From Qipengyuania marisflavi (GTDB lineage Bacteria > Pseudomonadota > Alphaproteobacteria > Sphingomonadales > Sphingomonadaceae), in the NCBI RefSeq assembly GCF_005884405.1, contig NZ_VCAO01000002.1, positions 124,001-188,000 of the forward strand: DNA of 64,000 nt, written 5' to 3'. The position numbers were made by a program, and so were the translations under genes. A model generated the notes under the pieces. That model saw only the letters and a list, made by a program, of their open reading frames with translations. It had not been told where the DNA came from and made no database searches. Positions 1 through 64,000 of this stretch are shown here, in pieces (position 1 is the stretch's first letter; each line of letters starts with the position of its first letter).

Positions 1-1
1 A

Positions 2-1159
2 GTGGTCAAGACGCCGATGATGCGCTCGATCACGCTGTCGGAAATCACCGGGGCCGACATCTGGCTCAAGTTTGAAAACTTGCAGTTCACAGCCGCTTAT
101 AAGGAACGCGGCGCGCTCAACGCTTTGCTCCAGCTGACCGATGAACAGCGCGCGCGGGGGGTGATTGCCGCATCGGCGGGCAATCATTCGCAGGGGCTGA
201 GCTATCATGGCCGCCGGCTGGGCGTGCCAGTCACTATCGTAATGCCCAAGACCACCCCCAGCGTGAAGGTTATGCAGACCGAAAGCGTGGGCGGCATGGT
301 CGAGCTGTTCGGAGAGACTTTCGACGAAGCCTATGCCCATGCGCGCGAGCTGGAACAGCAACGCGCGCTGACCTTCGTCCACCCGTTTGATGATCCCAAG
401 GTCGCCGCAGGGCAGGGCACGGTCGCGCTGGAAATGCTGGCGCAGGAAGACGACTTCGATTGCCTGGTGGTGCCGATTGGCGGCGGCGGGTTGATGAGCG
501 GGATGGCGACAGTCGCCAAGGCGCTGAACCCTGAAATAACGATGATCGGTGTGCAGGCCGCGCTGTTCCCGTCAATGTATGCACATCTGCGCGGCGAGGA
601 CATGACGTGCGGCGGCGATACGCTGGCCGAAGGCATCGCGGTCAAGGCTCCGGGCAATTTTACCCGCGAAGTGATCGCCGATCTGGTCGACGAGGTGCTG
701 CTGGTTGACGAAGCTGCGCTGGAACACGCGGTGGCACTGTTGCTGCAGATCGAGAAAACCGTGGTCGAGGGTGCGGGCGCCGCCGGGCTGGCCGCCGTGC
801 TGTCCAATCCGGAGAAATTTGCGGGCAAGAAGGTCGGCCTGGTGCTGTGCGGCGGCAATATCGACACGCGGTTGCTGGCCAATGTGCTGCTCCGCGATCT
901 GGCGCGCGGCGGGCGGCTGGCCCGGCTGCGGATCACGCTGCAGGATCGTCCCGGCGCGCTGTACAAGGTGATGCACGAGTTCAACGCGCACAACCTCAAC
1001 ATCATCGAGATTTATCACCAGCGCATTTTCACCACGCTGCCCGCCAAGGGTCTGATCACAGAAATCGAGTGCGAAGCCCGCGATGCGGAGCTGATCGATA
1101 CGCTGGTGGAGGCGTTGCGGGCCAAGGGCTATCAGGTCGAATTGGCCGAGGTGGAATAG
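2..1159 (+). CDS. Threonine ammonia-lyase (threonine dehydratase), 5' end cut off
   Basis: This is a PLP enzyme that deaminates threonine to 2-oxobutanoate, in isoleucine synthesis or threonine breakdown. The visible 385 residues hold the PLP lysine (K34, in the context AAYKERGA), SAGNHSQG at 58-65 and the phosphate-binding run GGGGL at 160-164. A C-terminal ACT domain (about the last 80 residues, beginning LRITLQDRPGALYKV) suggests allosteric amino-acid control. The family usually has some 20-30 more N-terminal residues, so the GTG at the window edge is probably an internal codon and the true start lies upstream. The single ACT domain fits the shorter catabolic/TdcB-like form as well as short IlvA, so no symbol is given. 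Confidence 0.93.
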   Translation: MVKTPMMRSITLSEITGADIWLKFENLQFTAAYKERGALNALLQLTDEQRARGVIAASAGNHSQGLSYHGRRLGVPVTIVMPKTTPSVKVMQTESVGGMVELFGETFDEAYAHARELEQQRALTFVHPFDDPKVAAGQGTVALEMLAQEDDFDCLVVPIGGGGLMSGMATVAKALNPEITMIGVQAALFPSMYAHLRGEDMTCGGDTLAEGIAVKAPGNFTREVIADLVDEVLLVDEAALEHAVALLLQIEKTVVEGAGAAGLAAVLSNPEKFAGKKVGLVLCGGNIDTRLLANVLLRDLARGGRLARLRITLQDRPGALYKVMHEFNAHNLNIIEIYHQRIFTTLPAKGLITEIECEARDAELIDTLVEALRAKGYQVELAEVE

Positions 1160-1197
1160 GCCAGATCGGGCAATTTCGGCCCACAAGGCCAGATTTC

Positions 1198-1217
1198 ATG
1201 GTTAAGGGACTTTTAAC
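1198..1217 (-). promoter_or_regulatory. Predicted CtrA binding box upstream of bpt-tamA-tamB
   Basis: Read on the minus strand this is TTAA-N7-TTAACCAT, which matches both the full CtrA site (TTAA-N7-TTAAC) and the TTAACCAT half-site described in alphaproteobacteria. It sits in the 96-nt gap after the threonine dehydratase, about 75 nt before the preferred bpt start. Binding is inferred from the motif only. Confidence 0.5.
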
Positions 1218-1291
1218 ACTTTCATCTGTGCGGCATACAGGGTCCAGGTGAGGATGTGCTTCGCCCCCCTGATGAAAGGTTGCTCCACCCC

Positions 1292-2134
1292 GTGACGGCC
1301 CCGATCCGCTTCCCACGCTTCTTCGTGACCAGCCCCGCGCCGTGTCCGTACCTGCCGGGCAAGAGCGAGCGAAAGGTGTTTACCGAGCTGCGCGGTGACA
1401 GTTCCGATGAACTGAACGAAGCGCTGGGCCGCATCGGGTTCCGCCGCAGCCAGACCGTGGCCTATCGCCCCAGCTGCCTGGATTGTCAGGCCTGCGTATC
1501 GGTGCGGGTGGTGGCCGGAGAATTCAAACCCTCGTCAACGCAGAAGCGCGTGCTCAAGGCCAATGCCGATCTGGTGGCGACCGAATGCCGCCCCTGGGCG
1601 ACCGCCGAACAGTTCGAATTGCTCCAGCGCTACCTCGCTTCGCGCCATCCCGGAGGCGGCATGGCGCGGATGGAGGAAAGCGACTTTGCAGATATGGTGG
1701 AACATACTCCCGTATCCAGCTATGTGATTGAATATCGGGAACGTGGCATAGGGTCCGCACCGGGTCGCCTGGTCGGTGTTTGCCTGACCGACTATCAGGG
1801 TGACGGGCTGTCGATGATCTACAGCTTCTATGACCCGGAAAACAAGGATCGCGTCGGGCTTGGCAACTTTATCATTCTGGATCACATCCGCCGCGCGGCG
1901 GAACGGGGCTTGCCCTATGTCTATCTCGGCTATTGGGTCGATGGGGCAGATCGGATGCAATACAAGATCCGCTATCGTCCCATTGAACGGCTTACCCGTG
2001 GCGGCTGGGAACGGATGCCCGATGACGAACAGCGCCAACGGATCGCGGCCATCGCCAGCCCTGGCAAACCGCGAACAGCCGATGCGCTGCCTGCCAAGGA
2101 TGGCCATCCGGCAGGCTACAAACTCGCCGACTGA
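1292..2134 (+). CDS. bpt: Aspartate/glutamate leucyltransferase (arginyltransferase-like, Bpt)
   Basis: The enzyme transfers leucine from Leu-tRNA to proteins with N-terminal Asp or Glu, marking them for ClpS/ClpAP degradation (bacterial N-end rule). The 280-residue protein opens with [22 protein letters not shown] and has the cysteine cluster SCLDCQAC (Cys62, 65, 68), typical of the ATE/Bpt family. The start is taken as GTG 1292, because family members begin at TAPIRFP. An in-frame GTG at 1256 would add 12 unconserved residues. Its 3' end overlaps the next gene by about 35 nt, suggesting co-transcription with tamA and tamB. A CtrA-type box lies upstream. Confidence 0.92.
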
Positions 2135-4271
2135 CAGCTTTCGCGGCGTACTGCACGCCTGCGCCGCTGTGCTGGCGCTGGTTGCGGCCCCGCTTGCCGC
2201 GCAGGATATGGATGCGCCGCAGCGGCTTGAAGATCTGATCCCCGACAGCGCTGTTTCCGACCCAGAGGCTTGGGCGCAGCAGGGCACTGTTGCCGATCCC
2301 GATGTTCCTGCCGATGGCTTGTCCGAAGTAGCGGTTGAAACGCCTATCGCCGATTTGCCCGGCACCGATCTTGCTTGGCCCGAATCCCTCGAGATCGGCG
2401 ATATCGACGTGCTGGCACCCGATGAAGACATCCAGTTTGCCGAGGTTGACGAGGGCCGCCCGCAAATCGCCTTCGCCGATGCCGAGCTGGAACGCATTTC
2501 CGATGAGCTGGTGCTCGGTTTCCCGCAAAAGGCACCGCCGTTCAGCGAACGCGGCGATTTCTTCAACCGGTTCAAGGCGCTCTCTACTATCGAGCAGCTG
2601 GACAGCGACGAAGACAATGTCGCCCAGCTGGCGGCACGCGCGCGGCAGGACGAGGCGCTGCTGAACAATCTGTTGCACGTCTATGGCTATTATGACGGCG
2701 AGATCGTCCGCTCCATCGGCACCCGCGAAGTAGGCGAAAACACCGCCGATACGCGCCCCGAAGTGCGTTTCGATATCATTCCCGGTCCGCGCTATACTTA
2801 TGGCACTGTCACGCTGGGACAGCTGGACACCGCGCCCGATTACCCCGCGCTGCGCGACAGTTTCGACATCAACAGCGGCGATTTCCTGCAAAGCGATGTC
2901 ATCGTGCAGGAGCAGTTCGATCTGGACCGCGCGCTTGGTGAAACCGGCTATCCCTTTGCCGCCATCGATGCGCCTGAACTGCTGATCGACCATGACCGGC
3001 TGGAAGGCGATCTGACCATGCTGGTCACGCCGGGCGGCAAATATATCTTCGGCGAAGTCATCAGTGACGATCCGGAATTTCTGTCCAGCAAGCATCTCGC
3101 AGAAATCGCCCGCTTCGAGCCGGGTGACGTTTATCAGCGCAGCCTGTCGCTCGATTTGCGCCGCGCGATTACCGCCACCGGACTGGTGTCCAGCGTCAGC
3201 GTCACGCCACGCGAAGTCACGCCGCCGCAGGGTGACCAGCCGGGCGTGGTGGCGATGGATGTCGCATTGCAGCAGGCCAAGCTGCGCACCATCGCAGGCG
3301 CGATCGGCTTCGGCACCGAAGAAGGCATCCGGCTGCAAGCCAGCTGGGAGCACCGCAATCTGTTCCCGCCCGAGGGATCGCTGCGGGTTCGCGGCATTAT
3401 CGGCACGCGCGAACAGCTGGCGGGGGTCACCTTCCGCAAGAACAATTTTGGCGGGCGGGACAAGATCCTGACGCTGGATGCCTATGCCTCCACCATCGAC
3501 AGCGATGCCTATGATGCGCAGACGGTGGCCATTCGCGGGACCTATGAACGCACATCCAACCTGTTGTTTCAAAAACCGCTGAGCTGGGGCGTGGGTGCAG
3601 AAATTCTGGCAAGCGATGAACGCAACCGTATCGTCGACGGTATCGAGCGGCCCCGGCAACGCTATTTCATCGGCTCGCTGTTCGGACGCGCCACCATCGA
3701 TTCGACCGATTCGCTGCTGGACCCGACGCAAGGTTTCCGCCTCGGCGGCTTCCTAGGCCCCGAAACCTCGCGGACCGAGGGGCAGCAATTCTATTATCTG
3801 CGAAATCAGGCTGATGCGTCCTATTATCAGTCGGTGGGCGACAGCATCGTGGTGGCGGGGCGCGTGCGCTTTGCCAGCATTCAGGGGGCCGATCTTGTCG
3901 GCATCGCACCCTCGCGGCGGCTGTATGGGGGCGGCGGCGGATCGGTGCGCGGCTATGGCTATCAGGCGATTGGACCCAAGAACGATCTGGGCGAGCCCAT
4001 TGGCGGACGCTCGCTGGTCGAAGCTTCGATTGAGGCGCGCATCGGCACTGGCTTTTTCGATGGTGCGGTGTCGATTGTACCGTTCCTCGATGCGGGCAGT
4101 GTGTCGACTGCGACCGTGCCTGATTTTGGCGCCATCAAGCTCGGCGTTGGGGTGGGGCTGCGCTACACCACCGGCTTCGGGCCGATCCGTGTGGATGTCG
4201 GCGTCCCGCTTAATCCGGAGGAGGATGACGCGCCGGTCGCGGTCTATGTCTCGCTGGGGCAGGCTTTCTGA
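2100..4271 (+). CDS. tamA: Autotransporter assembly outer membrane protein TamA (Omp85 family)
   Basis: This is the outer-membrane half of the translocation and assembly module, which helps insert beta-barrel proteins. From ATG 2100 the product is 723 residues: a hydrophobic signal peptide ending near LVAAPLAAQ, an acidic low-complexity stretch, POTRA-like domains, and a C-terminal 16-strand-type barrel with the Omp85 signature [13 protein letters not shown]. It ends in Phe, as expected of an outer-membrane barrel. The reading frame is open further upstream inside bpt, but only the 2100 start places a signal peptide at the N terminus. The stop codon shares a base with the tamB start. The acidic region between the signal peptide and the first POTRA is longer than in enterobacterial TamA. 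Confidence 0.92.
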
Positions 4272-7200
4272 TGGCGAACGAAGCGACTTCCGCGCCGCCC
4301 GAAGCGCCAATGCCGCCACCCGCACGCAAGCGTTCGCGGATGGGCCGTGCGGCCAAATGGGGCATCGGCATTGTGGCGGCGCTGGTGCTGGCGCTGGTGG
4401 CCGGCGTGGTGCTGCTCAACACACCGCTGGGCGAGCGTTTTCTGGCCAGCAGGATTGCCGAACGGACCTTTCCCAACGGCCTCAACATCAAGATCGGACG
4501 GATCGAGGGCAATCTCTATGGCGCGGCAGTGCTGCACGATGTGCAATTGTCTGATCCCAAGGGCGTGTTCCTGACCATCCCGCGCGCCGAAGTGGACTGG
4601 AACCCGCGCGGCTGGCTGAACAATCGGCTCGATATCGACAGCTTCTCTGCACGCCGCGCCACGCTGTCGCGGCTTCCAGAGTTTCTGCCGAGCGAGGAAG
4701 ACAGTCCGCTGCTTCCCGGCTTCGACATTGCCATCGACAAATTCGCTATCGACAATCTGATGCTGGCACCCGGTATCGCCGGCCCCGATGCGCAGCGCGT
4801 CGATCTGGCGGGGTCGGTGCTGGTCGAGGATAGCCGCGTCAAACTCGACGCCAGGGGCAAGCTTGGCGAGAAGGACCGGGTGGCGCTGCTGCTTGATGCC
4901 GAGCCTGACGGTGACACCTTCGACCTCGCGCTCGATCTGGGCGCGGCGGCGGATGGCCCGCTTGCGGCAATGATCGGCGTGACCCGGCCCTATTCGGCAA
5001 AAATTCGCGGTGACGGGACATGGCGGTCATGGGCTGGCGGATTGCTGGTTCGCAGCGCTGACGAGCGTGTCGCTGCGTTGAAAATCACCAATCGCGCAGG
5101 CAAGTTCGGCGTGCTGGGAAAAATCGACCCCAGCGATTTTCTCACTGGATTGCCCGCCAGTGCACTGGGCAATGATGTGGCGCTGGGCGCTGATTTCACC
5201 TTCGATAACCGCGTGTTCGATGGCGGTTTCAAACTGATCGGGCGCGGCGTGACGGCGCGCGCCGAGGGCGGCGTGAGCCTTGCCGAGAATAGCGTGAGCG
5301 CGCTCACACTCGATGCGCTGCTGACAGACCCGGCCTTGTTCGGGCCGACTATGCAGCTGGAAGATGCCCGGCTGAAAGCGACTGTGGATGGTCCAATGAA
5401 GGATCTGACCATTGTCCACAATCTGTCGGTGGGGCGCCTGCTGGCGGGAGAAACCGAAGTGGCGGGCCTGACGCAGCAGGGCACGGCGCGCTATGACGGC
5501 ACGCGCTGGACGTTGCCGCTCAACCTCGCCGTGGAGCGGGTGAAAAGCGGCAATGCGATGGTCGATCCGCGGCTGGTCAACGGCACCGGTAAGGGCACGC
5601 TAGTGCTGTCGGGCACCAAGCTGCTGGGCGACGATCTGCGGCTGACCTTTCCGGGCACTGTCGCCAATCTGGCGCTGCGCGGCGATCTGGGCGGCGGCAG
5701 TTATGAAATCGCCGGACCGATCCGGGCAGACCGTCTGGTGCTGGACAATGTCGGCACGGCTGGCGGCACGGCGGTGATCAATCTGATGCTGGCCAATGGC
5801 GCGCCGTGGCGGCTCAAGGCGCAGCTGGATGCGCGGGTCGCGCAGGTCAGCAATGCCACGCTGGCCAATCTGGCGGGTCCGGCAATCCGTGTGCGCGGCG
5901 GCTTCGCGATGGGCGGCAATGCGCCGCTGATGTTCAACAACGTCCGCGTCGATGCCGCCAAGCTGACGCTCGCGCTCAATGGCTCGGTGCGGCAGGGCAC
6001 CACCAGCCTGGCGGGCAATGGCCGCCATACCGATTATGGACCGTTCACTGTCGAAGCGCAGTTGGCCGATAGCGGCCCCAAGGCAGTGCTGGTGTTCGCC
6101 AGCCCGGTAAACGGGCTCGACAATGTCCGCGTTGCCATCGCGCCGACCCAGGACGGCTTTGCCATCGACACCTCGGGCGGCTCTCTGCTCGGGCCGTTTC
6201 AGGGCCAGCTGGGCCTGTTCGCTCCGGCGGGCGGGCCCACGCGCATCCAGGTCAATACGCTGACCGTATCCGACACCAATGTCACCGGCGCGCTGACGCT
6301 GGTCGATGGCGGCGCACAGGGCAAGCTGGCCTTTGCTGGCGGCGGCGTTGACGGCACGGTGGCGCTGGTCCCGCGCAGCGGCGGGCAGGGGCTCGATGTC
6401 AATCTGCAGGCTCGCAACGCGCGCTTTGGCGGCGATACCCAGCTCACCATCGCGCGCGCCAATGTCGATGCGCAGGGCCTGATCCGCAAAGGGCACACCA
6501 GTTTCAGCGGCGAGGGTACCGCGCAGGGCATTGGCTATGGCTCGCTGTTTATCGGCAGGCTGGCAGCGCGCGGCAAGATCGATGACGGTACCGGCCGGAT
6601 CGACGCATCGCTGTCGGGACGCCGGGGCAGCCGGTTTGACCTGGACCTCAACGCGCTGGTCCAGCCGCAGCGGGTCGCACTGGCAGCGCGGGGCGAATTT
6701 GCTGGCAAGCGCATCGTGATGCCGCGCCGCGCAGTGCTGACCAGCCTGCCCGAAGGCGGCTGGCAATTGGCGCGCACGCAGCTGTCCTATGGCAGCGGCG
6801 GTGTGGTGGCTCAGGGCAGGGTCGGCGGCGGGGAAACCGCGCTGGAACTGAAGCTGGCGCGGATGCCCTTGTCGCTGGCCGATATCGTCATGTCCGACCT
6901 GGGGTTGGGCGGGACGATTTCCGGCGTAATTGATTATCGCGCGGCCAAGGGTGGATTGCCGGTTGGCACTGCACGGGTGAAACTGGACGGGCTGACCCGC
7001 TCGGGCCTGGTGCTGACCTCGCGCCCGGTCGATCTGTCGCTGGTGGCGCGGCTGGATGCTGACAGCCTGGATGCCCGCGCGCTACTGCGCAATCAAGACA
7101 TCAAGCGTGGGCGAGTGCAGGCGCAGATTTCCGGATTGCCATCAAGCGGTGTCCTGTCTGAACGGCTGCGTGCCGGACGCCTGTTCGCCCAATTGCGCTA

Positions 7201-8491
7201 TGACGGCGCAGCGGAAACGCTGTGGCGCTTGGCGGCGATCAATGCCTTCGACCTTACCGGCCCGGTTACGGTGGCCGCCGATGCCACCGGCTCGCTGGCC
7301 GATCCGCGCGTACGCGGCACAGTTGCTTCCGACGCGTTGCGGGTGCGCAGTGCGCTGTCGGGGACAGACATTACCGACGCCGCTGTGCGCGGACGGTTCA
7401 ACGGTTCGCGCCTCCAACTCACCCGCTTCTCGGGCAAGACCGGCAATGGCGGCAGCGTGTCTGGCAGCGGGACTGTGGATCTGCAGGGTCTGGGCGAACG
7501 GGTACAGGGCCGCTTCCTCGAAGTGCGCGGGCCGAAACTGGATCTGCGGGCAGCGGCCAAGAACGCCAATCTGCTCAACGCCAATGGCATCAACGCCACC
7601 ATCACCGGACCGCTGCGGATTGTTTCCAATGGGCTGGGCGGGACGATTGCGGGCCGCGTGCGGATCGACAAGGCCAGCTGGAAACTGGGCACTGCTGCCG
7701 ATGACCTGCGGCTGCCCAAAATCGCTACGCGCGAAATCAATGCGCCTGCCGACCGCGCGCCCAGCCTCGCCGCTGCAAGGCCCTGGCGCTATCTGATCGA
7801 CGCCAAGGGCGACAGCCGCATCGAAGTGGACGGGATGGGGCTGGAAAGCGAATGGGGCGCCGACATCATCCTGCGCGGCACCACAGAAAATCCGCGCATC
7901 GGCGGCAGCGCTGAAGTCGTGCGCGGCGATTACACCTTTGCCGGAACGCGGTTTGAACTGACGCGCGGCGAAATCGCCTTTGATGCCAGTGTCCCGGTCG
8001 ATCCACGGCTGGACATCCTTGCCGAGAGCGAAGCGCAGGGCGTTTCGGTAGAAGTCGCGGTGCGCGGCAGTGCGACACAGCCGGAGATTACATTCTCGTC
8101 CAACCCGTCTCTGCCTGAGGAAGAATTGCTCGCACGGCTGCTGTTCGGCGGTTCGATCACTTCGCTATCGGCAACGGACGCGCTGCAATTGGGTGCGGCG
8201 CTTGCCTCGCTGCGCGGCGGCGGCGGGATGGACCCCATCAACCGCTTGCGTTCGGCAATCGGGCTGGACCGTTTGCGCATCGTCAGTGCGGACCCGGCTT
8301 TGGGGCGGGGTACGGGTGTGGCTCTGGGCAAGAACTTTGGCCGCCGCTTCTATGTCGAGATCATCACCGACGGCAAAGGATACAGCGCGACCGAGGTCGA
8401 GTTTCGCGTAACCAGCTGGATTTCGCTGCTGGCATCGATCTCGACTCTCGGCCGCGAGAGCGTGGTCGCGGAAATCAGCCGCGATTATTAA
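4271..8491 (+). CDS. tamB: Translocation and assembly module protein TamB (DUF490)
   Basis: TamB is a very long inner-membrane-anchored periplasmic protein thought to bridge to TamA and to carry phospholipids or outer-membrane proteins. The 1406 residues have a basic N terminus (RKRSRMGRAAK), one membrane segment at about 30-50, then a long beta-rich repetitive region with many Asp/Gly-rich strands (AsmA/TamB-like groove). The C-terminal DUF490 domain includes IGLDRLRIVSADPALG and ends VVAEISRDY. Its ATG overlaps the tamA stop by one base (TGATG), consistent with translational coupling. The length is within the usual range for the family. Confidence 0.93.
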   Translation: MANEATSAPPEAPMPPPARKRSRMGRAAKWGIGIVAALVLALVAGVVLLNTPLGERFLASRIAERTFPNGLNIKIGRIEGNLYGAAVLHDVQLSDPKGVFLTIPRAEVDWNPRGWLNNRLDIDSFSARRATLSRLPEFLPSEEDSPLLPGFDIAIDKFAIDNLMLAPGIAGPDAQRVDLAGSVLVEDSRVKLDARGKLGEKDRVALLLDAEPDGDTFDLALDLGAAADGPLAAMIGVTRPYSAKIRGDGTWRSWAGGLLVRSADERVAALKITNRAGKFGVLGKIDPSDFLTGLPASALGNDVALGADFTFDNRVFDGGFKLIGRGVTARAEGGVSLAENSVSALTLDALLTDPALFGPTMQLEDARLKATVDGPMKDLTIVHNLSVGRLLAGETEVAGLTQQGTARYDGTRWTLPLNLAVERVKSGNAMVDPRLVNGTGKGTLVLSGTKLLGDDLRLTFPGTVANLALRGDLGGGSYEIAGPIRADRLVLDNVGTAGGTAVINLMLANGAPWRLKAQLDARVAQVSNATLANLAGPAIRVRGGFAMGGNAPLMFNNVRVDAAKLTLALNGSVRQGTTSLAGNGRHTDYGPFTVEAQLADSGPKAVLVFASPVNGLDNVRVAIAPTQDGFAIDTSGGSLLGPFQGQLGLFAPAGGPTRIQVNTLTVSDTNVTGALTLVDGGAQGKLAFAGGGVDGTVALVPRSGGQGLDVNLQARNARFGGDTQLTIARANVDAQGLIRKGHTSFSGEGTAQGIGYGSLFIGRLAARGKIDDGTGRIDASLSGRRGSRFDLDLNALVQPQRVALAARGEFAGKRIVMPRRAVLTSLPEGGWQLARTQLSYGSGGVVAQGRVGGGETALELKLARMPLSLADIVMSDLGLGGTISGVIDYRAAKGGLPVGTARVKLDGLTRSGLVLTSRPVDLSLVARLDADSLDARALLRNQDIKRGRVQAQISGLPSSGVLSERLRAGRLFAQLRYDGAAETLWRLAAINAFDLTGPVTVAADATGSLADPRVRGTVASDALRVRSALSGTDITDAAVRGRFNGSRLQLTRFSGKTGNGGSVSGSGTVDLQGLGERVQGRFLEVRGPKLDLRAAAKNANLLNANGINATITGPLRIVSNGLGGTIAGRVRIDKASWKLGTAADDLRLPKIATREINAPADRAPSLAAARPWRYLIDAKGDSRIEVDGMGLESEWGADIILRGTTENPRIGGSAEVVRGDYTFAGTRFELTRGEIAFDASVPVDPRLDILAESEAQGVSVEVAVRGSATQPEITFSSNPSLPEEELLARLLFGGSITSLSATDALQLGAALASLRGGGGMDPINRLRSAIGLDRLRIVSADPALGRGTGVALGKNFGRRFYVEIITDGKGYSATEVEFRVTSWISLLASISTLGRESVVAEISRDY

Positions 8492-8500
8492 ACGGGGCGG

Positions 8501-9073
8501 TTAGCCCTCTTCTTTCGGCATCAACACTGCATCAAGCGGCAGCACGACGCCATTGTTCGCCGCGATGGAGGTGCCCACCACGCCGGCACTGGCACCGCCG
8601 CTGTTCGATACGGTCAGCCTGTCGCCTACCTTCGAGAAGGTTATCGTGCCGTCTCCCAAGGTGGTCATCGTGACCGGGCCGCCCTTTTGATCGACTGCGG
8701 TGGCAATCGTTTCCGGCGTAACGTGGCCGGGCAGGATGTGATCACGCAAGATCGCCACCAGCAGCGGGCGCTGCTCGTCTTCCATCAACGCGCTACCCTG
8801 CTCCCCCAGCGCGGAAAATGCGCCGTCATTGGGGGCCAGCAAGGTGTAGCTGGCCGGACCATCAAACAGCGAACTCAGCTCCGACGCTGTCAGCGCGGAC
8901 TGCAGGGTCTGCATATCGTCCTGCGAGCCCAAGGCTGTGGCCAGAGTGACAGTTCCGTCCTCCTTGGTCGCAGTGCTGGGGTTCTGGTCCACAACCTTGC
9001 TACAGCCAGAGATCAGCGGAAGCGTCGCGGCCAGAGCCACAGCCGCCGCAGCGGTTTTCAACTTGTCCATCAT
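8501..9073 (-). CDS. Fasciclin (FAS1) domain lipoprotein
   Basis: This is a secreted, lipid-anchored adhesion-type domain protein of 190 residues. The signal peptide ends in a lipobox, LISGC, with Cys24 as the predicted acylation site. A single FAS1 domain fills the rest: it contains the H1-like TLQSALTASELSSLF, then YTLLAPNDGAFSALG, and the closing NNGVVLPLDAVLMP. It lies 14 nt downstream of the repeat protein at 9088-10137 on the same strand, so the two are probably one transcript driven by the EcfG-type promoter at 10160-10185. It converges with tamB, with 9 nt between the stops. The ligand is unknown. Confidence 0.9.
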   Translation of the reverse strand: MMDKLKTAAAAVALAATLPLISGCSKVVDQNPSTATKEDGTVTLATALGSQDDMQTLQSALTASELSSLFDGPASYTLLAPNDGAFSALGEQGSALMEDEQRPLLVAILRDHILPGHVTPETIATAVDQKGGPVTMTTLGDGTITFSKVGDRLTVSNSGGASAGVVGTSIAANNGVVLPLDAVLMPKEEG

Positions 9074-9087
9074 ATTTATGCGCTCCC

Positions 9088-10137
9088 TTAAACCAGCAGG
9101 TCGATCGCGGCAGCGACCAGTTGCGTGGTGGGATCGATGCGATAGACATAGCCGTCGGAGTAGCGATAGTTCGCCTCGGGCGTGTCGTAATACCGGTCAC
9201 GATACGAATAGGGCACGTTGTACACGTCATATCCGCGCGGCATCGGCTGGCCGATATTGATGTCATCACCCGTCAGCAGGGCCGCAATCGAAACGATGGC
9301 GGAATCCTGCGGGTCGACACGATAGATCACGTCGTCGGCGTAACGGTAATTGTTGGTTCCGCCGAGATTGTAATAATCGACGTAATAATTCGGCACCTCA
9401 TAGCTCTGGTACGAATTGGGCCACTGGTTGCCCACGGCCAATGCGCCGCCGAGCAGCGGGATATAGCCCGCCACCGAACCACGGTCATTCATCCGTAGCA
9501 GATAGCCATTGTTGTAAGTGTAGCGGCCGCTGCTGTAATTGGTCAGACCGAACAGGCGCGGGCGATAATCATAGCGGAACATCTGCATGTTCGTGCGAGC
9601 ACGCTTCGCCAGGCCCGGAGGGGTGCAACCATTGCCCTTCTTGGCCAATCCCGGTGGGCAGCCGTTGATATAGACACGGCTGCGGTCGCGGCGCATGAAA
9701 TCACGCTGGCTCTCGTAAGCTACGCGGTCGACATAACGCGGCGCGCGGCGATCATCATCCCGGCGCGTTTCGCGCCGGTCCTGCCGGTAATCCGTGCGGC
9801 GCACATCGCTGCGGTCATCGCTGCGGCGCGTGTCGTACGAGCGATCATTATTTTTACGATCATCCGATTTGGCGCGCTTGGGAGCCTTGTTGTCCTGCTT
9901 GTTATCCTTGCTGTCAGAACGGCGATAATCCTTGCGATCATCGGCCCGTGAAACCCGCACTGTGTCGCGGCGTTCAACCTTTGCCTTGGCTTTCACGTTG
10001 GATTTGTTGCCCACTTTGGCCTTGGCGGAAACCTGCGCCTTGCCCTTATGGTCCTTGCCGTTCCCCTTGTCCGGTCCGGCCTGTGCTCCGGTAGCGGCCA
10101 ATGCAATCACTGCCGCTCCAATAAGAAAATGCTTCAT
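9088..10137 (-). CDS. Secreted basic protein with C-terminal tyrosine-rich repeats
   Basis: The 349-residue protein has no function I can name. It has a clear signal peptide (MKHFLIGAAVIALAATGAQA), then a long Lys/Arg/Asp-rich low-complexity segment (about 21-145), then a CPPGLAKKGNGCTPPG motif seen in several alphaproteobacterial secreted proteins, including RcnB-like ones. The C-terminal half holds two and a half copies of a ~60-residue repeat (about 202-260, 261-320, 321-349), each with a core like YRYxDxxIYRVDP followed by a hydrophobic run. The start is supported by AAGGAG upstream. The upstream EcfG-type promoter suggests stress induction, with the FAS1 lipoprotein as partner. Confidence 0.85.
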   Translation of the reverse strand: MKHFLIGAAVIALAATGAQAGPDKGNGKDHKGKAQVSAKAKVGNKSNVKAKAKVERRDTVRVSRADDRKDYRRSDSKDNKQDNKAPKRAKSDDRKNNDRSYDTRRSDDRSDVRRTDYRQDRRETRRDDDRRAPRYVDRVAYESQRDFMRRDRSRVYINGCPPGLAKKGNGCTPPGLAKRARTNMQMFRYDYRPRLFGLTNYSSGRYTYNNGYLLRMNDRGSVAGYIPLLGGALAVGNQWPNSYQSYEVPNYYVDYYNLGGTNNYRYADDVIYRVDPQDSAIVSIAALLTGDDINIGQPMPRGYDVYNVPYSYRDRYYDTPEANYRYSDGYVYRIDPTTQLVAAAIDLLV

Positions 10138-10159
10138 AAGTTAACTCCTTTGGAGGGGT

Positions 10160-10185
10160 AACGCCGCGAAACGAGATATAGTTCC
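10160..10185 (-). promoter_or_regulatory. EcfG-type (general stress response) promoter
   Basis: On the minus strand the sequence reads GGAAC-N17-CGTT, an exact match to the consensus for the alphaproteobacterial sigma factor EcfG (GGAAC-N16/17-CGTT). The CGTT element ends 23 nt before the ATG of the repeat protein. That leaves a very short leader carrying the Shine-Dalgarno AAGGAG. The site is predicted from the motif and position only. Confidence 0.65.
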
Positions 10186-10223
10186 ACCGGGAAAACTTGG
10201 AAAATCCCCGTTTTCTGCGGTGT

Positions 10224-10808
10224 TCAGCTCCCCGAAAGGTAGAGCGCAGCCTCTTCGCGGCGGCGGCGGGCAAGGCCTTCAAGCACCCGTCCCCCGGCCC
10301 TGTTCCAACGACCAAACTGGCCTGCAGCAGCGGAAAACTCATGGTTTTTGTGCAATCTGGTCAGTGTGGCACGGCCAATCGCGCCGGTATTGTAGTGAAA
10401 ACTGACCAGTGCATCGAACTGCGCCTGGCTGGTCGGAAACCCCGCCACAGCGATTTCGACTTCCCGTGCATGGCGCATGATATCCTGTTGCAACCGCGCA
10501 TCACATTGCGCCTGTGTCCACACAGTGCCTGGCCCGATGTCGCTGCCTGTGGCGCCCCAGCCGATTGTCCAGGGATGGCCGCCCGTACCCGGATCGGGAT
10601 AGGCCTCCACCATTCCATCCCGGCGCAATCGCGCGCAGCCTTCGAAGCGTTTGATGATGGCGACCCCGGCCTCGCTGACCGTCAGCCCTTTGGCGCTGCT
10701 GTCGCCCCCGGCACAATCAATCGCCCGGTCCAGCGCCGCAATCTCGCTGCGCCGGAACCCGCGGCCCAGCAAGCGGCGGACGGTATCGAAAATCATTTTG
10801 CGCTGCAT
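10224..10808 (-). CDS. GH24 lysozyme (phage-type muramidase)
   Basis: This enzyme is predicted to cleave the MurNAc-GlcNAc bond of peptidoglycan. The 194-residue protein shows the catalytic triad of phage lysozymes: Glu56 in IKRFEGC, Asp72 and Thr81 in the YPDPGTGGHPWTIGWG segment. The closing WNRAGGRVLEGLARRRREE is the family's C-terminal signature. There is an extra ~40-residue N-terminal part without a clear signal peptide, so export would need a holin, a SAR-type route or lysis. No phage genes flank it, so it is either a lone captured endolysin or a resident cell-wall enzyme. Confidence 0.88.
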   Translation of the reverse strand: MQRKMIFDTVRRLLGRGFRRSEIAALDRAIDCAGGDSSAKGLTVSEAGVAIIKRFEGCARLRRDGMVEAYPDPGTGGHPWTIGWGATGSDIGPGTVWTQAQCDARLQQDIMRHAREVEIAVAGFPTSQAQFDALVSFHYNTGAIGRATLTRLHKNHEFSAAAGQFGRWNRAGGRVLEGLARRRREEAALYLSGS

Positions 10809-10892
10809 GGCTCACCCCGGTGAAGAATCGAGGCGCAGCAAATAGACACCAGTGGGGCGTGTAGGAAAATGGTTTCTGCGTGGCAGGCACAC

Positions 10893-10921
10893 AAAAAGGG
10901 CGCCCGGTCTCCCGGACGCCC
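10893..10921 (-). terminator. Rho-independent terminator of glnBA
   Basis: On the minus strand, 26 nt after the glnA stop, a 10-bp GC-rich stem (arms 10912-10921 and 10898-10907, one G-T pair) with a GAGA tetraloop is followed by five T residues at 10893-10897. It has all the parts of an intrinsic terminator. Confidence 0.85.
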
Positions 10922-10946
10922 CTTGTGTCGTGATTTCAGGCCCGTG

Positions 10947-12356
10947 TCAGGCGCTGTAATACATGTCGAATTCCACCGCGCATGGCGTGACTTCGAGGCG
11001 CATGACCTCTTCCCATTTCAGCTCGACATAAGCGTCGATCTGGTCCTTTGTGAACACATCGCCCTTGAGCAGGAATTCATAATCCTCGCCCAGCGATTCC
11101 AGCGCTTCGCGCAGCGAACCGCATACTGTCGGCACATCCGCCAATTCGGCAGGCGGCAGATCGTAAAGGTTCTTGTCCATCGCCTCGCCCGGGTGGATCT
11201 TGTTCTGGATCCCGTCGAGACCCGCCATCAGCAGCGCCGAATAGGCGAGATAGGGGTTGGCCATCGCATCGGGGAAACGGAATTCCACGCGCTTGGCCTT
11301 GTCACCGGCGCCATAGGGGATCCGGCACGATGCCGAACGGTTGCGGGCGGAATAGGCCAGCAGCACAGGCGCTTCGAAACCCGGAACCAGCCGCTTGTAG
11401 CTGTTGGTCGTAGGGTTGGTGAAAGCGTTCAGCGCCTTGGCGTGCTTGATCACGCCGCCAATGAAGAACAGGCAGTTTTCCGACAGCCCGGCATACTGAT
11501 TGCCCGCAAAAGTCGGATTGCCATTCTCCCAGATCGACATGTGGGTGTGCATCCCGCTGCCGTTATCGTCCTTGATCGGTTTGGGCATGAAGGTCGCGCT
11601 TTTGCCATAGATATGGGCGACCTGATGCACGACATATTTGTAGATCTGCATGTTGTCGGCGGTTTCGACCAGCGTGCCGAACGTGACACCAAGCTCGTGC
11701 TGGGCAGCGGCGACCTCGTGGTGGTGTTTGTCGCAATTGAGGCCCATTTCGATCATGGTCGAGACCATTTCGCCGCGAATATCCACGGCGCTGTCGACCG
11801 GGGCGACGGGGAAATAGCCACCCTTGGCGCGCGGGCGATGACCCAGATTGCCGCTTTCATATTCCTTGCCGCTGTTGGTGGGCAATTCGATGTCATCGAT
11901 GGCATATCCCGAAGCGGCATAGCCGTCTTCGAAGCGGACATCGTCGAACATGAAGAATTCGGCCTCGGGACCGACATAGATCGTGTCACCAATGCCGGTG
12001 GATTTCAAATAGGCTTCGGCGCGCTTGGCGGTGGAGCGCGGGTCACGTGCATACCATTCGCCTGATGACGGTTCCACAATGTCGCAGAACACGATCATCA
12101 TCGGCTCCGCACTGAAGGGATCGATGAAAATCCGCTCCAGATCGGGCTTCAGGATCATGTCGCTTTCGTTGATGACTTTCCAGCCGGCGATGGAGGAACC
12201 ATCGAACATCAGGCCGTCTTCCAGCTCGTCTTCACCCAGGATCTTGGCGACCATAGTCAGGTGATGCCATTTGCCCTTGGGATCGGTGAAGCGCAAATCG
12301 ACCCATTCGATGCCATCGTCCTTGATCTGTTTGAGGACGTCCTTCGCACTTGCCAT
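10947..12356 (-). CDS. glnA: Glutamine synthetase type I
   Basis: The enzyme forms glutamine from glutamate, ammonia and ATP in the cytoplasm as a dodecamer, the main ammonia-assimilation step. At 469 residues it has the usual GSI length. Conserved parts include the N-terminal [17 protein letters not shown], the [10 protein letters not shown] segment, the ATP/metal-site stretch [14 protein letters not shown] and the NRSASCRIP loop. Tyr398 in NLYDLPP is the expected adenylylation site. The start is MASAKDV at 12356 because it follows GGAGA at good spacing; the open frame extends nine codons further. It is co-directional with glnB 57 nt upstream and ends before a strong terminator. Confidence 0.97.
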
Positions 12357-12413
12357 TTTAACAGTCTCCATTTGGATAATCACTTGTAGCCCGCGTGATG
12401 CAGGCGGGATAAT

Positions 12414-12956
<543 letters not shown>

Positions 12957-12960
12957 CTAA

Positions 12961-13899
12961 TTATTGGGCAACGCCAAGTTGCAAACCGCTGGTTTCGGGC
13001 AAGCCGCACATCAGGTTCAAATTCTGGACCGCTGCGCCGCTGGCACCTTTGCCCAGATTGTCGAGCCGTGCGACCAGCCGCGCGTGCCAGCCGCCCTTGT
13101 TGCCGAACACGAACAGCTCCAGAGCATCCGAAGGCGCGGCGTGAATTTCCAGCAGTAATTCCTCGCAGGGACTGCCATCATGGACGGTCACAACGGCAGA
13201 ACCATCGTAAAATTCGCGCAATGCCGCGCGCAGTCCCTCCACCGTTACCTCTCCCGCCATCGCGCCAAGGTGCAGCGGTACCTCGGCAAGCATTCCGCGA
13301 TACGCGGGGACGACCGCGGGGGCGAAGATTACCGGGTGATCCAGCCCGGCGTGGATCTTCATTTCATCAAGGTGCTTGTGCGCCAGATCATACGCATAGG
13401 CGCGAAACGCCGGTGCTCGGGCGCTATTGAAGCGCTTGATTGACGCCTTGCCGCCGCCCGAATAACCACTGACTGCATTCACGGTATAGGGCCAGTCGGC
13501 AGGCAGCAGCCCGGCCCGCACCAGCGGTGCAACCAGCGCCAGAAACCCGGTGGGATAACAACCCGGATTGCTCACACGAAGCGCATTGGCAACCCGTTCC
13601 GGCCCGACCAGTTCGGGGAATCCATAGCACCATCCCGTCGTCGTGCGGTGGGCACTGGAGGCGTCGATAATGCGCGTCTTGCTGGCGGGATCGAGCAGAT
13701 CCACCGCTTCACGCGCAGCATCATCGGGCAGGCACAGGATCGCAATATCTGCGGCGTTCAGCGCATCCCGCCGCGCCTTGGCATCCTTGCGCATTGTATC
13801 ATCCAGCGTGATCAGCGCAAATTCGCTGCGACCCGCCAGTCGCTCGGCAATTTCCAGCCCGGTCGTTCCCGCCGCGCCGTCGATGAAGATATTATGCAC
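12961..13899 (-). CDS. argC: N-acetyl-gamma-glutamyl-phosphate reductase (type 2)
   Basis: The enzyme performs the NADPH-dependent reduction of N-acetylglutamyl phosphate to the semialdehyde in arginine synthesis. The 312-residue product begins HNIFIDGAAGTTGLEI, a nucleotide-binding start typical of type 2 ArgC. The catalytic Cys114 is in SNPGCYPTGF. The start is GTG 13899: this codon sits inside the last codons of the SH3 gene (8-nt overlap), giving the family-typical N terminus. The alternative ATG at 13932 would add 11 proline-rich residues. It is coupled to the SH3 protein gene upstream; no other arg gene is adjacent. Confidence 0.92.
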   Translation of the reverse strand: MHNIFIDGAAGTTGLEIAERLAGRSEFALITLDDTMRKDAKARRDALNAADIAILCLPDDAAREAVDLLDPASKTRIIDASSAHRTTTGWCYGFPELVGPERVANALRVSNPGCYPTGFLALVAPLVRAGLLPADWPYTVNAVSGYSGGGKASIKRFNSARAPAFRAYAYDLAHKHLDEMKIHAGLDHPVIFAPAVVPAYRGMLAEVPLHLGAMAGEVTVEGLRAALREFYDGSAVVTVHDGSPCEELLLEIHAAPSDALELFVFGNKGGWHARLVARLDNLGKGASGAAVQNLNLMCGLPETSGLQLGVAQ

Positions 13900-14245
13900 T
13901 GCGGGAGGGGGCGAGCGCAGCGCGCCGGACATATCCGCTGGGCCCCTCGGGACCGCGCGTGATCCACAGCCAGTCGCCAGCTTCATCGAGCAGTTCAACC
14001 ATCTCGCCCGCTGCGAAGGTGACGCCGTCATCGGCATCATCGCGCGGCTGGAGTTTGAGCGTCACCGCTGCATCGCCCAGCGCATGCGCTATCGGGATCA
14101 CGTAATGCGCCGCGAGGAATTGGTCCGCCAGAGCGATATGCGCCAGATCACCGCGCAGGGGCAGGGTGCCCGGGGCCGGTCGCTGGATCGGACCTTTCAG
14201 GCCAACAATGCCTTCTGGTAAGGAATACAGGGCAGGCCCGGTCAC
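13892..14245 (-). CDS. Small SH3-like domain protein
   Basis: This is a 117-residue protein of unknown role. The C-terminal half looks like a bacterial SH3 fold: TLKLQPRDDADDGVTFAAGEMVELLDEAGDWLWI, then GPSGYVRRAALAP, the usual 'WxxI...GYV' ending. It has no signal peptide or membrane segment. Translation probably starts at GTG 14245, which lacks a strong ribosome site. The stop codon lies just inside argC, so the two are translated as a pair. SH3b domains often bind cell-wall peptides, but nothing here proves this. Confidence 0.75.
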   Translation of the reverse strand: MTGPALYSLPEGIVGLKGPIQRPAPGTLPLRGDLAHIALADQFLAAHYVIPIAHALGDAAVTLKLQPRDDADDGVTFAAGEMVELLDEAGDWLWITRGPEGPSGYVRRAALAPSRSA

Positions 14246-14329
14246 TCTGGTCGCAATGCTCGTCTGTTGCAGGATGCGGGCGCTTACCCCTCCCGCCGCA
14301 AACTCGCAAGCCGCCGCCGCTGATTATGA

Positions 14330-15712
14330 TCAGCCATAGCGTTTGCGCAGCATGTGCCAGGCGGCGCGCAGGCCATAGGCATCGCCGCCCTTGGGCCGCC
14401 CCGGCTTGGCTGTAGGCCGCCAGGAAAACGTGTCGAAATGTGCCCAGTCGATCTCCTCACCAACGAATTTGTCGAGGAACAAGCCCGCCACGCTGGCACC
14501 GGCAAAGGAATTGGCGTGCGCATTGTTGGTGTCAGCAATGTCGGAGTTAAGCCATTCGCGATAGACATCTGGCAGCGGCAGTCGCCACGGTTCGTCATCG
14601 CATTCGCGGCCCGCATCGATCAGCGCCTGTGCCGTGTCATCACGGCGCGTCATCAGCGCAGGAAATTCCGGCCCCAGCGCCACCCGCGCTGCGCCCGTCA
14701 GCGTGGCGAAATCCAGGATCAGGTCGGGATCTTCCTCACTCGCCCGGTCCAGCGCATCGGCCAGCACCAGCCGCCCTTCGGCATCGGTATTGCCAATCTC
14801 CACCGTCAGCCCCTTGCGCGACGTCAGGACGTCACCGGGCCGAAAGGCATTGCCCGCAATCGCGTTTTCAACCGCAGGCACCAGCAGGTGCAGCCTCACG
14901 CGCAGACCCGCGCCCATGACCAGCCCGGCCAGGGCGATGGCGTGCGCTGCGCCGCCCATGTCTTTCTTCATCAGCAACATGCCGGAAGAACTTTTCACGT
15001 CCAGCCCGCCGGAATCAAAGCACACTCCCTTGCCGACAATCGCCAGCACCGGGTCGGTTTCCTTGCCCCAGGTCAGATGGATCAGGCGCGGCGCATGGGG
15101 GCGGGCGGCGGCCCGGCCAACCGCGTGGATCATTGGATATTCCTGCTCCAGCGTATCACCGCGCGTGGTCTTAACCGCGCCGCCATGCTGCTTGGCCAGC
15201 GCGTCGATGGTTTCCTCAAGCGCGGCAGGGCCCATATCCTCGGCGGGGGTGTTCACCAGATCGCGGATCACGCACACAGCCTGCGCCTCGGCAATGGCAC
15301 CGTCGATCTTGCTTGCTTCCTTGGTCAGCAGAACACGCGGGCCGGTGGGGTTTTCGGCCTGTTTGTAGCGGTCGAAGACATATTGCGCAGTCTGCCAGCC
15401 ATGCAGCGCCGGACCCGCATCGCCATCAGCGCGGCGATACGTGCCTTCTGGCAGGGCCTCGGCCAGTTTCGCCATGCACCAGCTCGACAGATCGTCAGGA
15501 TTGGCGACGCCGCCCACTGCAAACCAGTCATCGCCATCGGGCACGATGCCGACCTGATAGCCGCTGCCATTGAATTTTTGTGCGGTCAGCGCTGCCCGCT
15601 GTCCGGTAGAGAGCTTTTTCGCCCAGCCTTCAAAGCCATCCTTATCCACCAGGTGGATCGGGATCGCATCCTGTCCGCGATCGGGCTGGATTAGCGGGTT
15701 GCTCTCGGCCAT
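14330..15712 (-). CDS. Leucyl aminopeptidase family protein (M17)
   Basis: This is a cytoplasmic two-metal aminopeptidase that trims N-terminal residues from peptides. The 460-residue product contains the M17 signature NTDAEGRL, preceded by the metal- and substrate-site stretch GKGVCFDSGGLDVKSSSGM and the KKDMGGAAH helix. The start is set at MAESNPL (15712), preceded by a purine-rich AGAGAG; the frame is open for 16 more codons. Its N-terminal domain is short compared with E. coli PepA, as in other alphaproteobacterial M17 enzymes. It is divergent from the DUF3298 lipoprotein gene, with 46 nt between starts. Confidence 0.92.
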   Translation of the reverse strand: MAESNPLIQPDRGQDAIPIHLVDKDGFEGWAKKLSTGQRAALTAQKFNGSGYQVGIVPDGDDWFAVGGVANPDDLSSWCMAKLAEALPEGTYRRADGDAGPALHGWQTAQYVFDRYKQAENPTGPRVLLTKEASKIDGAIAEAQAVCVIRDLVNTPAEDMGPAALEETIDALAKQHGGAVKTTRGDTLEQEYPMIHAVGRAAARPHAPRLIHLTWGKETDPVLAIVGKGVCFDSGGLDVKSSSGMLLMKKDMGGAAHAIALAGLVMGAGLRVRLHLLVPAVENAIAGNAFRPGDVLTSRKGLTVEIGNTDAEGRLVLADALDRASEEDPDLILDFATLTGAARVALGPEFPALMTRRDDTAQALIDAGRECDDEPWRLPLPDVYREWLNSDIADTNNAHANSFAGASVAGLFLDKFVGEEIDWAHFDTFSWRPTAKPGRPKGGDAYGLRAAWHMLRKRYG

Positions 15713-15758
15713 AATGGGAACGCTCTCTGTCAGTTTTATCTCTGCATAAGGAAATCCC

Positions 15759-16568
15759 ATGCATCCGCGCCTGTTCCTGATTCCATTGCTCGTGTCGAGC
15801 GCAGGATGTTCGGATGCGGGCGAATATGGTGACGCGGTAGGGGTGGATCAGGCCGCAGCAACCGCCTCTGCCGAAGCCAGTGCCAGCTCTGCCAAGGGCA
15901 AGGCGCGCAATGTGTCGGAGGAAACCGACGCCTATTTCTTCGAATATTCCTATCCGGCCGAGGTTGGCGCCTATCCTGAATTGAAGGCAGAGCTTGACCG
16001 GCAGCTGGAGGCCGAACGCGCGCAGTTGGTGAAAGACACGGCCCAATGGAAGGCGGAGGCCGAGGCCGAGGGGTTCGAATTTCGCGCGCATAGTTCCAAT
16101 CTGGAATGGAAAGTCGTGGCGGATATTCCCGGCTGGCTGAGCCTGTCGGGAGATGCCTCCAGCTATACCGGCGGGGCGCATGGCAATTATGGAACGGTCG
16201 GGCTGGTTTATGACAAACAGGCCAAGACCATCCGCGAGGCGATTGACCTGTTTCGCTCACCCACCGCATTCTGGCAGAGCGTGTCGGCGAAGTTCTGCGA
16301 GAAACTGGACGCCGAGCGTGCCAAGCGTAGGGGCGAGCCGGTCGATCCCAATGACGAAACCTTTGGCACCTGCCCTCCGATAGACGATCTGGTGCTGCTG
16401 TTGGGATCATCGAACGGCAAGGTGTTCGACCGGGTGGGGATCATCGCCAATCCCTATGTCGCGGGCGCTTATGCCGAGGGGCTGTACGAGATCGATCTCG
16501 ACGTCGATGCCCGCATGGTCGATGCCGTGAAGCCCGAATTTGCCTCAGCCTTCACCATTCACCGCTGA
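15759..16568 (+). CDS. Lipoprotein with DUF4163/DUF3298 domains
   Basis: This 269-residue predicted lipoprotein has the lipobox VSSAGC, with Cys17 as the lipidation site. After an Ala/Ser linker, residues about 60-140 resemble DUF4163. The diagnostic SSYTGGAHGNYGT segment and the C-terminal part match the DUF3298 / PdaC-SigV fold known from peptidoglycan deacetylases and anti-sigma-like proteins. Here no catalytic deacetylase domain follows, so it is probably a stand-alone envelope binding protein. Function unknown. Confidence 0.85.
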   Translation: MHPRLFLIPLLVSSAGCSDAGEYGDAVGVDQAAATASAEASASSAKGKARNVSEETDAYFFEYSYPAEVGAYPELKAELDRQLEAERAQLVKDTAQWKAEAEAEGFEFRAHSSNLEWKVVADIPGWLSLSGDASSYTGGAHGNYGTVGLVYDKQAKTIREAIDLFRSPTAFWQSVSAKFCEKLDAERAKRRGEPVDPNDETFGTCPPIDDLVLLLGSSNGKVFDRVGIIANPYVAGAYAEGLYEIDLDVDARMVDAVKPEFASAFTIHR

Positions 16569-16607
16569 CATCTCGCAATTTGCCATCGGGGGCGCTACAT
16601 TGCGGCC

Positions 16608-17435
16608 ATGACCGAATATCAGATGATCGACAGCGACCAGACCGTTTACCGTGACGGCACCATCAAGCTGCACGGGCCGGAAGGCTTTGACGGGATGCGC
16701 AAGGCAGGCCGACTGGCTGCCGACATCCTCGATGCGTTGGTGCCAATGGTGCAACCCGGCGTGACCACGGCCAGCCTTGACGATACCGTGCGTCAGATGA
16801 CGCTGGATGCCGGGGCGGTGCCCGCAACGATGGGCTATCGCGGTTATGCGCACAGCAGCTGTATCTCGATCAACCATGTGATCTGTCACGGTATTCCTAG
16901 CGACAAGGCGCTGAAGGATGGCGACATCGTCAATATCGACGTTACCCCGCTGCTGGACGGCTGGCATGGTGATACGAGCCGGATGTTTCTGGTCGGCGAT
17001 GTCCCGCTGAAAGCGCGGCGACTGGTCGATGTGACGTATGAATGCCTGATGCTGGGGATCGAAGCCGCAGCACAGCCCGGCGCGCGGCTGGGCGATATCG
17101 GCGCGGTGATCGAAGGCCACGCGCGGCAGTTCCGTTATGGCGTGGTGCAGGAATTCTGTGGCCACGGCGTGGGCCGCCTGTTCCACGACGCGCCCGAAGT
17201 CATCCATGCCGCCCGCCCGGGCACCGGACCAGAGCTGAAACCGGGCATGTTCTTCACCATCGAACCGATGATCAATCTGGGCCGCCCGCACGCCAAATTG
17301 CTCAATGACGGCTGGACTGCCGTAACCCGCGACAAATCACTCAGCGCGCAGTTCGAACACTCGATCGGCATCACCGAAAACGGCGTGGAGATTTTCACCG
17401 AGAGCCGGACGGGAAAGCATCAGCCGCCTTACTGA
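16608..17435 (+). CDS. map: Methionine aminopeptidase, type I
   Basis: The enzyme removes the initiator methionine from new proteins. At 275 residues it has the type I pita-bread fold with the expected metal ligands: Asp in NIDVTPLLDGWHGD (two Asp), His in CGHGVGRLFHD, Glu in FTIEPMI and Glu in QFEHSIGI. The N-terminal ~25 residues before LHGPEGFDGMRKAG are an extension common in alphaproteobacteria; an internal ATG (MIDSDQ) is a possible alternative start. It is not in an obvious operon. Confidence 0.95.
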   Translation: MTEYQMIDSDQTVYRDGTIKLHGPEGFDGMRKAGRLAADILDALVPMVQPGVTTASLDDTVRQMTLDAGAVPATMGYRGYAHSSCISINHVICHGIPSDKALKDGDIVNIDVTPLLDGWHGDTSRMFLVGDVPLKARRLVDVTYECLMLGIEAAAQPGARLGDIGAVIEGHARQFRYGVVQEFCGHGVGRLFHDAPEVIHAARPGTGPELKPGMFFTIEPMINLGRPHAKLLNDGWTAVTRDKSLSAQFEHSIGITENGVEIFTESRTGKHQPPY

Positions 17436-17508
17436 GCTTTGGTCGGCATTGGGGTGGCAAACGGACATTCGTCATGCAACGGTCCTGCCTAAGGAATTGC
17501 CTCTAACC

Positions 17509-17781
17509 ATGCGCCGCCGCTGGTTGCTGTCGGTGCTAATCATCATCGCTGGAGCACTGGTCTTGTGGCAAACCCAGTTCCGCTACGGCTGGCTCGAAAT
17601 GGCTCTCGGTAGTTTTGCGTGGTTGTTTTGGATCGCTGTCGTCGCATGGGGTGCGCTAACTGCTGTTGCGATCCGTCGGCATCGGGCATGGTGGCTGCTC
17701 ATTGCTGCTCCTGTCGTGCTTTACCCGGTCGTCATGGCAGCCGGTTTGCTCGTTTCGTGTGCAGGGGGCGATTGTCTCTAA
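17509..17781 (+). CDS. Small membrane protein of unknown function
   Basis: The 90-residue protein has three predicted membrane segments (about 5-22, 28-50 and 58-82) and a basic N terminus (MRRRW). The start at 17509 is chosen for AAGGAA about 12 nt upstream; the frame opens 20 codons earlier. Codon choice is slightly less GC-biased than in the neighbours. I do not recognise the family. Confidence 0.6.
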   Translation: MRRRWLLSVLIIIAGALVLWQTQFRYGWLEMALGSFAWLFWIAVVAWGALTAVAIRRHRAWWLLIAAPVVLYPVVMAAGLLVSCAGGDCL

Positions 17782-17827
17782 GGTTCAGCGGAAACGACAG
17801 CAAATGGCTGGTTAGCAAAGAGTTCGC

Positions 17828-18484
17828 TTAATCCTCCCGCGCCGCCCGGATCGCCGCGCCTGCCGCAAATGGTGCCAGCGCACAAAGTCCCAAACTGATC
17901 GCCGCAGTCAGCAGCAATCCTGAACTGTCGGGTCGTGACAAAGCGCCGGCTCCGAAAATCAGGATCGGTACCGCCAGCGGGATCATCATCAGGCCTGCCA
18001 GAGCTGCTCCGCCGCGCAGGCTGGCGGTCAGGGCTGCGACGGCGAGGCCCACTGCGGCAAGGCCCGGAGTGCCTGCCAGCAGGCCCAGCAGGACAGTCCG
18101 CACAGTCTCAGCTGACAGGCCCAGCAAAGCGGCGGCGGGCAGGGTGGCCAGCAGCAGCAGCGGCGCGAAGGCCAGCCAGTGCGCAATCAGCCGGATGGCC
18201 ATCGCCAATTCCTCCGATACGCCGCGCAGATGCAATTGGTCGAACACGCCCCCCTCAAGATCGCTGGCGACCAGCTTTTCCAGCGGCAGGATCGCTGCCA
18301 GCAGGGCGGCGACCCAGATCACGCCGCCGCCGGTCCGTGCCAGCAATTGGGCATCGGGCCCGACTGCGAAGGGAAACAGCATCGCCACTGCGATAAAGAA
18401 CAACAGCGGCAGCACCCCGCCGCCTCGCCCGCCGGGTAGCAGCAGTCCCAGATCGCGGCGCAGCAGGGTCAGTGCCGCGCTCAT
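17828..18484 (-). CDS. ccmB: Heme exporter protein CcmB
   Basis: This is the membrane subunit of the CcmABCD system that loads heme onto CcmE for c-type cytochrome maturation. The 218-residue product has six hydrophobic segments and typical CcmB wording, such as LPLEKLVASDLEGGVFDQL near residue 70 and GTPGLAAVGLAVAALTASLRGGAALAGLM. The start is MSAALTLL at 18484; its ATG overlaps the ccmA stop by four bases. The other ccm genes are not in the window. Confidence 0.93.
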   Translation of the reverse strand: MSAALTLLRRDLGLLLPGGRGGGVLPLLFFIAVAMLFPFAVGPDAQLLARTGGGVIWVAALLAAILPLEKLVASDLEGGVFDQLHLRGVSEELAMAIRLIAHWLAFAPLLLLATLPAAALLGLSAETVRTVLLGLLAGTPGLAAVGLAVAALTASLRGGAALAGLMMIPLAVPILIFGAGALSRPDSSGLLLTAAISLGLCALAPFAAGAAIRAARED

Positions 18485-19062
18485 TTCGCGTAATCCGCCA
18501 GCGCAATCATGCGTGCGCGGGGCAGCGCCATCGGCTGGTGCGAGGCGACCACGGCGATCCCGCCGCCGCCGCAATGCAGCGCCACCAGCGCCTCGACACT
18601 TTTGCGCGCCTGATCGTCCAGCCCGTTGAGCGGTTCGTCGAGCAGCCAGATCGGCTGTGCGGCGTTGAGCAGCCGCGCCATTGCGGCGCGCTTGCGTTGG
18701 CCGGTCGACAGGAATCGCACCGGCACATCCATCAACGGGTCCAGTTGCAACACCTCCAGCGCGCGGCCCGGATCGCCGCAGCCATCAAGTCTCTCCCAGA
18801 ATGCCAGAGCGTCACGCAGGGTGTGATTTTCGTCCATTGCCAGCCGCTCATCGACCAGACCCATCGCGCCATCGTGGGATACTTCGCCCAGATAGGGGCG
18901 CAGCAATCCGGCGAGAATACGGATCAGGCTGGACTTGCCCACGCCGTTTGCGCCCGCGATGTGGACGGCATCGCCAGCCGCGCATTGCAGCGACAGCCCG
19001 CTGAACAGCAGGCGGTCGCCGCGGCGGCAGGCGATGTCCTTCGCGGCGAGTTGCGCTTGCAT
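18481..19062 (-). CDS. ccmA: Heme exporter ATP-binding protein CcmA
   Basis: This ABC ATPase partners CcmB and drives release of holo-CcmE. The 193-residue product shows Walker [10 protein letters not shown], signature LSTGQRKR, Walker B IWLLDEP and the switch His in VASHQPM. It is of the usual short length for CcmA. The start is MQAQLAAKD at 19062; the open frame upstream of that has no ABC similarity. It is translationally coupled to ccmB. Confidence 0.94.
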
Positions 19063-19118
19063 GGCTGGCAGCGATAGGCAAAAGCCGGGCAGCCGACAAG
19101 CGAAGGAGTATTCGGGCG

Positions 19119-19412
19119 ATGACAGTGGAAAAACTGGACGAGGACGAACGCGCCAGCTGGCTGAGCGTGTTGCCCGAATGGTCACTGGCCCGCGATGGCG
19201 ACGCGATCGAGCGCAAGTTCGAATTTGCCGATTTTTCCGAGGCGTTCGCCTTCATGACGCGCATTGCGATCATGGCGGAAAAGCGTGACCACCATCCCGA
19301 ATGGTTCAATGTTTACAATCGGGTGGAAATCACGCTGACCACGCATGACGCGGGCGGGCTGAGCCTGCGCGACGCGCATATGGCCAAGGCCATCGACAAG
19401 CTACTCCCCTAG
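19119..19412 (+). CDS. 4a-hydroxytetrahydrobiopterin dehydratase (PCD/DCoH)
   Basis: The enzyme regenerates dihydropterin cofactor after aromatic amino-acid hydroxylation, or acts in pterin recycling more generally. At 97 residues it is full length, with the family motif [28 protein letters not shown] that carries the catalytic histidines. It is divergent from ccmA with 56 nt between starts. Its last 12 nt overlap the end of the convergent esterase gene. Confidence 0.93.
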
Positions 19413-20447
19413 ATTGCCCTCCCGCGCGACTGGCCCCAGATCGAGGTTCAGGCAGCGGTAGAACAGCCGGTCACGGCCCATGGCCGCACTTTCCGGCGTC
19501 AGCGCGGTGGTGTTCTGCGCAGTGCATTCCGTGTCCAGCATGGCCTGTTCGGCGGCAGTGCGCGGCGCTGCTTCGCGGCCCAGCATTTCTGACGCGGGGC
19601 GATATTCGCGCGTCGTGGTGCCATAAAGCAGACGAAACGCATCCAGCGCGGCGGTGTGGTAAATCGTGCCATGCGTTTCGCTGCGACCCAGCGGGACATA
19701 AGCCCATTGCCAGTCGTCAGGGGCGTCAGACCGCAGCGCATCGACCATCCGCTCGACCCCTTCCTCGTGCCGATATCCCTCGTTGGCGAGTGTCAGATAT
19801 AGCCGTTCCTTGCCGCCCGCCGCCTGCCGCAAACGCGCAGGGGCCGCGATGGCCAGCTTCATATTGTCCCACCACAATGATGGCGACACGGCGATCCAGT
19901 CGTCGAACAGATCGGGCTGCTCGAACAGCGTTTCGATGATGAACAGCCCCGCCAGAGATTCGCCCATCACCGCGTCCTGCCCGCTGGTGCGGTAGGCCTG
20001 CTCCACCCAGGGCTTCACATCCTGTGCCAGAAACCGCCGAAATTCTGCAGCTCCGCCCGGTGTTGCGCCCAGCGATTCGGTGTAGTCTGCCAGCGCATCG
20101 GCGCGCACCGGGGGCGAGATTTCGGCGCGGCGGTTGACCGTCTCCACCCCAACCAGAATGAACCGGCCAAAGCTGTAATTCATGTCGCGGCTCTGCACGA
20201 TGCCTGCAATATGCGGGAAATCCTGCTCCGGTCCGCCGTCGATCACATAGACCACTGGGAAGCGCATTTCAGGCTGCTCGACATAGCCAAGGGGGAGGCG
20301 GACAGTAATCCGCCGCTCGCCGCCCAGCACTGCCGAGGGGATCGTATAAGTGGTGCCGATTGTGACCGGCTCACCCAGCGAGCTCTGGCCAAGGGCCGGG
20401 GCCGCCAGCATCAATGCGCCGACAGCAATCATCGCATTATTCAACAT
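19401..20447 (-). CDS. Secreted alpha/beta-hydrolase esterase (siderophore-esterase-like)
   Basis: The 348-residue product has a signal peptide ([20 protein letters not shown]). It then has the esterase D / BesA-IroE type fold: [26 protein letters not shown], a nucleophile elbow MGESLAGLF, and [12 protein letters not shown]. Relatives hydrolyse trilactone siderophores or other esters; the substrate here is not determined. The C-terminal ~75 residues after the hydrolase core have no clear family. The start at 20447 is preceded by GGGAGAG. The gene begins 1 nt after the stop of the SDR gene, so they are one transcript. Confidence 0.85.
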
Positions 20448-20448
20448 C

Positions 20449-21255
20449 TTACTCTCCCATCGGCCGCAAAGTGGTGCGGACCTGTTTGCGCACGCGGCCA
20501 GGCATAAAACGTGCCCAAAACTCAAGCCGCCGCGCGCTCTTACCGACCAGCGTGTGGAGCCGCTGGCCATGCACCGCGGCCCATGCTGCCTTGGCGACAT
20601 CCTCGACCGGCGAAATCTCCAGCTCCGATTGTTCGACCTGCGTGCGGATTGCCGCATTGCTCTTGGCATTGCTGGTGTGGTCCAGCAGCGGCGTGTCGAT
20701 AAAGCCGGGCATCAGCGAGCGTACATTGATGCCGTCCTCCGCCCATTCGGCATCAAGGCTTTCGGTAATGGCGCGCACTCCGAATTTGGTGGCGGAATAG
20801 ACGCTGGCTCCGGGGGTTCCATAAATGCCCGCCAGACTTGCCGTGTTGAGCAGGCAGCTGCCCGGCGCGGTTTTCAGCAGATGCGGATAGGCGGCCTGTG
20901 CACCGAAAATCACGCCCTTCAGATTGACGTCCAGACAGCGGACAATCTCGTCCTCGCTATTGTCCAACAGCGCGCCGCCAAGCGGGACACCCGCATTGTT
21001 CGCGACCACATCGATCCGCCCGCCGGTGGCGGTGCTGAACCCGTCCAGCGCCTTGTCCCACGCTGCGCGGTCGCGCACATCGAATTTATGCGTGTAGACG
21101 AAACCGTTGGAAATCTTGTCCTCGGTTACGCGCATCCCGTGCTCGTCAACATCGGCCAGCCCGACGAACCAGCCCTGCGCGGCGAAATGCAGCGCGATGG
21201 CGCGGCCGATGCCCGAACCGCCGCCGGTGATGAAAATGGCCTTGCGAATGCTCAC
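20449..21255 (-). CDS. Short-chain dehydrogenase/reductase (SDR)
   Basis: This is an NAD(P)-dependent classical SDR of 268 residues. Motifs: nucleotide-binding TGGGSGIG at about 10-17, NNAG at about 85, and the catalytic YSATKFG with Ser in LNTASLAG. The GTG start at 21255 follows AGAGGA. A basic C-terminal tail (about 225-268) includes RRLEFWARFMPGRVRKQVR, which may associate with the membrane, as in several lipid-acting SDRs. It is followed directly by the secreted esterase and preceded by the glycosylase gene on the same strand. Substrate unknown. Confidence 0.88.
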   Translation of the reverse strand: MSIRKAIFITGGGSGIGRAIALHFAAQGWFVGLADVDEHGMRVTEDKISNGFVYTHKFDVRDRAAWDKALDGFSTATGGRIDVVANNAGVPLGGALLDNSEDEIVRCLDVNLKGVIFGAQAAYPHLLKTAPGSCLLNTASLAGIYGTPGASVYSATKFGVRAITESLDAEWAEDGINVRSLMPGFIDTPLLDHTSNAKSNAAIRTQVEQSELEISPVEDVAKAAWAAVHGQRLHTLVGKSARRLEFWARFMPGRVRKQVRTTLRPMGE

Positions 21256-21271
21256 AGCAAATCCTCTCGTG

Positions 21272-21889
21272 TCATAATGCCGGGTCGGCATAGGCATGCC
21301 AGGTAAACACTGCCATCGCGCCGCGGTGGGGCCGCCAGCCCTCTGCCAGCGCACGGGTTTCTTTTTCGCTGGGGCGTTCAGCCAGATCCAGCATTTTGCC
21401 CACCGCCGCCTGTACCGCCAGATCGCCCGCGGGCCAGATGTCGCGGCGGCCTTCGGCAAACAACAGGTAAATCTCTGCCGACCAGCGCCCGATGCCCTTG
21501 ATCTGAGTCAGCTCGGCAATCGCTTCCTCGTCATCGGCAGGCAGGCTGTCGAAACACAATTCGCCATCGGTCACCAGCTGGCACAGGCTGCGGACATAAC
21601 CCTGTTTCTGCCGCGACAATCCGCAAGCACGCAAAGCGTCGAAGTCGCGGGCGAGCAAGGCATCGGCGGGCACATCGTCGCCCAGCTCGGCCTGCAATTT
21701 GCGCCACACCGATGCGGCAGAGGCTACGCTGACCTGCTGGCCCACAATCGTGCGCAGCAATGTCTGGTATCCCACATCGCGGATACGTTCTTCGGGATAG
21801 CCGCAGCGCGCCAGCGCGCCCGCCACCACCGGGTCGCCAGCCGCCACCGCGTCCAGATCTTCGCGCAGCTGCGCATTTGTCAGGCCCAT
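21272..21889 (-). CDS. DNA-3-methyladenine glycosylase (AlkA-like HhH-GPD)
   Basis: This base-excision glycosylase is predicted to remove alkylated purines. The 205-residue product carries the helix-hairpin-helix LTQIKGIGRWSAEIYLLF followed by WPAGDLAVQ, in which Asp is the catalytic residue. The closing WRPHRGAMAVFTWHAY is typical of AlkA-type enzymes. It lacks the N-terminal Ada/AlkA domain, as in the short alphaproteobacterial form. It is divergent from the ferredoxin gene, with 89 nt between them that must hold both promoters. Confidence 0.9.
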   Translation of the reverse strand: MGLTNAQLREDLDAVAAGDPVVAGALARCGYPEERIRDVGYQTLLRTIVGQQVSVASAASVWRKLQAELGDDVPADALLARDFDALRACGLSRQKQGYVRSLCQLVTDGELCFDSLPADDEEAIAELTQIKGIGRWSAEIYLLFAEGRRDIWPAGDLAVQAAVGKMLDLAERPSEKETRALAEGWRPHRGAMAVFTWHAYADPAL

Positions 21890-21978
21890 GACTGCGGCTT
21901 GCCTTCCCGTTCACGATTGAATAGCAGCGCCCGCAATAGGGCCGCGAACGGGGCCGACGCAACAAGGACCTGCACGCG

Positions 21979-22296
21979 ATGCCAAAGCTGATTGTTACCA
22001 CCCGCGACGGCGCGACCTCCGAGATCGAAACCGAGGACGGCCTGACCGTGATGGAGGCCATCCGCGACAATGGCTTTGACGAATTGCTGGCGCTGTGCGG
22101 CGGCTGCTGCTCCTGCGCGACCTGCCATGTCCATGTCGACCCCGCCTTTGCCGACCGCCTGCCGCATATGAGCGAGGACGAGGACGATCTGCTGGAAAGC
22201 AGCGATCACCGCGCACCAACTTCGCGGCTCAGCTGCCAATTGTCCTTCACGCCTGATCTCGATGGCCTCATGGTTACTATCGCGCCTGAAGATTGA
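21979..22296 (+). CDS. [2Fe-2S] ferredoxin (adrenodoxin type)
   Basis: The 105-residue electron carrier binds its cluster with four cysteines: three in [13 protein letters not shown] (C-x5-C-x2-C) and the fourth in [21 protein letters not shown] is the acidic partner-binding loop typical of adrenodoxin/putidaredoxin types that serve P450s or heme A synthase. It is a possible donor for other redox enzymes, but no partner is adjacent. It is single-gene and not coupled to cysK. Confidence 0.93.
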
Positions 22297-22338
22297 TGTT
22301 GTTTGCGGCGCGGCCCGGCTGGGATTACTCCAACTGAC

Positions 22339-23355
22339 ATGACAGCACCTGTTCTGCGCGAGCATACGCTCGACCTCATCGGCAACACGCCGCTGGTTCG
22401 CCTCGAAGGGCCGAGCCGCGAGGCGGGCTGCGACATCTTTGGAAAATGCGAATTTGCCAATCCCGGTGCGTCGGTCAAGGACCGCGCCGCGCTGTGGATC
22501 ATCCGCGATGCCGAGGCGCGGGGCGAATTGCAGCCGGGCGGCACAGTCGTCGAAGGCACCGCTGGCAATACCGGGATCGGCATTGCGCTGGTCGCCAATG
22601 CGCTGGGCTATCGGACAATCATCGTGATGCCCGACAACCAGAGCCAGGAGAAAATGACCACGCTGCGTGCGCTGGGGGCCGAGCTGGTGACGGTTCCGCC
22701 CACCAAATTCGCCGATTGCAATCACTTCGTCCACACCAGCCGCCGCCTTGCAGAGGAAACCGAAGGGGCGATCTGGTCCAACCAGTTCGACAATACCGCC
22801 AACCGCAAGGCGCATATCGAAGGCACCGCGCGCGAGCTGTGGGAACAGATGGAGCATCGCATCGATGGTTTCACCTGCGCGGCTGGCACGGGCGGGACGA
22901 TTGCGGGCGTTGGCATGGGGTTGAAGGAATTTGACGAGAAATGCGTGATCGCGCTGACCGATCCGCATGGCGCCGCGCTGTTCAACTATTACGCCAATGG
23001 CGAGCTGAAGGGCGAGGGTTCTTCCGTGGCCGAAGGGATCGGGCAGGGACGCATCACCGGCAATCTGGAAGGCGCACCGATCGATACGCAATTCCGCATT
23101 TCCGACGAGGAAGGGCTGGACTGGGTCGCGCGGTTGCTGCGCGAAGAGGGCCTGTGCCTTGGCCTGTCATCGGGCATAAATGTCGCAGGCGCGATTGCGC
23201 TGGGGCGGCAATTGGTGGCCGAAGGGCGCAGCAATCCGCGCGTCGCGACGATCCTGTGCGATACCGGCTTCCGGTATCTGTCGACGCTGTACGATGCGGC
23301 ATGGCTGGAGGCGAAAGGGCTGCCGGTCTTCCCATGGTTGCAGACCGGCGATTGA
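22339..23355 (+). CDS. cysK: Cysteine synthase family protein
   Basis: This PLP enzyme joins O-acetylserine and sulfide to give cysteine, the end point of the sulfate-assimilation genes at 53-56 kb. The 338-residue product has PLP Lys47 in NPGASVKDRAA, the substrate loop EGTAGNTGIG and the phosphate cradle AGTGGTIAGVG. Fold and length fit CysK. It also has the extended style (LAEETEGAIWSNQFDNTANRKAH) shared with cystathionine beta-synthase-like enzymes, but no CBS domain pair follows. The start is MTAPVLREH at 22339. Confidence 0.9.
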   Translation: MTAPVLREHTLDLIGNTPLVRLEGPSREAGCDIFGKCEFANPGASVKDRAALWIIRDAEARGELQPGGTVVEGTAGNTGIGIALVANALGYRTIIVMPDNQSQEKMTTLRALGAELVTVPPTKFADCNHFVHTSRRLAEETEGAIWSNQFDNTANRKAHIEGTARELWEQMEHRIDGFTCAAGTGGTIAGVGMGLKEFDEKCVIALTDPHGAALFNYYANGELKGEGSSVAEGIGQGRITGNLEGAPIDTQFRISDEEGLDWVARLLREEGLCLGLSSGINVAGAIALGRQLVAEGRSNPRVATILCDTGFRYLSTLYDAAWLEAKGLPVFPWLQTGD

Positions 23356-23382
23356 CGCAAATGCGAACTGGGGCCTAGTCTG

Positions 23383-23739
23383 ATGGTCATGCGCTTCTTC
23401 GATATGAGCCGTAAGCCCCCTGTGGGCGAGCTGCCGCAGATCGGCGATGCCCGCCGTGCGCGCATTGTCCAGCGGTTGCAGATCGGGATTACCGGGGTCA
23501 CGATGATGATCCTGCTGATCGGACTGGCCAGCATCATCCAGGACCGCGCTGCGCAAACCGACGCCACGGCCGTGCCGCAAGCCGCCGCAACGACCGAACC
23601 AAACGAAGGCGCTTCGCAAAACGATCCGCTGGTGGAGGCGGGCGTGGTGCCCGATCTGCCTGACAGTCCGGTTGATACCCCGGCTCAGCAGCCAGCGGTA
23701 ATGCCCGAAACCGGACAGGACGCGCCGGGTGCGCAGTAA
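23383..23739 (+). CDS. Single-pass membrane protein of unknown function
   Basis: The 118-residue protein has a short cytoplasmic N terminus, one hydrophobic segment (about 37-53, ITGVTMMILLIGLASII) and an extracytoplasmic Ala/Pro/Glu-rich tail without cysteine. An ATG two codons in (23389) is an equally likely start. Its end overlaps the start of the following lipoprotein gene by 11 nt, so they are probably a functional pair. No family is recognised. Confidence 0.65.
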   Translation: MVMRFFDMSRKPPVGELPQIGDARRARIVQRLQIGITGVTMMILLIGLASIIQDRAAQTDATAVPQAAATTEPNEGASQNDPLVEAGVVPDLPDSPVDTPAQQPAVMPETGQDAPGAQ

Positions 23740-24475
23740 GCACGCGCTGCTGCTGGCAGCGCTGGCGTCCTCCGCCCTGACCGGGTGCAATGACGCGCAA
23801 CCGCAAGCCGACAATTCCGCAGGGCCAGAGCTGGGTCTGTTCACCACGCTGCCGATCTATTGGGGTGAGGGGGAGGATATCACGGCGCTGCTCGATCCCG
23901 CTGGCGAGCCGGACTGGGTGCGCAGCGCGCTCGAAGAACGCTACCGCCTGCAACCGCTCGACACGTTATCACCTGATACGCTGAAACCGCTGGCGCTGAT
24001 CTTCCTCGCCCAGCCGCGCGTGCTAGCCCCGGCGGAAAATCTGGCGCTGGACGAATGGGTACGGAGCGGAGGTCGGGCATTGATCATGGCGGACCCGATG
24101 CTGACACGGCACAGCGAATATGCGCTGGGTGACAAGCGGCGGCCGCAGGATGTTGCGGTGCTGTCACCGATTCTGGCGCGTTGGGGGTTGGAGTTGCGGT
24201 TTAACGAGGATCAGCAAGGCGGCGAGCGGAATGCCAATTCTGACGGTTATGCAATCCCGGTCGATCTGGCGGGCCAGTTCGTGCTGAAAAGCACTGACGC
24301 GCCTGCCGATTGCACTGTGTCGGAAGATGGTATTCTGGCGCGCTGCCGGATCGGGGAAGGGCAGGTGACACTGCTGGCCGATGCCGCGTTGCTGGACTGG
24401 GAAGGGCCGGGAGCACCGCCCCCGCAGCGGCGCGGCGCGCTCGACTCGCTGCTTGCCGAGTCGCTGGTGAATTGA
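23729..24475 (+). CDS. DUF4350-like lipoprotein
   Basis: The 248-residue protein starts at GTG 23729 with a lipobox ALTGC (Cys20). The body resembles the DUF4350/GldG-like domain: LGLFTTLPIYWGE near 36-48, then LDEWVRSGGRALIMADPML and LLADAALLDW, a class I glutamine-amidotransferase-like fold often found in uncharacterised ABC transporter operons. No ABC ATPase or permease is nearby. It overlaps the preceding small membrane protein gene. It is the last gene before the dcw cluster. Confidence 0.72.
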   Translation: MRSKHALLLAALASSALTGCNDAQPQADNSAGPELGLFTTLPIYWGEGEDITALLDPAGEPDWVRSALEERYRLQPLDTLSPDTLKPLALIFLAQPRVLAPAENLALDEWVRSGGRALIMADPMLTRHSEYALGDKRRPQDVAVLSPILARWGLELRFNEDQQGGERNANSDGYAIPVDLAGQFVLKSTDAPADCTVSEDGILARCRIGEGQVTLLADAALLDWEGPGAPPPQRRGALDSLLAESLVN

Positions 24476-24799
24476 GCCGGGGATTATGCGGGAGCAGCGC
24501 GTGTTCTGCCGGAATTACAGCGGTTTCTCAGATGGATCATTAATGAAGTGGTAAGTTTTTCGAGGAGGCAGGCAACTAATTTTCTGTGATTTTGCAATGA
24601 TTTATAGGGTTTTCCCGTAAATTCCCGCAATTTTCCCTTCCATCCCCGCCGCTCGCGCGGTAAACCCCCATCACATCGGACAGCCACTGTCTTTGCGCGC
24701 TTCGCTTTCGCGAGGTGAGCCACCCACACTTGCGTGCGGGAGGACGCGGAGAAGGTCTGTCCGGTTGGAGTCGGGGATTTTGGATCGGGGTAGAGGTCG
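24476..24799. other. Gene-free stretch before the dcw cluster (mraZ leader)
   Basis: These 324 bases hold no protein gene that I can support. The first part (to about 24640) is clearly AT-richer than its surroundings and carries the repeated TTCCC elements described separately. The second part has small dyads (for example around 24701-24716 and 24723-24741) and a GANTC site at 24768-24772. The region should contain the main dcw promoter. I see no convincing -35/-10 pair. Confidence 0.6.
24612..24637 (-). promoter_or_regulatory. Candidate MraZ operator: three GGGAA repeats
   Basis: Three direct repeats, GGGAA on the minus strand (CCC cores at 24614-24616, 24624-24626 and 24635-24637), recur with 10- and 11-bp spacing. 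This is the helical-turn arrangement known for MraZ boxes upstream of mraZ in other bacteria (TGGGN repeats with 5-nt spacers). They lie about 160 nt before mraZ. Binding is inferred. Confidence 0.5.
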
Positions 24800-25285
24800 G
24801 TGCTTTTCGGAGGATACAGTGGACAGGCTTATTCGCCCGCAGGCGATAAGGGTCGGTTCGTCCTCCCGCCGCTGTTCCGCAAAGCTCTGAAGGAAAGCAG
24901 CGAAGGCCGCGTCCTGTGCATTGCCAAGCACCCGACATGGAACTGCCTCACCGGGTTTGGCCTCAGCCGCAAACTGGAACTCGAAACGCAGCTAGATCGC
25001 GAAGAAGAGCTCGCCTATCGGGCGTCACGCGATTTTGACCGCGATACCCGCGCCAGCCAGCTGTTCGGCTTTGTCGAACTGCCTTTCGATGACAGCGGCC
25101 GCTTCGTCATGCCCGATCACTTGCGCGATCTGGGCCGGATCGAAGACGGGCTGTATTTTCAGGGCGGCGGGCGCTTTTTCACCCTGTGGAACCCGGCGGA
25201 GCTGGAAAGCATGGGTGATGACTGGGCCAGCGCCAAGGCAGCATGCGCCAGCTTCCTTGCTGACAGCAAGGGGACCAAGAAGTGA
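24800..25285 (+). CDS. mraZ: Transcriptional regulator MraZ
   Basis: This DNA-binding regulator represses the dcw operon. The 161 residues contain two AbrB-like halves: [15 protein letters not shown] near residues 16-30 and [16 protein letters not shown] near 98-113. The start is GTG 24800, after AGAGG at close spacing. It opens the dcw cluster, and its stop overlaps the rsmH GTG start by four bases. It is likely to regulate itself through the GGGAA repeats in the leader. Confidence 0.95.
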
Positions 25286-26217
25286 CTCAGCCCCACGTTC
25301 CAGTCCTGCTTGACGAAGTCGTCGCCGCGCTCGACCCGCAGGCTGGCGATGTCATTATCGACGCCACTTTTGGTGCGGGCGGATATACCCGCGCGCTGCT
25401 GGATCGCGGCGCCACAGTTCATGCCTTTGATAGAGACCCCGATGCCCTGGCCTCGGGTCGCGACTGGCGCGAGACGGGGGAAAACCCGCCGCGCCTTATC
25501 CTTCACCCGCGCCGCTTTTCCGAAATGCTTGATGTCATGACAGCATTCGGTGTGGCGCGGGTCGACGGGGTGGTGATGGATATCGGCGTTTCCTCAATGC
25601 AGCTTGATCAGGCCGAGCGCGGCTTTGCCTTTTCGCTCGACGGTCCGCTGGACATGCGGATGAGCCAGGACGGCGAAAGCGCAGCGGATTTCGTCAACAG
25701 CGCGGAAGAAAGCGCGATTGCCGATGTGCTGTACAATTTCGGCGAGGAACGTCAGTCGCGCCGCGTCGCCCGCGCGATTGTCGCGGCGCGCCCGCTTTCA
25801 ACCACCGGCGAACTGGCGCGCGTGATCCGCAAGGCGCTGGGCTACCGGACCGGCGCGCCCAAGGATCCTGCGACGCGCAGTTTCCAGGCCATTCGTATTC
25901 ATGTGAACGGCGAACTCGACGAACTGTCCCAGGGGCTGTCGGGTGCCGAGCACTTGCTGAAGGAGGGTGGCCGCCTTGCGGTGGTCAGCTTCCACAGCCT
26001 CGAGGACCGGATCGTGAAGCGTTACCTGCGCGACGCATCCTCAACCCCGAGCGCGTCACGCCATCTCCCACTGGTGGCAATGCGCGATCCGGTCTTCACC
26101 CATGTTAGCAAGGCGATCAAGCCGGGCGAGGCCGAACTGGCACGCAACCCGCGTGCCCGCTCATCCGTGCTGCGCCACGCCGTGCGCACTGCCACACCCG
26201 CACGAGACGCGGCATGA
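25282..26217 (+). CDS. rsmH: 16S rRNA (cytosine(1402)-N(4))-methyltransferase RsmH
   Basis: The enzyme methylates C1402 of 16S rRNA in the decoding centre using SAM. At 311 residues it shows [10 protein letters not shown] at the N terminus, the SAM motif [14 protein letters not shown] and the downstream [15 protein letters not shown] signature. GTG start overlapping mraZ, and a four-base ATGA overlap with ftsL, place it in the operon. Length and motifs are normal. Confidence 0.97.
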
Positions 26218-26735
26218 TTGCGGCTGGGTCACGGCTTCGCCAGATCGGCTGGGCGCTGGTGCTGGGCCTGTGCTTTGCCGCGCTGCTGGCGCTGACGTTC
26301 AAAGTGAATGCGGTCAAAAGCGAAGTGCGGCTGACCGAACGCCATATCATTGCTGCTGAACAGTCACGCATCATGCTGGAAACCGAATTCCAGACCCGCT
26401 CCAACCAGAAGCAGTTGGCTGCATGGAATGCGGTCGAGTTTGGCTATGGCGCGCCGCGCGCCGATCAATATCTCGAAAACGAACGCCAGCTGGCATCGCT
26501 GGGCACGCCGCGCGGTAGCGGCGCGCCGCAGCAGGTTCGCGTGGCGCTGAACCGCCCGGTGGAAGACGCTGAAGACAGCAGCATGATTGCTGATTGGCTG
26601 GCGGGCGAAGACGATGCGCCTGACAGCGAAGCGCCGCCGCCTGCGCCGCGCCGCGAGCTGGTCGCCAATTCCATCGCGCAGCGGCTGGCCCGTCCCGCCG
26701 GGTCGATGGCCGGTTCTGCCGAGGTGCAGCAATGA
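26214..26735 (+). CDS. ftsL: Cell division protein FtsL
   Basis: FtsL is a bitopic divisome protein that forms a complex with FtsB and FtsQ and activates FtsWI. The 173-residue product has one membrane segment (about 12-30) followed by a coiled-coil-prone region (about 33-80), the FtsL layout. A disordered Pro/Ala/Asp-rich tail from about residue 95 makes it longer than the ~120-residue enterobacterial protein. Sequence conservation in this family is low, so the identification rests on topology and its position between rsmH and ftsI. ATGA overlaps at both ends. Confidence 0.85.
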
Positions 26736-28501
26736 ACGCCATGACCGGTTTCGGTCCGATGTTCGCACCGGCCGGACGCGCCGCGCCCGGTGCGGTCAGT
26801 CAGGCAGCGGTGGTTGGCCGAGTCAAACTGGTGACTCTGCGCCAGACCGCCATCGCGCTGGCCCGTTGGCGGGTGCTGTGGCTGGCGCTGGCCTTTGCCT
26901 TTATTGCGTTGATGGCGCTGCTGCGGATCGGCTATCTGGGCATGTCCGACCACGGCACCCGCGCCACGTCGCTGGCCGAGGCGCTGCTGCCTGCGCGCGG
27001 TGAAATCACTGATCGCCACGGTGTGCCGCTCGCCCGTGCCTTCCCCGCATACGCGCTGTGGTTCAATCCCGAAGCTTTGGGCGAAGGCGGTTCGCCGCTG
27101 GTTGGCGCGGCGGCTTCTGTTGCTGCCAAACTCAAATCGATTTTCCCCGATCTGGATGAGAAGCGCACTGCCGCGCAGCTGGTCTCTGGCAAGCAGGGCT
27201 ATATCCGCCGCCGCGTCCTGCCCGAAGAAGCCAACAGGGTGCAGGAGATTGGCGAACTGGCGCTGGAAATGCCGATGGAGGCTGACCGCCACTATCCCCA
27301 AGGATCGATGGCAGCGCATGTGCTTGGCTATGTCGCCGCCGACGGCAAAGGCCGGGTGGGCATGGAGCAGGTGCTCAATGAGCGGCTGAGCGACCCCGCG
27401 CAGCGCGGCACGCCGGTAGCATTGTCCATCGACATGCGCGTACAGGGCGCGCTGGAAGACGAACTGGCGCGCGGCATGAAGCTGACTGACGCGCAGGGCG
27501 GCGCGGGCATCGTGCTGGATGTCGACACAGGCGAAGTGCTGGCGCTGGCCAGCCTGCCCGAATTTGATCCCAACAAGATCGACGCCAAGGGCCAGAGCCT
27601 GATGTTCAATCGCGTGACCAATCAGGTTTACGAGTTGGGCTCCACCTTCAAGCCGATCACTGTCGCCGCCGCCATCGACGCGGGCGTGGTCCGCGATTTT
27701 GGCAAGCGCTGGGATGCCGCCCCCATCAAGGTGGGACGCTTCACAATCAAAGACAGCCACCCGTTGGGCAATACGTTGAATGTTGCCGAAACCCTGATCC
27801 ACTCATCGAACACGGTCACGGCCCGGATCGCCGATTCCCTCGGTCCGGCAAAAATGCGTCAGACTTTGATCGATCTGGGCATGAATGAACGGCCCTATAT
27901 CGAACTGCCGGCCAAGGGCTTCCCGATCTGGCCGGGCGACAATTGGCCGCGTCTGCGCAATATGACGGTCAGCTATGGCCACGGTATTGCTGTCACGCCG
28001 CTGCATCTGGCCTCGGCCTATGGCGCGATGGTGAATGGCGGCATCTGGCGTCCGGCAACGCTGCACAAATTGGCACCGGGCGACGTGCCCAAGGGGCGCC
28101 GCGTGTTCAAGGCATCGACCTCCAGCCGGATGCGCCAGCTGCTGCGGATGATCGCGGTCTATGGTACGGGCCGCAATGCCAATGCACCGGGCTACCGCGT
28201 GGGCGGCAAGACCGGCTCGGCAGAAAAGCCCTCCGCTACCGGCTATCGCAAGAAGGCGCTGGTTTCGACCTTTGCCGCAGCGTTCCCGATGGACCGCCCG
28301 CGCTATGTCGTGATTGCCATGCTGGACGAGCCGCGCGGCACAGTGGCCTCCAGCTTCCAGCGCACGGCGGCGTGGAATGCCGCGCCCATCGTCGGGCGGC
28401 TGGTTCCGCGCATCGGCCCGCTACTGGGTGTGCAGCCCGATGACACGCGCGATGTCGATATTTCGGACCTCAAGCCGCTGGTTCCGGGGAAGCACGAATG
28501 A
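26732..28501 (+). CDS. ftsI: Peptidoglycan transpeptidase FtsI (PBP3)
   Basis: This is the septal class B penicillin-binding protein that crosslinks peptidoglycan. The 589-residue product has an N-terminal membrane anchor (about 48-70), the pedestal domain starting RGEITDRHGVPLA, and the transpeptidase motifs: Ser304/Lys307 in GSTFKPI, SSN at 358-360, and KTG from Lys493. There is an N-terminal cytoplasmic extension of about 45 residues. It overlaps ftsL and murE by four bases each. Confidence 0.96.
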   Translation: MNAMTGFGPMFAPAGRAAPGAVSQAAVVGRVKLVTLRQTAIALARWRVLWLALAFAFIALMALLRIGYLGMSDHGTRATSLAEALLPARGEITDRHGVPLARAFPAYALWFNPEALGEGGSPLVGAAASVAAKLKSIFPDLDEKRTAAQLVSGKQGYIRRRVLPEEANRVQEIGELALEMPMEADRHYPQGSMAAHVLGYVAADGKGRVGMEQVLNERLSDPAQRGTPVALSIDMRVQGALEDELARGMKLTDAQGGAGIVLDVDTGEVLALASLPEFDPNKIDAKGQSLMFNRVTNQVYELGSTFKPITVAAAIDAGVVRDFGKRWDAAPIKVGRFTIKDSHPLGNTLNVAETLIHSSNTVTARIADSLGPAKMRQTLIDLGMNERPYIELPAKGFPIWPGDNWPRLRNMTVSYGHGIAVTPLHLASAYGAMVNGGIWRPATLHKLAPGDVPKGRRVFKASTSSRMRQLLRMIAVYGTGRNANAPGYRVGGKTGSAEKPSATGYRKKALVSTFAAAFPMDRPRYVVIAMLDEPRGTVASSFQRTAAWNAAPIVGRLVPRIGPLLGVQPDDTRDVDISDLKPLVPGKHE

Positions 28502-29976
28502 AGCTGGGCAAACTGTGCGCGGCTGCTGGATTGGCCTGTCCGTCTGGCGAGGACCAGGCCGTCACCGGCTTTGCCATCGATCACCGCAAGGTTGCGCCGG
28601 GCACCGTGTTCGGCGCGTTTCAGGGCACGCAGGTCAATGGCGAGGATTACATCGCCCCCGCCATCGCCGCCGGAGCTATCGCGGTGGTCGCCCGCGCCGA
28701 GGCTGTTGTCGAGGGCGCAGCACATATTGCTGTGGCACAGCCGCGCCAGACATTCGCGCAGCTGGCCGCCGGGTTCTTCACACCGGTGCCCGAACATATC
28801 GTCGCGGTGACTGGCACCAATGGCAAAACCTCCACCGCCGAAATGACCCGCCAGATCTGGCGCATGGCAGGCGAACGTGCGGCCAGCATCGGCACGCTGG
28901 GCGTCACTACGCCGGACGAGAGTGTTTCCACCGGGCTGACCACGCCCGACATCGTCACTTTCCTGTCGAACATGAGCGGGCTGGCACGCGAAGGCGTGAC
29001 CCATGTTGCCTATGAAGCGTCGAGCCACGGCCTGTCGCAATATCGCAATGAAGGCGTTCCGGTGCAGGCCGCTGCTTTCACCAATTTCAGCCGCGACCAC
29101 CTCGATTATCATACCGATATGGAGGATTATTTCACCGCCAAGATGCGGCTGTTTGGTGAAGTGGTCTCTGATGGTGCGACCGCTGTCGTTTGGTTGGGCG
29201 AAACCGATAGCGACTGGAACCGCCGCGCCGCCGATCATGCGCGCCAACGCGGCCTGACCTTGCTGACCGTTGGCGAGCAGGGCGAGGATATCCGCCTGAC
29301 CAGCCGCAAACCCACGCAGCTCGGGCAGACGCTGACCGTCGAACACGCCGGACAGCAGCGCCAGATAACACTGCCGCTGATCGGCGCCTATCAGGTCGCC
29401 AATGCGCTGACCGCTGCTGGGCTGGCGCTGGCCACGGGCACCGATGCCAGTCTGGTGTGGGACGCAGTCGCGCGGCTCCAGCCCGTGCGCGGACGGCTGG
29501 AACGGGCGGTTATCGCGCCAAGCGGTGCGCCGGTCTATATCGATTACGCCCACACGCCCGACGCACTGGAGGCCGCCATTGCGGCCCTGCGTCCGCATGT
29601 TTCCGGACGGCTGATCACAGTCTTCGGAGCCGGCGGCGACCGCGATCATGGCAAGCGTGCGCCAATGGGCGCAGCGGCTGCCGGGGCGAGCGATCTGGTC
29701 ATCGTCACCGATGACAATCCGCGCGGCGAAGATCCTGAGGAAATCCGGCGCCAGGTGCTTGAAGGCGCAGCAGGAGCAAGCGAAGTGGGCGACCGCCGCG
29801 CAGCCATCCGCACCGCTATCGCCGAGGCTGGGCGCGATGACATCGTGCTGGTCGCGGGCAAGGGACATGAAGTGGGTCAGATCATCGGATCGGGAGAAAA
29901 CATGCAAGTGCTGCCCTTCGACGACGTCGAGGTCGCGCGCGAATGCGCTGCTGCCATTGCCAGAGGCGCGGCATGA
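28498..29976 (+). CDS. murE: UDP-MurNAc-L-Ala-D-Glu:meso-diaminopimelate ligase
   Basis: This cytoplasmic ligase adds the third amino acid of the peptidoglycan stem. The 492-residue product has the ATP motif TGTNGKTST and the C-terminal DNPRGEDP motif, which in this family marks meso-diaminopimelate rather than lysine as substrate. The conserved GRLERAV, YAHTPDALEAAI and GAGGDRDHGKRAPMG segments are all present. It is joined to ftsI and murF by ATGA overlaps. Confidence 0.97.
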   Translation: MKLGKLCAAAGLACPSGEDQAVTGFAIDHRKVAPGTVFGAFQGTQVNGEDYIAPAIAAGAIAVVARAEAVVEGAAHIAVAQPRQTFAQLAAGFFTPVPEHIVAVTGTNGKTSTAEMTRQIWRMAGERAASIGTLGVTTPDESVSTGLTTPDIVTFLSNMSGLAREGVTHVAYEASSHGLSQYRNEGVPVQAAAFTNFSRDHLDYHTDMEDYFTAKMRLFGEVVSDGATAVVWLGETDSDWNRRAADHARQRGLTLLTVGEQGEDIRLTSRKPTQLGQTLTVEHAGQQRQITLPLIGAYQVANALTAAGLALATGTDASLVWDAVARLQPVRGRLERAVIAPSGAPVYIDYAHTPDALEAAIAALRPHVSGRLITVFGAGGDRDHGKRAPMGAAAAGASDLVIVTDDNPRGEDPEEIRRQVLEGAAGASEVGDRRAAIRTAIAEAGRDDIVLVAGKGHEVGQIIGSGENMQVLPFDDVEVARECAAAIARGAA

Positions 29977-31439
29977 GCGCCGCAATCCTGCGCCATCCCG
30001 CCTATCTGGAATGGCCCGCCGATCCGCGTGACCGGCTGCCGCTGACGCTGTGGGATGCCGCCAGCATTGCCGAGGCAGTGGGCGGCACCGCCAGCTGTGA
30101 TTTCCAGGTGGCGGGCGTCGAAATGGACAGCCGCGACGTCGTCAATGGCGATCTGTTCGTGGCGCTGAGGGGCGAGGCGATGGACGGCCACCGCTTTGTG
30201 GACAAAGCTTTTGCCAATGGCGCCTCTGCTGCACTGGTCGATCGCCCTGTCGATAATCCGCATATTCTGGTCAAGGACACCGGTATTGCGCTGGAAGCAT
30301 TGGCGCGGGCCGCGCGTTTGCGGACCAAGGCGACCATAATAGGGGTGACCGGATCGGTTGGAAAAACCGGCGTGAAAGAAGCGATTTTCGCGGGGCTGGA
30401 ACGCGCCAGCCGCGGCGCGGCGCATCGTTCCACCCGCAGCTATAACAACCATGTCGGCGTTCCGCTCAGCCTGGCGCGGATGCCCGCGCGCAGCCGTTTC
30501 GGGATTTTCGAAATGGGTATGAACCATGCGGGCGAAATCGCGCGGCTGACCACGCAGGTTCGCCCGCATGTCGCGGTGATTACCACCATCGCGCCTGCAC
30601 ATATCGAAAACCTTGGCAGCGAAGAGGCGATTGCCGATGCCAAGGCTGAAATCGTTGCGGGGGTCGAACCGGGCGGGGTCGCAATTATTCCCGCCGACAG
30701 CCCGCATTTTGAACGACTGAGTAAGGCAGCACAGTCCGCCGGGGTACGTGTGGTCAGCTTTGGCCGGGCGCGCGGCGCGGATATGCGGCTGCTGGATTCT
30801 ATCCCCAGCGCCAATGGCGGATCTCTGGTGACCTGCGAGTTTGATGGCGGGCGGCTGTGTTTCACTGTGGCCGAGCCGGGCGATCACTGGGTGATAAATG
30901 CGCTTGCTGTCATGGCAGCTGTGCGTGCGGCGGGCGGCGATATGGCCGCTGCCGGACTGGCGCTTGCCGAAATGGGCGGCCTGAAAGGTCGCGGCGCGCG
31001 TCACGGAATTGATGCGCCGGGCGGCAAGGCGCTGCTGATCGATGAAAGCTATAACGCCAATCCGGCCAGTATGCGCGCCACACTGGCGCAGCTGGGCCAG
31101 ACCCCGTCGGCCCGCCGCATCGCGGTGTTGGGCGCAATGAAGGAATTGGGTGATTTCGCTCCGAAATTTCACGCCGCACTTGCCGAGCCTTTACTGGCCG
31201 CCGATGTCGATCTGGTGGTGATGGTGGGCGAAGAGATGCGCGCGCTGGCACGCGAATTGGGGAAACAGACTGCTCAGTCGCTTGGCAACACGATACGCTA
31301 CGCCCATTGCAATACAGCCGACGAGGCAATCGAACTGCTGAATGACTTCGGGATCGTCGCTGGCGATGCCGTGCTGGTGAAAGGCTCCAATTCAGTCGGG
31401 CTCGGCAGGCTCGTGGATCACTTCACCCGCGCCCGCTGA
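29973..31439 (+). CDS. murF: UDP-MurNAc-tripeptide:D-Ala-D-Ala ligase
   Basis: MurF adds D-Ala-D-Ala to complete the UDP-MurNAc-pentapeptide. From ATG 29973 (overlapping the murE stop) it has 488 residues with the ATP loop [23 protein letters not shown] and the C-terminal [14 protein letters not shown] typical of MurF. The frame opens ten codons earlier, but the overlap and the family's length favour this start. An 17-nt gap separates it from mraY, one of the few non-overlapping joins in the cluster. Confidence 0.96.
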
Positions 31440-31456
31440 GGGCGCCGAGAGGCTCA

Positions 31457-32527
31457 ATGCTTTACCTGCTTGCCGAATGGTTGGATTTCGAAGGCCTCTC
31501 GAACCTTGTGCGGTATCAGACCGCGCGGGCCGGGGCCACGCTGCTTACCGCGCTGTTGATCGGGCTGGTCATCGGGCCGCGCTTTATCGATATGCTGCGG
31601 GTGCGACAGGGCAAGGGTCAGCCAATCCGCGAAGATGGCCCGCAAACCCATCTGGCCAAGGTTGGCACGCCGACAATGGGCGGGCTGATGATCCTGGTCA
31701 GCCTGTTCCTGTCGCTGATGCTGTGGATGGATTTGAAGAACCCCTTCGTCTGGGCCTGTCTGGCGGTCACCGGGGGCTTTGGCCTGATCGGCTTCCTTGA
31801 CGATTATGACAAGGTGACGAAGGCCAGCCACAAGGGCGTATCGGCGCGCGTCCGTCTGCTGATGGAATTTGTCGTCGCAGGCATCGCCAGTTATATAATT
31901 GTCAGCCAGATCAACACTTTCCTCTACGTCCCCTTCGTCAATGACTTCGGAATCGAGATGGGGTGGTTCTATTATGTCTTTGCCGCCGTGGTGATGGTGG
32001 GCGCGGGCAATGCGGTCAATCTGACCGACGGGCTGGACGGGTTGGCGACCATGCCGGTGATCATTGCGGCAGGCACCTTTGCCGTGATCGCCTATCTGGT
32101 CGGACGCGTCGATTACTCCGAATATCTGGGCATCCCCTATGTTGAGGGTGCGGGTGAGTTGGCGATATTCTGCGCCGCTATCATGGGCGCGGGACTGGCC
32201 TTCCTATGGTTCAACGCGCCGCCTGCTGCGGTCTTCATGGGTGACACCGGCAGCCTGGCCCTGGGCGGCGCGCTGGGCGCGATTGCCGTGGCGAGCCATC
32301 ACGAGGTCGTGCTTGCCATCGTTGGCGGGCTGTTCGTGTTCGAGGCTCTGAGCGTCATCATTCAGGTGTTCTGGTTCAAGCGAACCGGTCGGCGCGTGTT
32401 CCGCATGGCGCCGATCCACCACCATTTCGAACAATTGGGCTGGTCTGAAAGCAAGGTCGTGATCCGGTTCTGGATCGTCGCCATCGTGCTCGCGCTGATG
32501 GGGCTCGCCACGCTGAAGCTGAGATGA
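31457..32527 (+). CDS. mraY: Phospho-N-acetylmuramoyl-pentapeptide-transferase MraY
   Basis: This integral membrane enzyme transfers phospho-MurNAc-pentapeptide onto undecaprenyl phosphate, forming lipid I. The 356 residues have about ten membrane segments and the catalytic motifs [25 protein letters not shown] and [22 protein letters not shown] near residue 70 is also conserved. It ends in an ATGA overlap with murD. Confidence 0.97.
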
Positions 32528-33837
32528 TCACCTCGCCCGCCTTTTCGGGAAAACGCTATGCGGTGCTGGGCCTCGCGCGGTCGGGGCGGGCGGCGGTCGA
32601 GGCGCTGCTGGCAAGCGGAGCCGAGGTGCTGGCGTGGGACAATCGCGAGGAAGCGCGGCAGGCTTTCGCGGGCCGCGTGGAACTCGCCGATCCGGTTAAA
32701 ACCGATCTGACCGGGTTTGCTGGCGTGGTGGTCAGCCCCGGCGTCCCGCTCAACACCCACCCGATCAAGCCCCATGCCTACAGCTTCGGCGTGCCGGTGA
32801 TCGGCGATATCGAACTGTTCGCGAAGGCGAGGGCGGACCTGCCGCCGCACAAGGTCGTCGGCATCACCGGCACCAACGGCAAATCGACCACCACCGCGCT
32901 GGTCCACCATATCCTCAAGACCGCAGGCGTACCGACCACCATGGGCGGCAATATCGGCCTGCCGATCCTCGAGCAGGAGCCATTGCCCGAGGGCGGGGTC
33001 TATGTGCTGGAGCTGTCCAGTTACCAGATCGACCTGACCTATTCGCTCGATTGCGACGTGGCGGTGCTGCTGAACATCACGCCGGATCATCTGGACCGGT
33101 ATGACGGGGATTTCGAGAAGTACGCTGCAGCTAAGGCTCGGCTATTCGAGATGCAGAGTCCCGGAAGCAAGGCACTTCTCTATGACGACCCTCGAGACGC
33201 GAGCGATGTTATCCTCTGGATGATGGATGACTTCGAGGACGGGGAGTGGCCGATTCTAGCGGACGTAATCGGTATGGTTCGAATTAGTTTGGATGGCCTG
33301 ACGCTAGCTTCAAGCCTCCGAGGACCACATAATCACGCCAATGCCAGTGCCGCATTTTACACCGGCACGTATCTCGGGATTTCGGAACCGCAGATGGAGG
33401 CTGCCCTCCGCACCTATCCCGGCCTCCCGCACCGCATGGAGCGGGTCGCGGAAATCTCCGGCGTTGCCTACATCAACGATAGCAAGGGCACCAACACCGC
33501 TGCCTCCGCCCCCGCGCTGGCGGCGTTCGACAATGTCCACTGGATCGTCGGCGGTCTGGCCAAGGAGCAGGGGCTCGGCGAATGTGAAGCGCAACTCGGC
33601 CATGTCAAAGCCGCCTATACCATCGGCGCGGCGGGCGAGGATTTTGCGCGGCTCCTGGAAAACAGGGTGTCAATCAAGCGCTCGATAACGCTCGAACAGG
33701 CGGTGTTCGACGCTTCGAACGCTGCCGAACGCGGCGACACAATCCTGCTCTCCCCTGCCTGCGCCAGTTTCGACCAATATCGCGATTTCGAAGCGCGCGG
33801 TGACCATTTCCGCAGCCTTGTGGAGGCGCTCGCATGA
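32524..33837 (+). CDS. murD: UDP-MurNAc-L-Ala:D-glutamate ligase
   Basis: MurD adds D-glutamate to UDP-MurNAc-L-alanine. The 437-residue product has the ATP loop [10 protein letters not shown] near residue 119, [16 protein letters not shown], the carbamylated-lysine region [16 protein letters not shown] and the C-terminal [12 protein letters not shown]. All key motifs survive, so it is probably functional. Codons 200-279 (33121-33360) use a markedly different set (CGA, CTA, GCT, GTA, AGT) and are AT-richer than the rest of the gene. This suggests a recombined segment; see findings. ATGA overlaps link it to mraY and ftsW. Confidence 0.95.
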
Positions 33838-35099
33838 GCACCGTGCAGCCCTATGTCCCCGGCAAGCGCCAGCCGATGCATATGCCGCGCCAGCGGCTGT
33901 CGCGGCTGTCCGAACTGAAAATCTGGTGGCGCGAGATTGACCGGGTGCTGCTGTTCCTGATCCTGCTCCTGATGACCTTCGGCACCGTCGCAGTTGCGGC
34001 GGCTTCCCCTGCCAGCGCGGGTCGTCTGTCGACATCGGCAACCACGCTCGACCCGCTGTATTTTTTCTACCGCCATATTGCCTGGCAATTTTTCGGTCTG
34101 ATAGCGATGGCGGCGGCGTCGATGATGACACGGGAAAATGCCAGGCGATTTGGCGTGCTGGTCGCTGCGGCAATGCTGGGGCTGATGTTTCTGGTTCCCA
34201 TCATCGGCGCGGAGGTCAACGGCGCCCGGCGCTGGATCAATTTGGGGATGCGTTTCCAGCCCTCCGAATTTCTCAAGCCCGCCTTTGCCATTACGCTGGC
34301 ATGGATCATTTCGTGGCGGATGCGCGATGCGCATATGCCGGTTGTGGCCATCACTTCGGCGTTGACGGCGGTGGTGGCTATTCTGTTGATGATTCAGCCC
34401 AATCTGGGCGAGACCATTTTGATTGCGGGCGTGTGGTTCGTGATGATCCTGCTGGCCGGGGTGCCGATGAAGCGGATCGGCGCGCTGGCGGGCGGGGCGA
34501 TGGTGGGGCTGACCGCTGCCTATTTCCTGTACGACAATGCGCGCCACCGTATCGATGCGTTTCTGGGCGGCGGCACGGCCTATGACCAGGTCGATCTGGC
34601 CAGCCGCACCTTGCTGGCGGGCGGCTGGACCGGAGCGGGATACGGGCTGGGTATCCGCAAGATGAGCCTGCCCGAAGCGCATACCGATTACATCTTCAGC
34701 GTGATTGGCGAGGAATTCGGCCTGATCGCCTGCGGTTTTGTGGTGCTGCTGTATCTGGCGATCATCACCCGCGTGCTGATGCGGCTGGTGGAGGAGGATG
34801 ATCTGTTCGCGCTGCTCGCCGGGGCCGGGCTGACCGCGCTGCTGGGCGGGCAGGCATTTATCAATATGCTGGTCAATCTGCAGCTGTTCCCGTCCAAGGG
34901 CATGACGCTGCCGCTGGTCAGCTATGGCGGGTCATCCACCATCGCGGTTTGCCTGACCGTCGGGCTGCTGGTCGCAGTGACCCGGCGCAACCCGTTTTTG
35001 AAAACCAGCACTTCGGGACTTGGCGACAGGCTGGGTTTAGGGCAACCGCGGGCGATGAACGATAAACCGGGCAGCATCATACGCGAGGTTACGCCGTGA
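33834..35099 (+). CDS. ftsW: Peptidoglycan glycosyltransferase FtsW (SEDS family)
   Basis: This is the septal SEDS glycosyltransferase that polymerises lipid II with FtsI. The 421-residue product has ten predicted membrane segments and family signatures: NGARRWINLGMRFQPSEFLKPAF, QPNLGETILIAGVWF, AHTDYIFSVIGEEFG and the C-terminal GMTLPLVSYGGSS. A ~38-residue cytoplasmic N terminus precedes the first segment. It overlaps murD and murG by four bases each. Confidence 0.96.
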   Translation: MSTVQPYVPGKRQPMHMPRQRLSRLSELKIWWREIDRVLLFLILLLMTFGTVAVAAASPASAGRLSTSATTLDPLYFFYRHIAWQFFGLIAMAAASMMTRENARRFGVLVAAAMLGLMFLVPIIGAEVNGARRWINLGMRFQPSEFLKPAFAITLAWIISWRMRDAHMPVVAITSALTAVVAILLMIQPNLGETILIAGVWFVMILLAGVPMKRIGALAGGAMVGLTAAYFLYDNARHRIDAFLGGGTAYDQVDLASRTLLAGGWTGAGYGLGIRKMSLPEAHTDYIFSVIGEEFGLIACGFVVLLYLAIITRVLMRLVEEDDLFALLAGAGLTALLGGQAFINMLVNLQLFPSKGMTLPLVSYGGSSTIAVCLTVGLLVAVTRRNPFLKTSTSGLGDRLGLGQPRAMNDKPGSIIREVTP

Positions 35100-36292
35100 C
35101 CACCGCGAACCGCCATTATGTATTGGCCGCAGGCGGCACCGGAGGCCATCTGCTGCCGGCCTTTGCGCTGGCGACCGAGCTGGAGCGGCGCGGGCATCAT
35201 GTCGCGCTGATCACCGATGAACGCGGGGCGGAGATTCCGGGGAAGCCCGATTTCCTGCCCGCACATGTCCTGCCTGCGGGCCGGTTTCGCAAGAACCCGC
35301 TGCATTGGTTCAAGGGGCTGTCCGCCGTGCTGGAAGGGCGCCGCATGGCGATGCGGCTGTTCGAAAGCTTCCAGCCCAGCGCGGTGGTCGGCTTTGGCGG
35401 CTACCCCTCGCTGCCTGCACTGCTGGGCGCGACGTCGGCGGATATTCCCTGTGTCATCCATGAACAGAACGCGGTGCTGGGCCGGGTCAACCGGCTGTTG
35501 TCGGGCCGCGTGCAGGCCATCGCCACCGCCTATCCCGATATCGAGCGGCTGAAACCGCGCCATCAGGAAAAGGTCCATCTGGTGGGCAATCCGGTGCGTG
35601 CTGGCGTGTTGACGCTGCGGGACGAACCCTTCCCGGCATTTGGCGAAGACGGCGTGCTGCGCGTGCTGGTGACCGGCGGCAGTCAGGGCGCGCGGATATT
35701 GTCCGAAGTGGTGCCTGACGGCCTTGCCATGCTGCCCCCCGCCTTGCGCCAGCGGTTGCAGGTGACGCAGCAGTGCCGTCCCGAAGATCTGGACGCGGTA
35801 CGCGCGCGCTATCGCAATCACCAGATCCCCGCCGAGCTGGCGACCTATTTCGAGGATATGGCCGCGCGGCTGGCTGACGCGCATCTTTTCATTGGCCGTG
35901 CGGGTGCATCAACCATTGCCGAGCTGACTGCGGTTGGCCGCCCGGCGATCCTGATCCCGCTGCCCATCGCCACCGACGACCATCAGGCTGCCAATACGCG
36001 CGAAATGGTCAAGGCAGGCGGCGCGCGGATGATCCGGCAGGAACGCTTTACCGGCAAGGAATTGGCCAAGCAGATCATGGCGCTTGCCGATGATCCCCAA
36101 GGTCTCGCAAATGCGGCCCATGCGGCGTGGAATTGCGGGCGGCCCAAGGCGGTGCAGGACCTTGCCGATCTGGTCGAAAGTTTTGGCGGCGCAGATCTGA
36201 TGGATGTCATCCGCGTCGGCGGCAATAATGAACGCGGCGCGTCGCAGGGCGCTCCTGCCGGACAAGGCGCAGCGCGGGAGGCGAGCAAGTGA
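35096..36292 (+). CDS. murG: UDP-GlcNAc:lipid I GlcNAc transferase MurG
   Basis: This peripheral membrane GT28 enzyme converts lipid I to lipid II. The 398-residue product has [14 protein letters not shown] at residues about 13-26, [33 protein letters not shown] and the donor-site stretch [27 protein letters not shown] start overlaps the ftsW stop. The C terminus has a ~30-residue Ala/Gly-rich tail. It overlaps murC. Confidence 0.96.
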
Positions 36293-37701
36293 AGGGTGTC
36301 GGCACCGATATCGGAACCATCCATTTCGTCGGCATTGGCGGGATCGGCATGTCGGGCATTGCCGAAGTCATGCACAATCTGGGCTACGCCGTGCAGGGTT
36401 CGGACATTGCCGAGGGGCCGAGCGTGGAACGGCTGCGCGGGCGCGGCATCCCGGTGATGATCGGCCATGCTGCAGGGAATGTGGACGGGGTGGCGGTGGT
36501 CGTCACTTCAACGGCGGTGCGCCGCACCAATCCCGAAGTCGCCTGCGCACTGGAAAACCGTATTCCTGTGGTTCGACGCGCGGAAATGCTGGCCGAGCTG
36601 ATGCATCTGAAATCGACCGTCGCGGTGGCCGGTACGCATGGCAAGACCACCACCACCAGCATGATCGCCGCGCTGCTCGATGCCGGGAATATCGACCCGA
36701 CCGTGATCAATGGCGGGATCATCGAACAATATGGCTCCAACGCGCGGCTGGGCGACAGTGAGTGGATGGTGGTCGAAGCCGATGAAAGCGACGGCAGCTT
36801 CCTGCGGCTCGACGGGACCATTGCGGTGGTCACCAATATCGATCCCGAACATCTCGACCATTACGGCGATTTTGACGGGGTAAAGCGCGCCTTTGTCGAG
36901 TTCATCCACAATGTCCCCTTCTACGGGGCTGCAATCCTGTGCGTCGATCATCCTGAAGTGCAGGCGGTGATCGGCCAGGTCCGCGATCGCCGCGTGGTCA
37001 CCTATGGCTTCTCGCTCCAGGCGGATATCTGCGGTGTGAATGTGCGGCCCAGGGATGGCGGCAATGCTTTCGACGTGGTGGTACGCCAGCGGGGCGAGGA
37101 AGACCGCAGGATCGAAGGCGTGCATCTGCCCATGCCCGGCCGCCACAATGTCCAGAACGCGCTCGCCGCGATTGCCGTGGCGATCGAGATGGGCTGTTCG
37201 GACGAGGTTATCTGCAACGGCTTTGCCAGTTTCAGCGGCGTGCGGCGGCGCTTTACCAGAGTGGGCGAAGTTGCCGGTGCAGCGATCATCGATGATTACG
37301 CGCACCACCCGGTGGAAATCCGCGCCGTGCTGTCCGCCGCGCGCGAAAGCGCCAGAAACCGCGTGATCGCTGTGGTGCAGCCGCATCGCTACACCCGGCT
37401 GCGCGATCTGATGGATGATTTCCAGACCTGCTTCAACGAAGCGGATCAGGTCTATGTCACCCCGGTCTATACCGCAGGCGAGGACCCGATTGAGGGTGCC
37501 GACGCCGCGTCGCTGGTGGCGGGGCTGAAATCGCGCGGCCACCGTTCCGCCGCCACGATTGCCGATCAGGCCGATCTGGCAACAACCTTGGCCGGGGAAC
37601 TGGCCGAGGGCGATGTTGTCGTCTGTCTTGGCGCGGGCGACATCACCAAATGGGCCGCCGCTCTTCCCGATGCGATTACAGCGCAGTTGGACGCGGCATG
37701 A
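36289..37701 (+). CDS. murC: UDP-MurNAc:L-alanine ligase
   Basis: MurC adds the first amino acid of the stem peptide. The 470 residues show the Rossmann start [17 protein letters not shown], the ATP loop [38 protein letters not shown] and the C-terminal [15 protein letters not shown] start. It overlaps murG and murB by four bases each. Confidence 0.97.
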
Positions 37702-38663
37702 AGCAGCTGGGCGAAATTCCCCGCCGCGATAATGGCGAAGCGCCGTTTGCCGAAACCGCGGGTAAATCGCGCACTCCGGTTTCGACCAAGGGGCTGCGCG
37801 GGACGCTGACGCCGCAGGCGCCGCTGGCGAAACTGGTGTGGTTCAAGGCGGGCGGGAAGGCTGACTGGCTGTTCGAACCGGCCGATATGGACGATCTCCA
37901 GCTGTTCCTCGAACGGCTGAATAACGATCTGCCCGTGATGGCTCTGGGGCTGGGTTCCAATTTGATCGTGCGCGATGGCGGGGTGCCCGGCGTGGTGATC
38001 AAGCTGGGCAAGCCGTTTGCCGAAATCGAAATCCGCGATGACAATGTGCTGGCCTGCGGGGCGGGCGCACACGGTATTCTGGTGGCCAGTGCCGCGCGCG
38101 ATGCGGGCATTGCGGGAATGGAATTCATGCGCGGTATCCCCGGCACGGTCGGCGGCTTCGTGCGGATGAACGGCGGTGCCTATGGCCGCGAGGTGGCCGA
38201 TGTGCTGACCGATTGCGATGTCATCATGCCCAATGGCCGGGGCCACTGCCTGACCGCGCGCGAGCTGGGCTATTCCTATCGCCATTCCGAGCTGCCCGCC
38301 AACGCCGTGGTCATCGCCGCGCGCTTCAAGGGCGTGCCCGGCGACCCCGAGGCAATCGGCGCGAAAATGGACCGCATCGCCGCTGCGCGCGAGGAGGCGC
38401 AGCCGCTGCGCACCAAGACCGGCGGATCGACCTTCAAGAACCTGCCCGACCGCAAGGCGTGGCAATTGGTCGATGATGCCGGGTGCCGCGGGCTGACACT
38501 GGGCGGCGCTCAGGTGAGCGAGAAGCACACCAACTTCCTGATCAACACCGGCGATGCCACCAGCGCCGATATCGAAGGGCTGGGCGAAGAAGTCCGCCGC
38601 CGTGTCTATCAGAAATCGGGCGTCGCGCTCGATTGGGAAATCCAGAGGGTCGGCAGGCCATGA
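37698..38663 (+). CDS. murB: UDP-N-acetylenolpyruvoylglucosamine reductase
   Basis: This FAD enzyme reduces UDP-GlcNAc-enolpyruvate to UDP-MurNAc using NADPH. From ATG 37698 (overlapping the murC stop) the product has 321 residues with [35 protein letters not shown] and the YSYRHSELP serine region. The frame opens 16 codons earlier within murC. It has the type IIa/short C-terminal layout common in alphaproteobacteria. Confidence 0.96.
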
Positions 38664-39622
38664 ACGCACTCCCCAAACTCCATGTCGCGGTCCTGATGGG
38701 CGGCTGGGCCAATGAACGGCCCGTTTCGCTGATGTCTGGCGAGGGTGTTGCCGAGGCGCTGGAGCAGCGCGGGCACCGGGTCACGCGGATCGATATGGAC
38801 CGGCAGGTGGCTGCACGCATTGCCGAGGCTGCGCCCGATGTCGTGTTCAACGCGCTGCACGGGGTGCCGGGGGAAGACGGGACGGTGCAGGGCATGCTCG
38901 ACCTGATGGGCGTGCCCTATACGCATTCCGGCCTCGCCACCTCGGTAATCGCGATCGACAAGCAGCTGACCAAGCAGGCGCTGGTGCCGCATGGTATCCC
39001 GATGCCCGGCGGGCGGATCGTGCATAGCGAGGAACTGTATCAGCACGACCCGCTGCCGCGTCCCTATGTGCTTAAACCCGTCAATGAAGGCAGCTCGGTC
39101 GGCGTGGCGATTGTCACTGACGAGGGCAATTACGGCAATCCCATTGCACGCGATACGGCGGGGCCGTGGCAGGAATTTTCCGAGCTGCTGGCCGAACCCT
39201 TCATCAAGGGCCGCGAGATGACCACCGCCGTGGTGGATTTTGCCGATGGGCCGCGCGCGCTGGCGGTGACCGAGCTGAAGCCCAAGAGCGGCTTTTACGA
39301 TTTCGACGCCAAATATACCGATGGCATGACCGACCATATCTGCCCCGCAGAAATCCCCGGGCATATCGAGCAATTGTGCCTCGAAATCGCGCTGAAGGCG
39401 CATAAGGTGCTGGGCTGCCGGGGCTGTAGTCGCACCGATTTCCGCTGGGATGATGAGCAGGGCGAAGACGGCTTGTTCGTGCTGGAAACCAACACCCAGC
39501 CGGGCATGACCCCGCTCAGCCTGGTGCCCGAACAGGGGCGCTTTGCGGGCATGGAATATGCCGATACCGTCGAAGCGATCATCGCGGCGGCCATGCGGCA
39601 TTTCGAGGCTAAGGATGGCTAA
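38660..39622 (+). CDS. ddl: D-alanine-D-alanine ligase
   Basis: This ATP-grasp ligase makes D-Ala-D-Ala for MurF. The start ATG 38660 overlaps the murB stop and gives 320 residues, the DdlB length. Motifs: VAVLMGGWANERPVSLMSG at the N terminus, NALHGVPGEDGTVQG, the ATP-binding KPVNEGSSVGV, and the metal site LETNTQPGMTPLSLVPEQ. The frame extends far upstream within murB, but that part is unrelated. It overlaps ftsQ by eight bases. Confidence 0.96.
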   Translation: MNALPKLHVAVLMGGWANERPVSLMSGEGVAEALEQRGHRVTRIDMDRQVAARIAEAAPDVVFNALHGVPGEDGTVQGMLDLMGVPYTHSGLATSVIAIDKQLTKQALVPHGIPMPGGRIVHSEELYQHDPLPRPYVLKPVNEGSSVGVAIVTDEGNYGNPIARDTAGPWQEFSELLAEPFIKGREMTTAVVDFADGPRALAVTELKPKSGFYDFDAKYTDGMTDHICPAEIPGHIEQLCLEIALKAHKVLGCRGCSRTDFRWDDEQGEDGLFVLETNTQPGMTPLSLVPEQGRFAGMEYADTVEAIIAAAMRHFEAKDG

Positions 39623-40523
39623 GGTCAGCCGCAAACCCCAAGGCGTTCGGCGATCTGCCGCAGCGCGCAGCCGCAGTCAGAAGGCGCGCGCGGCGCGTCG
39701 CCACACGCATTCTTTGCTGGATCAGGCAATGGCCGCGCTGCCGTTCACCGAAGAGCAGTGGAACAAGTTCTTCCTGTTGCTGATCGTCGGCATCGCTTTG
39801 GCGCTGGCGTGGACCGTGGCAAGTTTCGCCGGGGTGCCCGAAATGGCGCGGGTGCAGCTGGCGCAATCCGCCTCGCGTGCGGGTTTCGAGGTCAGCCGGG
39901 TGCGCGTGTCCGGGGTCGAGCGCATGAACGAGCAGTTGGTGTATGAGCGCGTCCTGTCGGAACAGGATCGCCCGATGCCGCTGGTCGATCTGAAGTATGT
40001 GCGCGAGAGGCTGCTCGAATTGCCATGGGTCGCCGATGCGCGCGTATCGCGCCAGCTGCCCGACACGCTGAAAATCGATATTGTCGAGCGTGTCCCGCAC
40101 GCCGTGCTGCGCAAGCCGGGGCGGCTGATGCTGGTCGATCGTCAGGGTAATGAACTGGAACCGATCTCCGCCAAGGCTGCCAAGGGCAAGCTGCTGATCG
40201 AAGGGCCGGGCGCGCAGAAACAGGTCGATGAGCTGGGCAAATTGCTCGATGCCGCGCCCGCGCTGAAACCGCGCATCGCCTCTGCCGAATGGGTGGGCAA
40301 TCGCCGCTGGAATCTGATCTTCGAAACCGGCCAGATGCTCGCGCTGCCCGAAGGTGATGCAGGATCTGCGGCGCTGGTGAAATTTGCCAAGCTTGACGGG
40401 ATGCACCGGCTGATCGGCGGCAAGCCTGTGGCCATCGATATGCGCGTGCCCGATCGCGCCTATCTGCGCTGCAAGGACGGTCCGTGCCCCAAGCAGCTCG
40501 CCGCCAATGGACAGGCCGAATAA
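39615..40523 (+). CDS. ftsQ: Cell division protein FtsQ
   Basis: FtsQ is a bitopic divisome protein bridging FtsA-FtsK and FtsBL. From ATG 39615 it has 302 residues: a very basic cytoplasmic N terminus (about 1-40), one membrane segment (about 55-75), a POTRA domain starting FEVSRVRVSGVERM, and the beta domain with LPWVADARVSRQLPDTLKIDIVERVPHA. The unusual Lys/Arg-rich N terminus is typical of alphaproteobacterial FtsQ. It overlaps ddl by 8 nt and ftsA by 1 nt. Confidence 0.94.
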   Translation: MAKVSRKPQGVRRSAAARSRSQKARAARRHTHSLLDQAMAALPFTEEQWNKFFLLLIVGIALALAWTVASFAGVPEMARVQLAQSASRAGFEVSRVRVSGVERMNEQLVYERVLSEQDRPMPLVDLKYVRERLLELPWVADARVSRQLPDTLKIDIVERVPHAVLRKPGRLMLVDRQGNELEPISAKAAKGKLLIEGPGAQKQVDELGKLLDAAPALKPRIASAEWVGNRRWNLIFETGQMLALPEGDAGSAALVKFAKLDGMHRLIGGKPVAIDMRVPDRAYLRCKDGPCPKQLAANGQAE

Positions 40524-41809
40524 TGGCCGCGCCGCTTCCCCGCATCAGCCGTGTGTTCGGGGCGGTCAATATCGGCTCGTTCCGCGTGTCGGCGATGATC
40601 ATGGGGCTGGCCGATGGCGGCGAGATGGTGGTGCTGGGATCAAGCCACCGCGCCAGCGAGGGGATCAAGCGCGGCTATGTCACCGATATGCGCGCCGCGA
40701 CCCACGCGATCCGCACGGCGGTGGAAAAGGCGGAGGCCAATGCCAACACCAGCATCTCAAGCGTGTGGATCGGCTGCGCGGGGGCAGGGCTGTCCAGCAA
40801 GATTTCCTCGGTAGAGATCGCCATTGGCGGCCGCCGCATCGAGGAAGATGATATCGAGCACCTGCTCTATGCCGCGCGCGATCATATCCAGCCCGACGGC
40901 AAGATGGTGCTGCACGCGCAGCCGGCGCATTACACGCTGGACGGGGCGCATGGCGTCGCAAATCCCAAGGGCCTCCATGCCGAGGCGCTGGGGGTCGATA
41001 TCCATGTAACGCTGGCCGAGGGTCCACCCATCCGCAATCTGATCGAGGCAGTGCAGAACGCGCATCTTGATGTCGAAGGCGTGGTCGCCAGCCCGCTGGC
41101 CGCCGCTTATGCGTGCCTGTCTGCCGAAGAGCGCGAGCTGGGTGTGGCGCTGATCGAAATCGGTGCGCAGGTCACCAATGTCTCAGTCCATGCGGGCGGG
41201 ATGCTGCTGGGCCTGAAATCGGTAGCGGTCGGATCGAACGATATCACCGATGCTATCGCGTCGAATCTGGGTATCCGCCGCAGCCAGGCCGAGCGGCTCA
41301 AATGCGTCGCCGGTTCGGCCATTGCCACGCCCACCGATCACCGCGAAATGATCGCCGTCAACGCGCCGGGTGACGAGGCCAGCGGCCCGCTGGCCCGCGG
41401 CGCGGACGAGCAGAACCGCATTGCCCGTGCCGAGCTGGTATCGGTCGTCACCGACCGGCTGGGCGTGCTGACCGCTGAAATTGCCAAGGGTCTCAAGGCG
41501 CTGGGCTTTTCTGGCGCGGCAGGCGGGCAAGTCGTATTGACCGGCGGCGGCGCAGAATTGCACGGCATTGCCGAATTCATGCAGGGCGCGCTGGGGCGGC
41601 CAGTACGCATCGGCAAACCGCCTGTGTTGACCGGTCTGCCAGAAGCCCATGCAACGCCCGGATTTGCTACGCTGGCGGGGCTCTGCCTCTATGCTGCGGA
41701 AGATCCGGTGGACATCCGCTCGGTCGGTCCACGCCATCAGCCAACCCGTCGCTATTCGGGTGTCGGATTGGTCAATCGCGTGGTTCAGGCGGTGAAAGAG
41801 TATTTTTAG
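40523..41809 (+). CDS. ftsA: Cell division protein FtsA
   Basis: FtsA is an actin-fold protein that tethers FtsZ to the membrane. From ATG 40523 (TAATG overlap with ftsQ) it has 428 residues with the 1A, 1C and SHS2 domains: GAVNIGSFRVSAMI, GALIEIGAQVTNVSVHAGG-like phosphate loop, QVVLTGGGAELHGI, and a C-terminal amphipathic helix VNRVVQAVKEYF for membrane binding. A 134-nt gap with its own regulatory sites separates it from ftsZ. Confidence 0.96.
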   Translation: MAAPLPRISRVFGAVNIGSFRVSAMIMGLADGGEMVVLGSSHRASEGIKRGYVTDMRAATHAIRTAVEKAEANANTSISSVWIGCAGAGLSSKISSVEIAIGGRRIEEDDIEHLLYAARDHIQPDGKMVLHAQPAHYTLDGAHGVANPKGLHAEALGVDIHVTLAEGPPIRNLIEAVQNAHLDVEGVVASPLAAAYACLSAEERELGVALIEIGAQVTNVSVHAGGMLLGLKSVAVGSNDITDAIASNLGIRRSQAERLKCVAGSAIATPTDHREMIAVNAPGDEASGPLARGADEQNRIARAELVSVVTDRLGVLTAEIAKGLKALGFSGAAGGQVVLTGGGAELHGIAEFMQGALGRPVRIGKPPVLTGLPEAHATPGFATLAGLCLYAAEDPVDIRSVGPRHQPTRRYSGVGLVNRVVQAVKEYF

Positions 41810-41844
41810 CCGGTGCCGCAATCGTCAACGCCGCGTTTAGGCAT

Positions 41845-41853
41845 TGTGGATAA
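41845..41853 (-). promoter_or_regulatory. DnaA box (TTATCCACA) upstream of ftsZ
   Basis: The minus strand reads TTATCCACA, a perfect match to the high-affinity DnaA box. It lies 91 nt before the ftsZ start in the only sizeable gap of the division cluster. DnaA is known to activate ftsZ directly in Caulobacter; here this is inferred from the motif. Confidence 0.6.
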
Positions 41854-41876
41854 GGCAACATTCCCTTTGCACCATC

Positions 41877-41912
41877 GATTCGCTTTGTGCCAAATGTGTT
41901 ACACCGTAATAC
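41877..41912 (+). promoter_or_regulatory. ftsZ promoter region with GANTC site
   Basis: A possible -35 (TTGTGC, 41885-41890) and -10 (TAATAC, 41907-41912) are 16 bp apart, giving a start near 41919, 25 nt before the ftsZ ATG. A GATTC (GANTC) CcrM methylation site at 41877-41881 sits immediately before the -35. In Caulobacter, GANTC sites in the ftsZ promoter affect expression with methylation state. Confidence 0.45.
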
Positions 41913-41943
41913 TGGCGATTATTTCTACCCCGGGGGACACCCA

Positions 41944-43758
41944 ATGAGCATCAATATCGGACCCGCATCGACTGACGAACTTCGTCCCAAGATCATGGTC
42001 ATCGGCGTCGGCGGCGCGGGCGGCAACGCCATTGCCAACATGATGCAGGCCGAAATCGAAGGCGTCGACTTCATCGTCGCGAACACTGACGCGCAGGCGC
42101 TGGCGATTGCCACCTCTGAAAAGCGGATCCAGCTTGGCCCCGACATTACCGGCGGCCTGGGTGCAGGCGCACGTCCCGAAGTGGGCAAGGCTGCGGCTGA
42201 AGAAACCGTCGACGAGATCGACGAGGCGCTGGAAGGCGTGAATATGTGCTTCATCGCTGCCGGCATGGGCGGCGGAACGGGCACTGGCGCGGCACCTGTC
42301 ATCGCGGAAGCTGCCCGCAAGAAGGGCGTTCTGACCGTAGGTGTCGTGACCAAGCCGTTCCTGTTCGAAGGCACCCGCCGGATGCGCGCGGCTGAGGCCG
42401 GAATCGACGAGCTGCAAAAGCACGTCGATACGCTGATTGTCATTCCCAACCAGAATTTGTTCCTGGTCGCCAAGGCGGAAACCACCTTCAAGGAAGCCTT
42501 TATCCTTGCGGACGAAGTGCTCCAGCAGGGTGTGCGCTCAATCACCGATCTGATGGTGATGCCGGGCCTGATCAATCTCGACTTTGCCGATGTACGTTCC
42601 GTGATGAGCGAAATGGGCAAGGCGATGATGGGCACGGGCGAGGGCGAGGGTGACAACCGTGCGCTCGACGCTGCCGAACGCGCGATTGCCAATCCGCTGC
42701 TCGACGGGGTCAGCATGGCGGGCGCCAAGGGCGTCATCATCTCGATTATCGGCGGCGAAGACATGAAGCTGCTCGAAGTCGATGAGGCGGCGAACCACAT
42801 TCGCGAACTGGTCGATGAAGACGCCAACATTATCTGGGGTTCGGCATTCAATCCCGATCTCGACGGCAAAATCCGCGTTTCGGTGGTTGCGACCGGTATT
42901 GATGAAAGCGGGCGGTCGACAGAATCGGCCCCGCGTTCATTCTCCATGTCCGAAGCGCGTGCGCCCAAACGTCCGATCCTCGACCTGCCCAGCGAAAGCA
43001 TGGCCGAGCCGGAGCCATTCGAATTGAGCGAGGGTCTGTCGGCTGAGCCCGAGCCGGAGCCGGTGGAAAAGCCCGCCTATGAGGCGGCTCCTGAGCCAGC
43101 TTACGACCTGACGGAATCCTACAGCGGTGCCGACGATTCTGCGACTTCGGACGATGACGAAGAGCCGGAAGCCGAAGAGGAAGAGCCGGTCTATTCGGCT
43201 GGCGGCTTGTCGCCCGCTTCGGGTGGTTCGGATGACGAAGAAGACGAGGACTATGACGACGTTGACGGTATCGTCGACCCGCTCGCTGGATTGAGGGATT
43301 CGCACACCGAGCGCTTTGAAGGCAGCGAAGATATGCCCGAGCCTGCTGCCGACGCTGGCTTCGGCGGCGCTGCTGAAGAGCCCGGCTGGAGCGCAGAAGG
43401 CACAGACGACAGCACCCCACTCGACCTGTCCGACCCGGCCAGCGAGGGCGGCGACCAGGACGAATTCCAGCTTGGGAGTGACCATATGGCCGAAGGCGAA
43501 AGCCCGCTGGTCGCCAAGCCCGGTCGCAAGCGTCCGCTGGTGCCGGGCGGCGACGCCGGAGGCTTTGGCGGCGGCGGCGGTGCAGGCGGGGGCGGTGATG
43601 ATGACGGTGCCGGCAGTACGCTGTTTGAACGCATGGCCAAGCTGTCTCGCGGGTCCTCTCCCACAGCTTCGGAAGAGGATGAAGAGGACGACGAGGACGA
43701 GGGCAGCGGCGGCGCGCTCAATATCCCGCGCTTCCTCGGACGCCAGAACAATCAATAA
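41944..43758 (+). CDS. ftsZ: Cell division protein FtsZ, with a long acidic linker
   Basis: FtsZ is the tubulin-like GTPase that forms the Z ring. From ATG 41944 (after GGGGGA) it has 604 residues. The conserved GTPase core covers about 1-325, with the tubulin signature GGGTGTG at 109-115 and [14 protein letters not shown]. The linker (about 340-590) is very long and rich in Glu, Asp, Ser and Gly with poly-Gly runs. The C-terminal peptide [11 protein letters not shown], which binds FtsA, is kept. E. coli FtsZ is 383 residues, so the extra length is nearly all linker, as in other sphingomonads. Confidence 0.97.
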
Positions 43759-43809
43759 CCGGACTTTCGCGTCAGCGGATGTTCAACCGCGCGCGGATAC
43801 GGACACGCA

Positions 43810-45513
43810 ATGAGCATTGTCAGGCGATTGACCGGCGCGGCAGCGCTGGCGGCATTATGCGCGGGTCCGTCCACCGGATGGGCGCAATCGGGCGAAGTCG
43901 TCCAGCCGCTGCCGCCCGCCGGTTCTGATGCGCTGGAGACGGCGCTAGGCCGGTTAGCCCGCGATCCGCGCAACGTGGGGGCGCTGGTCGATGCCGGTGA
44001 AGCGGCTCTGGAGCTTGGCGATATTGATGCGGCGACGGGCTTTTTCGGGCGCGCGCAAGATCTGTCTCCGGGCGATCCGCGTGTAAAACTGGGCATGGCC
44101 CGCGCCTTTGTGCGTGCCCGCCGCCCGATTGAGGCGCTGCGGCTGTTTGCCGAAGCAGAACGAGGCGGCATCCCGGTAGCGCGTATGGCCGCTGACCGGG
44201 GCCTTGCCTTCGATCTGGTTGGTGACAGCGCCAGCGCACAGGCGATGTATCGCACGGCGTTGCGGCAGGGCAGCGATGATGAACTGATCCGCCGGCTGGC
44301 TATCAGTCAGGCGATTGCCGGTAACCGGCAGGGTTTTGAGGAGTCGTTGCTGCCGCTGCTCAAGCAGGGCAATCTCTCCGCCTTCCGCACGCGCGCATTC
44401 GGTCTGGCGATCCTGGGCGAGGAGAAGGAGGCCCTGTCGATCGCAGGGTCGCGCATGACCCCTGCGCTCGCACAGCAGATGGCGCCCTATCTCAGCTATA
44501 TGCCGCGTCTGACGCAGGCACAGCAGGCCGCTGCGGCCAATCTGGGGCTGTTCCCGCGCGCCGCCAATATCGGCACGGACGACGCCGCGATTGCGCAATA
44601 TACACGGTCTGGTGGACGCTCGGCGGATGCGGGACTGGTGCCCAGCGGAACGCCGCTTGGCGCGCAGGCAAATAACACGCCGAAAACGGATCCGCGCAGC
44701 CGGGAACGCCGCCGCAGACCCGACCGTACCGGCAGCCGTAGCGCGCGGGATTCGGGTGGTACCGCCTATCCCGGCCGTCCGCGCGTTGATCCGCAAGCTG
44801 GCCGGTCGACCAGGCGGCAGGCTGCGGCAAAGCCTGTGGTGACGCCCAAGCCTGCGCCGCCTCCGCCTCCGTCACCGTCACCTGCGCCATCACCGACGCC
44901 AGTTCAGGTCGCTGGGCCCACACCCATCCCCGCGCCCTCAATCGCGTCAACAGTCGCCCCTGGCCCTGCGCCCACAAAACCGCCTGTCGTGATCATCAAT
45001 GTCCCGACGCCTGCCGAAGCCGCATCGCCGACACCTGTCGTGGTGGCTACAGTGTCCGACCCTGCGCCGCCGCTTCCCGCCCCTCAACCGGCAGATGTCG
45101 CGGATGCCTTCGCCAGCTTCGACCTGGCCGACACCGCGCGCGCTGAGCCAGCACCCGGAGCGGTCGACATCACCGCCATCGCAATCCCGCGAGAGGTCGA
45201 GGAGGCCAAGCCACCGCCGCCTCCACCCCCGCCGCCAAAAGCGCAGCATCCATCGCGCCACTGGGTACAGGTGGCGACCGGTAAAGACCGCGCCGCTCTG
45301 AAATATGACTGGCGGCGCATTGCCCGCCGGGCTGCTGGCAGGCTCGACAAAAACGGGCCGTTCGTTACCCCGTGGGGTGTCTCTTCCCGACTGCTCGCCG
45401 GACCTTTCCCCACCGCCACCGCCGCGCGCGAGATGGTAAAGGAACTCAACGCGTTGAACCTCGATTCCTTTACCTTCACCAGCAAGGCTGGCGAAGAAAT
45501 AGAGCCTTTGTAA
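43810..45513 (+). CDS. SPOR-domain protein with TPR-like repeats
   Basis: The 567-residue exported protein is probably active at the septum. It has a signal peptide (about 1-25, ending STGWAQ) and TPR-like helices from about 35 to 230 (AALELGDIDAATGFFGRAQDLSPGDP and following). A long Pro/Ala/Arg-rich disordered region (about 285-480) includes a run of nine prolines. A C-terminal SPOR domain (about 483-567, HWVQVATGKDRAALKYDWRRI) should bind glycan strands lacking stem peptides. It follows ftsZ by 51 nt, so it is likely to be expressed with the division genes. Confidence 0.88.
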   Translation: MSIVRRLTGAAALAALCAGPSTGWAQSGEVVQPLPPAGSDALETALGRLARDPRNVGALVDAGEAALELGDIDAATGFFGRAQDLSPGDPRVKLGMARAFVRARRPIEALRLFAEAERGGIPVARMAADRGLAFDLVGDSASAQAMYRTALRQGSDDELIRRLAISQAIAGNRQGFEESLLPLLKQGNLSAFRTRAFGLAILGEEKEALSIAGSRMTPALAQQMAPYLSYMPRLTQAQQAAAANLGLFPRAANIGTDDAAIAQYTRSGGRSADAGLVPSGTPLGAQANNTPKTDPRSRERRRRPDRTGSRSARDSGGTAYPGRPRVDPQAGRSTRRQAAAKPVVTPKPAPPPPPSPSPAPSPTPVQVAGPTPIPAPSIASTVAPGPAPTKPPVVIINVPTPAEAASPTPVVVATVSDPAPPLPAPQPADVADAFASFDLADTARAEPAPGAVDITAIAIPREVEEAKPPPPPPPPPKAQHPSRHWVQVATGKDRAALKYDWRRIARRAAGRLDKNGPFVTPWGVSSRLLAGPFPTATAAREMVKELNALNLDSFTFTSKAGEEIEPL

Positions 45514-45627
45514 AGACTTGCGCCTTGGCGCGCAGCTTGTGCACAGGGTTTACACAGGCCAGATCAGTTCTCCCCAGCCGCCATCGCTGCGCGCATTGCC
45601 AAGCCGGACCAAGACACTGCAAGCAGC

Positions 45628-46158
45628 ATGCATGGCTTGGACGGGACCTTTTCGATGAGAGCGGCTGAAGAACGCTTCGAGGCGGTGCATGACGCCGCGC
45701 CGCTCGAAATGCTGGCTGCGCTGTTCGATGCGCGGGGCTGGCCGTGCGAGCGCGGGGCGGACGAGATCAGCGGCGAAATTCAGGGGAGTTGGACCAAGTA
45801 TCAGATCAAGGGCATCTGGCGCGCCGAGGACAGAGTGCTGCAAATCCTCTGCCTGCCCGATATCCGTATCGCCGCCGAAAAGCGCGGTCCCGCCAACGAG
45901 CTGGTGGCGCGGGTCAATGAACAATGCTGGCTGGGCCATTTCGAAATCTGGTCGAGCGGCAGCGTCCTGCTGTATCGTAATGGCACCATGCTGTCTGATG
46001 ACGGGATGCTGAGCCTGGGTCAGGCGCAATCTCTGGTCGAAATCGCAGTTGATGAGTGCGACCGCTTCTATCCCGCGTTCCAGTTTGTGCTGTGGGGCGA
46101 CCGGACGCCTGCCGATGCGCTGGATGCGGCAATGGTGGACGCAGCGGGCGAGGCCTGA
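45628..46158 (+). CDS. YbjN domain-containing protein
   Basis: The 176-residue cytoplasmic protein belongs to the YbjN family (bacterial sensory transduction regulator fold, related to type III secretion chaperones). Signs: the N-terminal LEMLAALFDARGWPCE, the middle LPDIRIAAEKRGPANELVARVNEQCWLGHFEIW and C-terminal DECDRFYPAFQFVLWG. An internal ATG at 45655, preceded by GGGACC, is an alternative start. It lies 33 nt before proC and is probably co-transcribed. Function in this organism unknown. Confidence 0.85.
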   Translation: MHGLDGTFSMRAAEERFEAVHDAAPLEMLAALFDARGWPCERGADEISGEIQGSWTKYQIKGIWRAEDRVLQILCLPDIRIAAEKRGPANELVARVNEQCWLGHFEIWSSGSVLLYRNGTMLSDDGMLSLGQAQSLVEIAVDECDRFYPAFQFVLWGDRTPADALDAAMVDAAGEA

Positions 46159-46191
46159 CATCACCCACTACACCCCAAATGGAGGGTGCAA

Positions 46192-46995
46192 ATGACATCG
46201 AATATTCTGATTTACGGTTACGGCACGATGGCTGCCGCGATGGTCGATGGCTGGCTGCACGCGGGTGTGCCTGCCGATACCATCACCGCCTACAACCCGC
46301 GCCCCAAGCAGGCCGCGCCGGGTGTCCGGCTGGTCACTGAATTGCCCGAGACGCAGTTCGATTTCGTCGTGCTGGGGTTCAAGCCCTACATGCTCGCCGA
46401 CATTGCTCCGGCGATGCAGGCGGTGGCGGGTCAGGGTACGGCGATCCTGTCGGTGCTGGCCGGGGTCGATCTGGCGACGCTGCGGCGCAGTTTTCCGAAG
46501 GCGGGCGGCGTGGTGCGGTTCATGCCCAATCTGGCGGTGGCGCTGGGCAAATCGCCCAATGCGCTGGTGGCCGAAGGTCTTGACGATCACCGCCGCGATC
46601 AGGTCACAGGTTTGGCCGAAATGCTGGGCAGCGCAGAATGGCTGGCGGGCGAGCAGCAGTTCGAGCTGGTCACGGCGCTGGCCGGATCGGGGCCGGGCTT
46701 CGTCTATCGCTTTATCGATGCGCTGGCGTCTGGGGCGGCTTCGCTTGGGTTGGAAAGCGCTCAGGCGCAGCGGCTGGCGGTGCAGATGGTTGAAGGCGCT
46801 GCGGCGCTGGCGGCGGCATCGCCCGATGCGCCGGGTGAATTGGCACGCCGTGTCGCCAGCCCTGGCGGGATGACGCAAAAGGGGCTCGATGTGCTGGATA
46901 AGGACGCCGCGCTGGCCACTTTGGTGGAACGCTGCCTGCGTGCCGCCCGCGATCGCGGCGTGGCCATGGGTGAAGAGGCCCGCAAACAAGGTTGA
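46192..46995 (+). CDS. proC: Pyrroline-5-carboxylate reductase
   Basis: The enzyme catalyses the last step of proline synthesis, NAD(P)H reduction of pyrroline-5-carboxylate. The start ATG 46192 follows GGAGGG and gives 267 residues. The Rossmann start is ILIYGYGTMAAAMVDGWL, VRFMPNLAVALGKSPNAL is the conserved central motif, and the C terminus has the P5CR signature region ARRVASPGGMTQKGLDVLD. The proB gene for the same pathway is 3 kb downstream. Confidence 0.95.
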   Translation: MTSNILIYGYGTMAAAMVDGWLHAGVPADTITAYNPRPKQAAPGVRLVTELPETQFDFVVLGFKPYMLADIAPAMQAVAGQGTAILSVLAGVDLATLRRSFPKAGGVVRFMPNLAVALGKSPNALVAEGLDDHRRDQVTGLAEMLGSAEWLAGEQQFELVTALAGSGPGFVYRFIDALASGAASLGLESAQAQRLAVQMVEGAAALAAASPDAPGELARRVASPGGMTQKGLDVLDKDAALATLVERCLRAARDRGVAMGEEARKQG

Positions 46996-47025
46996 CGCCC
47001 GCAAACCTTTATTGCGTCGGTTTTG

Positions 47026-47055
47026 CTTGAAATACGCGCGCATACTGCCGATATT
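47026..47055 (+). promoter_or_regulatory. Possible heat-shock (sigma-32-like) promoter
   Basis: CTTGAA at 47026-47031 and CCGATATT from 47048 are spaced 16 bp apart, similar to RpoH promoters (CTTGAA, then CCCCATNT). The -10 half is an imperfect match. It would start the Bax-inhibitor-like gene with a leader of about 45 nt. Confidence 0.25.
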
Positions 47056-47106
47056 GGCGAAAGAAGCGGGTGCCCCGGTGCCCCGCGCAAATGGAGTGAC
47101 GCAGAC

Positions 47107-47847
47107 ATGGCCGATTGGGACGACACCAAGCAGAGGCAGGGCTTCGGCTCCGTGCCGCGCGCCGGGGACCCCGTTGCCCGCGCAGAAACTTTCGACGCGG
47201 GCCTGCGCTCGCATATGCTCAAGATTTACAATTACATGAGCTCGGGCGTGTTGCTGACCGGGCTGGTCGCGCTGTTGACGGCGCGGTCGGGTCTGGCGAT
47301 GACTTTCGCATCAGGTCCGCTGATGTGGTTGGTGGCATTGTCGCCGCTCGCCATCGTTTTTGCGATGAGCTTTGGCGCCAAAAAGTTCAGCCAGGGCACG
47401 CTCCAGCTGATGTTCTGGGGCTTTGCGGTCCTGATGGGCCTGTCGCTGTCGACGATTTTCCTGGTTTATACCGGCGCATCCATCGCGGTTACGTTCTTCG
47501 CCACCGCCGGTGCATTCGCAGGGCTTAGCCTGTTCGGTTACACCACCAAGAAGAACCTTCAGGGCTTCGGCACATTTCTGGTGATGGGTGTGATCGGGTT
47601 GTTGATCGCCATGGTGATCAACATCTTCCTGCAGTCTACTGTGATGACGATGGCGATCAGCTTCATCGGTGTGCTGATCTTCGCAGGCCTCACCGCCTAC
47701 GATACGCAGCGCCTCAAGGCGGAATATCAGTTCGTCAAAGGCACCGAGTTCGCTGGCAAGGCGATCATCATGGGTGCGCTGACACTGTATCTCGACTTCA
47801 TCAATATGTTCCTGTTCCTGCTGCGCTTCATGGGCAGCCGCGACTAA
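47107..47847 (+). CDS. Bax inhibitor-1 / YccA family membrane protein
   Basis: The 246-residue protein has a ~25-residue charged N terminus and seven predicted membrane segments. The family's middle motif LFGYTTKKNLQGFGTFLVMGV and the C-terminal TAYDTQRLKAEY and LYLDFINMFLFLLRF are present. Members modulate FtsH proteolysis or act as pH-sensitive calcium leak channels. The ATG at 47107 is the only one giving the family N terminus. A 12-bp intrinsic terminator follows it. Confidence 0.92.
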   Translation: MADWDDTKQRQGFGSVPRAGDPVARAETFDAGLRSHMLKIYNYMSSGVLLTGLVALLTARSGLAMTFASGPLMWLVALSPLAIVFAMSFGAKKFSQGTLQLMFWGFAVLMGLSLSTIFLVYTGASIAVTFFATAGAFAGLSLFGYTTKKNLQGFGTFLVMGVIGLLIAMVINIFLQSTVMTMAISFIGVLIFAGLTAYDTQRLKAEYQFVKGTEFAGKAIIMGALTLYLDFINMFLFLLRFMGSRD

Positions 47848-47871
47848 ACGCATACACGACTCGTTTCATCG

Positions 47872-47908
47872 TGCCCGGGGTGCCAAGCGCACTCCGGGCA
47901 TTTCTTTT
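47872..47908 (+). terminator. Rho-independent terminator after the Bax-inhibitor-like gene
   Basis: A 12-bp stem (47872-47883 pairs with 47889-47900, one G-T pair) with a five-base loop is followed by TTTCTTTT. It begins 25 nt after the stop codon. Confidence 0.8.
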
Positions 47909-48000
47909 GCCCAAAGCGCACGTTAGAAGTGGCTGCTTCATCCCCGGTCAATCTGTCACGGGGGATGATGCATCGGGAAATTTCAGGAGGGTCGCGCGCC

Positions 48001-49005
48001 ATGAGCCGCGTTACATCGAACATCATCCGCATCGTTACTGTTGCCAGCGGCATTGCCGCGCTGGGCGCTTGTACCACACCTCCGCCGCCGCCGCCGCCGC
48101 CTCCCCCACCTCCTCCGGTTGTGGTTATTCCCTACCGGCCGCTTCCCCCCGGCGGCGCGGCTACCGCGATGACCATTCCGATGGTGGGCGTGGATGGTGT
48201 GCGCCAGACAGTGAATGCCAATCTCACACCTGCGCAGACGACGTGGAACCTGCGCTCAGCCTTGAACGTGGCCGCGCTCAACTGCCTTGGTCCGCAGCAC
48301 GCCGCGATCCTGCCGAACTACACCAGTTTTCTGGACCGCAATGTGCGCCAGCTATCGGCGACAAACCGCGCCTTGCAGAGCGAGTTCCGTCAGAAATACG
48401 GCCCGACCTATCGCGATGTGCAGGATTCCTACATGACGCAGGTCTACAATTATTTTGCGCTGCCACCCGCGATCAACCAGTTCTGCGATATCGCGCTGGT
48501 GGTCAGCAACGAGGCGCTGCTGGCCGACCCGGGCGATCTGGATGTGTTCGCCGCACGGACCATGCCGCGGATCGAGGCCGTGTTTGAAGACTTCTTCCGT
48601 GCTTACGAACAATACCGCATCAATCTGTCGAGCTGGGACGCGCAATATGGCCCGCCCACCGTGCGGACCACCGCGACGGGCTACACCAATCCGCTCGACC
48701 CGTCGGTGCGTATCGAACCGGGCGAAACGGTGGTGGGAACGATGCCCGCGACACAGCCGGTGGTGATCGCCGGGGAATCGCAGGCCCCGATCGATCTGCC
48801 GCCCGCCAGCGCTATTCCTGCACCAGCTCCGATGATTATCTTGCCGGGCGCGGGTCCGGTTTTCAGTTCTGGCGAAGTCGTACAGGGTGAAGATGCCCCG
48901 GTCACCGCTCCGGTCATCACACTGCCCAGCGAAGGTCCGATCTTCCAGTCTGGCGAAGTGGTGCAGGATAATGACGGCGTAACCGGAGGACAGCCGCAGG
49001 GCTAA
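48001..49005 (+). CDS. Lipoprotein with polyproline tract, function unknown
   Basis: The 334-residue protein has a lipobox LGAC (Cys24) directly followed by TT and 13 consecutive prolines. The middle (about 60-220) is a helical domain with AALNCLGPQHAAILPNYTSFLDRN and YGPTYRDVQDSYMTQVYNYFALPP. The C-terminal part repeats a phrase: MIILPGAGPVFSSGEVVQGED and VITLPSEGPIFQSGEVVQDND. The start follows AGGAGGG at ideal distance. The polyproline run should require EF-P for translation. I do not recognise the family. Confidence 0.8.
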   Translation: MSRVTSNIIRIVTVASGIAALGACTTPPPPPPPPPPPPPVVVIPYRPLPPGGAATAMTIPMVGVDGVRQTVNANLTPAQTTWNLRSALNVAALNCLGPQHAAILPNYTSFLDRNVRQLSATNRALQSEFRQKYGPTYRDVQDSYMTQVYNYFALPPAINQFCDIALVVSNEALLADPGDLDVFAARTMPRIEAVFEDFFRAYEQYRINLSSWDAQYGPPTVRTTATGYTNPLDPSVRIEPGETVVGTMPATQPVVIAGESQAPIDLPPASAIPAPAPMIILPGAGPVFSSGEVVQGEDAPVTAPVITLPSEGPIFQSGEVVQDNDGVTGGQPQG

Positions 49006-49043
49006 ACCCTCCGGCCCCTTTGTTGCGCTCGCCTTGGCGATGA

Positions 49044-50123
<1,080 letters not shown>

Positions 50124-50127
50124 GCGC

Positions 50128-51249
50128 ATGAATTTCACCGTCCTGTCCGATTTGCGCAGTGCCAGGCGGCTGGTCGTCAAGATCGGCTCGTCACTGCTGG
50201 TCCAGCGCGGTCAGCCGCGCGGCGAATGGCTGGCGGCGCTCGCTGCGGAACTGGCCGGGCTGCGCGCGAGTGGGCAACAGGTGATCGTGGTCAGCTCTGG
50301 CGCAATCGCACTGGGCGCGGCGCGCATGGGCATGGCGAAAGGCGGGCGCGGCAGTCTGGAAGACGCGCAGGCCGCCGCCTCAGTCGGTCAGATCGAACTG
50401 GCACGGCTGTGGTCCGAAGCGCTGGCTGCGCATGACATTGTCGCGGCGCAAATGCTGGTGACATTGGGCGATCTGGAAGGTCGCCGTCGTTACCTCAACG
50501 CCGCCGCGACGCTGGAACGGCTGATGGCGGCAGGCGCGGTGCCGGTGGTCAATGAAAACGACAGCGTGGCGACCGAGGAAATCCGCTTTGGCGACAATGA
50601 CCGGCTGGCCGCGCGGGTGGCGCAGGCGGCGGGGGCCGATGCAGTGTTGCTGCTGTCCGATGTTGACGGCCTGTATGACCGCGATCCGCGCAGTGATGGT
50701 GCCACACTCTTGCCGCAGGTCGACGGGATCACCCCCGAGATATTCGCAATGGCCAGTACGAAGTCGGGGTCCGGTCTGGGTTCGGGCGGTATGACCTCCA
50801 AGCTCAAGGCGGCTGAAATTGCGGAGCGGGCGGGTATCGCTCTCGCCATCGTCAATGGCACCCTCACCGCGCCCATTGCGCGGGCGCTGGATGGCGGTAT
50901 CGGCACGCTGTTCCTGCCCCAGCGCCATGATGATGCGCGCAAATCATGGCTGGGCGGGCGATTGGCGCCAGCGGGCGTGTTGACCGTGGATGCGGGCTGT
51001 ATGGCCGCGCTGCAAACCCATGCCAGCCTGCTGGCCGCCGGAATGACCGAAGTGCAGGGCGATTTCGCGCGCGGCGATCTGGTGGCGGTGTTCGGGCCGA
51101 AAGGGGAGCGGCTGGCGCAGGGGCTGGTCGAATATTCCGCCGGGGAATGCCGCGCGATTCTAGGGCTCAAGGTCGAGCAGCAGGCCCCCGTGCTCGGCTA
51201 TGTTCCGCGCGGCTGCGTAATCCACCGCGATCATCTGGTGCAGCTGTGA
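50128..51249 (+). CDS. proB: Glutamate 5-kinase
   Basis: The enzyme phosphorylates glutamate, the first step of proline synthesis. From ATG 50128 the product has 373 residues. The kinase domain starts LVVKIGSSLLV and includes VSSGAIALG, NENDSVATEEIRFGDND and the GSGLGSGGMTSKLKAAEIA motif. A C-terminal PUA domain follows (about 280-373). It is coupled to obgE upstream and overlaps the epimerase gene by four bases. proA is not in the window. Confidence 0.95.
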   Translation: MNFTVLSDLRSARRLVVKIGSSLLVQRGQPRGEWLAALAAELAGLRASGQQVIVVSSGAIALGAARMGMAKGGRGSLEDAQAAASVGQIELARLWSEALAAHDIVAAQMLVTLGDLEGRRRYLNAAATLERLMAAGAVPVVNENDSVATEEIRFGDNDRLAARVAQAAGADAVLLLSDVDGLYDRDPRSDGATLLPQVDGITPEIFAMASTKSGSGLGSGGMTSKLKAAEIAERAGIALAIVNGTLTAPIARALDGGIGTLFLPQRHDDARKSWLGGRLAPAGVLTVDAGCMAALQTHASLLAAGMTEVQGDFARGDLVAVFGPKGERLAQGLVEYSAGECRAILGLKVEQQAPVLGYVPRGCVIHRDHLVQL

Positions 51250-52157
51250 CAGTCGCGCTGACTGGCGGCACGGGCTTTGTCGGGCAGGCGGTGCTCGACG
51301 CGGCGGAGCGGCATGGCACGGCGATCCGCGCATTGACCCGGCGGCCACCTGACCAGGCGCGCAAAGCGGTGGACTGGGTGAGCGGAAGCCTGTCCGACCC
51401 GGCATCGCTGGGCGATCTGGTCCGCGGGCTGGACACAGTGATCCATGTCGCCGGGCTGACCAACACGCCCGACACTGCCGAGTTCGAGATTGCCAATGTC
51501 ACCGGCACGCAGAACCTGCTTGATGCCTGTGACCGGGCCGGGGTGGAGCGTTTTGTGCTGGTGTCCTCGCTCTCCGCGCGCGAGCCGGAGTTGTCGCAAT
51601 ATGGCGCGTCGAAGGCCCGCGCGGAAACGCTGGTGGAGAGCAGCCGCCTCGACTGGACGATCGTGCGTCCGCCAGCGGTCTATGGCCCGCGTGACAGCGA
51701 CATGTTCGAACTGTTCCGCGCCGCAAAATATCGCGTGGTTCCAGTGCCGCCCAAGGGGTACAGCTCGATTATCCATGTCGATGATCTGGCAGAATTGCTG
51801 CTGGCGCTGATCCCTGCCGGACGCTTGGTATCGGGTAAGTTGTTCGAGCCTTCGGACGGCAATACGGCGGGTTATGAGCATGGCCAACTGGCGCGGTTGA
51901 TCGGCGATGCTGTGGGCAACAGCGTGGTTGCGCCGCATCTGCCCGCGCCGCTGCTGACGCTGGGGGCGAAACTGGACCGGATGCTGCGCGGCGACGCTGC
52001 CAGGCTTACCGCCGACCGGGTGGGCTATATGACCCATCCCGATTGGGTCGCCCGTTTCGACCGCGCGGTCCCGCTCGAGATCTGGGAGCCGCGCATTGGC
52101 GGCGAGGAAGGGCTGAAAGCCACCGGCGAATGGTATCGCGCTCAGGGGTGGCTGTAA
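51246..52157 (+). CDS. NAD(P)-dependent epimerase/dehydratase family protein
   Basis: This extended (atypical) SDR of 303 residues starts at GTG 51246, overlapping the proB stop (GTGA). The nucleotide-binding motif is ALTGGTGFVGQ. VIHVAGLTNTPDTA, a YGASKARAE active-site region and IVRPPAVYGPRDSDMFELF follow. The overall pattern resembles the complex I NDUFA9-like / sugar-nucleotide epimerase group. The substrate cannot be told. Linkage to proB may only be for expression. Confidence 0.88.
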   Translation: MTVALTGGTGFVGQAVLDAAERHGTAIRALTRRPPDQARKAVDWVSGSLSDPASLGDLVRGLDTVIHVAGLTNTPDTAEFEIANVTGTQNLLDACDRAGVERFVLVSSLSAREPELSQYGASKARAETLVESSRLDWTIVRPPAVYGPRDSDMFELFRAAKYRVVPVPPKGYSSIIHVDDLAELLLALIPAGRLVSGKLFEPSDGNTAGYEHGQLARLIGDAVGNSVVAPHLPAPLLTLGAKLDRMLRGDAARLTADRVGYMTHPDWVARFDRAVPLEIWEPRIGGEEGLKATGEWYRAQGWL

Positions 52158-52262
52158 GATCTTGATAGGCAATAGGACGCTAGCACTGTAACCCATGCCT
52201 CAGGGGAGCTTTTGTCTGGCCTTCGACACGATAGTCGGGCGTCCGAAATTGGGGAAATTTCG

Positions 52263-52670
52263 ATGAAATATATTGTTCTCGTGGCCGCGCTGGCCAGCCT
52301 TTCAGCGTGCGGCGGTGCCGCGACTGAAGAAGAATCTTCGGCAGCACCGGCGGAAATGGTCGTAGAAGAAGCGCCAGCCATGACCGCCGCCGATGGCGGG
52401 CCTTCAACCGGCACGTTCGAGATTACCAATGCCAAGGGCGAAGTCAGCACTGAAGTGCTGGCGGCCGACGGAACCTTCACCAGCACAAATGCAGCAGGCG
52501 AATCCAAGACCGGCGTATGGGAACAGCGTTCACCCAACGAATTCTGCGCGCAGGATGCGGACGAAACCGAAATGACCTGTTTCGCCGAAGCGGTTGGCGA
52601 TGATGGCGTCTGGACCTCCACCGATCCCGATGACGGTGAGGTTTCGACCGTCAAGCGGGTTGCCTCGTAA
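52263..52670 (+). CDS. Small acidic lipoprotein
   Basis: The 135-residue protein has a lipobox LSAC (Cys16) after a short signal peptide. It then has an Ala/Glu-rich linker and a compact domain of about 85 residues with two cysteines (NEFCAQDADETEMTC) that could form a disulfide. GTFEITNAKGEVSTEVLAADGTF suggests beta-strands. The start ATG 52263 follows GGGGAAA. No family is recognised. Confidence 0.75.
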   Translation: MKYIVLVAALASLSACGGAATEEESSAAPAEMVVEEAPAMTAADGGPSTGTFEITNAKGEVSTEVLAADGTFTSTNAAGESKTGVWEQRSPNEFCAQDADETEMTCFAEAVGDDGVWTSTDPDDGEVSTVKRVAS

Positions 52671-52752
52671 ATTGATCCCGGCCTTCGGGCCAATATAAAT
52701 GCCTACGGGGTTCCGGGCGCTGCTGCACCCGGGGCCCCGCTTGCTATCGGGA

Positions 52753-53511
52753 CTAGAGGAACGGCTCCTCGCCGGGTTTGTGGATGCCGCATTCGGTTTT
52801 GTCCCACCCCTTCCACCGGCCCGATCGGGGGTCTTCGCCGGGCGCGACGGCGTGGGTGCAGGGGGAGCAGCCGATAGAGGGGAAGCCGCGCTCCACCAGT
52901 GGGTGGCGCGGCAGATCATGCGCTGCGAAATAATCGGCAATCTGCGCGCCGTCCCAGTCGATCAGCGGGTTGATCTTGAGCCGCCCCTGCGCATCCGCAG
53001 TGTCGATTTCAAAGCGCGGCAGATTGGCGCGCGTGCTCGATTGGAATGCCTTGCGGCCTGTAAAGCTGGCGTCGAATCCCGCCATCGCCAGTTCGAGCGG
53101 GCGCACCTTGCGCATCTCGCAGCACCCATCGGGATCGTAAGACCAGCGCATCCCGGTGGCGTCACGCGCCTCCAGGTCGGGCAGGGCTGGGTACAGATCG
53201 CGGAAGTCCGTCAGCGCCAGTCGCCCGACCAGCGCGTCACGATAGGCCAGTGTTTCGGGGAAATGCTTGCCGGTTTCCAGAAACAGAACCGGCACTGACT
53301 GATCGACCGAGGCAATCAGGTGCAGCAGCACGGCGCTTTCTGCACCAAAGCTGGAAACCACCGCCACATCGCCCGCCAGCCGGTCGCCAATGACTGCACG
53401 CAGCATCTCTTGCGTGTCGGCGCCGCGAAACCGGCGGTTGAGGCCGATTGCATCCTGTTCGGTAAAGCGCGGCGCGGTGTCGAGCCGGTCGATGGCGCGC
53501 AAGGCGGTCAC
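52753..53511 (-). CDS. cysH: Phosphoadenylyl/adenylyl-sulfate reductase
   Basis: The enzyme reduces activated sulfate to sulfite using thioredoxin or glutathione. The 252-residue product has the SSFGAESAVLLHL loop, the catalytic ECGIH near the C terminus, and two cysteine pairs (CC in DGCCEMRK, and CSPC) that bind a [4Fe-4S] cluster. These pairs are typical of the adenylylsulfate (APS)-using form, though some also use PAPS. It is the last gene of the cobA-DUF2849-cysI-DUF934-cysH set, overlapping DUF934 by four bases. Confidence 0.94.
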   Translation of the reverse strand: MTALRAIDRLDTAPRFTEQDAIGLNRRFRGADTQEMLRAVIGDRLAGDVAVVSSFGAESAVLLHLIASVDQSVPVLFLETGKHFPETLAYRDALVGRLALTDFRDLYPALPDLEARDATGMRWSYDPDGCCEMRKVRPLELAMAGFDASFTGRKAFQSSTRANLPRFEIDTADAQGRLKINPLIDWDGAQIADYFAAHDLPRHPLVERGFPSIGCSPCTHAVAPGEDPRSGRWKGWDKTECGIHKPGEEPFL

Positions 53512-53948
53512 GCAGCGTGCCCGTCTCCATGCCGCAGCGCCCAGATTGGCGCGCGCTGGTCGGCAGCGACCTGATATACATCGGGCCAGCGGGCCAGCGC
53601 CGCCTCGACATCGCCGGCATCGAGAGGGGCATCGGGTTCAAAGGAATCGTAGCCGCAGCGGCGCATATAGGCCAGCTGGTCCACCAGCACATCACCCACC
53701 GCGCGCAGCTCGCCATCATAGCCGGCTTCGCGCAGGATCCGTGCCGAGGAATAACCACGACCGTCGCCGAATGCAGGGAAATTCACCTCCACCAATGCAA
53801 TCCGTTCCAGATGCGGCAGCAAGGCGCGGGCATCATCGCCCGGCTCCACCCGCACCGCAGCTGCGTTGCTCTGGTCGAGGAAGGAATCCACCGTGACGGC
53901 GGCATGGCCGACAGCTTCGTCATCGCGGTATCGCAGGATATCAACCAT
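53508..53948 (-). CDS. DUF934 protein of the sulfite-reduction operon
   Basis: The 146-residue cytoplasmic protein matches DUF934 in wording: LPHLERIALVEVNFPAFGDGRGYSSARILRE in the middle and GDVLVDQLAYMRRCGYDSF. The family sits almost only next to cysI/cysH in proteobacteria, but its role is not established. It overlaps cysI by eight bases and cysH by four. Confidence 0.88.
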   Translation of the reverse strand: MVDILRYRDDEAVGHAAVTVDSFLDQSNAAAVRVEPGDDARALLPHLERIALVEVNFPAFGDGRGYSSARILREAGYDGELRAVGDVLVDQLAYMRRCGYDSFEPDAPLDAGDVEAALARWPDVYQVAADQRAPIWALRHGDGHAA

Positions 53949-55572
53949 AGAGCGCCTCTTTGAACGGGGTCATGCCAATGCGGCGGTAGGTGTCGATGAA
54001 GCGCTCGCCATCACGGCGTTCGCGTTCGTAAACCTGCGTGACGGTGTCGACAGCATCCACCACGCCATCCTCGTCAAAACCGGGGCCGGTGATCTTGGCC
54101 AGGCTGACGTCCTCCGCCTCGCTGCCGCCAAGCGAGAGCTGGTAATTTTCCACCCCCTTCTTGTCGACGCCAAGGATGCCGATGTGGCCAGCATGATGGT
54201 GCCCGCAGGCGTTGATGCAGCCGGAGATTTTCAGCTTCAGCTCGCCCAGTTGCGCAGTCTTGCCGCTGTCGGCAAAGCGGGTCGCGATCTTCTGCGCGAC
54301 AGGGATGGAACGGGCGTTGGCGAGGCTGCAATAGTCGAGGCCGGGGCAAGCGATGATGTCTTCCACCGTATCGAGATTTGGACTGCCCAGACCCGCTGCA
54401 TCCAGCGCGGTCCACAGCGTGTGCAGATCAGCCGTGCGGACATGCGGCAGCACGATGTTCTGCGTGTGCATGACGCGCAATTCGTCGCAGGAGTAATCCT
54501 TCGCCAGATCGCCCATCAGCCGCATCTGTTCGGCTGTGGCATCGCCGGGAATGCCGCCGGGCGGCTTCAGGCTGACGACTGCCGACACATAGCCGGCGGT
54601 CTTGTGCGGCACCGTATTGCGATCCGCCCACAAGGCGAAATCCGGATCGCTGCGGTCGAGAGCATCGGCAGCGGCGTCTGCGAACAAGGGTTCTTCGAAA
54701 TAGGTCTTGATCCGCTCAAGCTCGGCCAGCGGCGGCTCCACACCCTGTTCCAGCAGAAGCGCAAACTCCTCCTCGACCTGCCGCGTGTATTCCTCTGCGC
54801 CCAGCTCGTGGACCAGGATCTTGATCCGCGCCTTGTACTTGTTGTCGCGGCGACCGTGCCGGTTGTAAACGCGCAGGCACGCCTCGGCATAGGTCACCAG
54901 CTGATCCAGCGGGACAAATTCGCGGATGCAGGGGGCAATCATCGGGGTGCGGCCCATACCGCCGCCGACATAGAATGCCGCGCCCAAAGCCCCGTCACGC
55001 TTCACAATGCGGATGCCGATATCGTGCAGCCGCATGGCCGCGCGGTCTTTCTTGCTGGCGATGACGGCGATCTTGAACTTGCGCGGCAGATAGCTGAATT
55101 CGGGGTGGAAGCTGGACCATTGGCGCAGCAGCTCGGCATAGGGGCGCGGGTCGGCGACCTCGTCCGCGGCGGCCCCGGCGAAATGGTCGGAACTGATATT
55201 GCGGATGCAATTGCCGCTGGTCTGGATGGCGTGCATCTCAACCTTCGCCAGATCGGCGAGGATATCGGCGGCGTCCTCCAGCTTGATCCAGTTGTACTGG
55301 ATGTTCTGGCGGGTGGTGAAGTGGCCGTATCCGCGGTCATATTTGTCGGCAATATCGGCCAGCGCATGCATCTGGCGGCTGTCGAGCGTGCCGTAAGGGA
55401 TGGCGACGCGCAGCATATAGGCGTGCAGCTGGAGATAGAGGCCGTTCATCAGCCGCAGCGGCTTGAACTGATCCTCGCTGAGCGAACCGTCGAGGCGGCG
55501 GCGTGCCTGATCGCGGAATTCCGCGACACGGGTATCGACCATTTGCTGGTCGTAAGTGTCATATTTGTACAT
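53941..55572 (-). CDS. cysI: Sulfite reductase hemoprotein (nitrite/sulfite reductase family)
   Basis: This siroheme [4Fe-4S] enzyme reduces sulfite to sulfide with six electrons. The 543-residue product has the two pseudo-symmetric ferredoxin-like halves and the cluster ligands CPGLDYC (C-x5-C) and GCINACGHHH (C-x3-C). SSFHPEFSYLPRKFKIAVIAS is the substrate-side motif. The start is MYKYDTYD at 55572, overlapping the DUF2849 stop by one base; the frame is open for 84 codons upstream without similarity. No CysJ flavoprotein is next to it, so electrons may come from a ferredoxin. Confidence 0.94.
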   Translation of the reverse strand: MYKYDTYDQQMVDTRVAEFRDQARRRLDGSLSEDQFKPLRLMNGLYLQLHAYMLRVAIPYGTLDSRQMHALADIADKYDRGYGHFTTRQNIQYNWIKLEDAADILADLAKVEMHAIQTSGNCIRNISSDHFAGAAADEVADPRPYAELLRQWSSFHPEFSYLPRKFKIAVIASKKDRAAMRLHDIGIRIVKRDGALGAAFYVGGGMGRTPMIAPCIREFVPLDQLVTYAEACLRVYNRHGRRDNKYKARIKILVHELGAEEYTRQVEEEFALLLEQGVEPPLAELERIKTYFEEPLFADAAADALDRSDPDFALWADRNTVPHKTAGYVSAVVSLKPPGGIPGDATAEQMRLMGDLAKDYSCDELRVMHTQNIVLPHVRTADLHTLWTALDAAGLGSPNLDTVEDIIACPGLDYCSLANARSIPVAQKIATRFADSGKTAQLGELKLKISGCINACGHHHAGHIGILGVDKKGVENYQLSLGGSEAEDVSLAKITGPGFDEDGVVDAVDTVTQVYERERRDGERFIDTYRRIGMTPFKEALYG

Positions 55573-55868
55573 CAGATCACCCAATTGCCGATATCGGGAT
55601 CGGCCGGCTTCAGCGTCAGGTCGGGGCGCACCGTGGGGCCGAGCGCGCGCACACGGTCCTTGATATGTGCGGGGCGGGGGCTGCCTTCGTGCAGGTCGGC
55701 TGCGATGGCATAGGGCACGTTGACGCGCCGCGCGGCTTCTTCGCGCCGGGCGATTTCCTCTTCGCTGCCAGTCACATCCACCGCGTCTTCGACATGGAGC
55801 GACCAGTCGCTGCCGGTCCACCACGTGACTGCGCCGGTTTTCAGATCATTGCCGGTCAGGATTTTCAC
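55572..55868 (-). CDS. DUF2849 protein of the siroheme/sulfite operon
   Basis: The 98-residue protein matches DUF2849, found between cobA/cysG-like and cysI genes in alphaproteobacteria. The N-terminal ILTGNDLKTGAVTWWTGSDWS and the RREEAARRVNVPYAIAADL stretch are typical. It has no metal-binding motif or membrane segment. It overlaps cobA by four bases and cysI by one, so the three are translated together. The role is unknown, presumably in sulfite reductase maturation or electron supply (inference from gene order). Confidence 0.88.
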   Translation of the reverse strand: MKILTGNDLKTGAVTWWTGSDWSLHVEDAVDVTGSEEEIARREEAARRVNVPYAIAADLHEGSPRPAHIKDRVRALGPTVRPDLTLKPADPDIGNWVI

Positions 55869-56623
55869 AGTGCTGCCTCCTGCGCCAATGCCACCAGCGC
55901 CACATCTGCGCGCGCGGTCACTTCGCCGATTACGATCAGCGCAGGGCTGACCACGCGCTCGCGCTCGACCAGTTCAGGCAATTCAGCCAGCAACCCGCGC
56001 AGCACACGCATATTTGGCCGCGCGCCATTCTCGATGATCGCCACAGGCATGGCCGGGGCAAGGCCGTCCGCCATCAGCTTCTCGGCAATTTGCGGTGCGG
56101 TCTTGACTCCCATGTAGATCACCAGCGTGCGGCCGGTTCCGGCGAGGCCGGCCCAATCCTGCTGCGCCAGCCCCTTGCACTGGCCCGCCACGAAGCTGAC
56201 GATGCTGGCGGCATCGCGGTGGGTGAGCGCGATTTGCGCGGCTGCGGCGGCGCCATTGGCGGCGCTGATGCCGGGGACGATCTCGACCGTAATTCCGGCG
56301 GCGCGAGCGGCCTCGGCTTCCTCACCGCCGCGCCCGAAGACCAGCGGATCGCCGCCTTTCAGCCGCACGACATCGCGGCCCGCGCGCGCATGGCGCACCA
56401 GCAGCGCGTTGATATCTTCCTGAGGCAGGGTGTGATGCGCTCGGCGCTTGGCGACATTGATCAGCACCGCTTCCTTGCAGGCCATCGCCAGCACTGCGGG
56501 TTCGATCAGCCCGTCGTGAACGATGATCTGCGCGCGTTCGATCAGCCGCGCGGCGCGCAGGGTCAGCAGGTCGGGATCACCCGGCCCGGCGCCGACGAGA
56601 TAGATGGTGCCATGTTTTTCCAT
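55865..56623 (-). CDS. cobA: Uroporphyrinogen-III C-methyltransferase
   Basis: The enzyme doubly methylates uroporphyrinogen III to precorrin-2, the precursor of siroheme for CysI. The 252-residue product has the SUMT motifs: VGAGPGDPDLLTLRA near the N terminus, VRLKGGDPLVFGRGGEE and IVPGISAANGAAA. It lacks the CysG ferrochelatase half, so precorrin-2 must be oxidised and metallated by another protein. It is the first gene of the operon, with a 111-nt gap upstream that should hold the promoter. Confidence 0.94.
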   Translation of the reverse strand: MEKHGTIYLVGAGPGDPDLLTLRAARLIERAQIIVHDGLIEPAVLAMACKEAVLINVAKRRAHHTLPQEDINALLVRHARAGRDVVRLKGGDPLVFGRGGEEAEAARAAGITVEIVPGISAANGAAAAAQIALTHRDAASIVSFVAGQCKGLAQQDWAGLAGTGRTLVIYMGVKTAPQIAEKLMADGLAPAMPVAIIENGARPNMRVLRGLLAELPELVERERVVSPALIVIGEVTARADVALVALAQEAAL

Positions 56624-56734
56624 GGCTGCGAAAATGCGGGATGCCGCTGTTTCGCGCCAATCAGAATGAATGTGCGGCTGGACAGATCAGCTTTTGAAAT
56701 CGCCGCTACCGCACCTGCAAGCTATCCTTGGGGC

Positions 56735-57238
56735 TCAGTCTGTAACTTTGCCCAGCGCGCGGCGATTGCTGAGGCATGATCCCTCCGCCAGTGTGACCAG
56801 CGAGCCCGCAACCAGCGCAGCGGCCAGATAGATCGGCAATGTTTCGGTGGCGAAGCGTTCGCCGGTCAGGCCGATGCCGTAGCCGCGCGACCAGTCGGCG
56901 GGGATCAGCGCCAGTGCCAACAGCTGCGCAGTGATGGCCGCCAGAATATCGGCAAGCCGCAACATCGCACGCTCCAGCCGCAGCAGCTTGCGTGCGGCCA
57001 GCGCCAAGCCGCCGAAGATCAGCCCGAAGCCGAGCTTGGCCATTGGCGAAACCTCGTCCGCCACCGCGAACATCCCGGCACCGAAGGATTGGCCGTTGGC
57101 CAGCGGTGACAGGCCCGCAGCGGCAATCGCCGCGCTCGCCAGAAAAATCGCCAGCGCCCATGCGGGCACCCAGCCAAAGGCAAAGCATTTCCAGTGAAAC
57201 ACGCGCGCCTGCGTCTGCGGCAAGTCAGGCATTGCCAT
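56735..57238 (-). CDS. Membrane protein of unknown function
   Basis: The 167-residue protein has about four hydrophobic segments (about 22-45, 62-82, 95-113 and 136-152) and no recognised motif. It starts inside the end of the mechanosensitive channel gene (14-nt overlap), so it is translated with it. There are two cysteines, at residues 18 and 154. No family is recognised. Confidence 0.65.
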   Translation of the reverse strand: MAMPDLPQTQARVFHWKCFAFGWVPAWALAIFLASAAIAAAGLSPLANGQSFGAGMFAVADEVSPMAKLGFGLIFGGLALAARKLLRLERAMLRLADILAAITAQLLALALIPADWSRGYGIGLTGERFATETLPIYLAAALVAGSLVTLAEGSCLSNRRALGKVTD

Positions 57239-58292
57239 CAGGGCCGCGCGTTTCCTCGCGCCGCGCCATCAACTCGATCAATTTGTCGAGCTGGTCGCTG
57301 TTGCGCAAATGGATGTCACGCTGCGGGAAGGGGATTTCGACGCCTTCTTCGGCAAACAGCGTCCATAGCTTCTTGAGCACAGCGGAACGGACATTGCCGA
57401 CGCCTTCTTCCGGGTCCTTGATCCAGCACTGGATAATGAAATCGACCGAACTGTCACCATAACCGTCCAGCCAGATCGTTGGCGGCGGCGCTTTTAGCAC
57501 GCGGCTGGAGGATTTGGCTGCCTGCAACATCAGGCGTTCGGCCAGGTCCAGATCGCAATTATAGGACACACCCACCGGCACCTGAATGCGCACATTGCGT
57601 GAGGAATAGGACCAGTTTTCCACCTGATTGATCATCAGATTTTCGTTGGGAATCAGATATTCACGCTGATCACGCGTGGTGATCGACACGGCCCGGATAC
57701 CGATCTTGCGGATTTGTCCGAAGCTTTGCTGACCAGCAGTGTCGGTCACTGCGATCACGTCGCCCGGTTTGATCGATTTGTCCATCAGCAGGATGATCCC
57801 GGCGATCAGATTACCGAAGGTTTTCTGAAGGCCGAAACCGATAGCCAGACCGAACGCGCCGGAGAATACCGCCAGCGCGGTCAGGTCGATACCCAGCAGA
57901 TCGATCCCGATAAACAGCGCGGCGGCCCACACCAGGATCGAAACCAGCTTTTCCGCCAGCAATTGCTGCGACGGGTCCAGCTTGGTCACCCGGCGGACCA
58001 TACGGCGGCCCAGCTTGGCAAGGAACCACGCCAGCGCGAGTACGCCGACGATCACGCCGACGACGATCAGCACATCCCACAAGGATATTCGCACATCGCC
58101 GAAACTGATCGCCAGACTGTTTAGCGAATCCACCAGCGAGCCGAGCGTATCGCTCTGCTTGGCGACCGCGTCACGCAGGCCCTCGGCTGCGGCGACGCCC
58201 TGCTCGGGCGCATCTTCGGACAGGCTCCACGCCTGTTCGATTGCGGGTGGCTCGGGCGTTGTCTCCGGCGAGGGGGTGGGCGATGCCTGCAC
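57225..58292 (-). CDS. Small-conductance mechanosensitive channel (MscS family)
   Basis: This is a pressure-release channel of the inner membrane. The 355-residue product has an N-terminal Pro/Glu-rich region, two membrane segments (about 73-92 and 115-135) and the pore-lining TM3 with the Gly/Ala pattern FSGAFGLAIGFGLQKTFGNLIAGI. The cytoplasmic beta domain follows: KPGDVIAVTDTAGQQSFGQIRKIGIRAVSITTRDQREYLIPNE. GTG start two bases after the metC stop. It overlaps the next membrane protein gene by 14 nt. Confidence 0.93.
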   Translation of the reverse strand: MQASPTPSPETTPEPPAIEQAWSLSEDAPEQGVAAAEGLRDAVAKQSDTLGSLVDSLNSLAISFGDVRISLWDVLIVVGVIVGVLALAWFLAKLGRRMVRRVTKLDPSQQLLAEKLVSILVWAAALFIGIDLLGIDLTALAVFSGAFGLAIGFGLQKTFGNLIAGIILLMDKSIKPGDVIAVTDTAGQQSFGQIRKIGIRAVSITTRDQREYLIPNENLMINQVENWSYSSRNVRIQVPVGVSYNCDLDLAERLMLQAAKSSSRVLKAPPPTIWLDGYGDSSVDFIIQCWIKDPEEGVGNVRSAVLKKLWTLFAEEGVEIPFPQRDIHLRNSDQLDKLIELMARREETRGPDGNA

Positions 58293-58294
58293 GT

Positions 58295-59506
58295 CTATCC
58301 TTCGTTCATGGCGGCAAACCCGCGTTCAAGATCGGCGATCAGGTCACCGGCGTCTTCCAGTCCGACCGATAGGCGAACCGCGTGCCGGTCCTCAAGCCCC
58401 CAGCCCGCGCGGGGCCATGCCATCACGCTGCGCACTGGATTGACATCAAAGGGCAGGGCCAGGCTTTCAAACCCGCCCCAGCTATAGCCTATGCCAAACA
58501 GGCTAAGCGCGTCGACGAAGCGGCACCGCGCCGCATCATCGCGGCCAGCCAGCACAAAGCTGAACAGTCCGCAGCTGCCGGAAAAATCGCGTTGCCACAA
58601 TTCGTGGCCGGGGGTGCCGGGCAGGGCGGGGCAAAGCACATGCGCTACCTCGTCGCGCGCTGCCAGCCATTGTGCCAGCGCCAGCGCGCTTGCGCTTTGC
58701 CGTTCCAGCCGGACGCCCATTGTGCGCAGTCCGCGAAGCGCCAGTGCGGCATCATCGGGGCTGACCACATGGCCCAGCTCCTGCGCGGTCAGGCGCAACT
58801 TGCGATACCAGCGGTCCCCTGCTGCGGCAGAACCCATCATCACGTCCGAATGCCCGCCCACATGCTTGGTCAGCGCGGTAATCGCGATATCGCAGCCATG
58901 TTCAAGCGCAGGAAAGCCCAGCGCGGTGGCCCAAGTGTTGTCAACCAGGCTGACCGCGTCATGCTCACGCGCAATCCGGGCAAGCGCGGGAATGTCGCAG
59001 ACTTCCATCGTCAGGCTGCCGGGATTTTCGAGGAACACCGCGCGGGCCCGATCACAAAATGCGTCGGCAAAGGCATCCATATCGAGCGGGTCGAAGAAAC
59101 GGTGCTCGACACCATAGCGTTTCAGCAGGCCCGCCGCTGTATTGCGCGTGGGGTCATAGGCATTGTCCGACACCAGCAGCACGTCGCCTGGCTTCAACAC
59201 TGCCAGCAGCGCGCCGACAATCGCCGCCAGCCCGCTGGGATACAGCACTGTGCCCGCCGCGCCGGGTTCCAGCGCGGTCAGCGCTTCGGACAGTGCCCAC
59301 TGCGTCGGCGCGCCGCGGCGGCCATAGAAGAACTCGCCATCCTTATTTGAACCCTTGCGGCTGCGAAGATCCTCGCAGCTGTCATACAGATGCGTGCTGC
59401 CGCGCCACACGGGCGGATTGACCACATGACGGGCAAAATCGCCCGAGCGGCCGCCGGTCACCAGCGTGGTCGCTGCGGTGCGCTGCGTGTCGCCTTCCTT
59501 GGCCAT
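58295..59506 (-). CDS. metC: Cystathionine beta-lyase
   Basis: This PLP enzyme cleaves cystathionine to homocysteine in methionine synthesis. From ATG 59506 the product has 403 residues. PLP Lys is in ITALTKHVGGHSDV, and FFYGRRGAPTQWALSEAL and VDNTWATALGFPAL are MetC/Cys-Met family signatures. Its start lies 1 nt after the stop of the sulfurtransferase gene, so both belong to one transcript. The substrate preference (MetC over MetB) is judged from overall wording. Confidence 0.9.
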   Translation of the reverse strand: MAKEGDTQRTAATTLVTGGRSGDFARHVVNPPVWRGSTHLYDSCEDLRSRKGSNKDGEFFYGRRGAPTQWALSEALTALEPGAAGTVLYPSGLAAIVGALLAVLKPGDVLLVSDNAYDPTRNTAAGLLKRYGVEHRFFDPLDMDAFADAFCDRARAVFLENPGSLTMEVCDIPALARIAREHDAVSLVDNTWATALGFPALEHGCDIAITALTKHVGGHSDVMMGSAAAGDRWYRKLRLTAQELGHVVSPDDAALALRGLRTMGVRLERQSASALALAQWLAARDEVAHVLCPALPGTPGHELWQRDFSGSCGLFSFVLAGRDDAARCRFVDALSLFGIGYSWGGFESLALPFDVNPVRSVMAWPRAGWGLEDRHAVRLSVGLEDAGDLIADLERGFAAMNEG

Positions 59507-59507
59507 A

Positions 59508-60341
59508 TCAGTCGGCGGGACCGCTCTGTTTTGGAGTGGCGGGGTCTGCGCCCCATTCCAGCCAGCTGCCATCATACAGCGCCGCGTCACCTTTGCCCGC
59601 GCGGGCAAGGCCGAACAGCAGCACCGATGCGGTCATCCCGCTGTTGCAGCTGGTGATGACGGGGGAGTCCAGTGCGATCCCGGCGGCGGTGAATTCGGCG
59701 CGAATGGCTTCGGGGTCTTTCCATGTGCCGTCTTCTGCAAACAGCCGCCCGAACGGCAGATTGCAGGCGCCGGGGATATGGCCATCCGAACCGCTACCCT
59801 CTGCTCCGGCAAAGCGGCCCGCGTCACGTGCATCGACCACCTGCTCGTCACAGGCCGCGCAATTGGCGAGCATATCGGCCTTGCTGCGTACTTCACGCGC
59901 AGTGCCGGGCACGGGAAAGTCACTCGCCGGAAATTCGGCCATGCCGCTTTCGGTCGGGCGGCCCTCAGCCAGCCATTTGGCCAAGCCGCCGTCGAGAATC
60001 GCGACCTGTGCGATGCCGTATAATTCGCAAACGAACCAGCCGCGGGCTGAACTGCGGATCATGCTGTCATCATACAGCACCACGCGGCTGCCGGGCGGAA
60101 CGCCCAGCGCGCCCATGCGGACTGCGAATTGTTCTGCCGATGGCAACGCCTTGGGCACTGGCGAGGTGCTGTCGACAAAGCTGTCCAGATCGAGGAACCG
60201 TGCGCCGGGTATATGCTGCTGGCCAAATTCGGCGCGCGCATCGCGGCCACTGTCGGGCAAGTGCATGCTGGCATCCAGCACCACCAGATCGGGAGTGCCT
60301 AACTGGCCAGCGAGCCATTCGGTTGAAACGAGATTATCCAT
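59508..60341 (-). CDS. sseA: 3-mercaptopyruvate sulfurtransferase (rhodanese family)
   Basis: The enzyme moves sulfane sulfur from mercaptopyruvate or thiosulfate to acceptors. The 277-residue product has two rhodanese domains. The N-terminal one is inactive; the C-terminal one has catalytic Cys232 in the loop CNSGMTA. Mercaptopyruvate enzymes usually have CGSGVTA, so the Gly-to-Asn and Val-to-Met changes are worth noting and leave substrate preference uncertain. It is the first gene of a four-gene minus-strand set with metC, the MscS channel and a membrane protein. Confidence 0.9.
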   Translation of the reverse strand: MDNLVSTEWLAGQLGTPDLVVLDASMHLPDSGRDARAEFGQQHIPGARFLDLDSFVDSTSPVPKALPSAEQFAVRMGALGVPPGSRVVLYDDSMIRSSARGWFVCELYGIAQVAILDGGLAKWLAEGRPTESGMAEFPASDFPVPGTAREVRSKADMLANCAACDEQVVDARDAGRFAGAEGSGSDGHIPGACNLPFGRLFAEDGTWKDPEAIRAEFTAAGIALDSPVITSCNSGMTASVLLFGLARAGKGDAALYDGSWLEWGADPATPKQSGPAD

Positions 60342-60377
60342 GACCGAGGCCTAGCGAGCGCGGGGCCTCAAGTCGAC

Positions 60378-61502
60378 TCACGCCAGCTCGCGCTGCGCCA
60401 CCGCATCATAACTGCGCGGCGCATCATCCAGCCGGAACGGTTGCAGCCGCCCGCCGCCCGGTACGCCCTGACCGATCACAAAGGTCTTCACCAGTGCGCC
60501 ATCGCCCGCCCCGTCCACGCGCACGCGCAGCAGCGGCACCAGCAGCGGCAGGCGCCCCTGATGGATAATCTGCGCTTGCGCCAGTGGCATCTGCACCTGA
60601 CCTTCAATGGTCATGCTCTGGCTGGGCGAGACGCGCGCGATGGTGTGGCGCGTTTCGATGGCAGTGCCGCTATTGGCGACCTGCTGATCAACAGGGGATT
60701 GCGCATGGGCGGACACGATATCCGCGCCCACGGTCACATCCTTCAGCGCCGCATGTGTGCGATTGATCAACGTCAGCCGGTATTTCAGCGTTGCGAAGGC
60801 CACGCTGCGGGTCAGTTTTACCGCCTCGGCGCGCAGGATGACTGTCTGGTCAGCAGGCGCGGCAGGGCGCGCAGTGGCTCCGGCGACCACCGGCTTCTCG
60901 ATCTCCGGCGGCGGCCGACTGGCCTGACGTCGCCGCCAGAATGCGAAACCGGCAGCCAGCAATGCCGCAAGGGCTGCCAGCGCGGCGAGCAGGGGCCAGT
61001 TGCTGTCTTCGCTCTCCGTATCATCGATGGGCAGGGTAAATGCGGGATCGGTGGGAGTGGTAGCGTCCGTGGGGATCGGCGGCGGCATCGGCGCGCCCGT
61101 GTCGGAGGGCAGCGGAAGCGGTTCGGCTGGCGTCACGGGGGTCCGCTCGACCGGCGTGACCTGATCGCGCTGCGATGGCGAAGCTGAGGGGCGCGGGCGC
61201 GGCGAGGGTACGGTGCGCGTAGGTTGCGCTGGTGTTGGCGTTGGGGTGGCAACCACCGCGCCGGTAGCAGGCGACGGGCGCGGAGCGGGAGCAGGGGTTG
61301 GCTTGGAGGTCGCGATTACACGGGGCCTTACGGGAATCACGCCGCTTTCCTCGTCCACAGGACCTTGAACACGCGATTCGGGCGTCGGCGTTGGAGCGGG
61401 CGGCAGCTGGAAATCCTGCGGCGAGCGCGCGGATTGCGCCGCGGCGGGCGCAGCTGCCACTAATGCGAGAGCGAGGGTCAGGAAGCTTGGTCGAAACATC
61501 AT
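60378..61502 (-). CDS. Secreted/membrane protein with long Pro/Thr-rich region
   Basis: The 374-residue product has a signal peptide (about 1-23) and a very Pro/Ala/Thr-rich extracytoplasmic region (about 25-165). One membrane segment follows (about 172-195, WPLLAALAALAALLAAGFAFW), then basic RRR and a C-terminal beta-rich domain (LKYRLTLINRTHAALKDVTVGADIVSAH) resembling a conserved-repeat (DUF11-like) fold. Start is MM at about 61502 with a weak ribosome site; an upstream frame exists. No family is known to me. Confidence 0.65.
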   Translation of the reverse strand: MMFRPSFLTLALALVAAAPAAAQSARSPQDFQLPPAPTPTPESRVQGPVDEESGVIPVRPRVIATSKPTPAPAPRPSPATGAVVATPTPTPAQPTRTVPSPRPRPSASPSQRDQVTPVERTPVTPAEPLPLPSDTGAPMPPPIPTDATTPTDPAFTLPIDDTESEDSNWPLLAALAALAALLAAGFAFWRRRQASRPPPEIEKPVVAGATARPAAPADQTVILRAEAVKLTRSVAFATLKYRLTLINRTHAALKDVTVGADIVSAHAQSPVDQQVANSGTAIETRHTIARVSPSQSMTIEGQVQMPLAQAQIIHQGRLPLLVPLLRVRVDGAGDGALVKTFVIGQGVPGGGRLQPFRLDDAPRSYDAVAQRELA

Positions 61503-61621
61503 ATTCAGGAGAAATCTGCCGTTGCATGGGCATCCATGCGAATGCGCGCTGAATAGGTACTGAAGGCCGCCAGTCCAACCCCCGGCTTGCACCCGCGCAC
61601 GCTTCACGGCAAATGCGCGGC

Positions 61622-62080
61622 ATGAGCGACACACCTGCACCCAAATTCCTTGGCGCCAATACCGCGCTGCCCGCCTCTCCCGAAGCGGCCGAGCTGGATT
61701 ATGTGCCCAATCCGCGCGCCGGCCAGCTGTATATGGTCCGCTTCGCCGCGCCGGAGTTCACATCGCTGTGCCCGGTGACCGGTCAACCCGATTTCGCGCA
61801 TCTGGTGATCGATTACGCACCGGGCGAAACCATCGTCGAATCCAAAAGCCTCAAGCTGTTCCTGGGATCCTTCCGCAATCACTGCGGATTTCACGAAGAT
61901 GTGACCGTGGGCATCGGCCAGCGCCTGTTCGACGAAATGCAGCCCCGCTGGCTGCGGATCGGCGGCTATTGGTATCCGCGCGGCGGCATTCCGATCGACG
62001 TATTCTGGCAAAGCGCCGCTCCGCCCGAGGGGCTGTGGCTGCCCGACCAGGGCGTCAGCGGTTATCGCGGACGGGGTTGA
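61622..62080 (+). CDS. queF: NADPH-dependent preQ0 reductase
   Basis: QueF reduces the nitrile of 7-cyano-7-deazaguanine (preQ0) to preQ1 for the tRNA base queuosine. The 152-residue product is the short type I form. The catalytic Cys lies in [14 protein letters not shown], and the QueF motif [21 protein letters not shown] is complete. Start is MSDTPAP at 61622 (an ATG three codons earlier is possible). It is divergent from the proline-rich protein gene. No other queuosine gene is adjacent. Confidence 0.96.
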
Positions 62081-62088
62081 GCCCCGCG

Positions 62089-62160
62089 CTCAAGCAGCGC
62101 AGCGGTAGGGCAGACAAGAACGCCCTCAAGCAGCGCAGCGATAGGGCAGACAAAAACCCA
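62089..62160. repeat. 36-bp tandem duplication
   Basis: Two head-to-tail copies (62089-62124 and 62125-62160) differ at two internal positions and at the last few bases. Each starts CTCAAGCAGCGCAGCG. The second copy runs directly into the hairpin that terminates the tRNA-Thr transcript. It lies between the queF stop and the tRNA gene. Confidence 0.85.
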
Positions 62161-62178
62161 TTTCCGCCTTGGCGGAAA

Positions 62179-62181
<3 letters not shown>
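62152..62181 (-). terminator. Rho-independent terminator of tRNA-Thr
   Basis: On the minus strand, a 10-bp stem (62172-62181 with 62158-62167) and four-base loop are followed by a five-T run (62152-62156). The 5' arm begins with the tRNA's own CCA end. Confidence 0.7.
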
Positions 62182-62254
<73 letters not shown>

Positions 62255-62376
62255 GTGCCGATTGGCAGCGGCGCCCTTTATTGCGAAACGGGGGCGCTCG
62301 TCCAGTCTCTTGATAGCGACAATCTTCATATCGCGCCTGCATTGCGCGCCGGACGGCGGCGGACTATCGGCGGATC

Positions 62377-63318
62377 ATGGATTTGCAGCGCATTGTCGAC
62401 GAAACGTGGGAGGCGCTGGCGGACCAGCGCGGCAGCGGTACACCTGCACGCTATATCCCGGCGCTGGAGCTGGTCGATCCGCGGCAATTCGGCATTGCGA
62501 TGGCGACCCGCGACGGGCCGGTTTACTGCGCGGGTGACGCCGATGTGCCGTTTTCGATCCAGTCGGTGTCCAAGGTGTTTGCGCTGGCACTGGCGTTGGA
62601 GCGTGAGGGACCGGCGCTGTGGGATGTGGTCGGGCGCGAGCCGTCGGGCAATCCGTTCAATTCGATCCTGCAACTGGAACGCGAAAAGGGCGTGCCGCGC
62701 AATCCGTTTATCAACGCCGGTGCGATTGTGACGACTGACCGCTTTATTGGTGACCGCAGCCCCGAAGTCGCCATCGACGATCTGCTCGCCCGGCTGCGGC
62801 TGATGGCGCGTGACGAAGGGGTCACTATCGATACGGAGGTCGCGCGTTCGGAAAGCCAGACCGGTTCGCGCAACCGTTCGCTGGCCTATTTCCTCGCCGA
62901 TTTCGGGCGGCTGTTGAACCCGGTCGAAGATGTGCTGTCGGTCTATTTCCGCCAGTGCTCGCTGGCGATGAGCTGCCGCCAACTGGCCGAAAGCGCGCTG
63001 TTTCTGCCGTTTGACGGCACCGATCCAGTGTCCGGCGTGACAATGTGTTCGCCCAGCCGGGCGCGGCGCATCAATGCGCTGATGCTGCTGTGCGGACATT
63101 ACGACAATTCGGGTCAATTCGCTTTCGAAGTCGGCTTCCCCGGCAAGTCCGGGGTGGGCGGGGGCATATTGGCCAGCGTGCCGGGCCGCGCCTCGATTGC
63201 GGTATGGTCGCCGGGGCTGAACCGCGCAGGGACCAGCCTGCTGGGAGCCAAAGCATTGTCGGATATTGCGCTGCGCACCGGCTGGTCGGTGTTCAGCGGC
63301 AAATTGCCCGAGATCTAA
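62377..63318 (+). CDS. glsA: Glutaminase A
   Basis: The enzyme hydrolyses glutamine to glutamate and ammonia. The 313-residue product has the serine-beta-lactamase-like fold, with catalytic Ser and Lys in FSIQSVSKVF. EPSGNPFNSILQLE, NPFINAGAI and GKSGVGGGILA are family motifs. Start ATG 62377; no strong ribosome site is visible. It converges with the next gene, their stops overlapping by four bases. Confidence 0.95.
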   Translation: MDLQRIVDETWEALADQRGSGTPARYIPALELVDPRQFGIAMATRDGPVYCAGDADVPFSIQSVSKVFALALALEREGPALWDVVGREPSGNPFNSILQLEREKGVPRNPFINAGAIVTTDRFIGDRSPEVAIDDLLARLRLMARDEGVTIDTEVARSESQTGSRNRSLAYFLADFGRLLNPVEDVLSVYFRQCSLAMSCRQLAESALFLPFDGTDPVSGVTMCSPSRARRINALMLLCGHYDNSGQFAFEVGFPGKSGVGGGILASVPGRASIAVWSPGLNRAGTSLLGAKALSDIALRTGWSVFSGKLPEI

Positions 63319-64000
63319 AGCGCGCCGAAGGTCCAGCCTTCGGTCCGGGCGATCTGCGGGGTCAGGCCCGCCGGGTTCCAGCGGCGCGGATCATCCGCGA
63401 CCGCGCGCAGCCATGCAGCGGTCAGCAGCGCATCGGAGGAATGATCGTCAATCGCGCCGCTGCCGGTGACGGGCGGCGATCCCAGCGCGGCAAGGGCATG
63501 GTTCAAGTCCTCAAAGCTGCGCATCTTGGATTTCGCCGCGCTGCGCCCCGCTTCGCGCGCAGCCAGGCTGGTGTAAATCTCCACCACCACCGAACCTTTG
63601 TCCGGTAGCAGATCGACCGGCCACACCGGCAGGTGCCCGCGCAGCGCGTGCAGCATTCGCATGCCCGTCAGGCTGGATTTGCCCACCTGCGCCGCACCGA
63701 CGAGGTTGAAATTGGAATACGGTTTGCACCCCATCGCCGCCTGCGCGTGCTCGGTAACGCGCAACCGCCCGCGGCCATGCTCTGCGCCGTCGCAGCCGAA
63801 CTGCGCGCCGGTATTTGCACCGTCGCGGAAATAGGCGCGCAATTCGGGATGTGTGACGAAGCTGCTAGCACCCAGATTGGCCTCCCCGGCACAAACCGCC
63901 TCGATCAGCGCCCACAGGCCCTGCGCATCGCGGGGCGAGCCGGGCCAGCCGGGGAAATAGTCGCCGCAATCCGCGTGGGGCAGAGCAATCCCGAGATCCA
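63315..64000 (-). CDS. Unknown protein, 5' end beyond window (possible DUF429-like)
   Basis: The frame runs open to the right edge (at least 228 residues visible), so the N terminus is missing. Recognisable pieces are MGCKPYSNFNLVGAAQVGKSS, GSVVVEIYTSLAA and IDDHSSDALLTAAWL. The last, with its paired Asp and a helix, and the VVVE strand resemble the RNase H-like DUF429 fold. That is a weak, pattern-based guess. The GAAQVGKSS string looks like a P-loop, but lacks the full GxxxxGK[ST] context. It shares four bases with the end of glsA. Confidence 0.7.
   Translation of the reverse strand, partial: DLGIALPHADCGDYFPGWPGSPRDAQGLWALIEAVCAGEANLGASSFVTHPELRAYFRDGANTGAQFGCDGAEHGRGRLRVTEHAQAAMGCKPYSNFNLVGAAQVGKSSLTGMRMLHALRGHLPVWPVDLLPDKGSVVVEIYTSLAAREAGRSAAKSKMRSFEDLNHALAALGSPPVTGSGAIDDHSSDALLTAAWLRAVADDPRRWNPAGLTPQIARTEGWTFGAL

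Follow-up and report, generated by a model that had tools for sequence, protein, structure and literature searches.

A conserved DnaA box beside a GANTC site upstream of ftsZ, with a matching box at the ccrM promoter, suggests joint control by DnaA and CcrM/GcrA in one sphingomonad clade

In the window (the whole 64-kb stretch of DNA analysed here), ftsA and ftsZ are separated by an intergenic region that holds a perfect DnaA box and, downstream of it, a GATTC site (Table 1). The initial annotation had reported both elements before ftsZ, and both were located exactly where it had put them. On the ftsZ strand the box reads TGTGGATAA, and no repeats were found in the ftsA-ftsZ gap. The description of this region as the only real gap in the division cluster after mraZ is likewise borne out by the ORF list, in which the 15-ORF chain from 24800 to 41809 contains a sole other gap of just 17 bp (31440–31456), with the proviso that the assignment of mraZ itself is weak (NCBIfam 50.2 bits against a cut-off of 162). 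The ORFs located 5' of ftsA look like a typical cluster of division and cell-wall genes; NCBIfam models were run on 10 of these ORFs, several scoring below the cut-offs.

Table 1. Features of the ftsZ upstream region and of the ccrM-type locus in the window's genome
Feature	Coordinates	Strand	Remarks
ftsA	40484..41809	+	TIGR01174, 270.7 bits, over cut-off; PF14450; ORF as listed; stop at 41809
ftsA-ftsZ intergenic region, putative ftsZ promoter	41810..41943		134 bp
DnaA box TTATCCACA	41845-41853	minus	perfect nine-base consensus match; -99 from the ftsZ ATG
Putative -35, TTGCAC	41867..41872	+	in conserved stretch (consensus CTTTGCAC); 3/6 letters of TTGACA
GATTC, CcrM-type GANTC site	41877-41881		context CGATTCG
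TTTGTGnCA block after GANTC	41884..41892	+	clade 35/67, outside 2/79
Putative -10, CAAATG	41891..41896	+	2/6 letters of TATAAT; hexamer position with the highest mean score in the clade
ftsZ	41944..43758	+	TIGR00065, 406.5 bits, over cut-off; ATG at 41944
ccrM promoter with perfect DnaA box over putative -10 and start	L002:1473-1509 (G000:C11:242595-242631)
CcrM-type methyltransferase	G000:C11:242643-243785		PF01555 (N6_N4_Mtase) and PF18755 (RAMA), over cut-off

For a 134-bp gap of this kind, about 0.0003 perfect boxes are expected from base composition and 0.00015 from the genome's own density. The window as a whole contains one perfect box among 10 sites with at most one mismatch, against 4.7 such sites in shuffled sequence, so that near-matches alone mean little. 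Across the genome (2,669,685 bases, 18 contigs) there are three perfect boxes, as compared with seven for the reversed control pattern, and these three precede ftsZ, a ccrM-type methyltransferase gene and mnmA. When TTATCCACA, TTGTCCACA and TTTTCCACA are pooled, the same genome shows 25 sites versus 21 for the reversed control, and 20 of the 22 TTGTCCACA or TTTTCCACA sites coincide with an open frame of 150 codons or more, on one strand or the other; variant boxes alone thus carry no genome-wide signal.

FtsZ was found in 148 of the 149 genomes sampled from the family and the upstream DNA was read in 146, leaving aside one genome with no match (G124) and two with partial matches only (G007 and G135). 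As the clade we took the first 67 genomes by FtsZ E-value (at least 86% identity to the window FtsZ), a cut by similarity rank that was chosen after the data had been seen. From -250 to 0 on both strands, the best box of the 146 genomes has no mismatch in 37 and one mismatch in 32, while the reversed control has no mismatch in none and one in 5. Restricting the scan to -145 to -80 in ftsZ orientation, the perfect box is present in 36/67 clade genomes and a one-mismatch box in 22/67, against 0/79 and 5/79 outside the clade; over the same stretch the reversed motif came within one mismatch in 0/67 clade genomes. The initial annotation had regarded absence of the motifs from close relatives as one finding that would speak against it. 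They are instead present, and in 43 of the 61 box-bearing clade genomes a GANTC starts 31–34 nt after the box start (exactly 32 nt in 36), and the other 18 have no GANTC at the usual spacing. Six clade genomes lack an ftsZ box by the criterion used.

All 22 single mismatches in the clade occur at position 7 (14 genomes) or position 9 (8 genomes) of TGTGGATAA and nowhere else, leaving TCCACA intact in every one of them. The DnaA consensus of Caulobacter is given as [TC][TCG][AG]TCCACA (PMC2877005; this and the other articles cited are drawn on in excerpt). Selection is apparently keeping the bases that DnaA would need. The column table behind the conserved positions has 61 rows, admitted either for beginning with TGTGG and having no more than two mismatches or for having no more than one mismatch at any position; because of the choice by TGTGG start its first letters are partly fixed, and the mismatch count is unaffected. 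Conservation is moreover sharply local. In 28 of the 30 closest genomes (those with the box; 378 pairs), mean pairwise identity reaches 0.946 in the box, compared with 0.34, 0.35 and 0.29 for flanking stretches, 0.495 for the stretch holding the GANTC and 0.517 for the fourfold codon sites of ftsZ. The ftsZ box is, as far as these patterns tell, not a product of chance. A CtrA-like TTAACC occurs in the 14 nt before the box in 11/61 genomes and is absent from the window's own site.

GANTC is scarce in the window, with 60 sites against 241.7 in shuffles, i.e. four times rarer. Upstream of ftsZ, a GANTC starts between -82 and -54 from the ATG in 45/67 clade genomes (shuffles 7.3) and in 45/79 others (shuffles 7.7), making it the wider-spread part of the arrangement and the DnaA box the clade-specific part. 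The most frequent contexts in the clade are CGATTCG (17) and TGATTCG (6), and both fit the extended GcrA motif YGAKTCK (PMC7987155), a preference that, in the excerpted text of the same article, was not found in Brevundimonas. The strict pattern of box plus GATTCG is met in just 26/149 genomes (27 sites, 14 of them at ftsZ) because perfect letters were demanded.

Past the box, the conserved columns are CTTTGCAC at offsets 20–27, GATTCG at 32–37 and TTTGTGnCA at 39–47, so that the GANTC lies between two conserved blocks, the candidate -35 and -10. In a hexamer scan of the clade, the best mean likeness to TATAAT is found at offset 46 (2.39 of 6). With a -10 at this offset, transcription would begin near 41903 and the box would lie around -50 to -58. 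Each hexamer is weak, and a consensus scan of the plus strand did not call this candidate pair either. The TTTGTGnCA block is probably part of the promoter core, and could alternatively be a separate operator; it takes an inverted-repeat form, TTGTGnCACAA, in 10 genomes. The -35/-10 pair that the initial annotation had called plausible did not hold up as the main promoter. Deduced from its transcription start near 41919, this pair would consist of TTGTGC (41885–41890) and TAATAC (41907–41912). We rejected it because a consensus promoter scan of the plus strand from 41500 to 42200, which found no promoter, missed the pair, and because its apparent -10 falls in a stretch without conservation (at most 0.13 bits at offsets 62–67).

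The genes for DnaA, a CcrM-type methyltransferase and GcrA are all present in the window's genome, and a CcrM-type methyltransferase is found in 149/149 family genomes, this one included. The methyltransferase matches the CcrM structure 6pbd (E 1.9e-148) and reaches 603 bits with the NCBIfam CcrM equivalog NF050803, below the cut-off of 830, for which reason we label it CcrM-type; by its name, the model may be Caulobacter-specific. For GcrA, PF07750 scores over its cut-off, in a family search that also matched Sulfolobus among the controls. The recognition domain of DnaA matches that of E. coli (1j1v, E 1.5e-21), with GRDHSTV against GRDHTTV in E. coli.

The distribution of the box was then set on an FtsZ tree of 109 rows, made up of 30 genomes and 79 loci with organism names (80 such loci were found, and L097 was dropped for its missing gene start). 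One group of 58 rows with 100/100 support collects 53 of the 55 box-bearing rows, and the box label changes 8 times on the tree against 36.8 in shuffles; some distant rows sit on long branches and their placement is unsure. The group comprises Erythrobacter, Croceicoccus, Novosphingobium, Altererythrobacter, Alteraurantiacibacter, Porphyrobacter, Pontixanthobacter, Citromicrobium and the window's genome, and the box is lacking in the Sphingomonas, Sphingopyxis and Sphingorhabdus rows and in 4/5 rows named Sphingobium. The two box-labelled rows outside the group carry TGTGGATGA (L064) and TGTGGATTG (L069). Five rows inside it were counted as having no box, among them L035 (Erythrobacter vulgaris), with GGTGGATAA at -100, and L052 and L057, with TGTGGAAAT at -167 and TGTGGACAA at -198, beyond the scanned stretch. 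The limit of the clade is not clean, since a one-mismatch box is in place in 5/79 outside genomes and a TGTGGA core occurs in 6/79. The DnaA box does not show the conservation across the Sphingomonadales to which the initial annotation had looked, and belongs mainly to one clade; the GANTC at -82 to -54 recurs outside it, across the family as sampled. In the same tree, the ftsZ of L080, titled Actinobacteria bacterium 21-64-8, groups with Novosphingobium and its kin and carries the TGTGGACAA box; the title or bin of this entry is likely wrong.

The perfect box at the ccrM-type gene of the window's genome starts 20 bp before the gene. The ccrM region was read in all 67 genomes of the clade and, of the 82 others, in 23. 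Its typical clade form, TTGACGcGGAGTCCgcttGGACTCACCCTGTGGATAA, has TTGACG followed by a 17-bp spacer that contains one or two GANTC sites, and after the spacer CACCC and TGTGGATAA. TGTGGA follows TTGAC in 56/67 clade genomes (52 perfect boxes) and in 0/23 of those sampled outside, at a start-to-start distance of 28 nt in 48/56, while 11/67 clade genomes have no ccrM box. With this spacing the box would cover the final base of the putative -10 together with the likely start, a position in which any protein bound to it would obstruct polymerase. The upstream DNA of ccrM is rich in GANTC, with a mean of 5.4 sites per 250 bp in the clade and 5.8 in the others (L114-L143, L401-L460), and TTAACCAT, which we take to be CtrA half-site-like, appears in 30/67 clade ccrM regions.

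The two boxes tend to go together. Of the 90 genomes read for both genes, 52 carry the two boxes, 13 the ftsZ box only, 4 the ccrM box only and 21 neither of them, where a TGTGGA core with up to two mismatches counts as an ftsZ box. Nine of the 11 clade genomes without a ccrM box have an imperfect or missing ftsZ box (Fisher p 0.018, a value that ignores kinship). The 30 closest genomes contain 148 perfect boxes, with one at ftsZ in 20 genomes, at ccrM in 27 and at mnmA in 3, and at each of these three genes the boxes keep the same orientation to their own gene. A class-wide pattern search of 240 genomes gave a match in 37, and inspection by eye recognised the ccrM arrangement in the window's genome (G000) and in G041, both in the clade. 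In another alphaproteobacterial family, a stretch at G343:C1:1585003-1585038 of the form TTGAC...CACGAGTCCTGTGGATAA resembles the ccrM arrangement, with a GAGTC adjoining the box.

Other boxes were read more selectively. The window's genome has a perfect box 88 bp 5' of mnmA; we rejected mnmA as a common target beyond the window's genus, the box being found in 3/30 genomes, all of that genus (L003:1501-1509; L144, L146, L149). The 98 perfect boxes of the 30 genomes that are not at ftsZ, ccrM or mnmA were represented by 20 loci with 21 boxes, where genes were named by eye, except MipZ for L213. A second MipZ paralogue, present in 10/30 genomes (L223-L232; PF09140 was assigned to the G002 copy) and absent from the window's genome, has a box upstream in all ten, 8 of them perfect and 2 reading TGTGGAAAA. 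Of the common MipZ gene, 20 copies were read, a set that excludes 9 more from genomes with two MipZ genes; 20/20 are without a perfect box, and two show a one-mismatch box in the opposite orientation. At dnaA, where a box could point to autoregulation, there is no perfect box at 30/30 loci with partial upstream cover, and two have a one-mismatch site.

Three further pairs of loci are worth recording. In L211 and L212 (genus g3), a GANTC begins 31 nt past the start of a box that precedes a ribulose-phosphate 3-epimerase-like gene (by eye), an arrangement resembling that at ftsZ. In L216 and L220 the gap that follows a pssA-like gene holds perfect boxes, and in L220 an rpsB-like gene comes next (by eye). 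Lastly, G047 and G062 have perfect boxes some 17.4–17.7 kb 5' of ftsZ (L207 and L222), the one in L207 preceding an mraZ-like gene (by eye).

The observed sequences, with their conservation, clade limits, usual spacing and pairing with ccrM, lead us to the reading, held at a probability of about 0.7, that DnaA and CcrM/GcrA control the ftsZ promoter and that, in this clade, ftsZ and ccrM each carry a DnaA box. Mechanistically, the ftsA-ftsZ gap would be the ftsZ promoter, its core being the GANTC inside the conserved promoter block, which would most likely be read by CcrM methylation together with GcrA, raising the activity of the promoter. In the clade (Erythrobacteraceae, Novosphingobium and Croceicoccus), the box 32 bp before the GANTC (start to start) would stand just upstream of the putative -35. 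From there, at about -50 to -58 from the likely ftsZ start, DnaA would act as an activator by helping polymerase, and the replication initiator would thereby help to set the supply of Z-ring protein. At ccrM, in turn, the box over the putative -10 and the start of the promoter suggests that DnaA blocks or gates transcription. What we infer here is DnaA binding, CcrM methylation, reading by GcrA, the hexamers of the promoter and the sign of each effect. A more far-reaching version, which we offer tentatively and consider rather doubtful, is a cell cycle rewired around the initiator. One DnaA signal would push ftsZ on and hold ccrM off, Z-ring supply and methylation would run in opposite phase, the second MipZ paralogue, where present, would join the regulon, and CtrA would perhaps be dispensable for timing.

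It is also conceivable, if unlikely, that DnaA binds the box and represses ftsZ, or that its sign switches with the ATP/ADP state as for nrdAB in E. coli. Against repression stands the location of the box 5' of the putative -35, a usual place for activators; the TTAACC seen before the box in 11/61 genomes could, for its part, bring competition by CtrA and thus favour repression. Both signs of DnaA action have been described (PMC8203912), and for Caulobacter it is DnaA-ADP that is proposed to activate ftsZ (PMC8203912). An improbable alternative is that the box serves to titrate or store DnaA and came to lie in the gap by accident, with only the GANTC mattering for ftsZ. Perfect boxes are rare enough in the genome for each to weigh, and the GANTC at this place is indeed the wider-spread element, but titration needs neither a constant orientation, nor a usual GANTC spacing, nor a matching box in the ccrM promoter.

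We hold just as little to the idea that a DNA-binding protein other than DnaA reads TGTGGATAA at ftsZ and ccrM. Such a protein would be in keeping with the lack of a perfect box at dnaA itself (the 30/30 loci above), and DnaA binding is itself deduced from the motif; on the other hand, the changes tolerated at positions 7 and 9 spare TCCACA, as in the Caulobacter DnaA consensus (PMC2877005), and the DnaA recognition domain looks normal. Chance motifs, or recent common descent without function, are very improbable as an explanation. The 4.7 sites expected within one mismatch in the window would fit such an origin, but the flanks are near random in the same genomes in which the box is 0.946 identical, and the reversed control in the same stretch gave 0/67.

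How replication is joined to division in the alphaproteobacteria is modelled chiefly on Caulobacter. Here, sequence alone points to selection that maintains DnaA boxes at both ftsZ and ccrM throughout much of a clade, and sister groups often have the GANTC without the box. This suggests that replication, division and methylation are tied together in this sphingomonad branch. If true, it would amount to a clade-specific gain of a regulatory link, by which the initiator may directly time division and methylation.

The closest known system is the ftsZ promoter of Caulobacter crescentus, which is activated by CcrM through GANTC and is also under DnaA and CtrA (PMC3708114, PMC8203912). Its GANTC lies between the -35 and the -10, where methylation raises transcription (PMC3708114), and DnaA is reported to activate the gene (PMC8203912). 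The present region shares with it the C before the GANTC, a GANTC position that would fit between the putative -35 and -10, a predicted DnaA site upstream and the gene itself, and the window's genome has, like Caulobacter, the CcrM-type, GcrA and DnaA genes. Unlike the Caulobacter promoter, this putative promoter has a perfect consensus box, which is found mainly in one clade, usually at 32 nt from the GANTC, and has its counterpart in a box at the ccrM promoter. The Caulobacter-type triad of DnaA site, GANTC and CtrA site is represented by box and GANTC, with TTAACC before the box in 11/61 genomes and not in the window. The analogy with Caulobacter drawn in the initial annotation stands for the list of parts and for the GANTC position, which fits PMC3708114, and does not so far extend to an orthologous arrangement. 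In the open-licence literature, as seen in excerpt, we found no cell-cycle work on the ftsZ promoter of this clade.

Other precedents bear on single elements. At the mipZ P2 promoter of Caulobacter, DnaA motifs are placed at -52 and -83 (PMC4287350), which resembles the present DnaA motif about 50 bp before the putative start of a division gene; in contrast to Caulobacter mipZ, it is the second MipZ paralogue here that carries the boxes (8/10 perfect, 2/10 TGTGGAAAA) and not the common gene (0/20 perfect). DnaA boxes near ftsZ are also known from E. coli, where they lie in ftsQA upstream of ftsZ and were found not to act on it (PMC8203912). Control of ccrM by DnaA was predicted by Brilli 2010 for cluster C (Magnetospirillum, Rhodospirillum), organisms whose ccrM is without CtrA sites (PMC2877005). 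Our DnaA box upstream of ccrM agrees with that prediction in kind and differs in lineage, the Sphingomonadales being cluster E in the same study, whose excerpted text finds no taxonomic conservation of DnaA sites except at ctrA (PMC2877005); ccrM has 0 occurrences in the main text of the DnaA review PMC8203912. Taken globally, the parts are those of the Caulobacter ftsZ promoter as that system is described in the excerpts cited, and the arrangement, the clade limits and the pairing with ccrM make the promoter region of this clade a variant of it.
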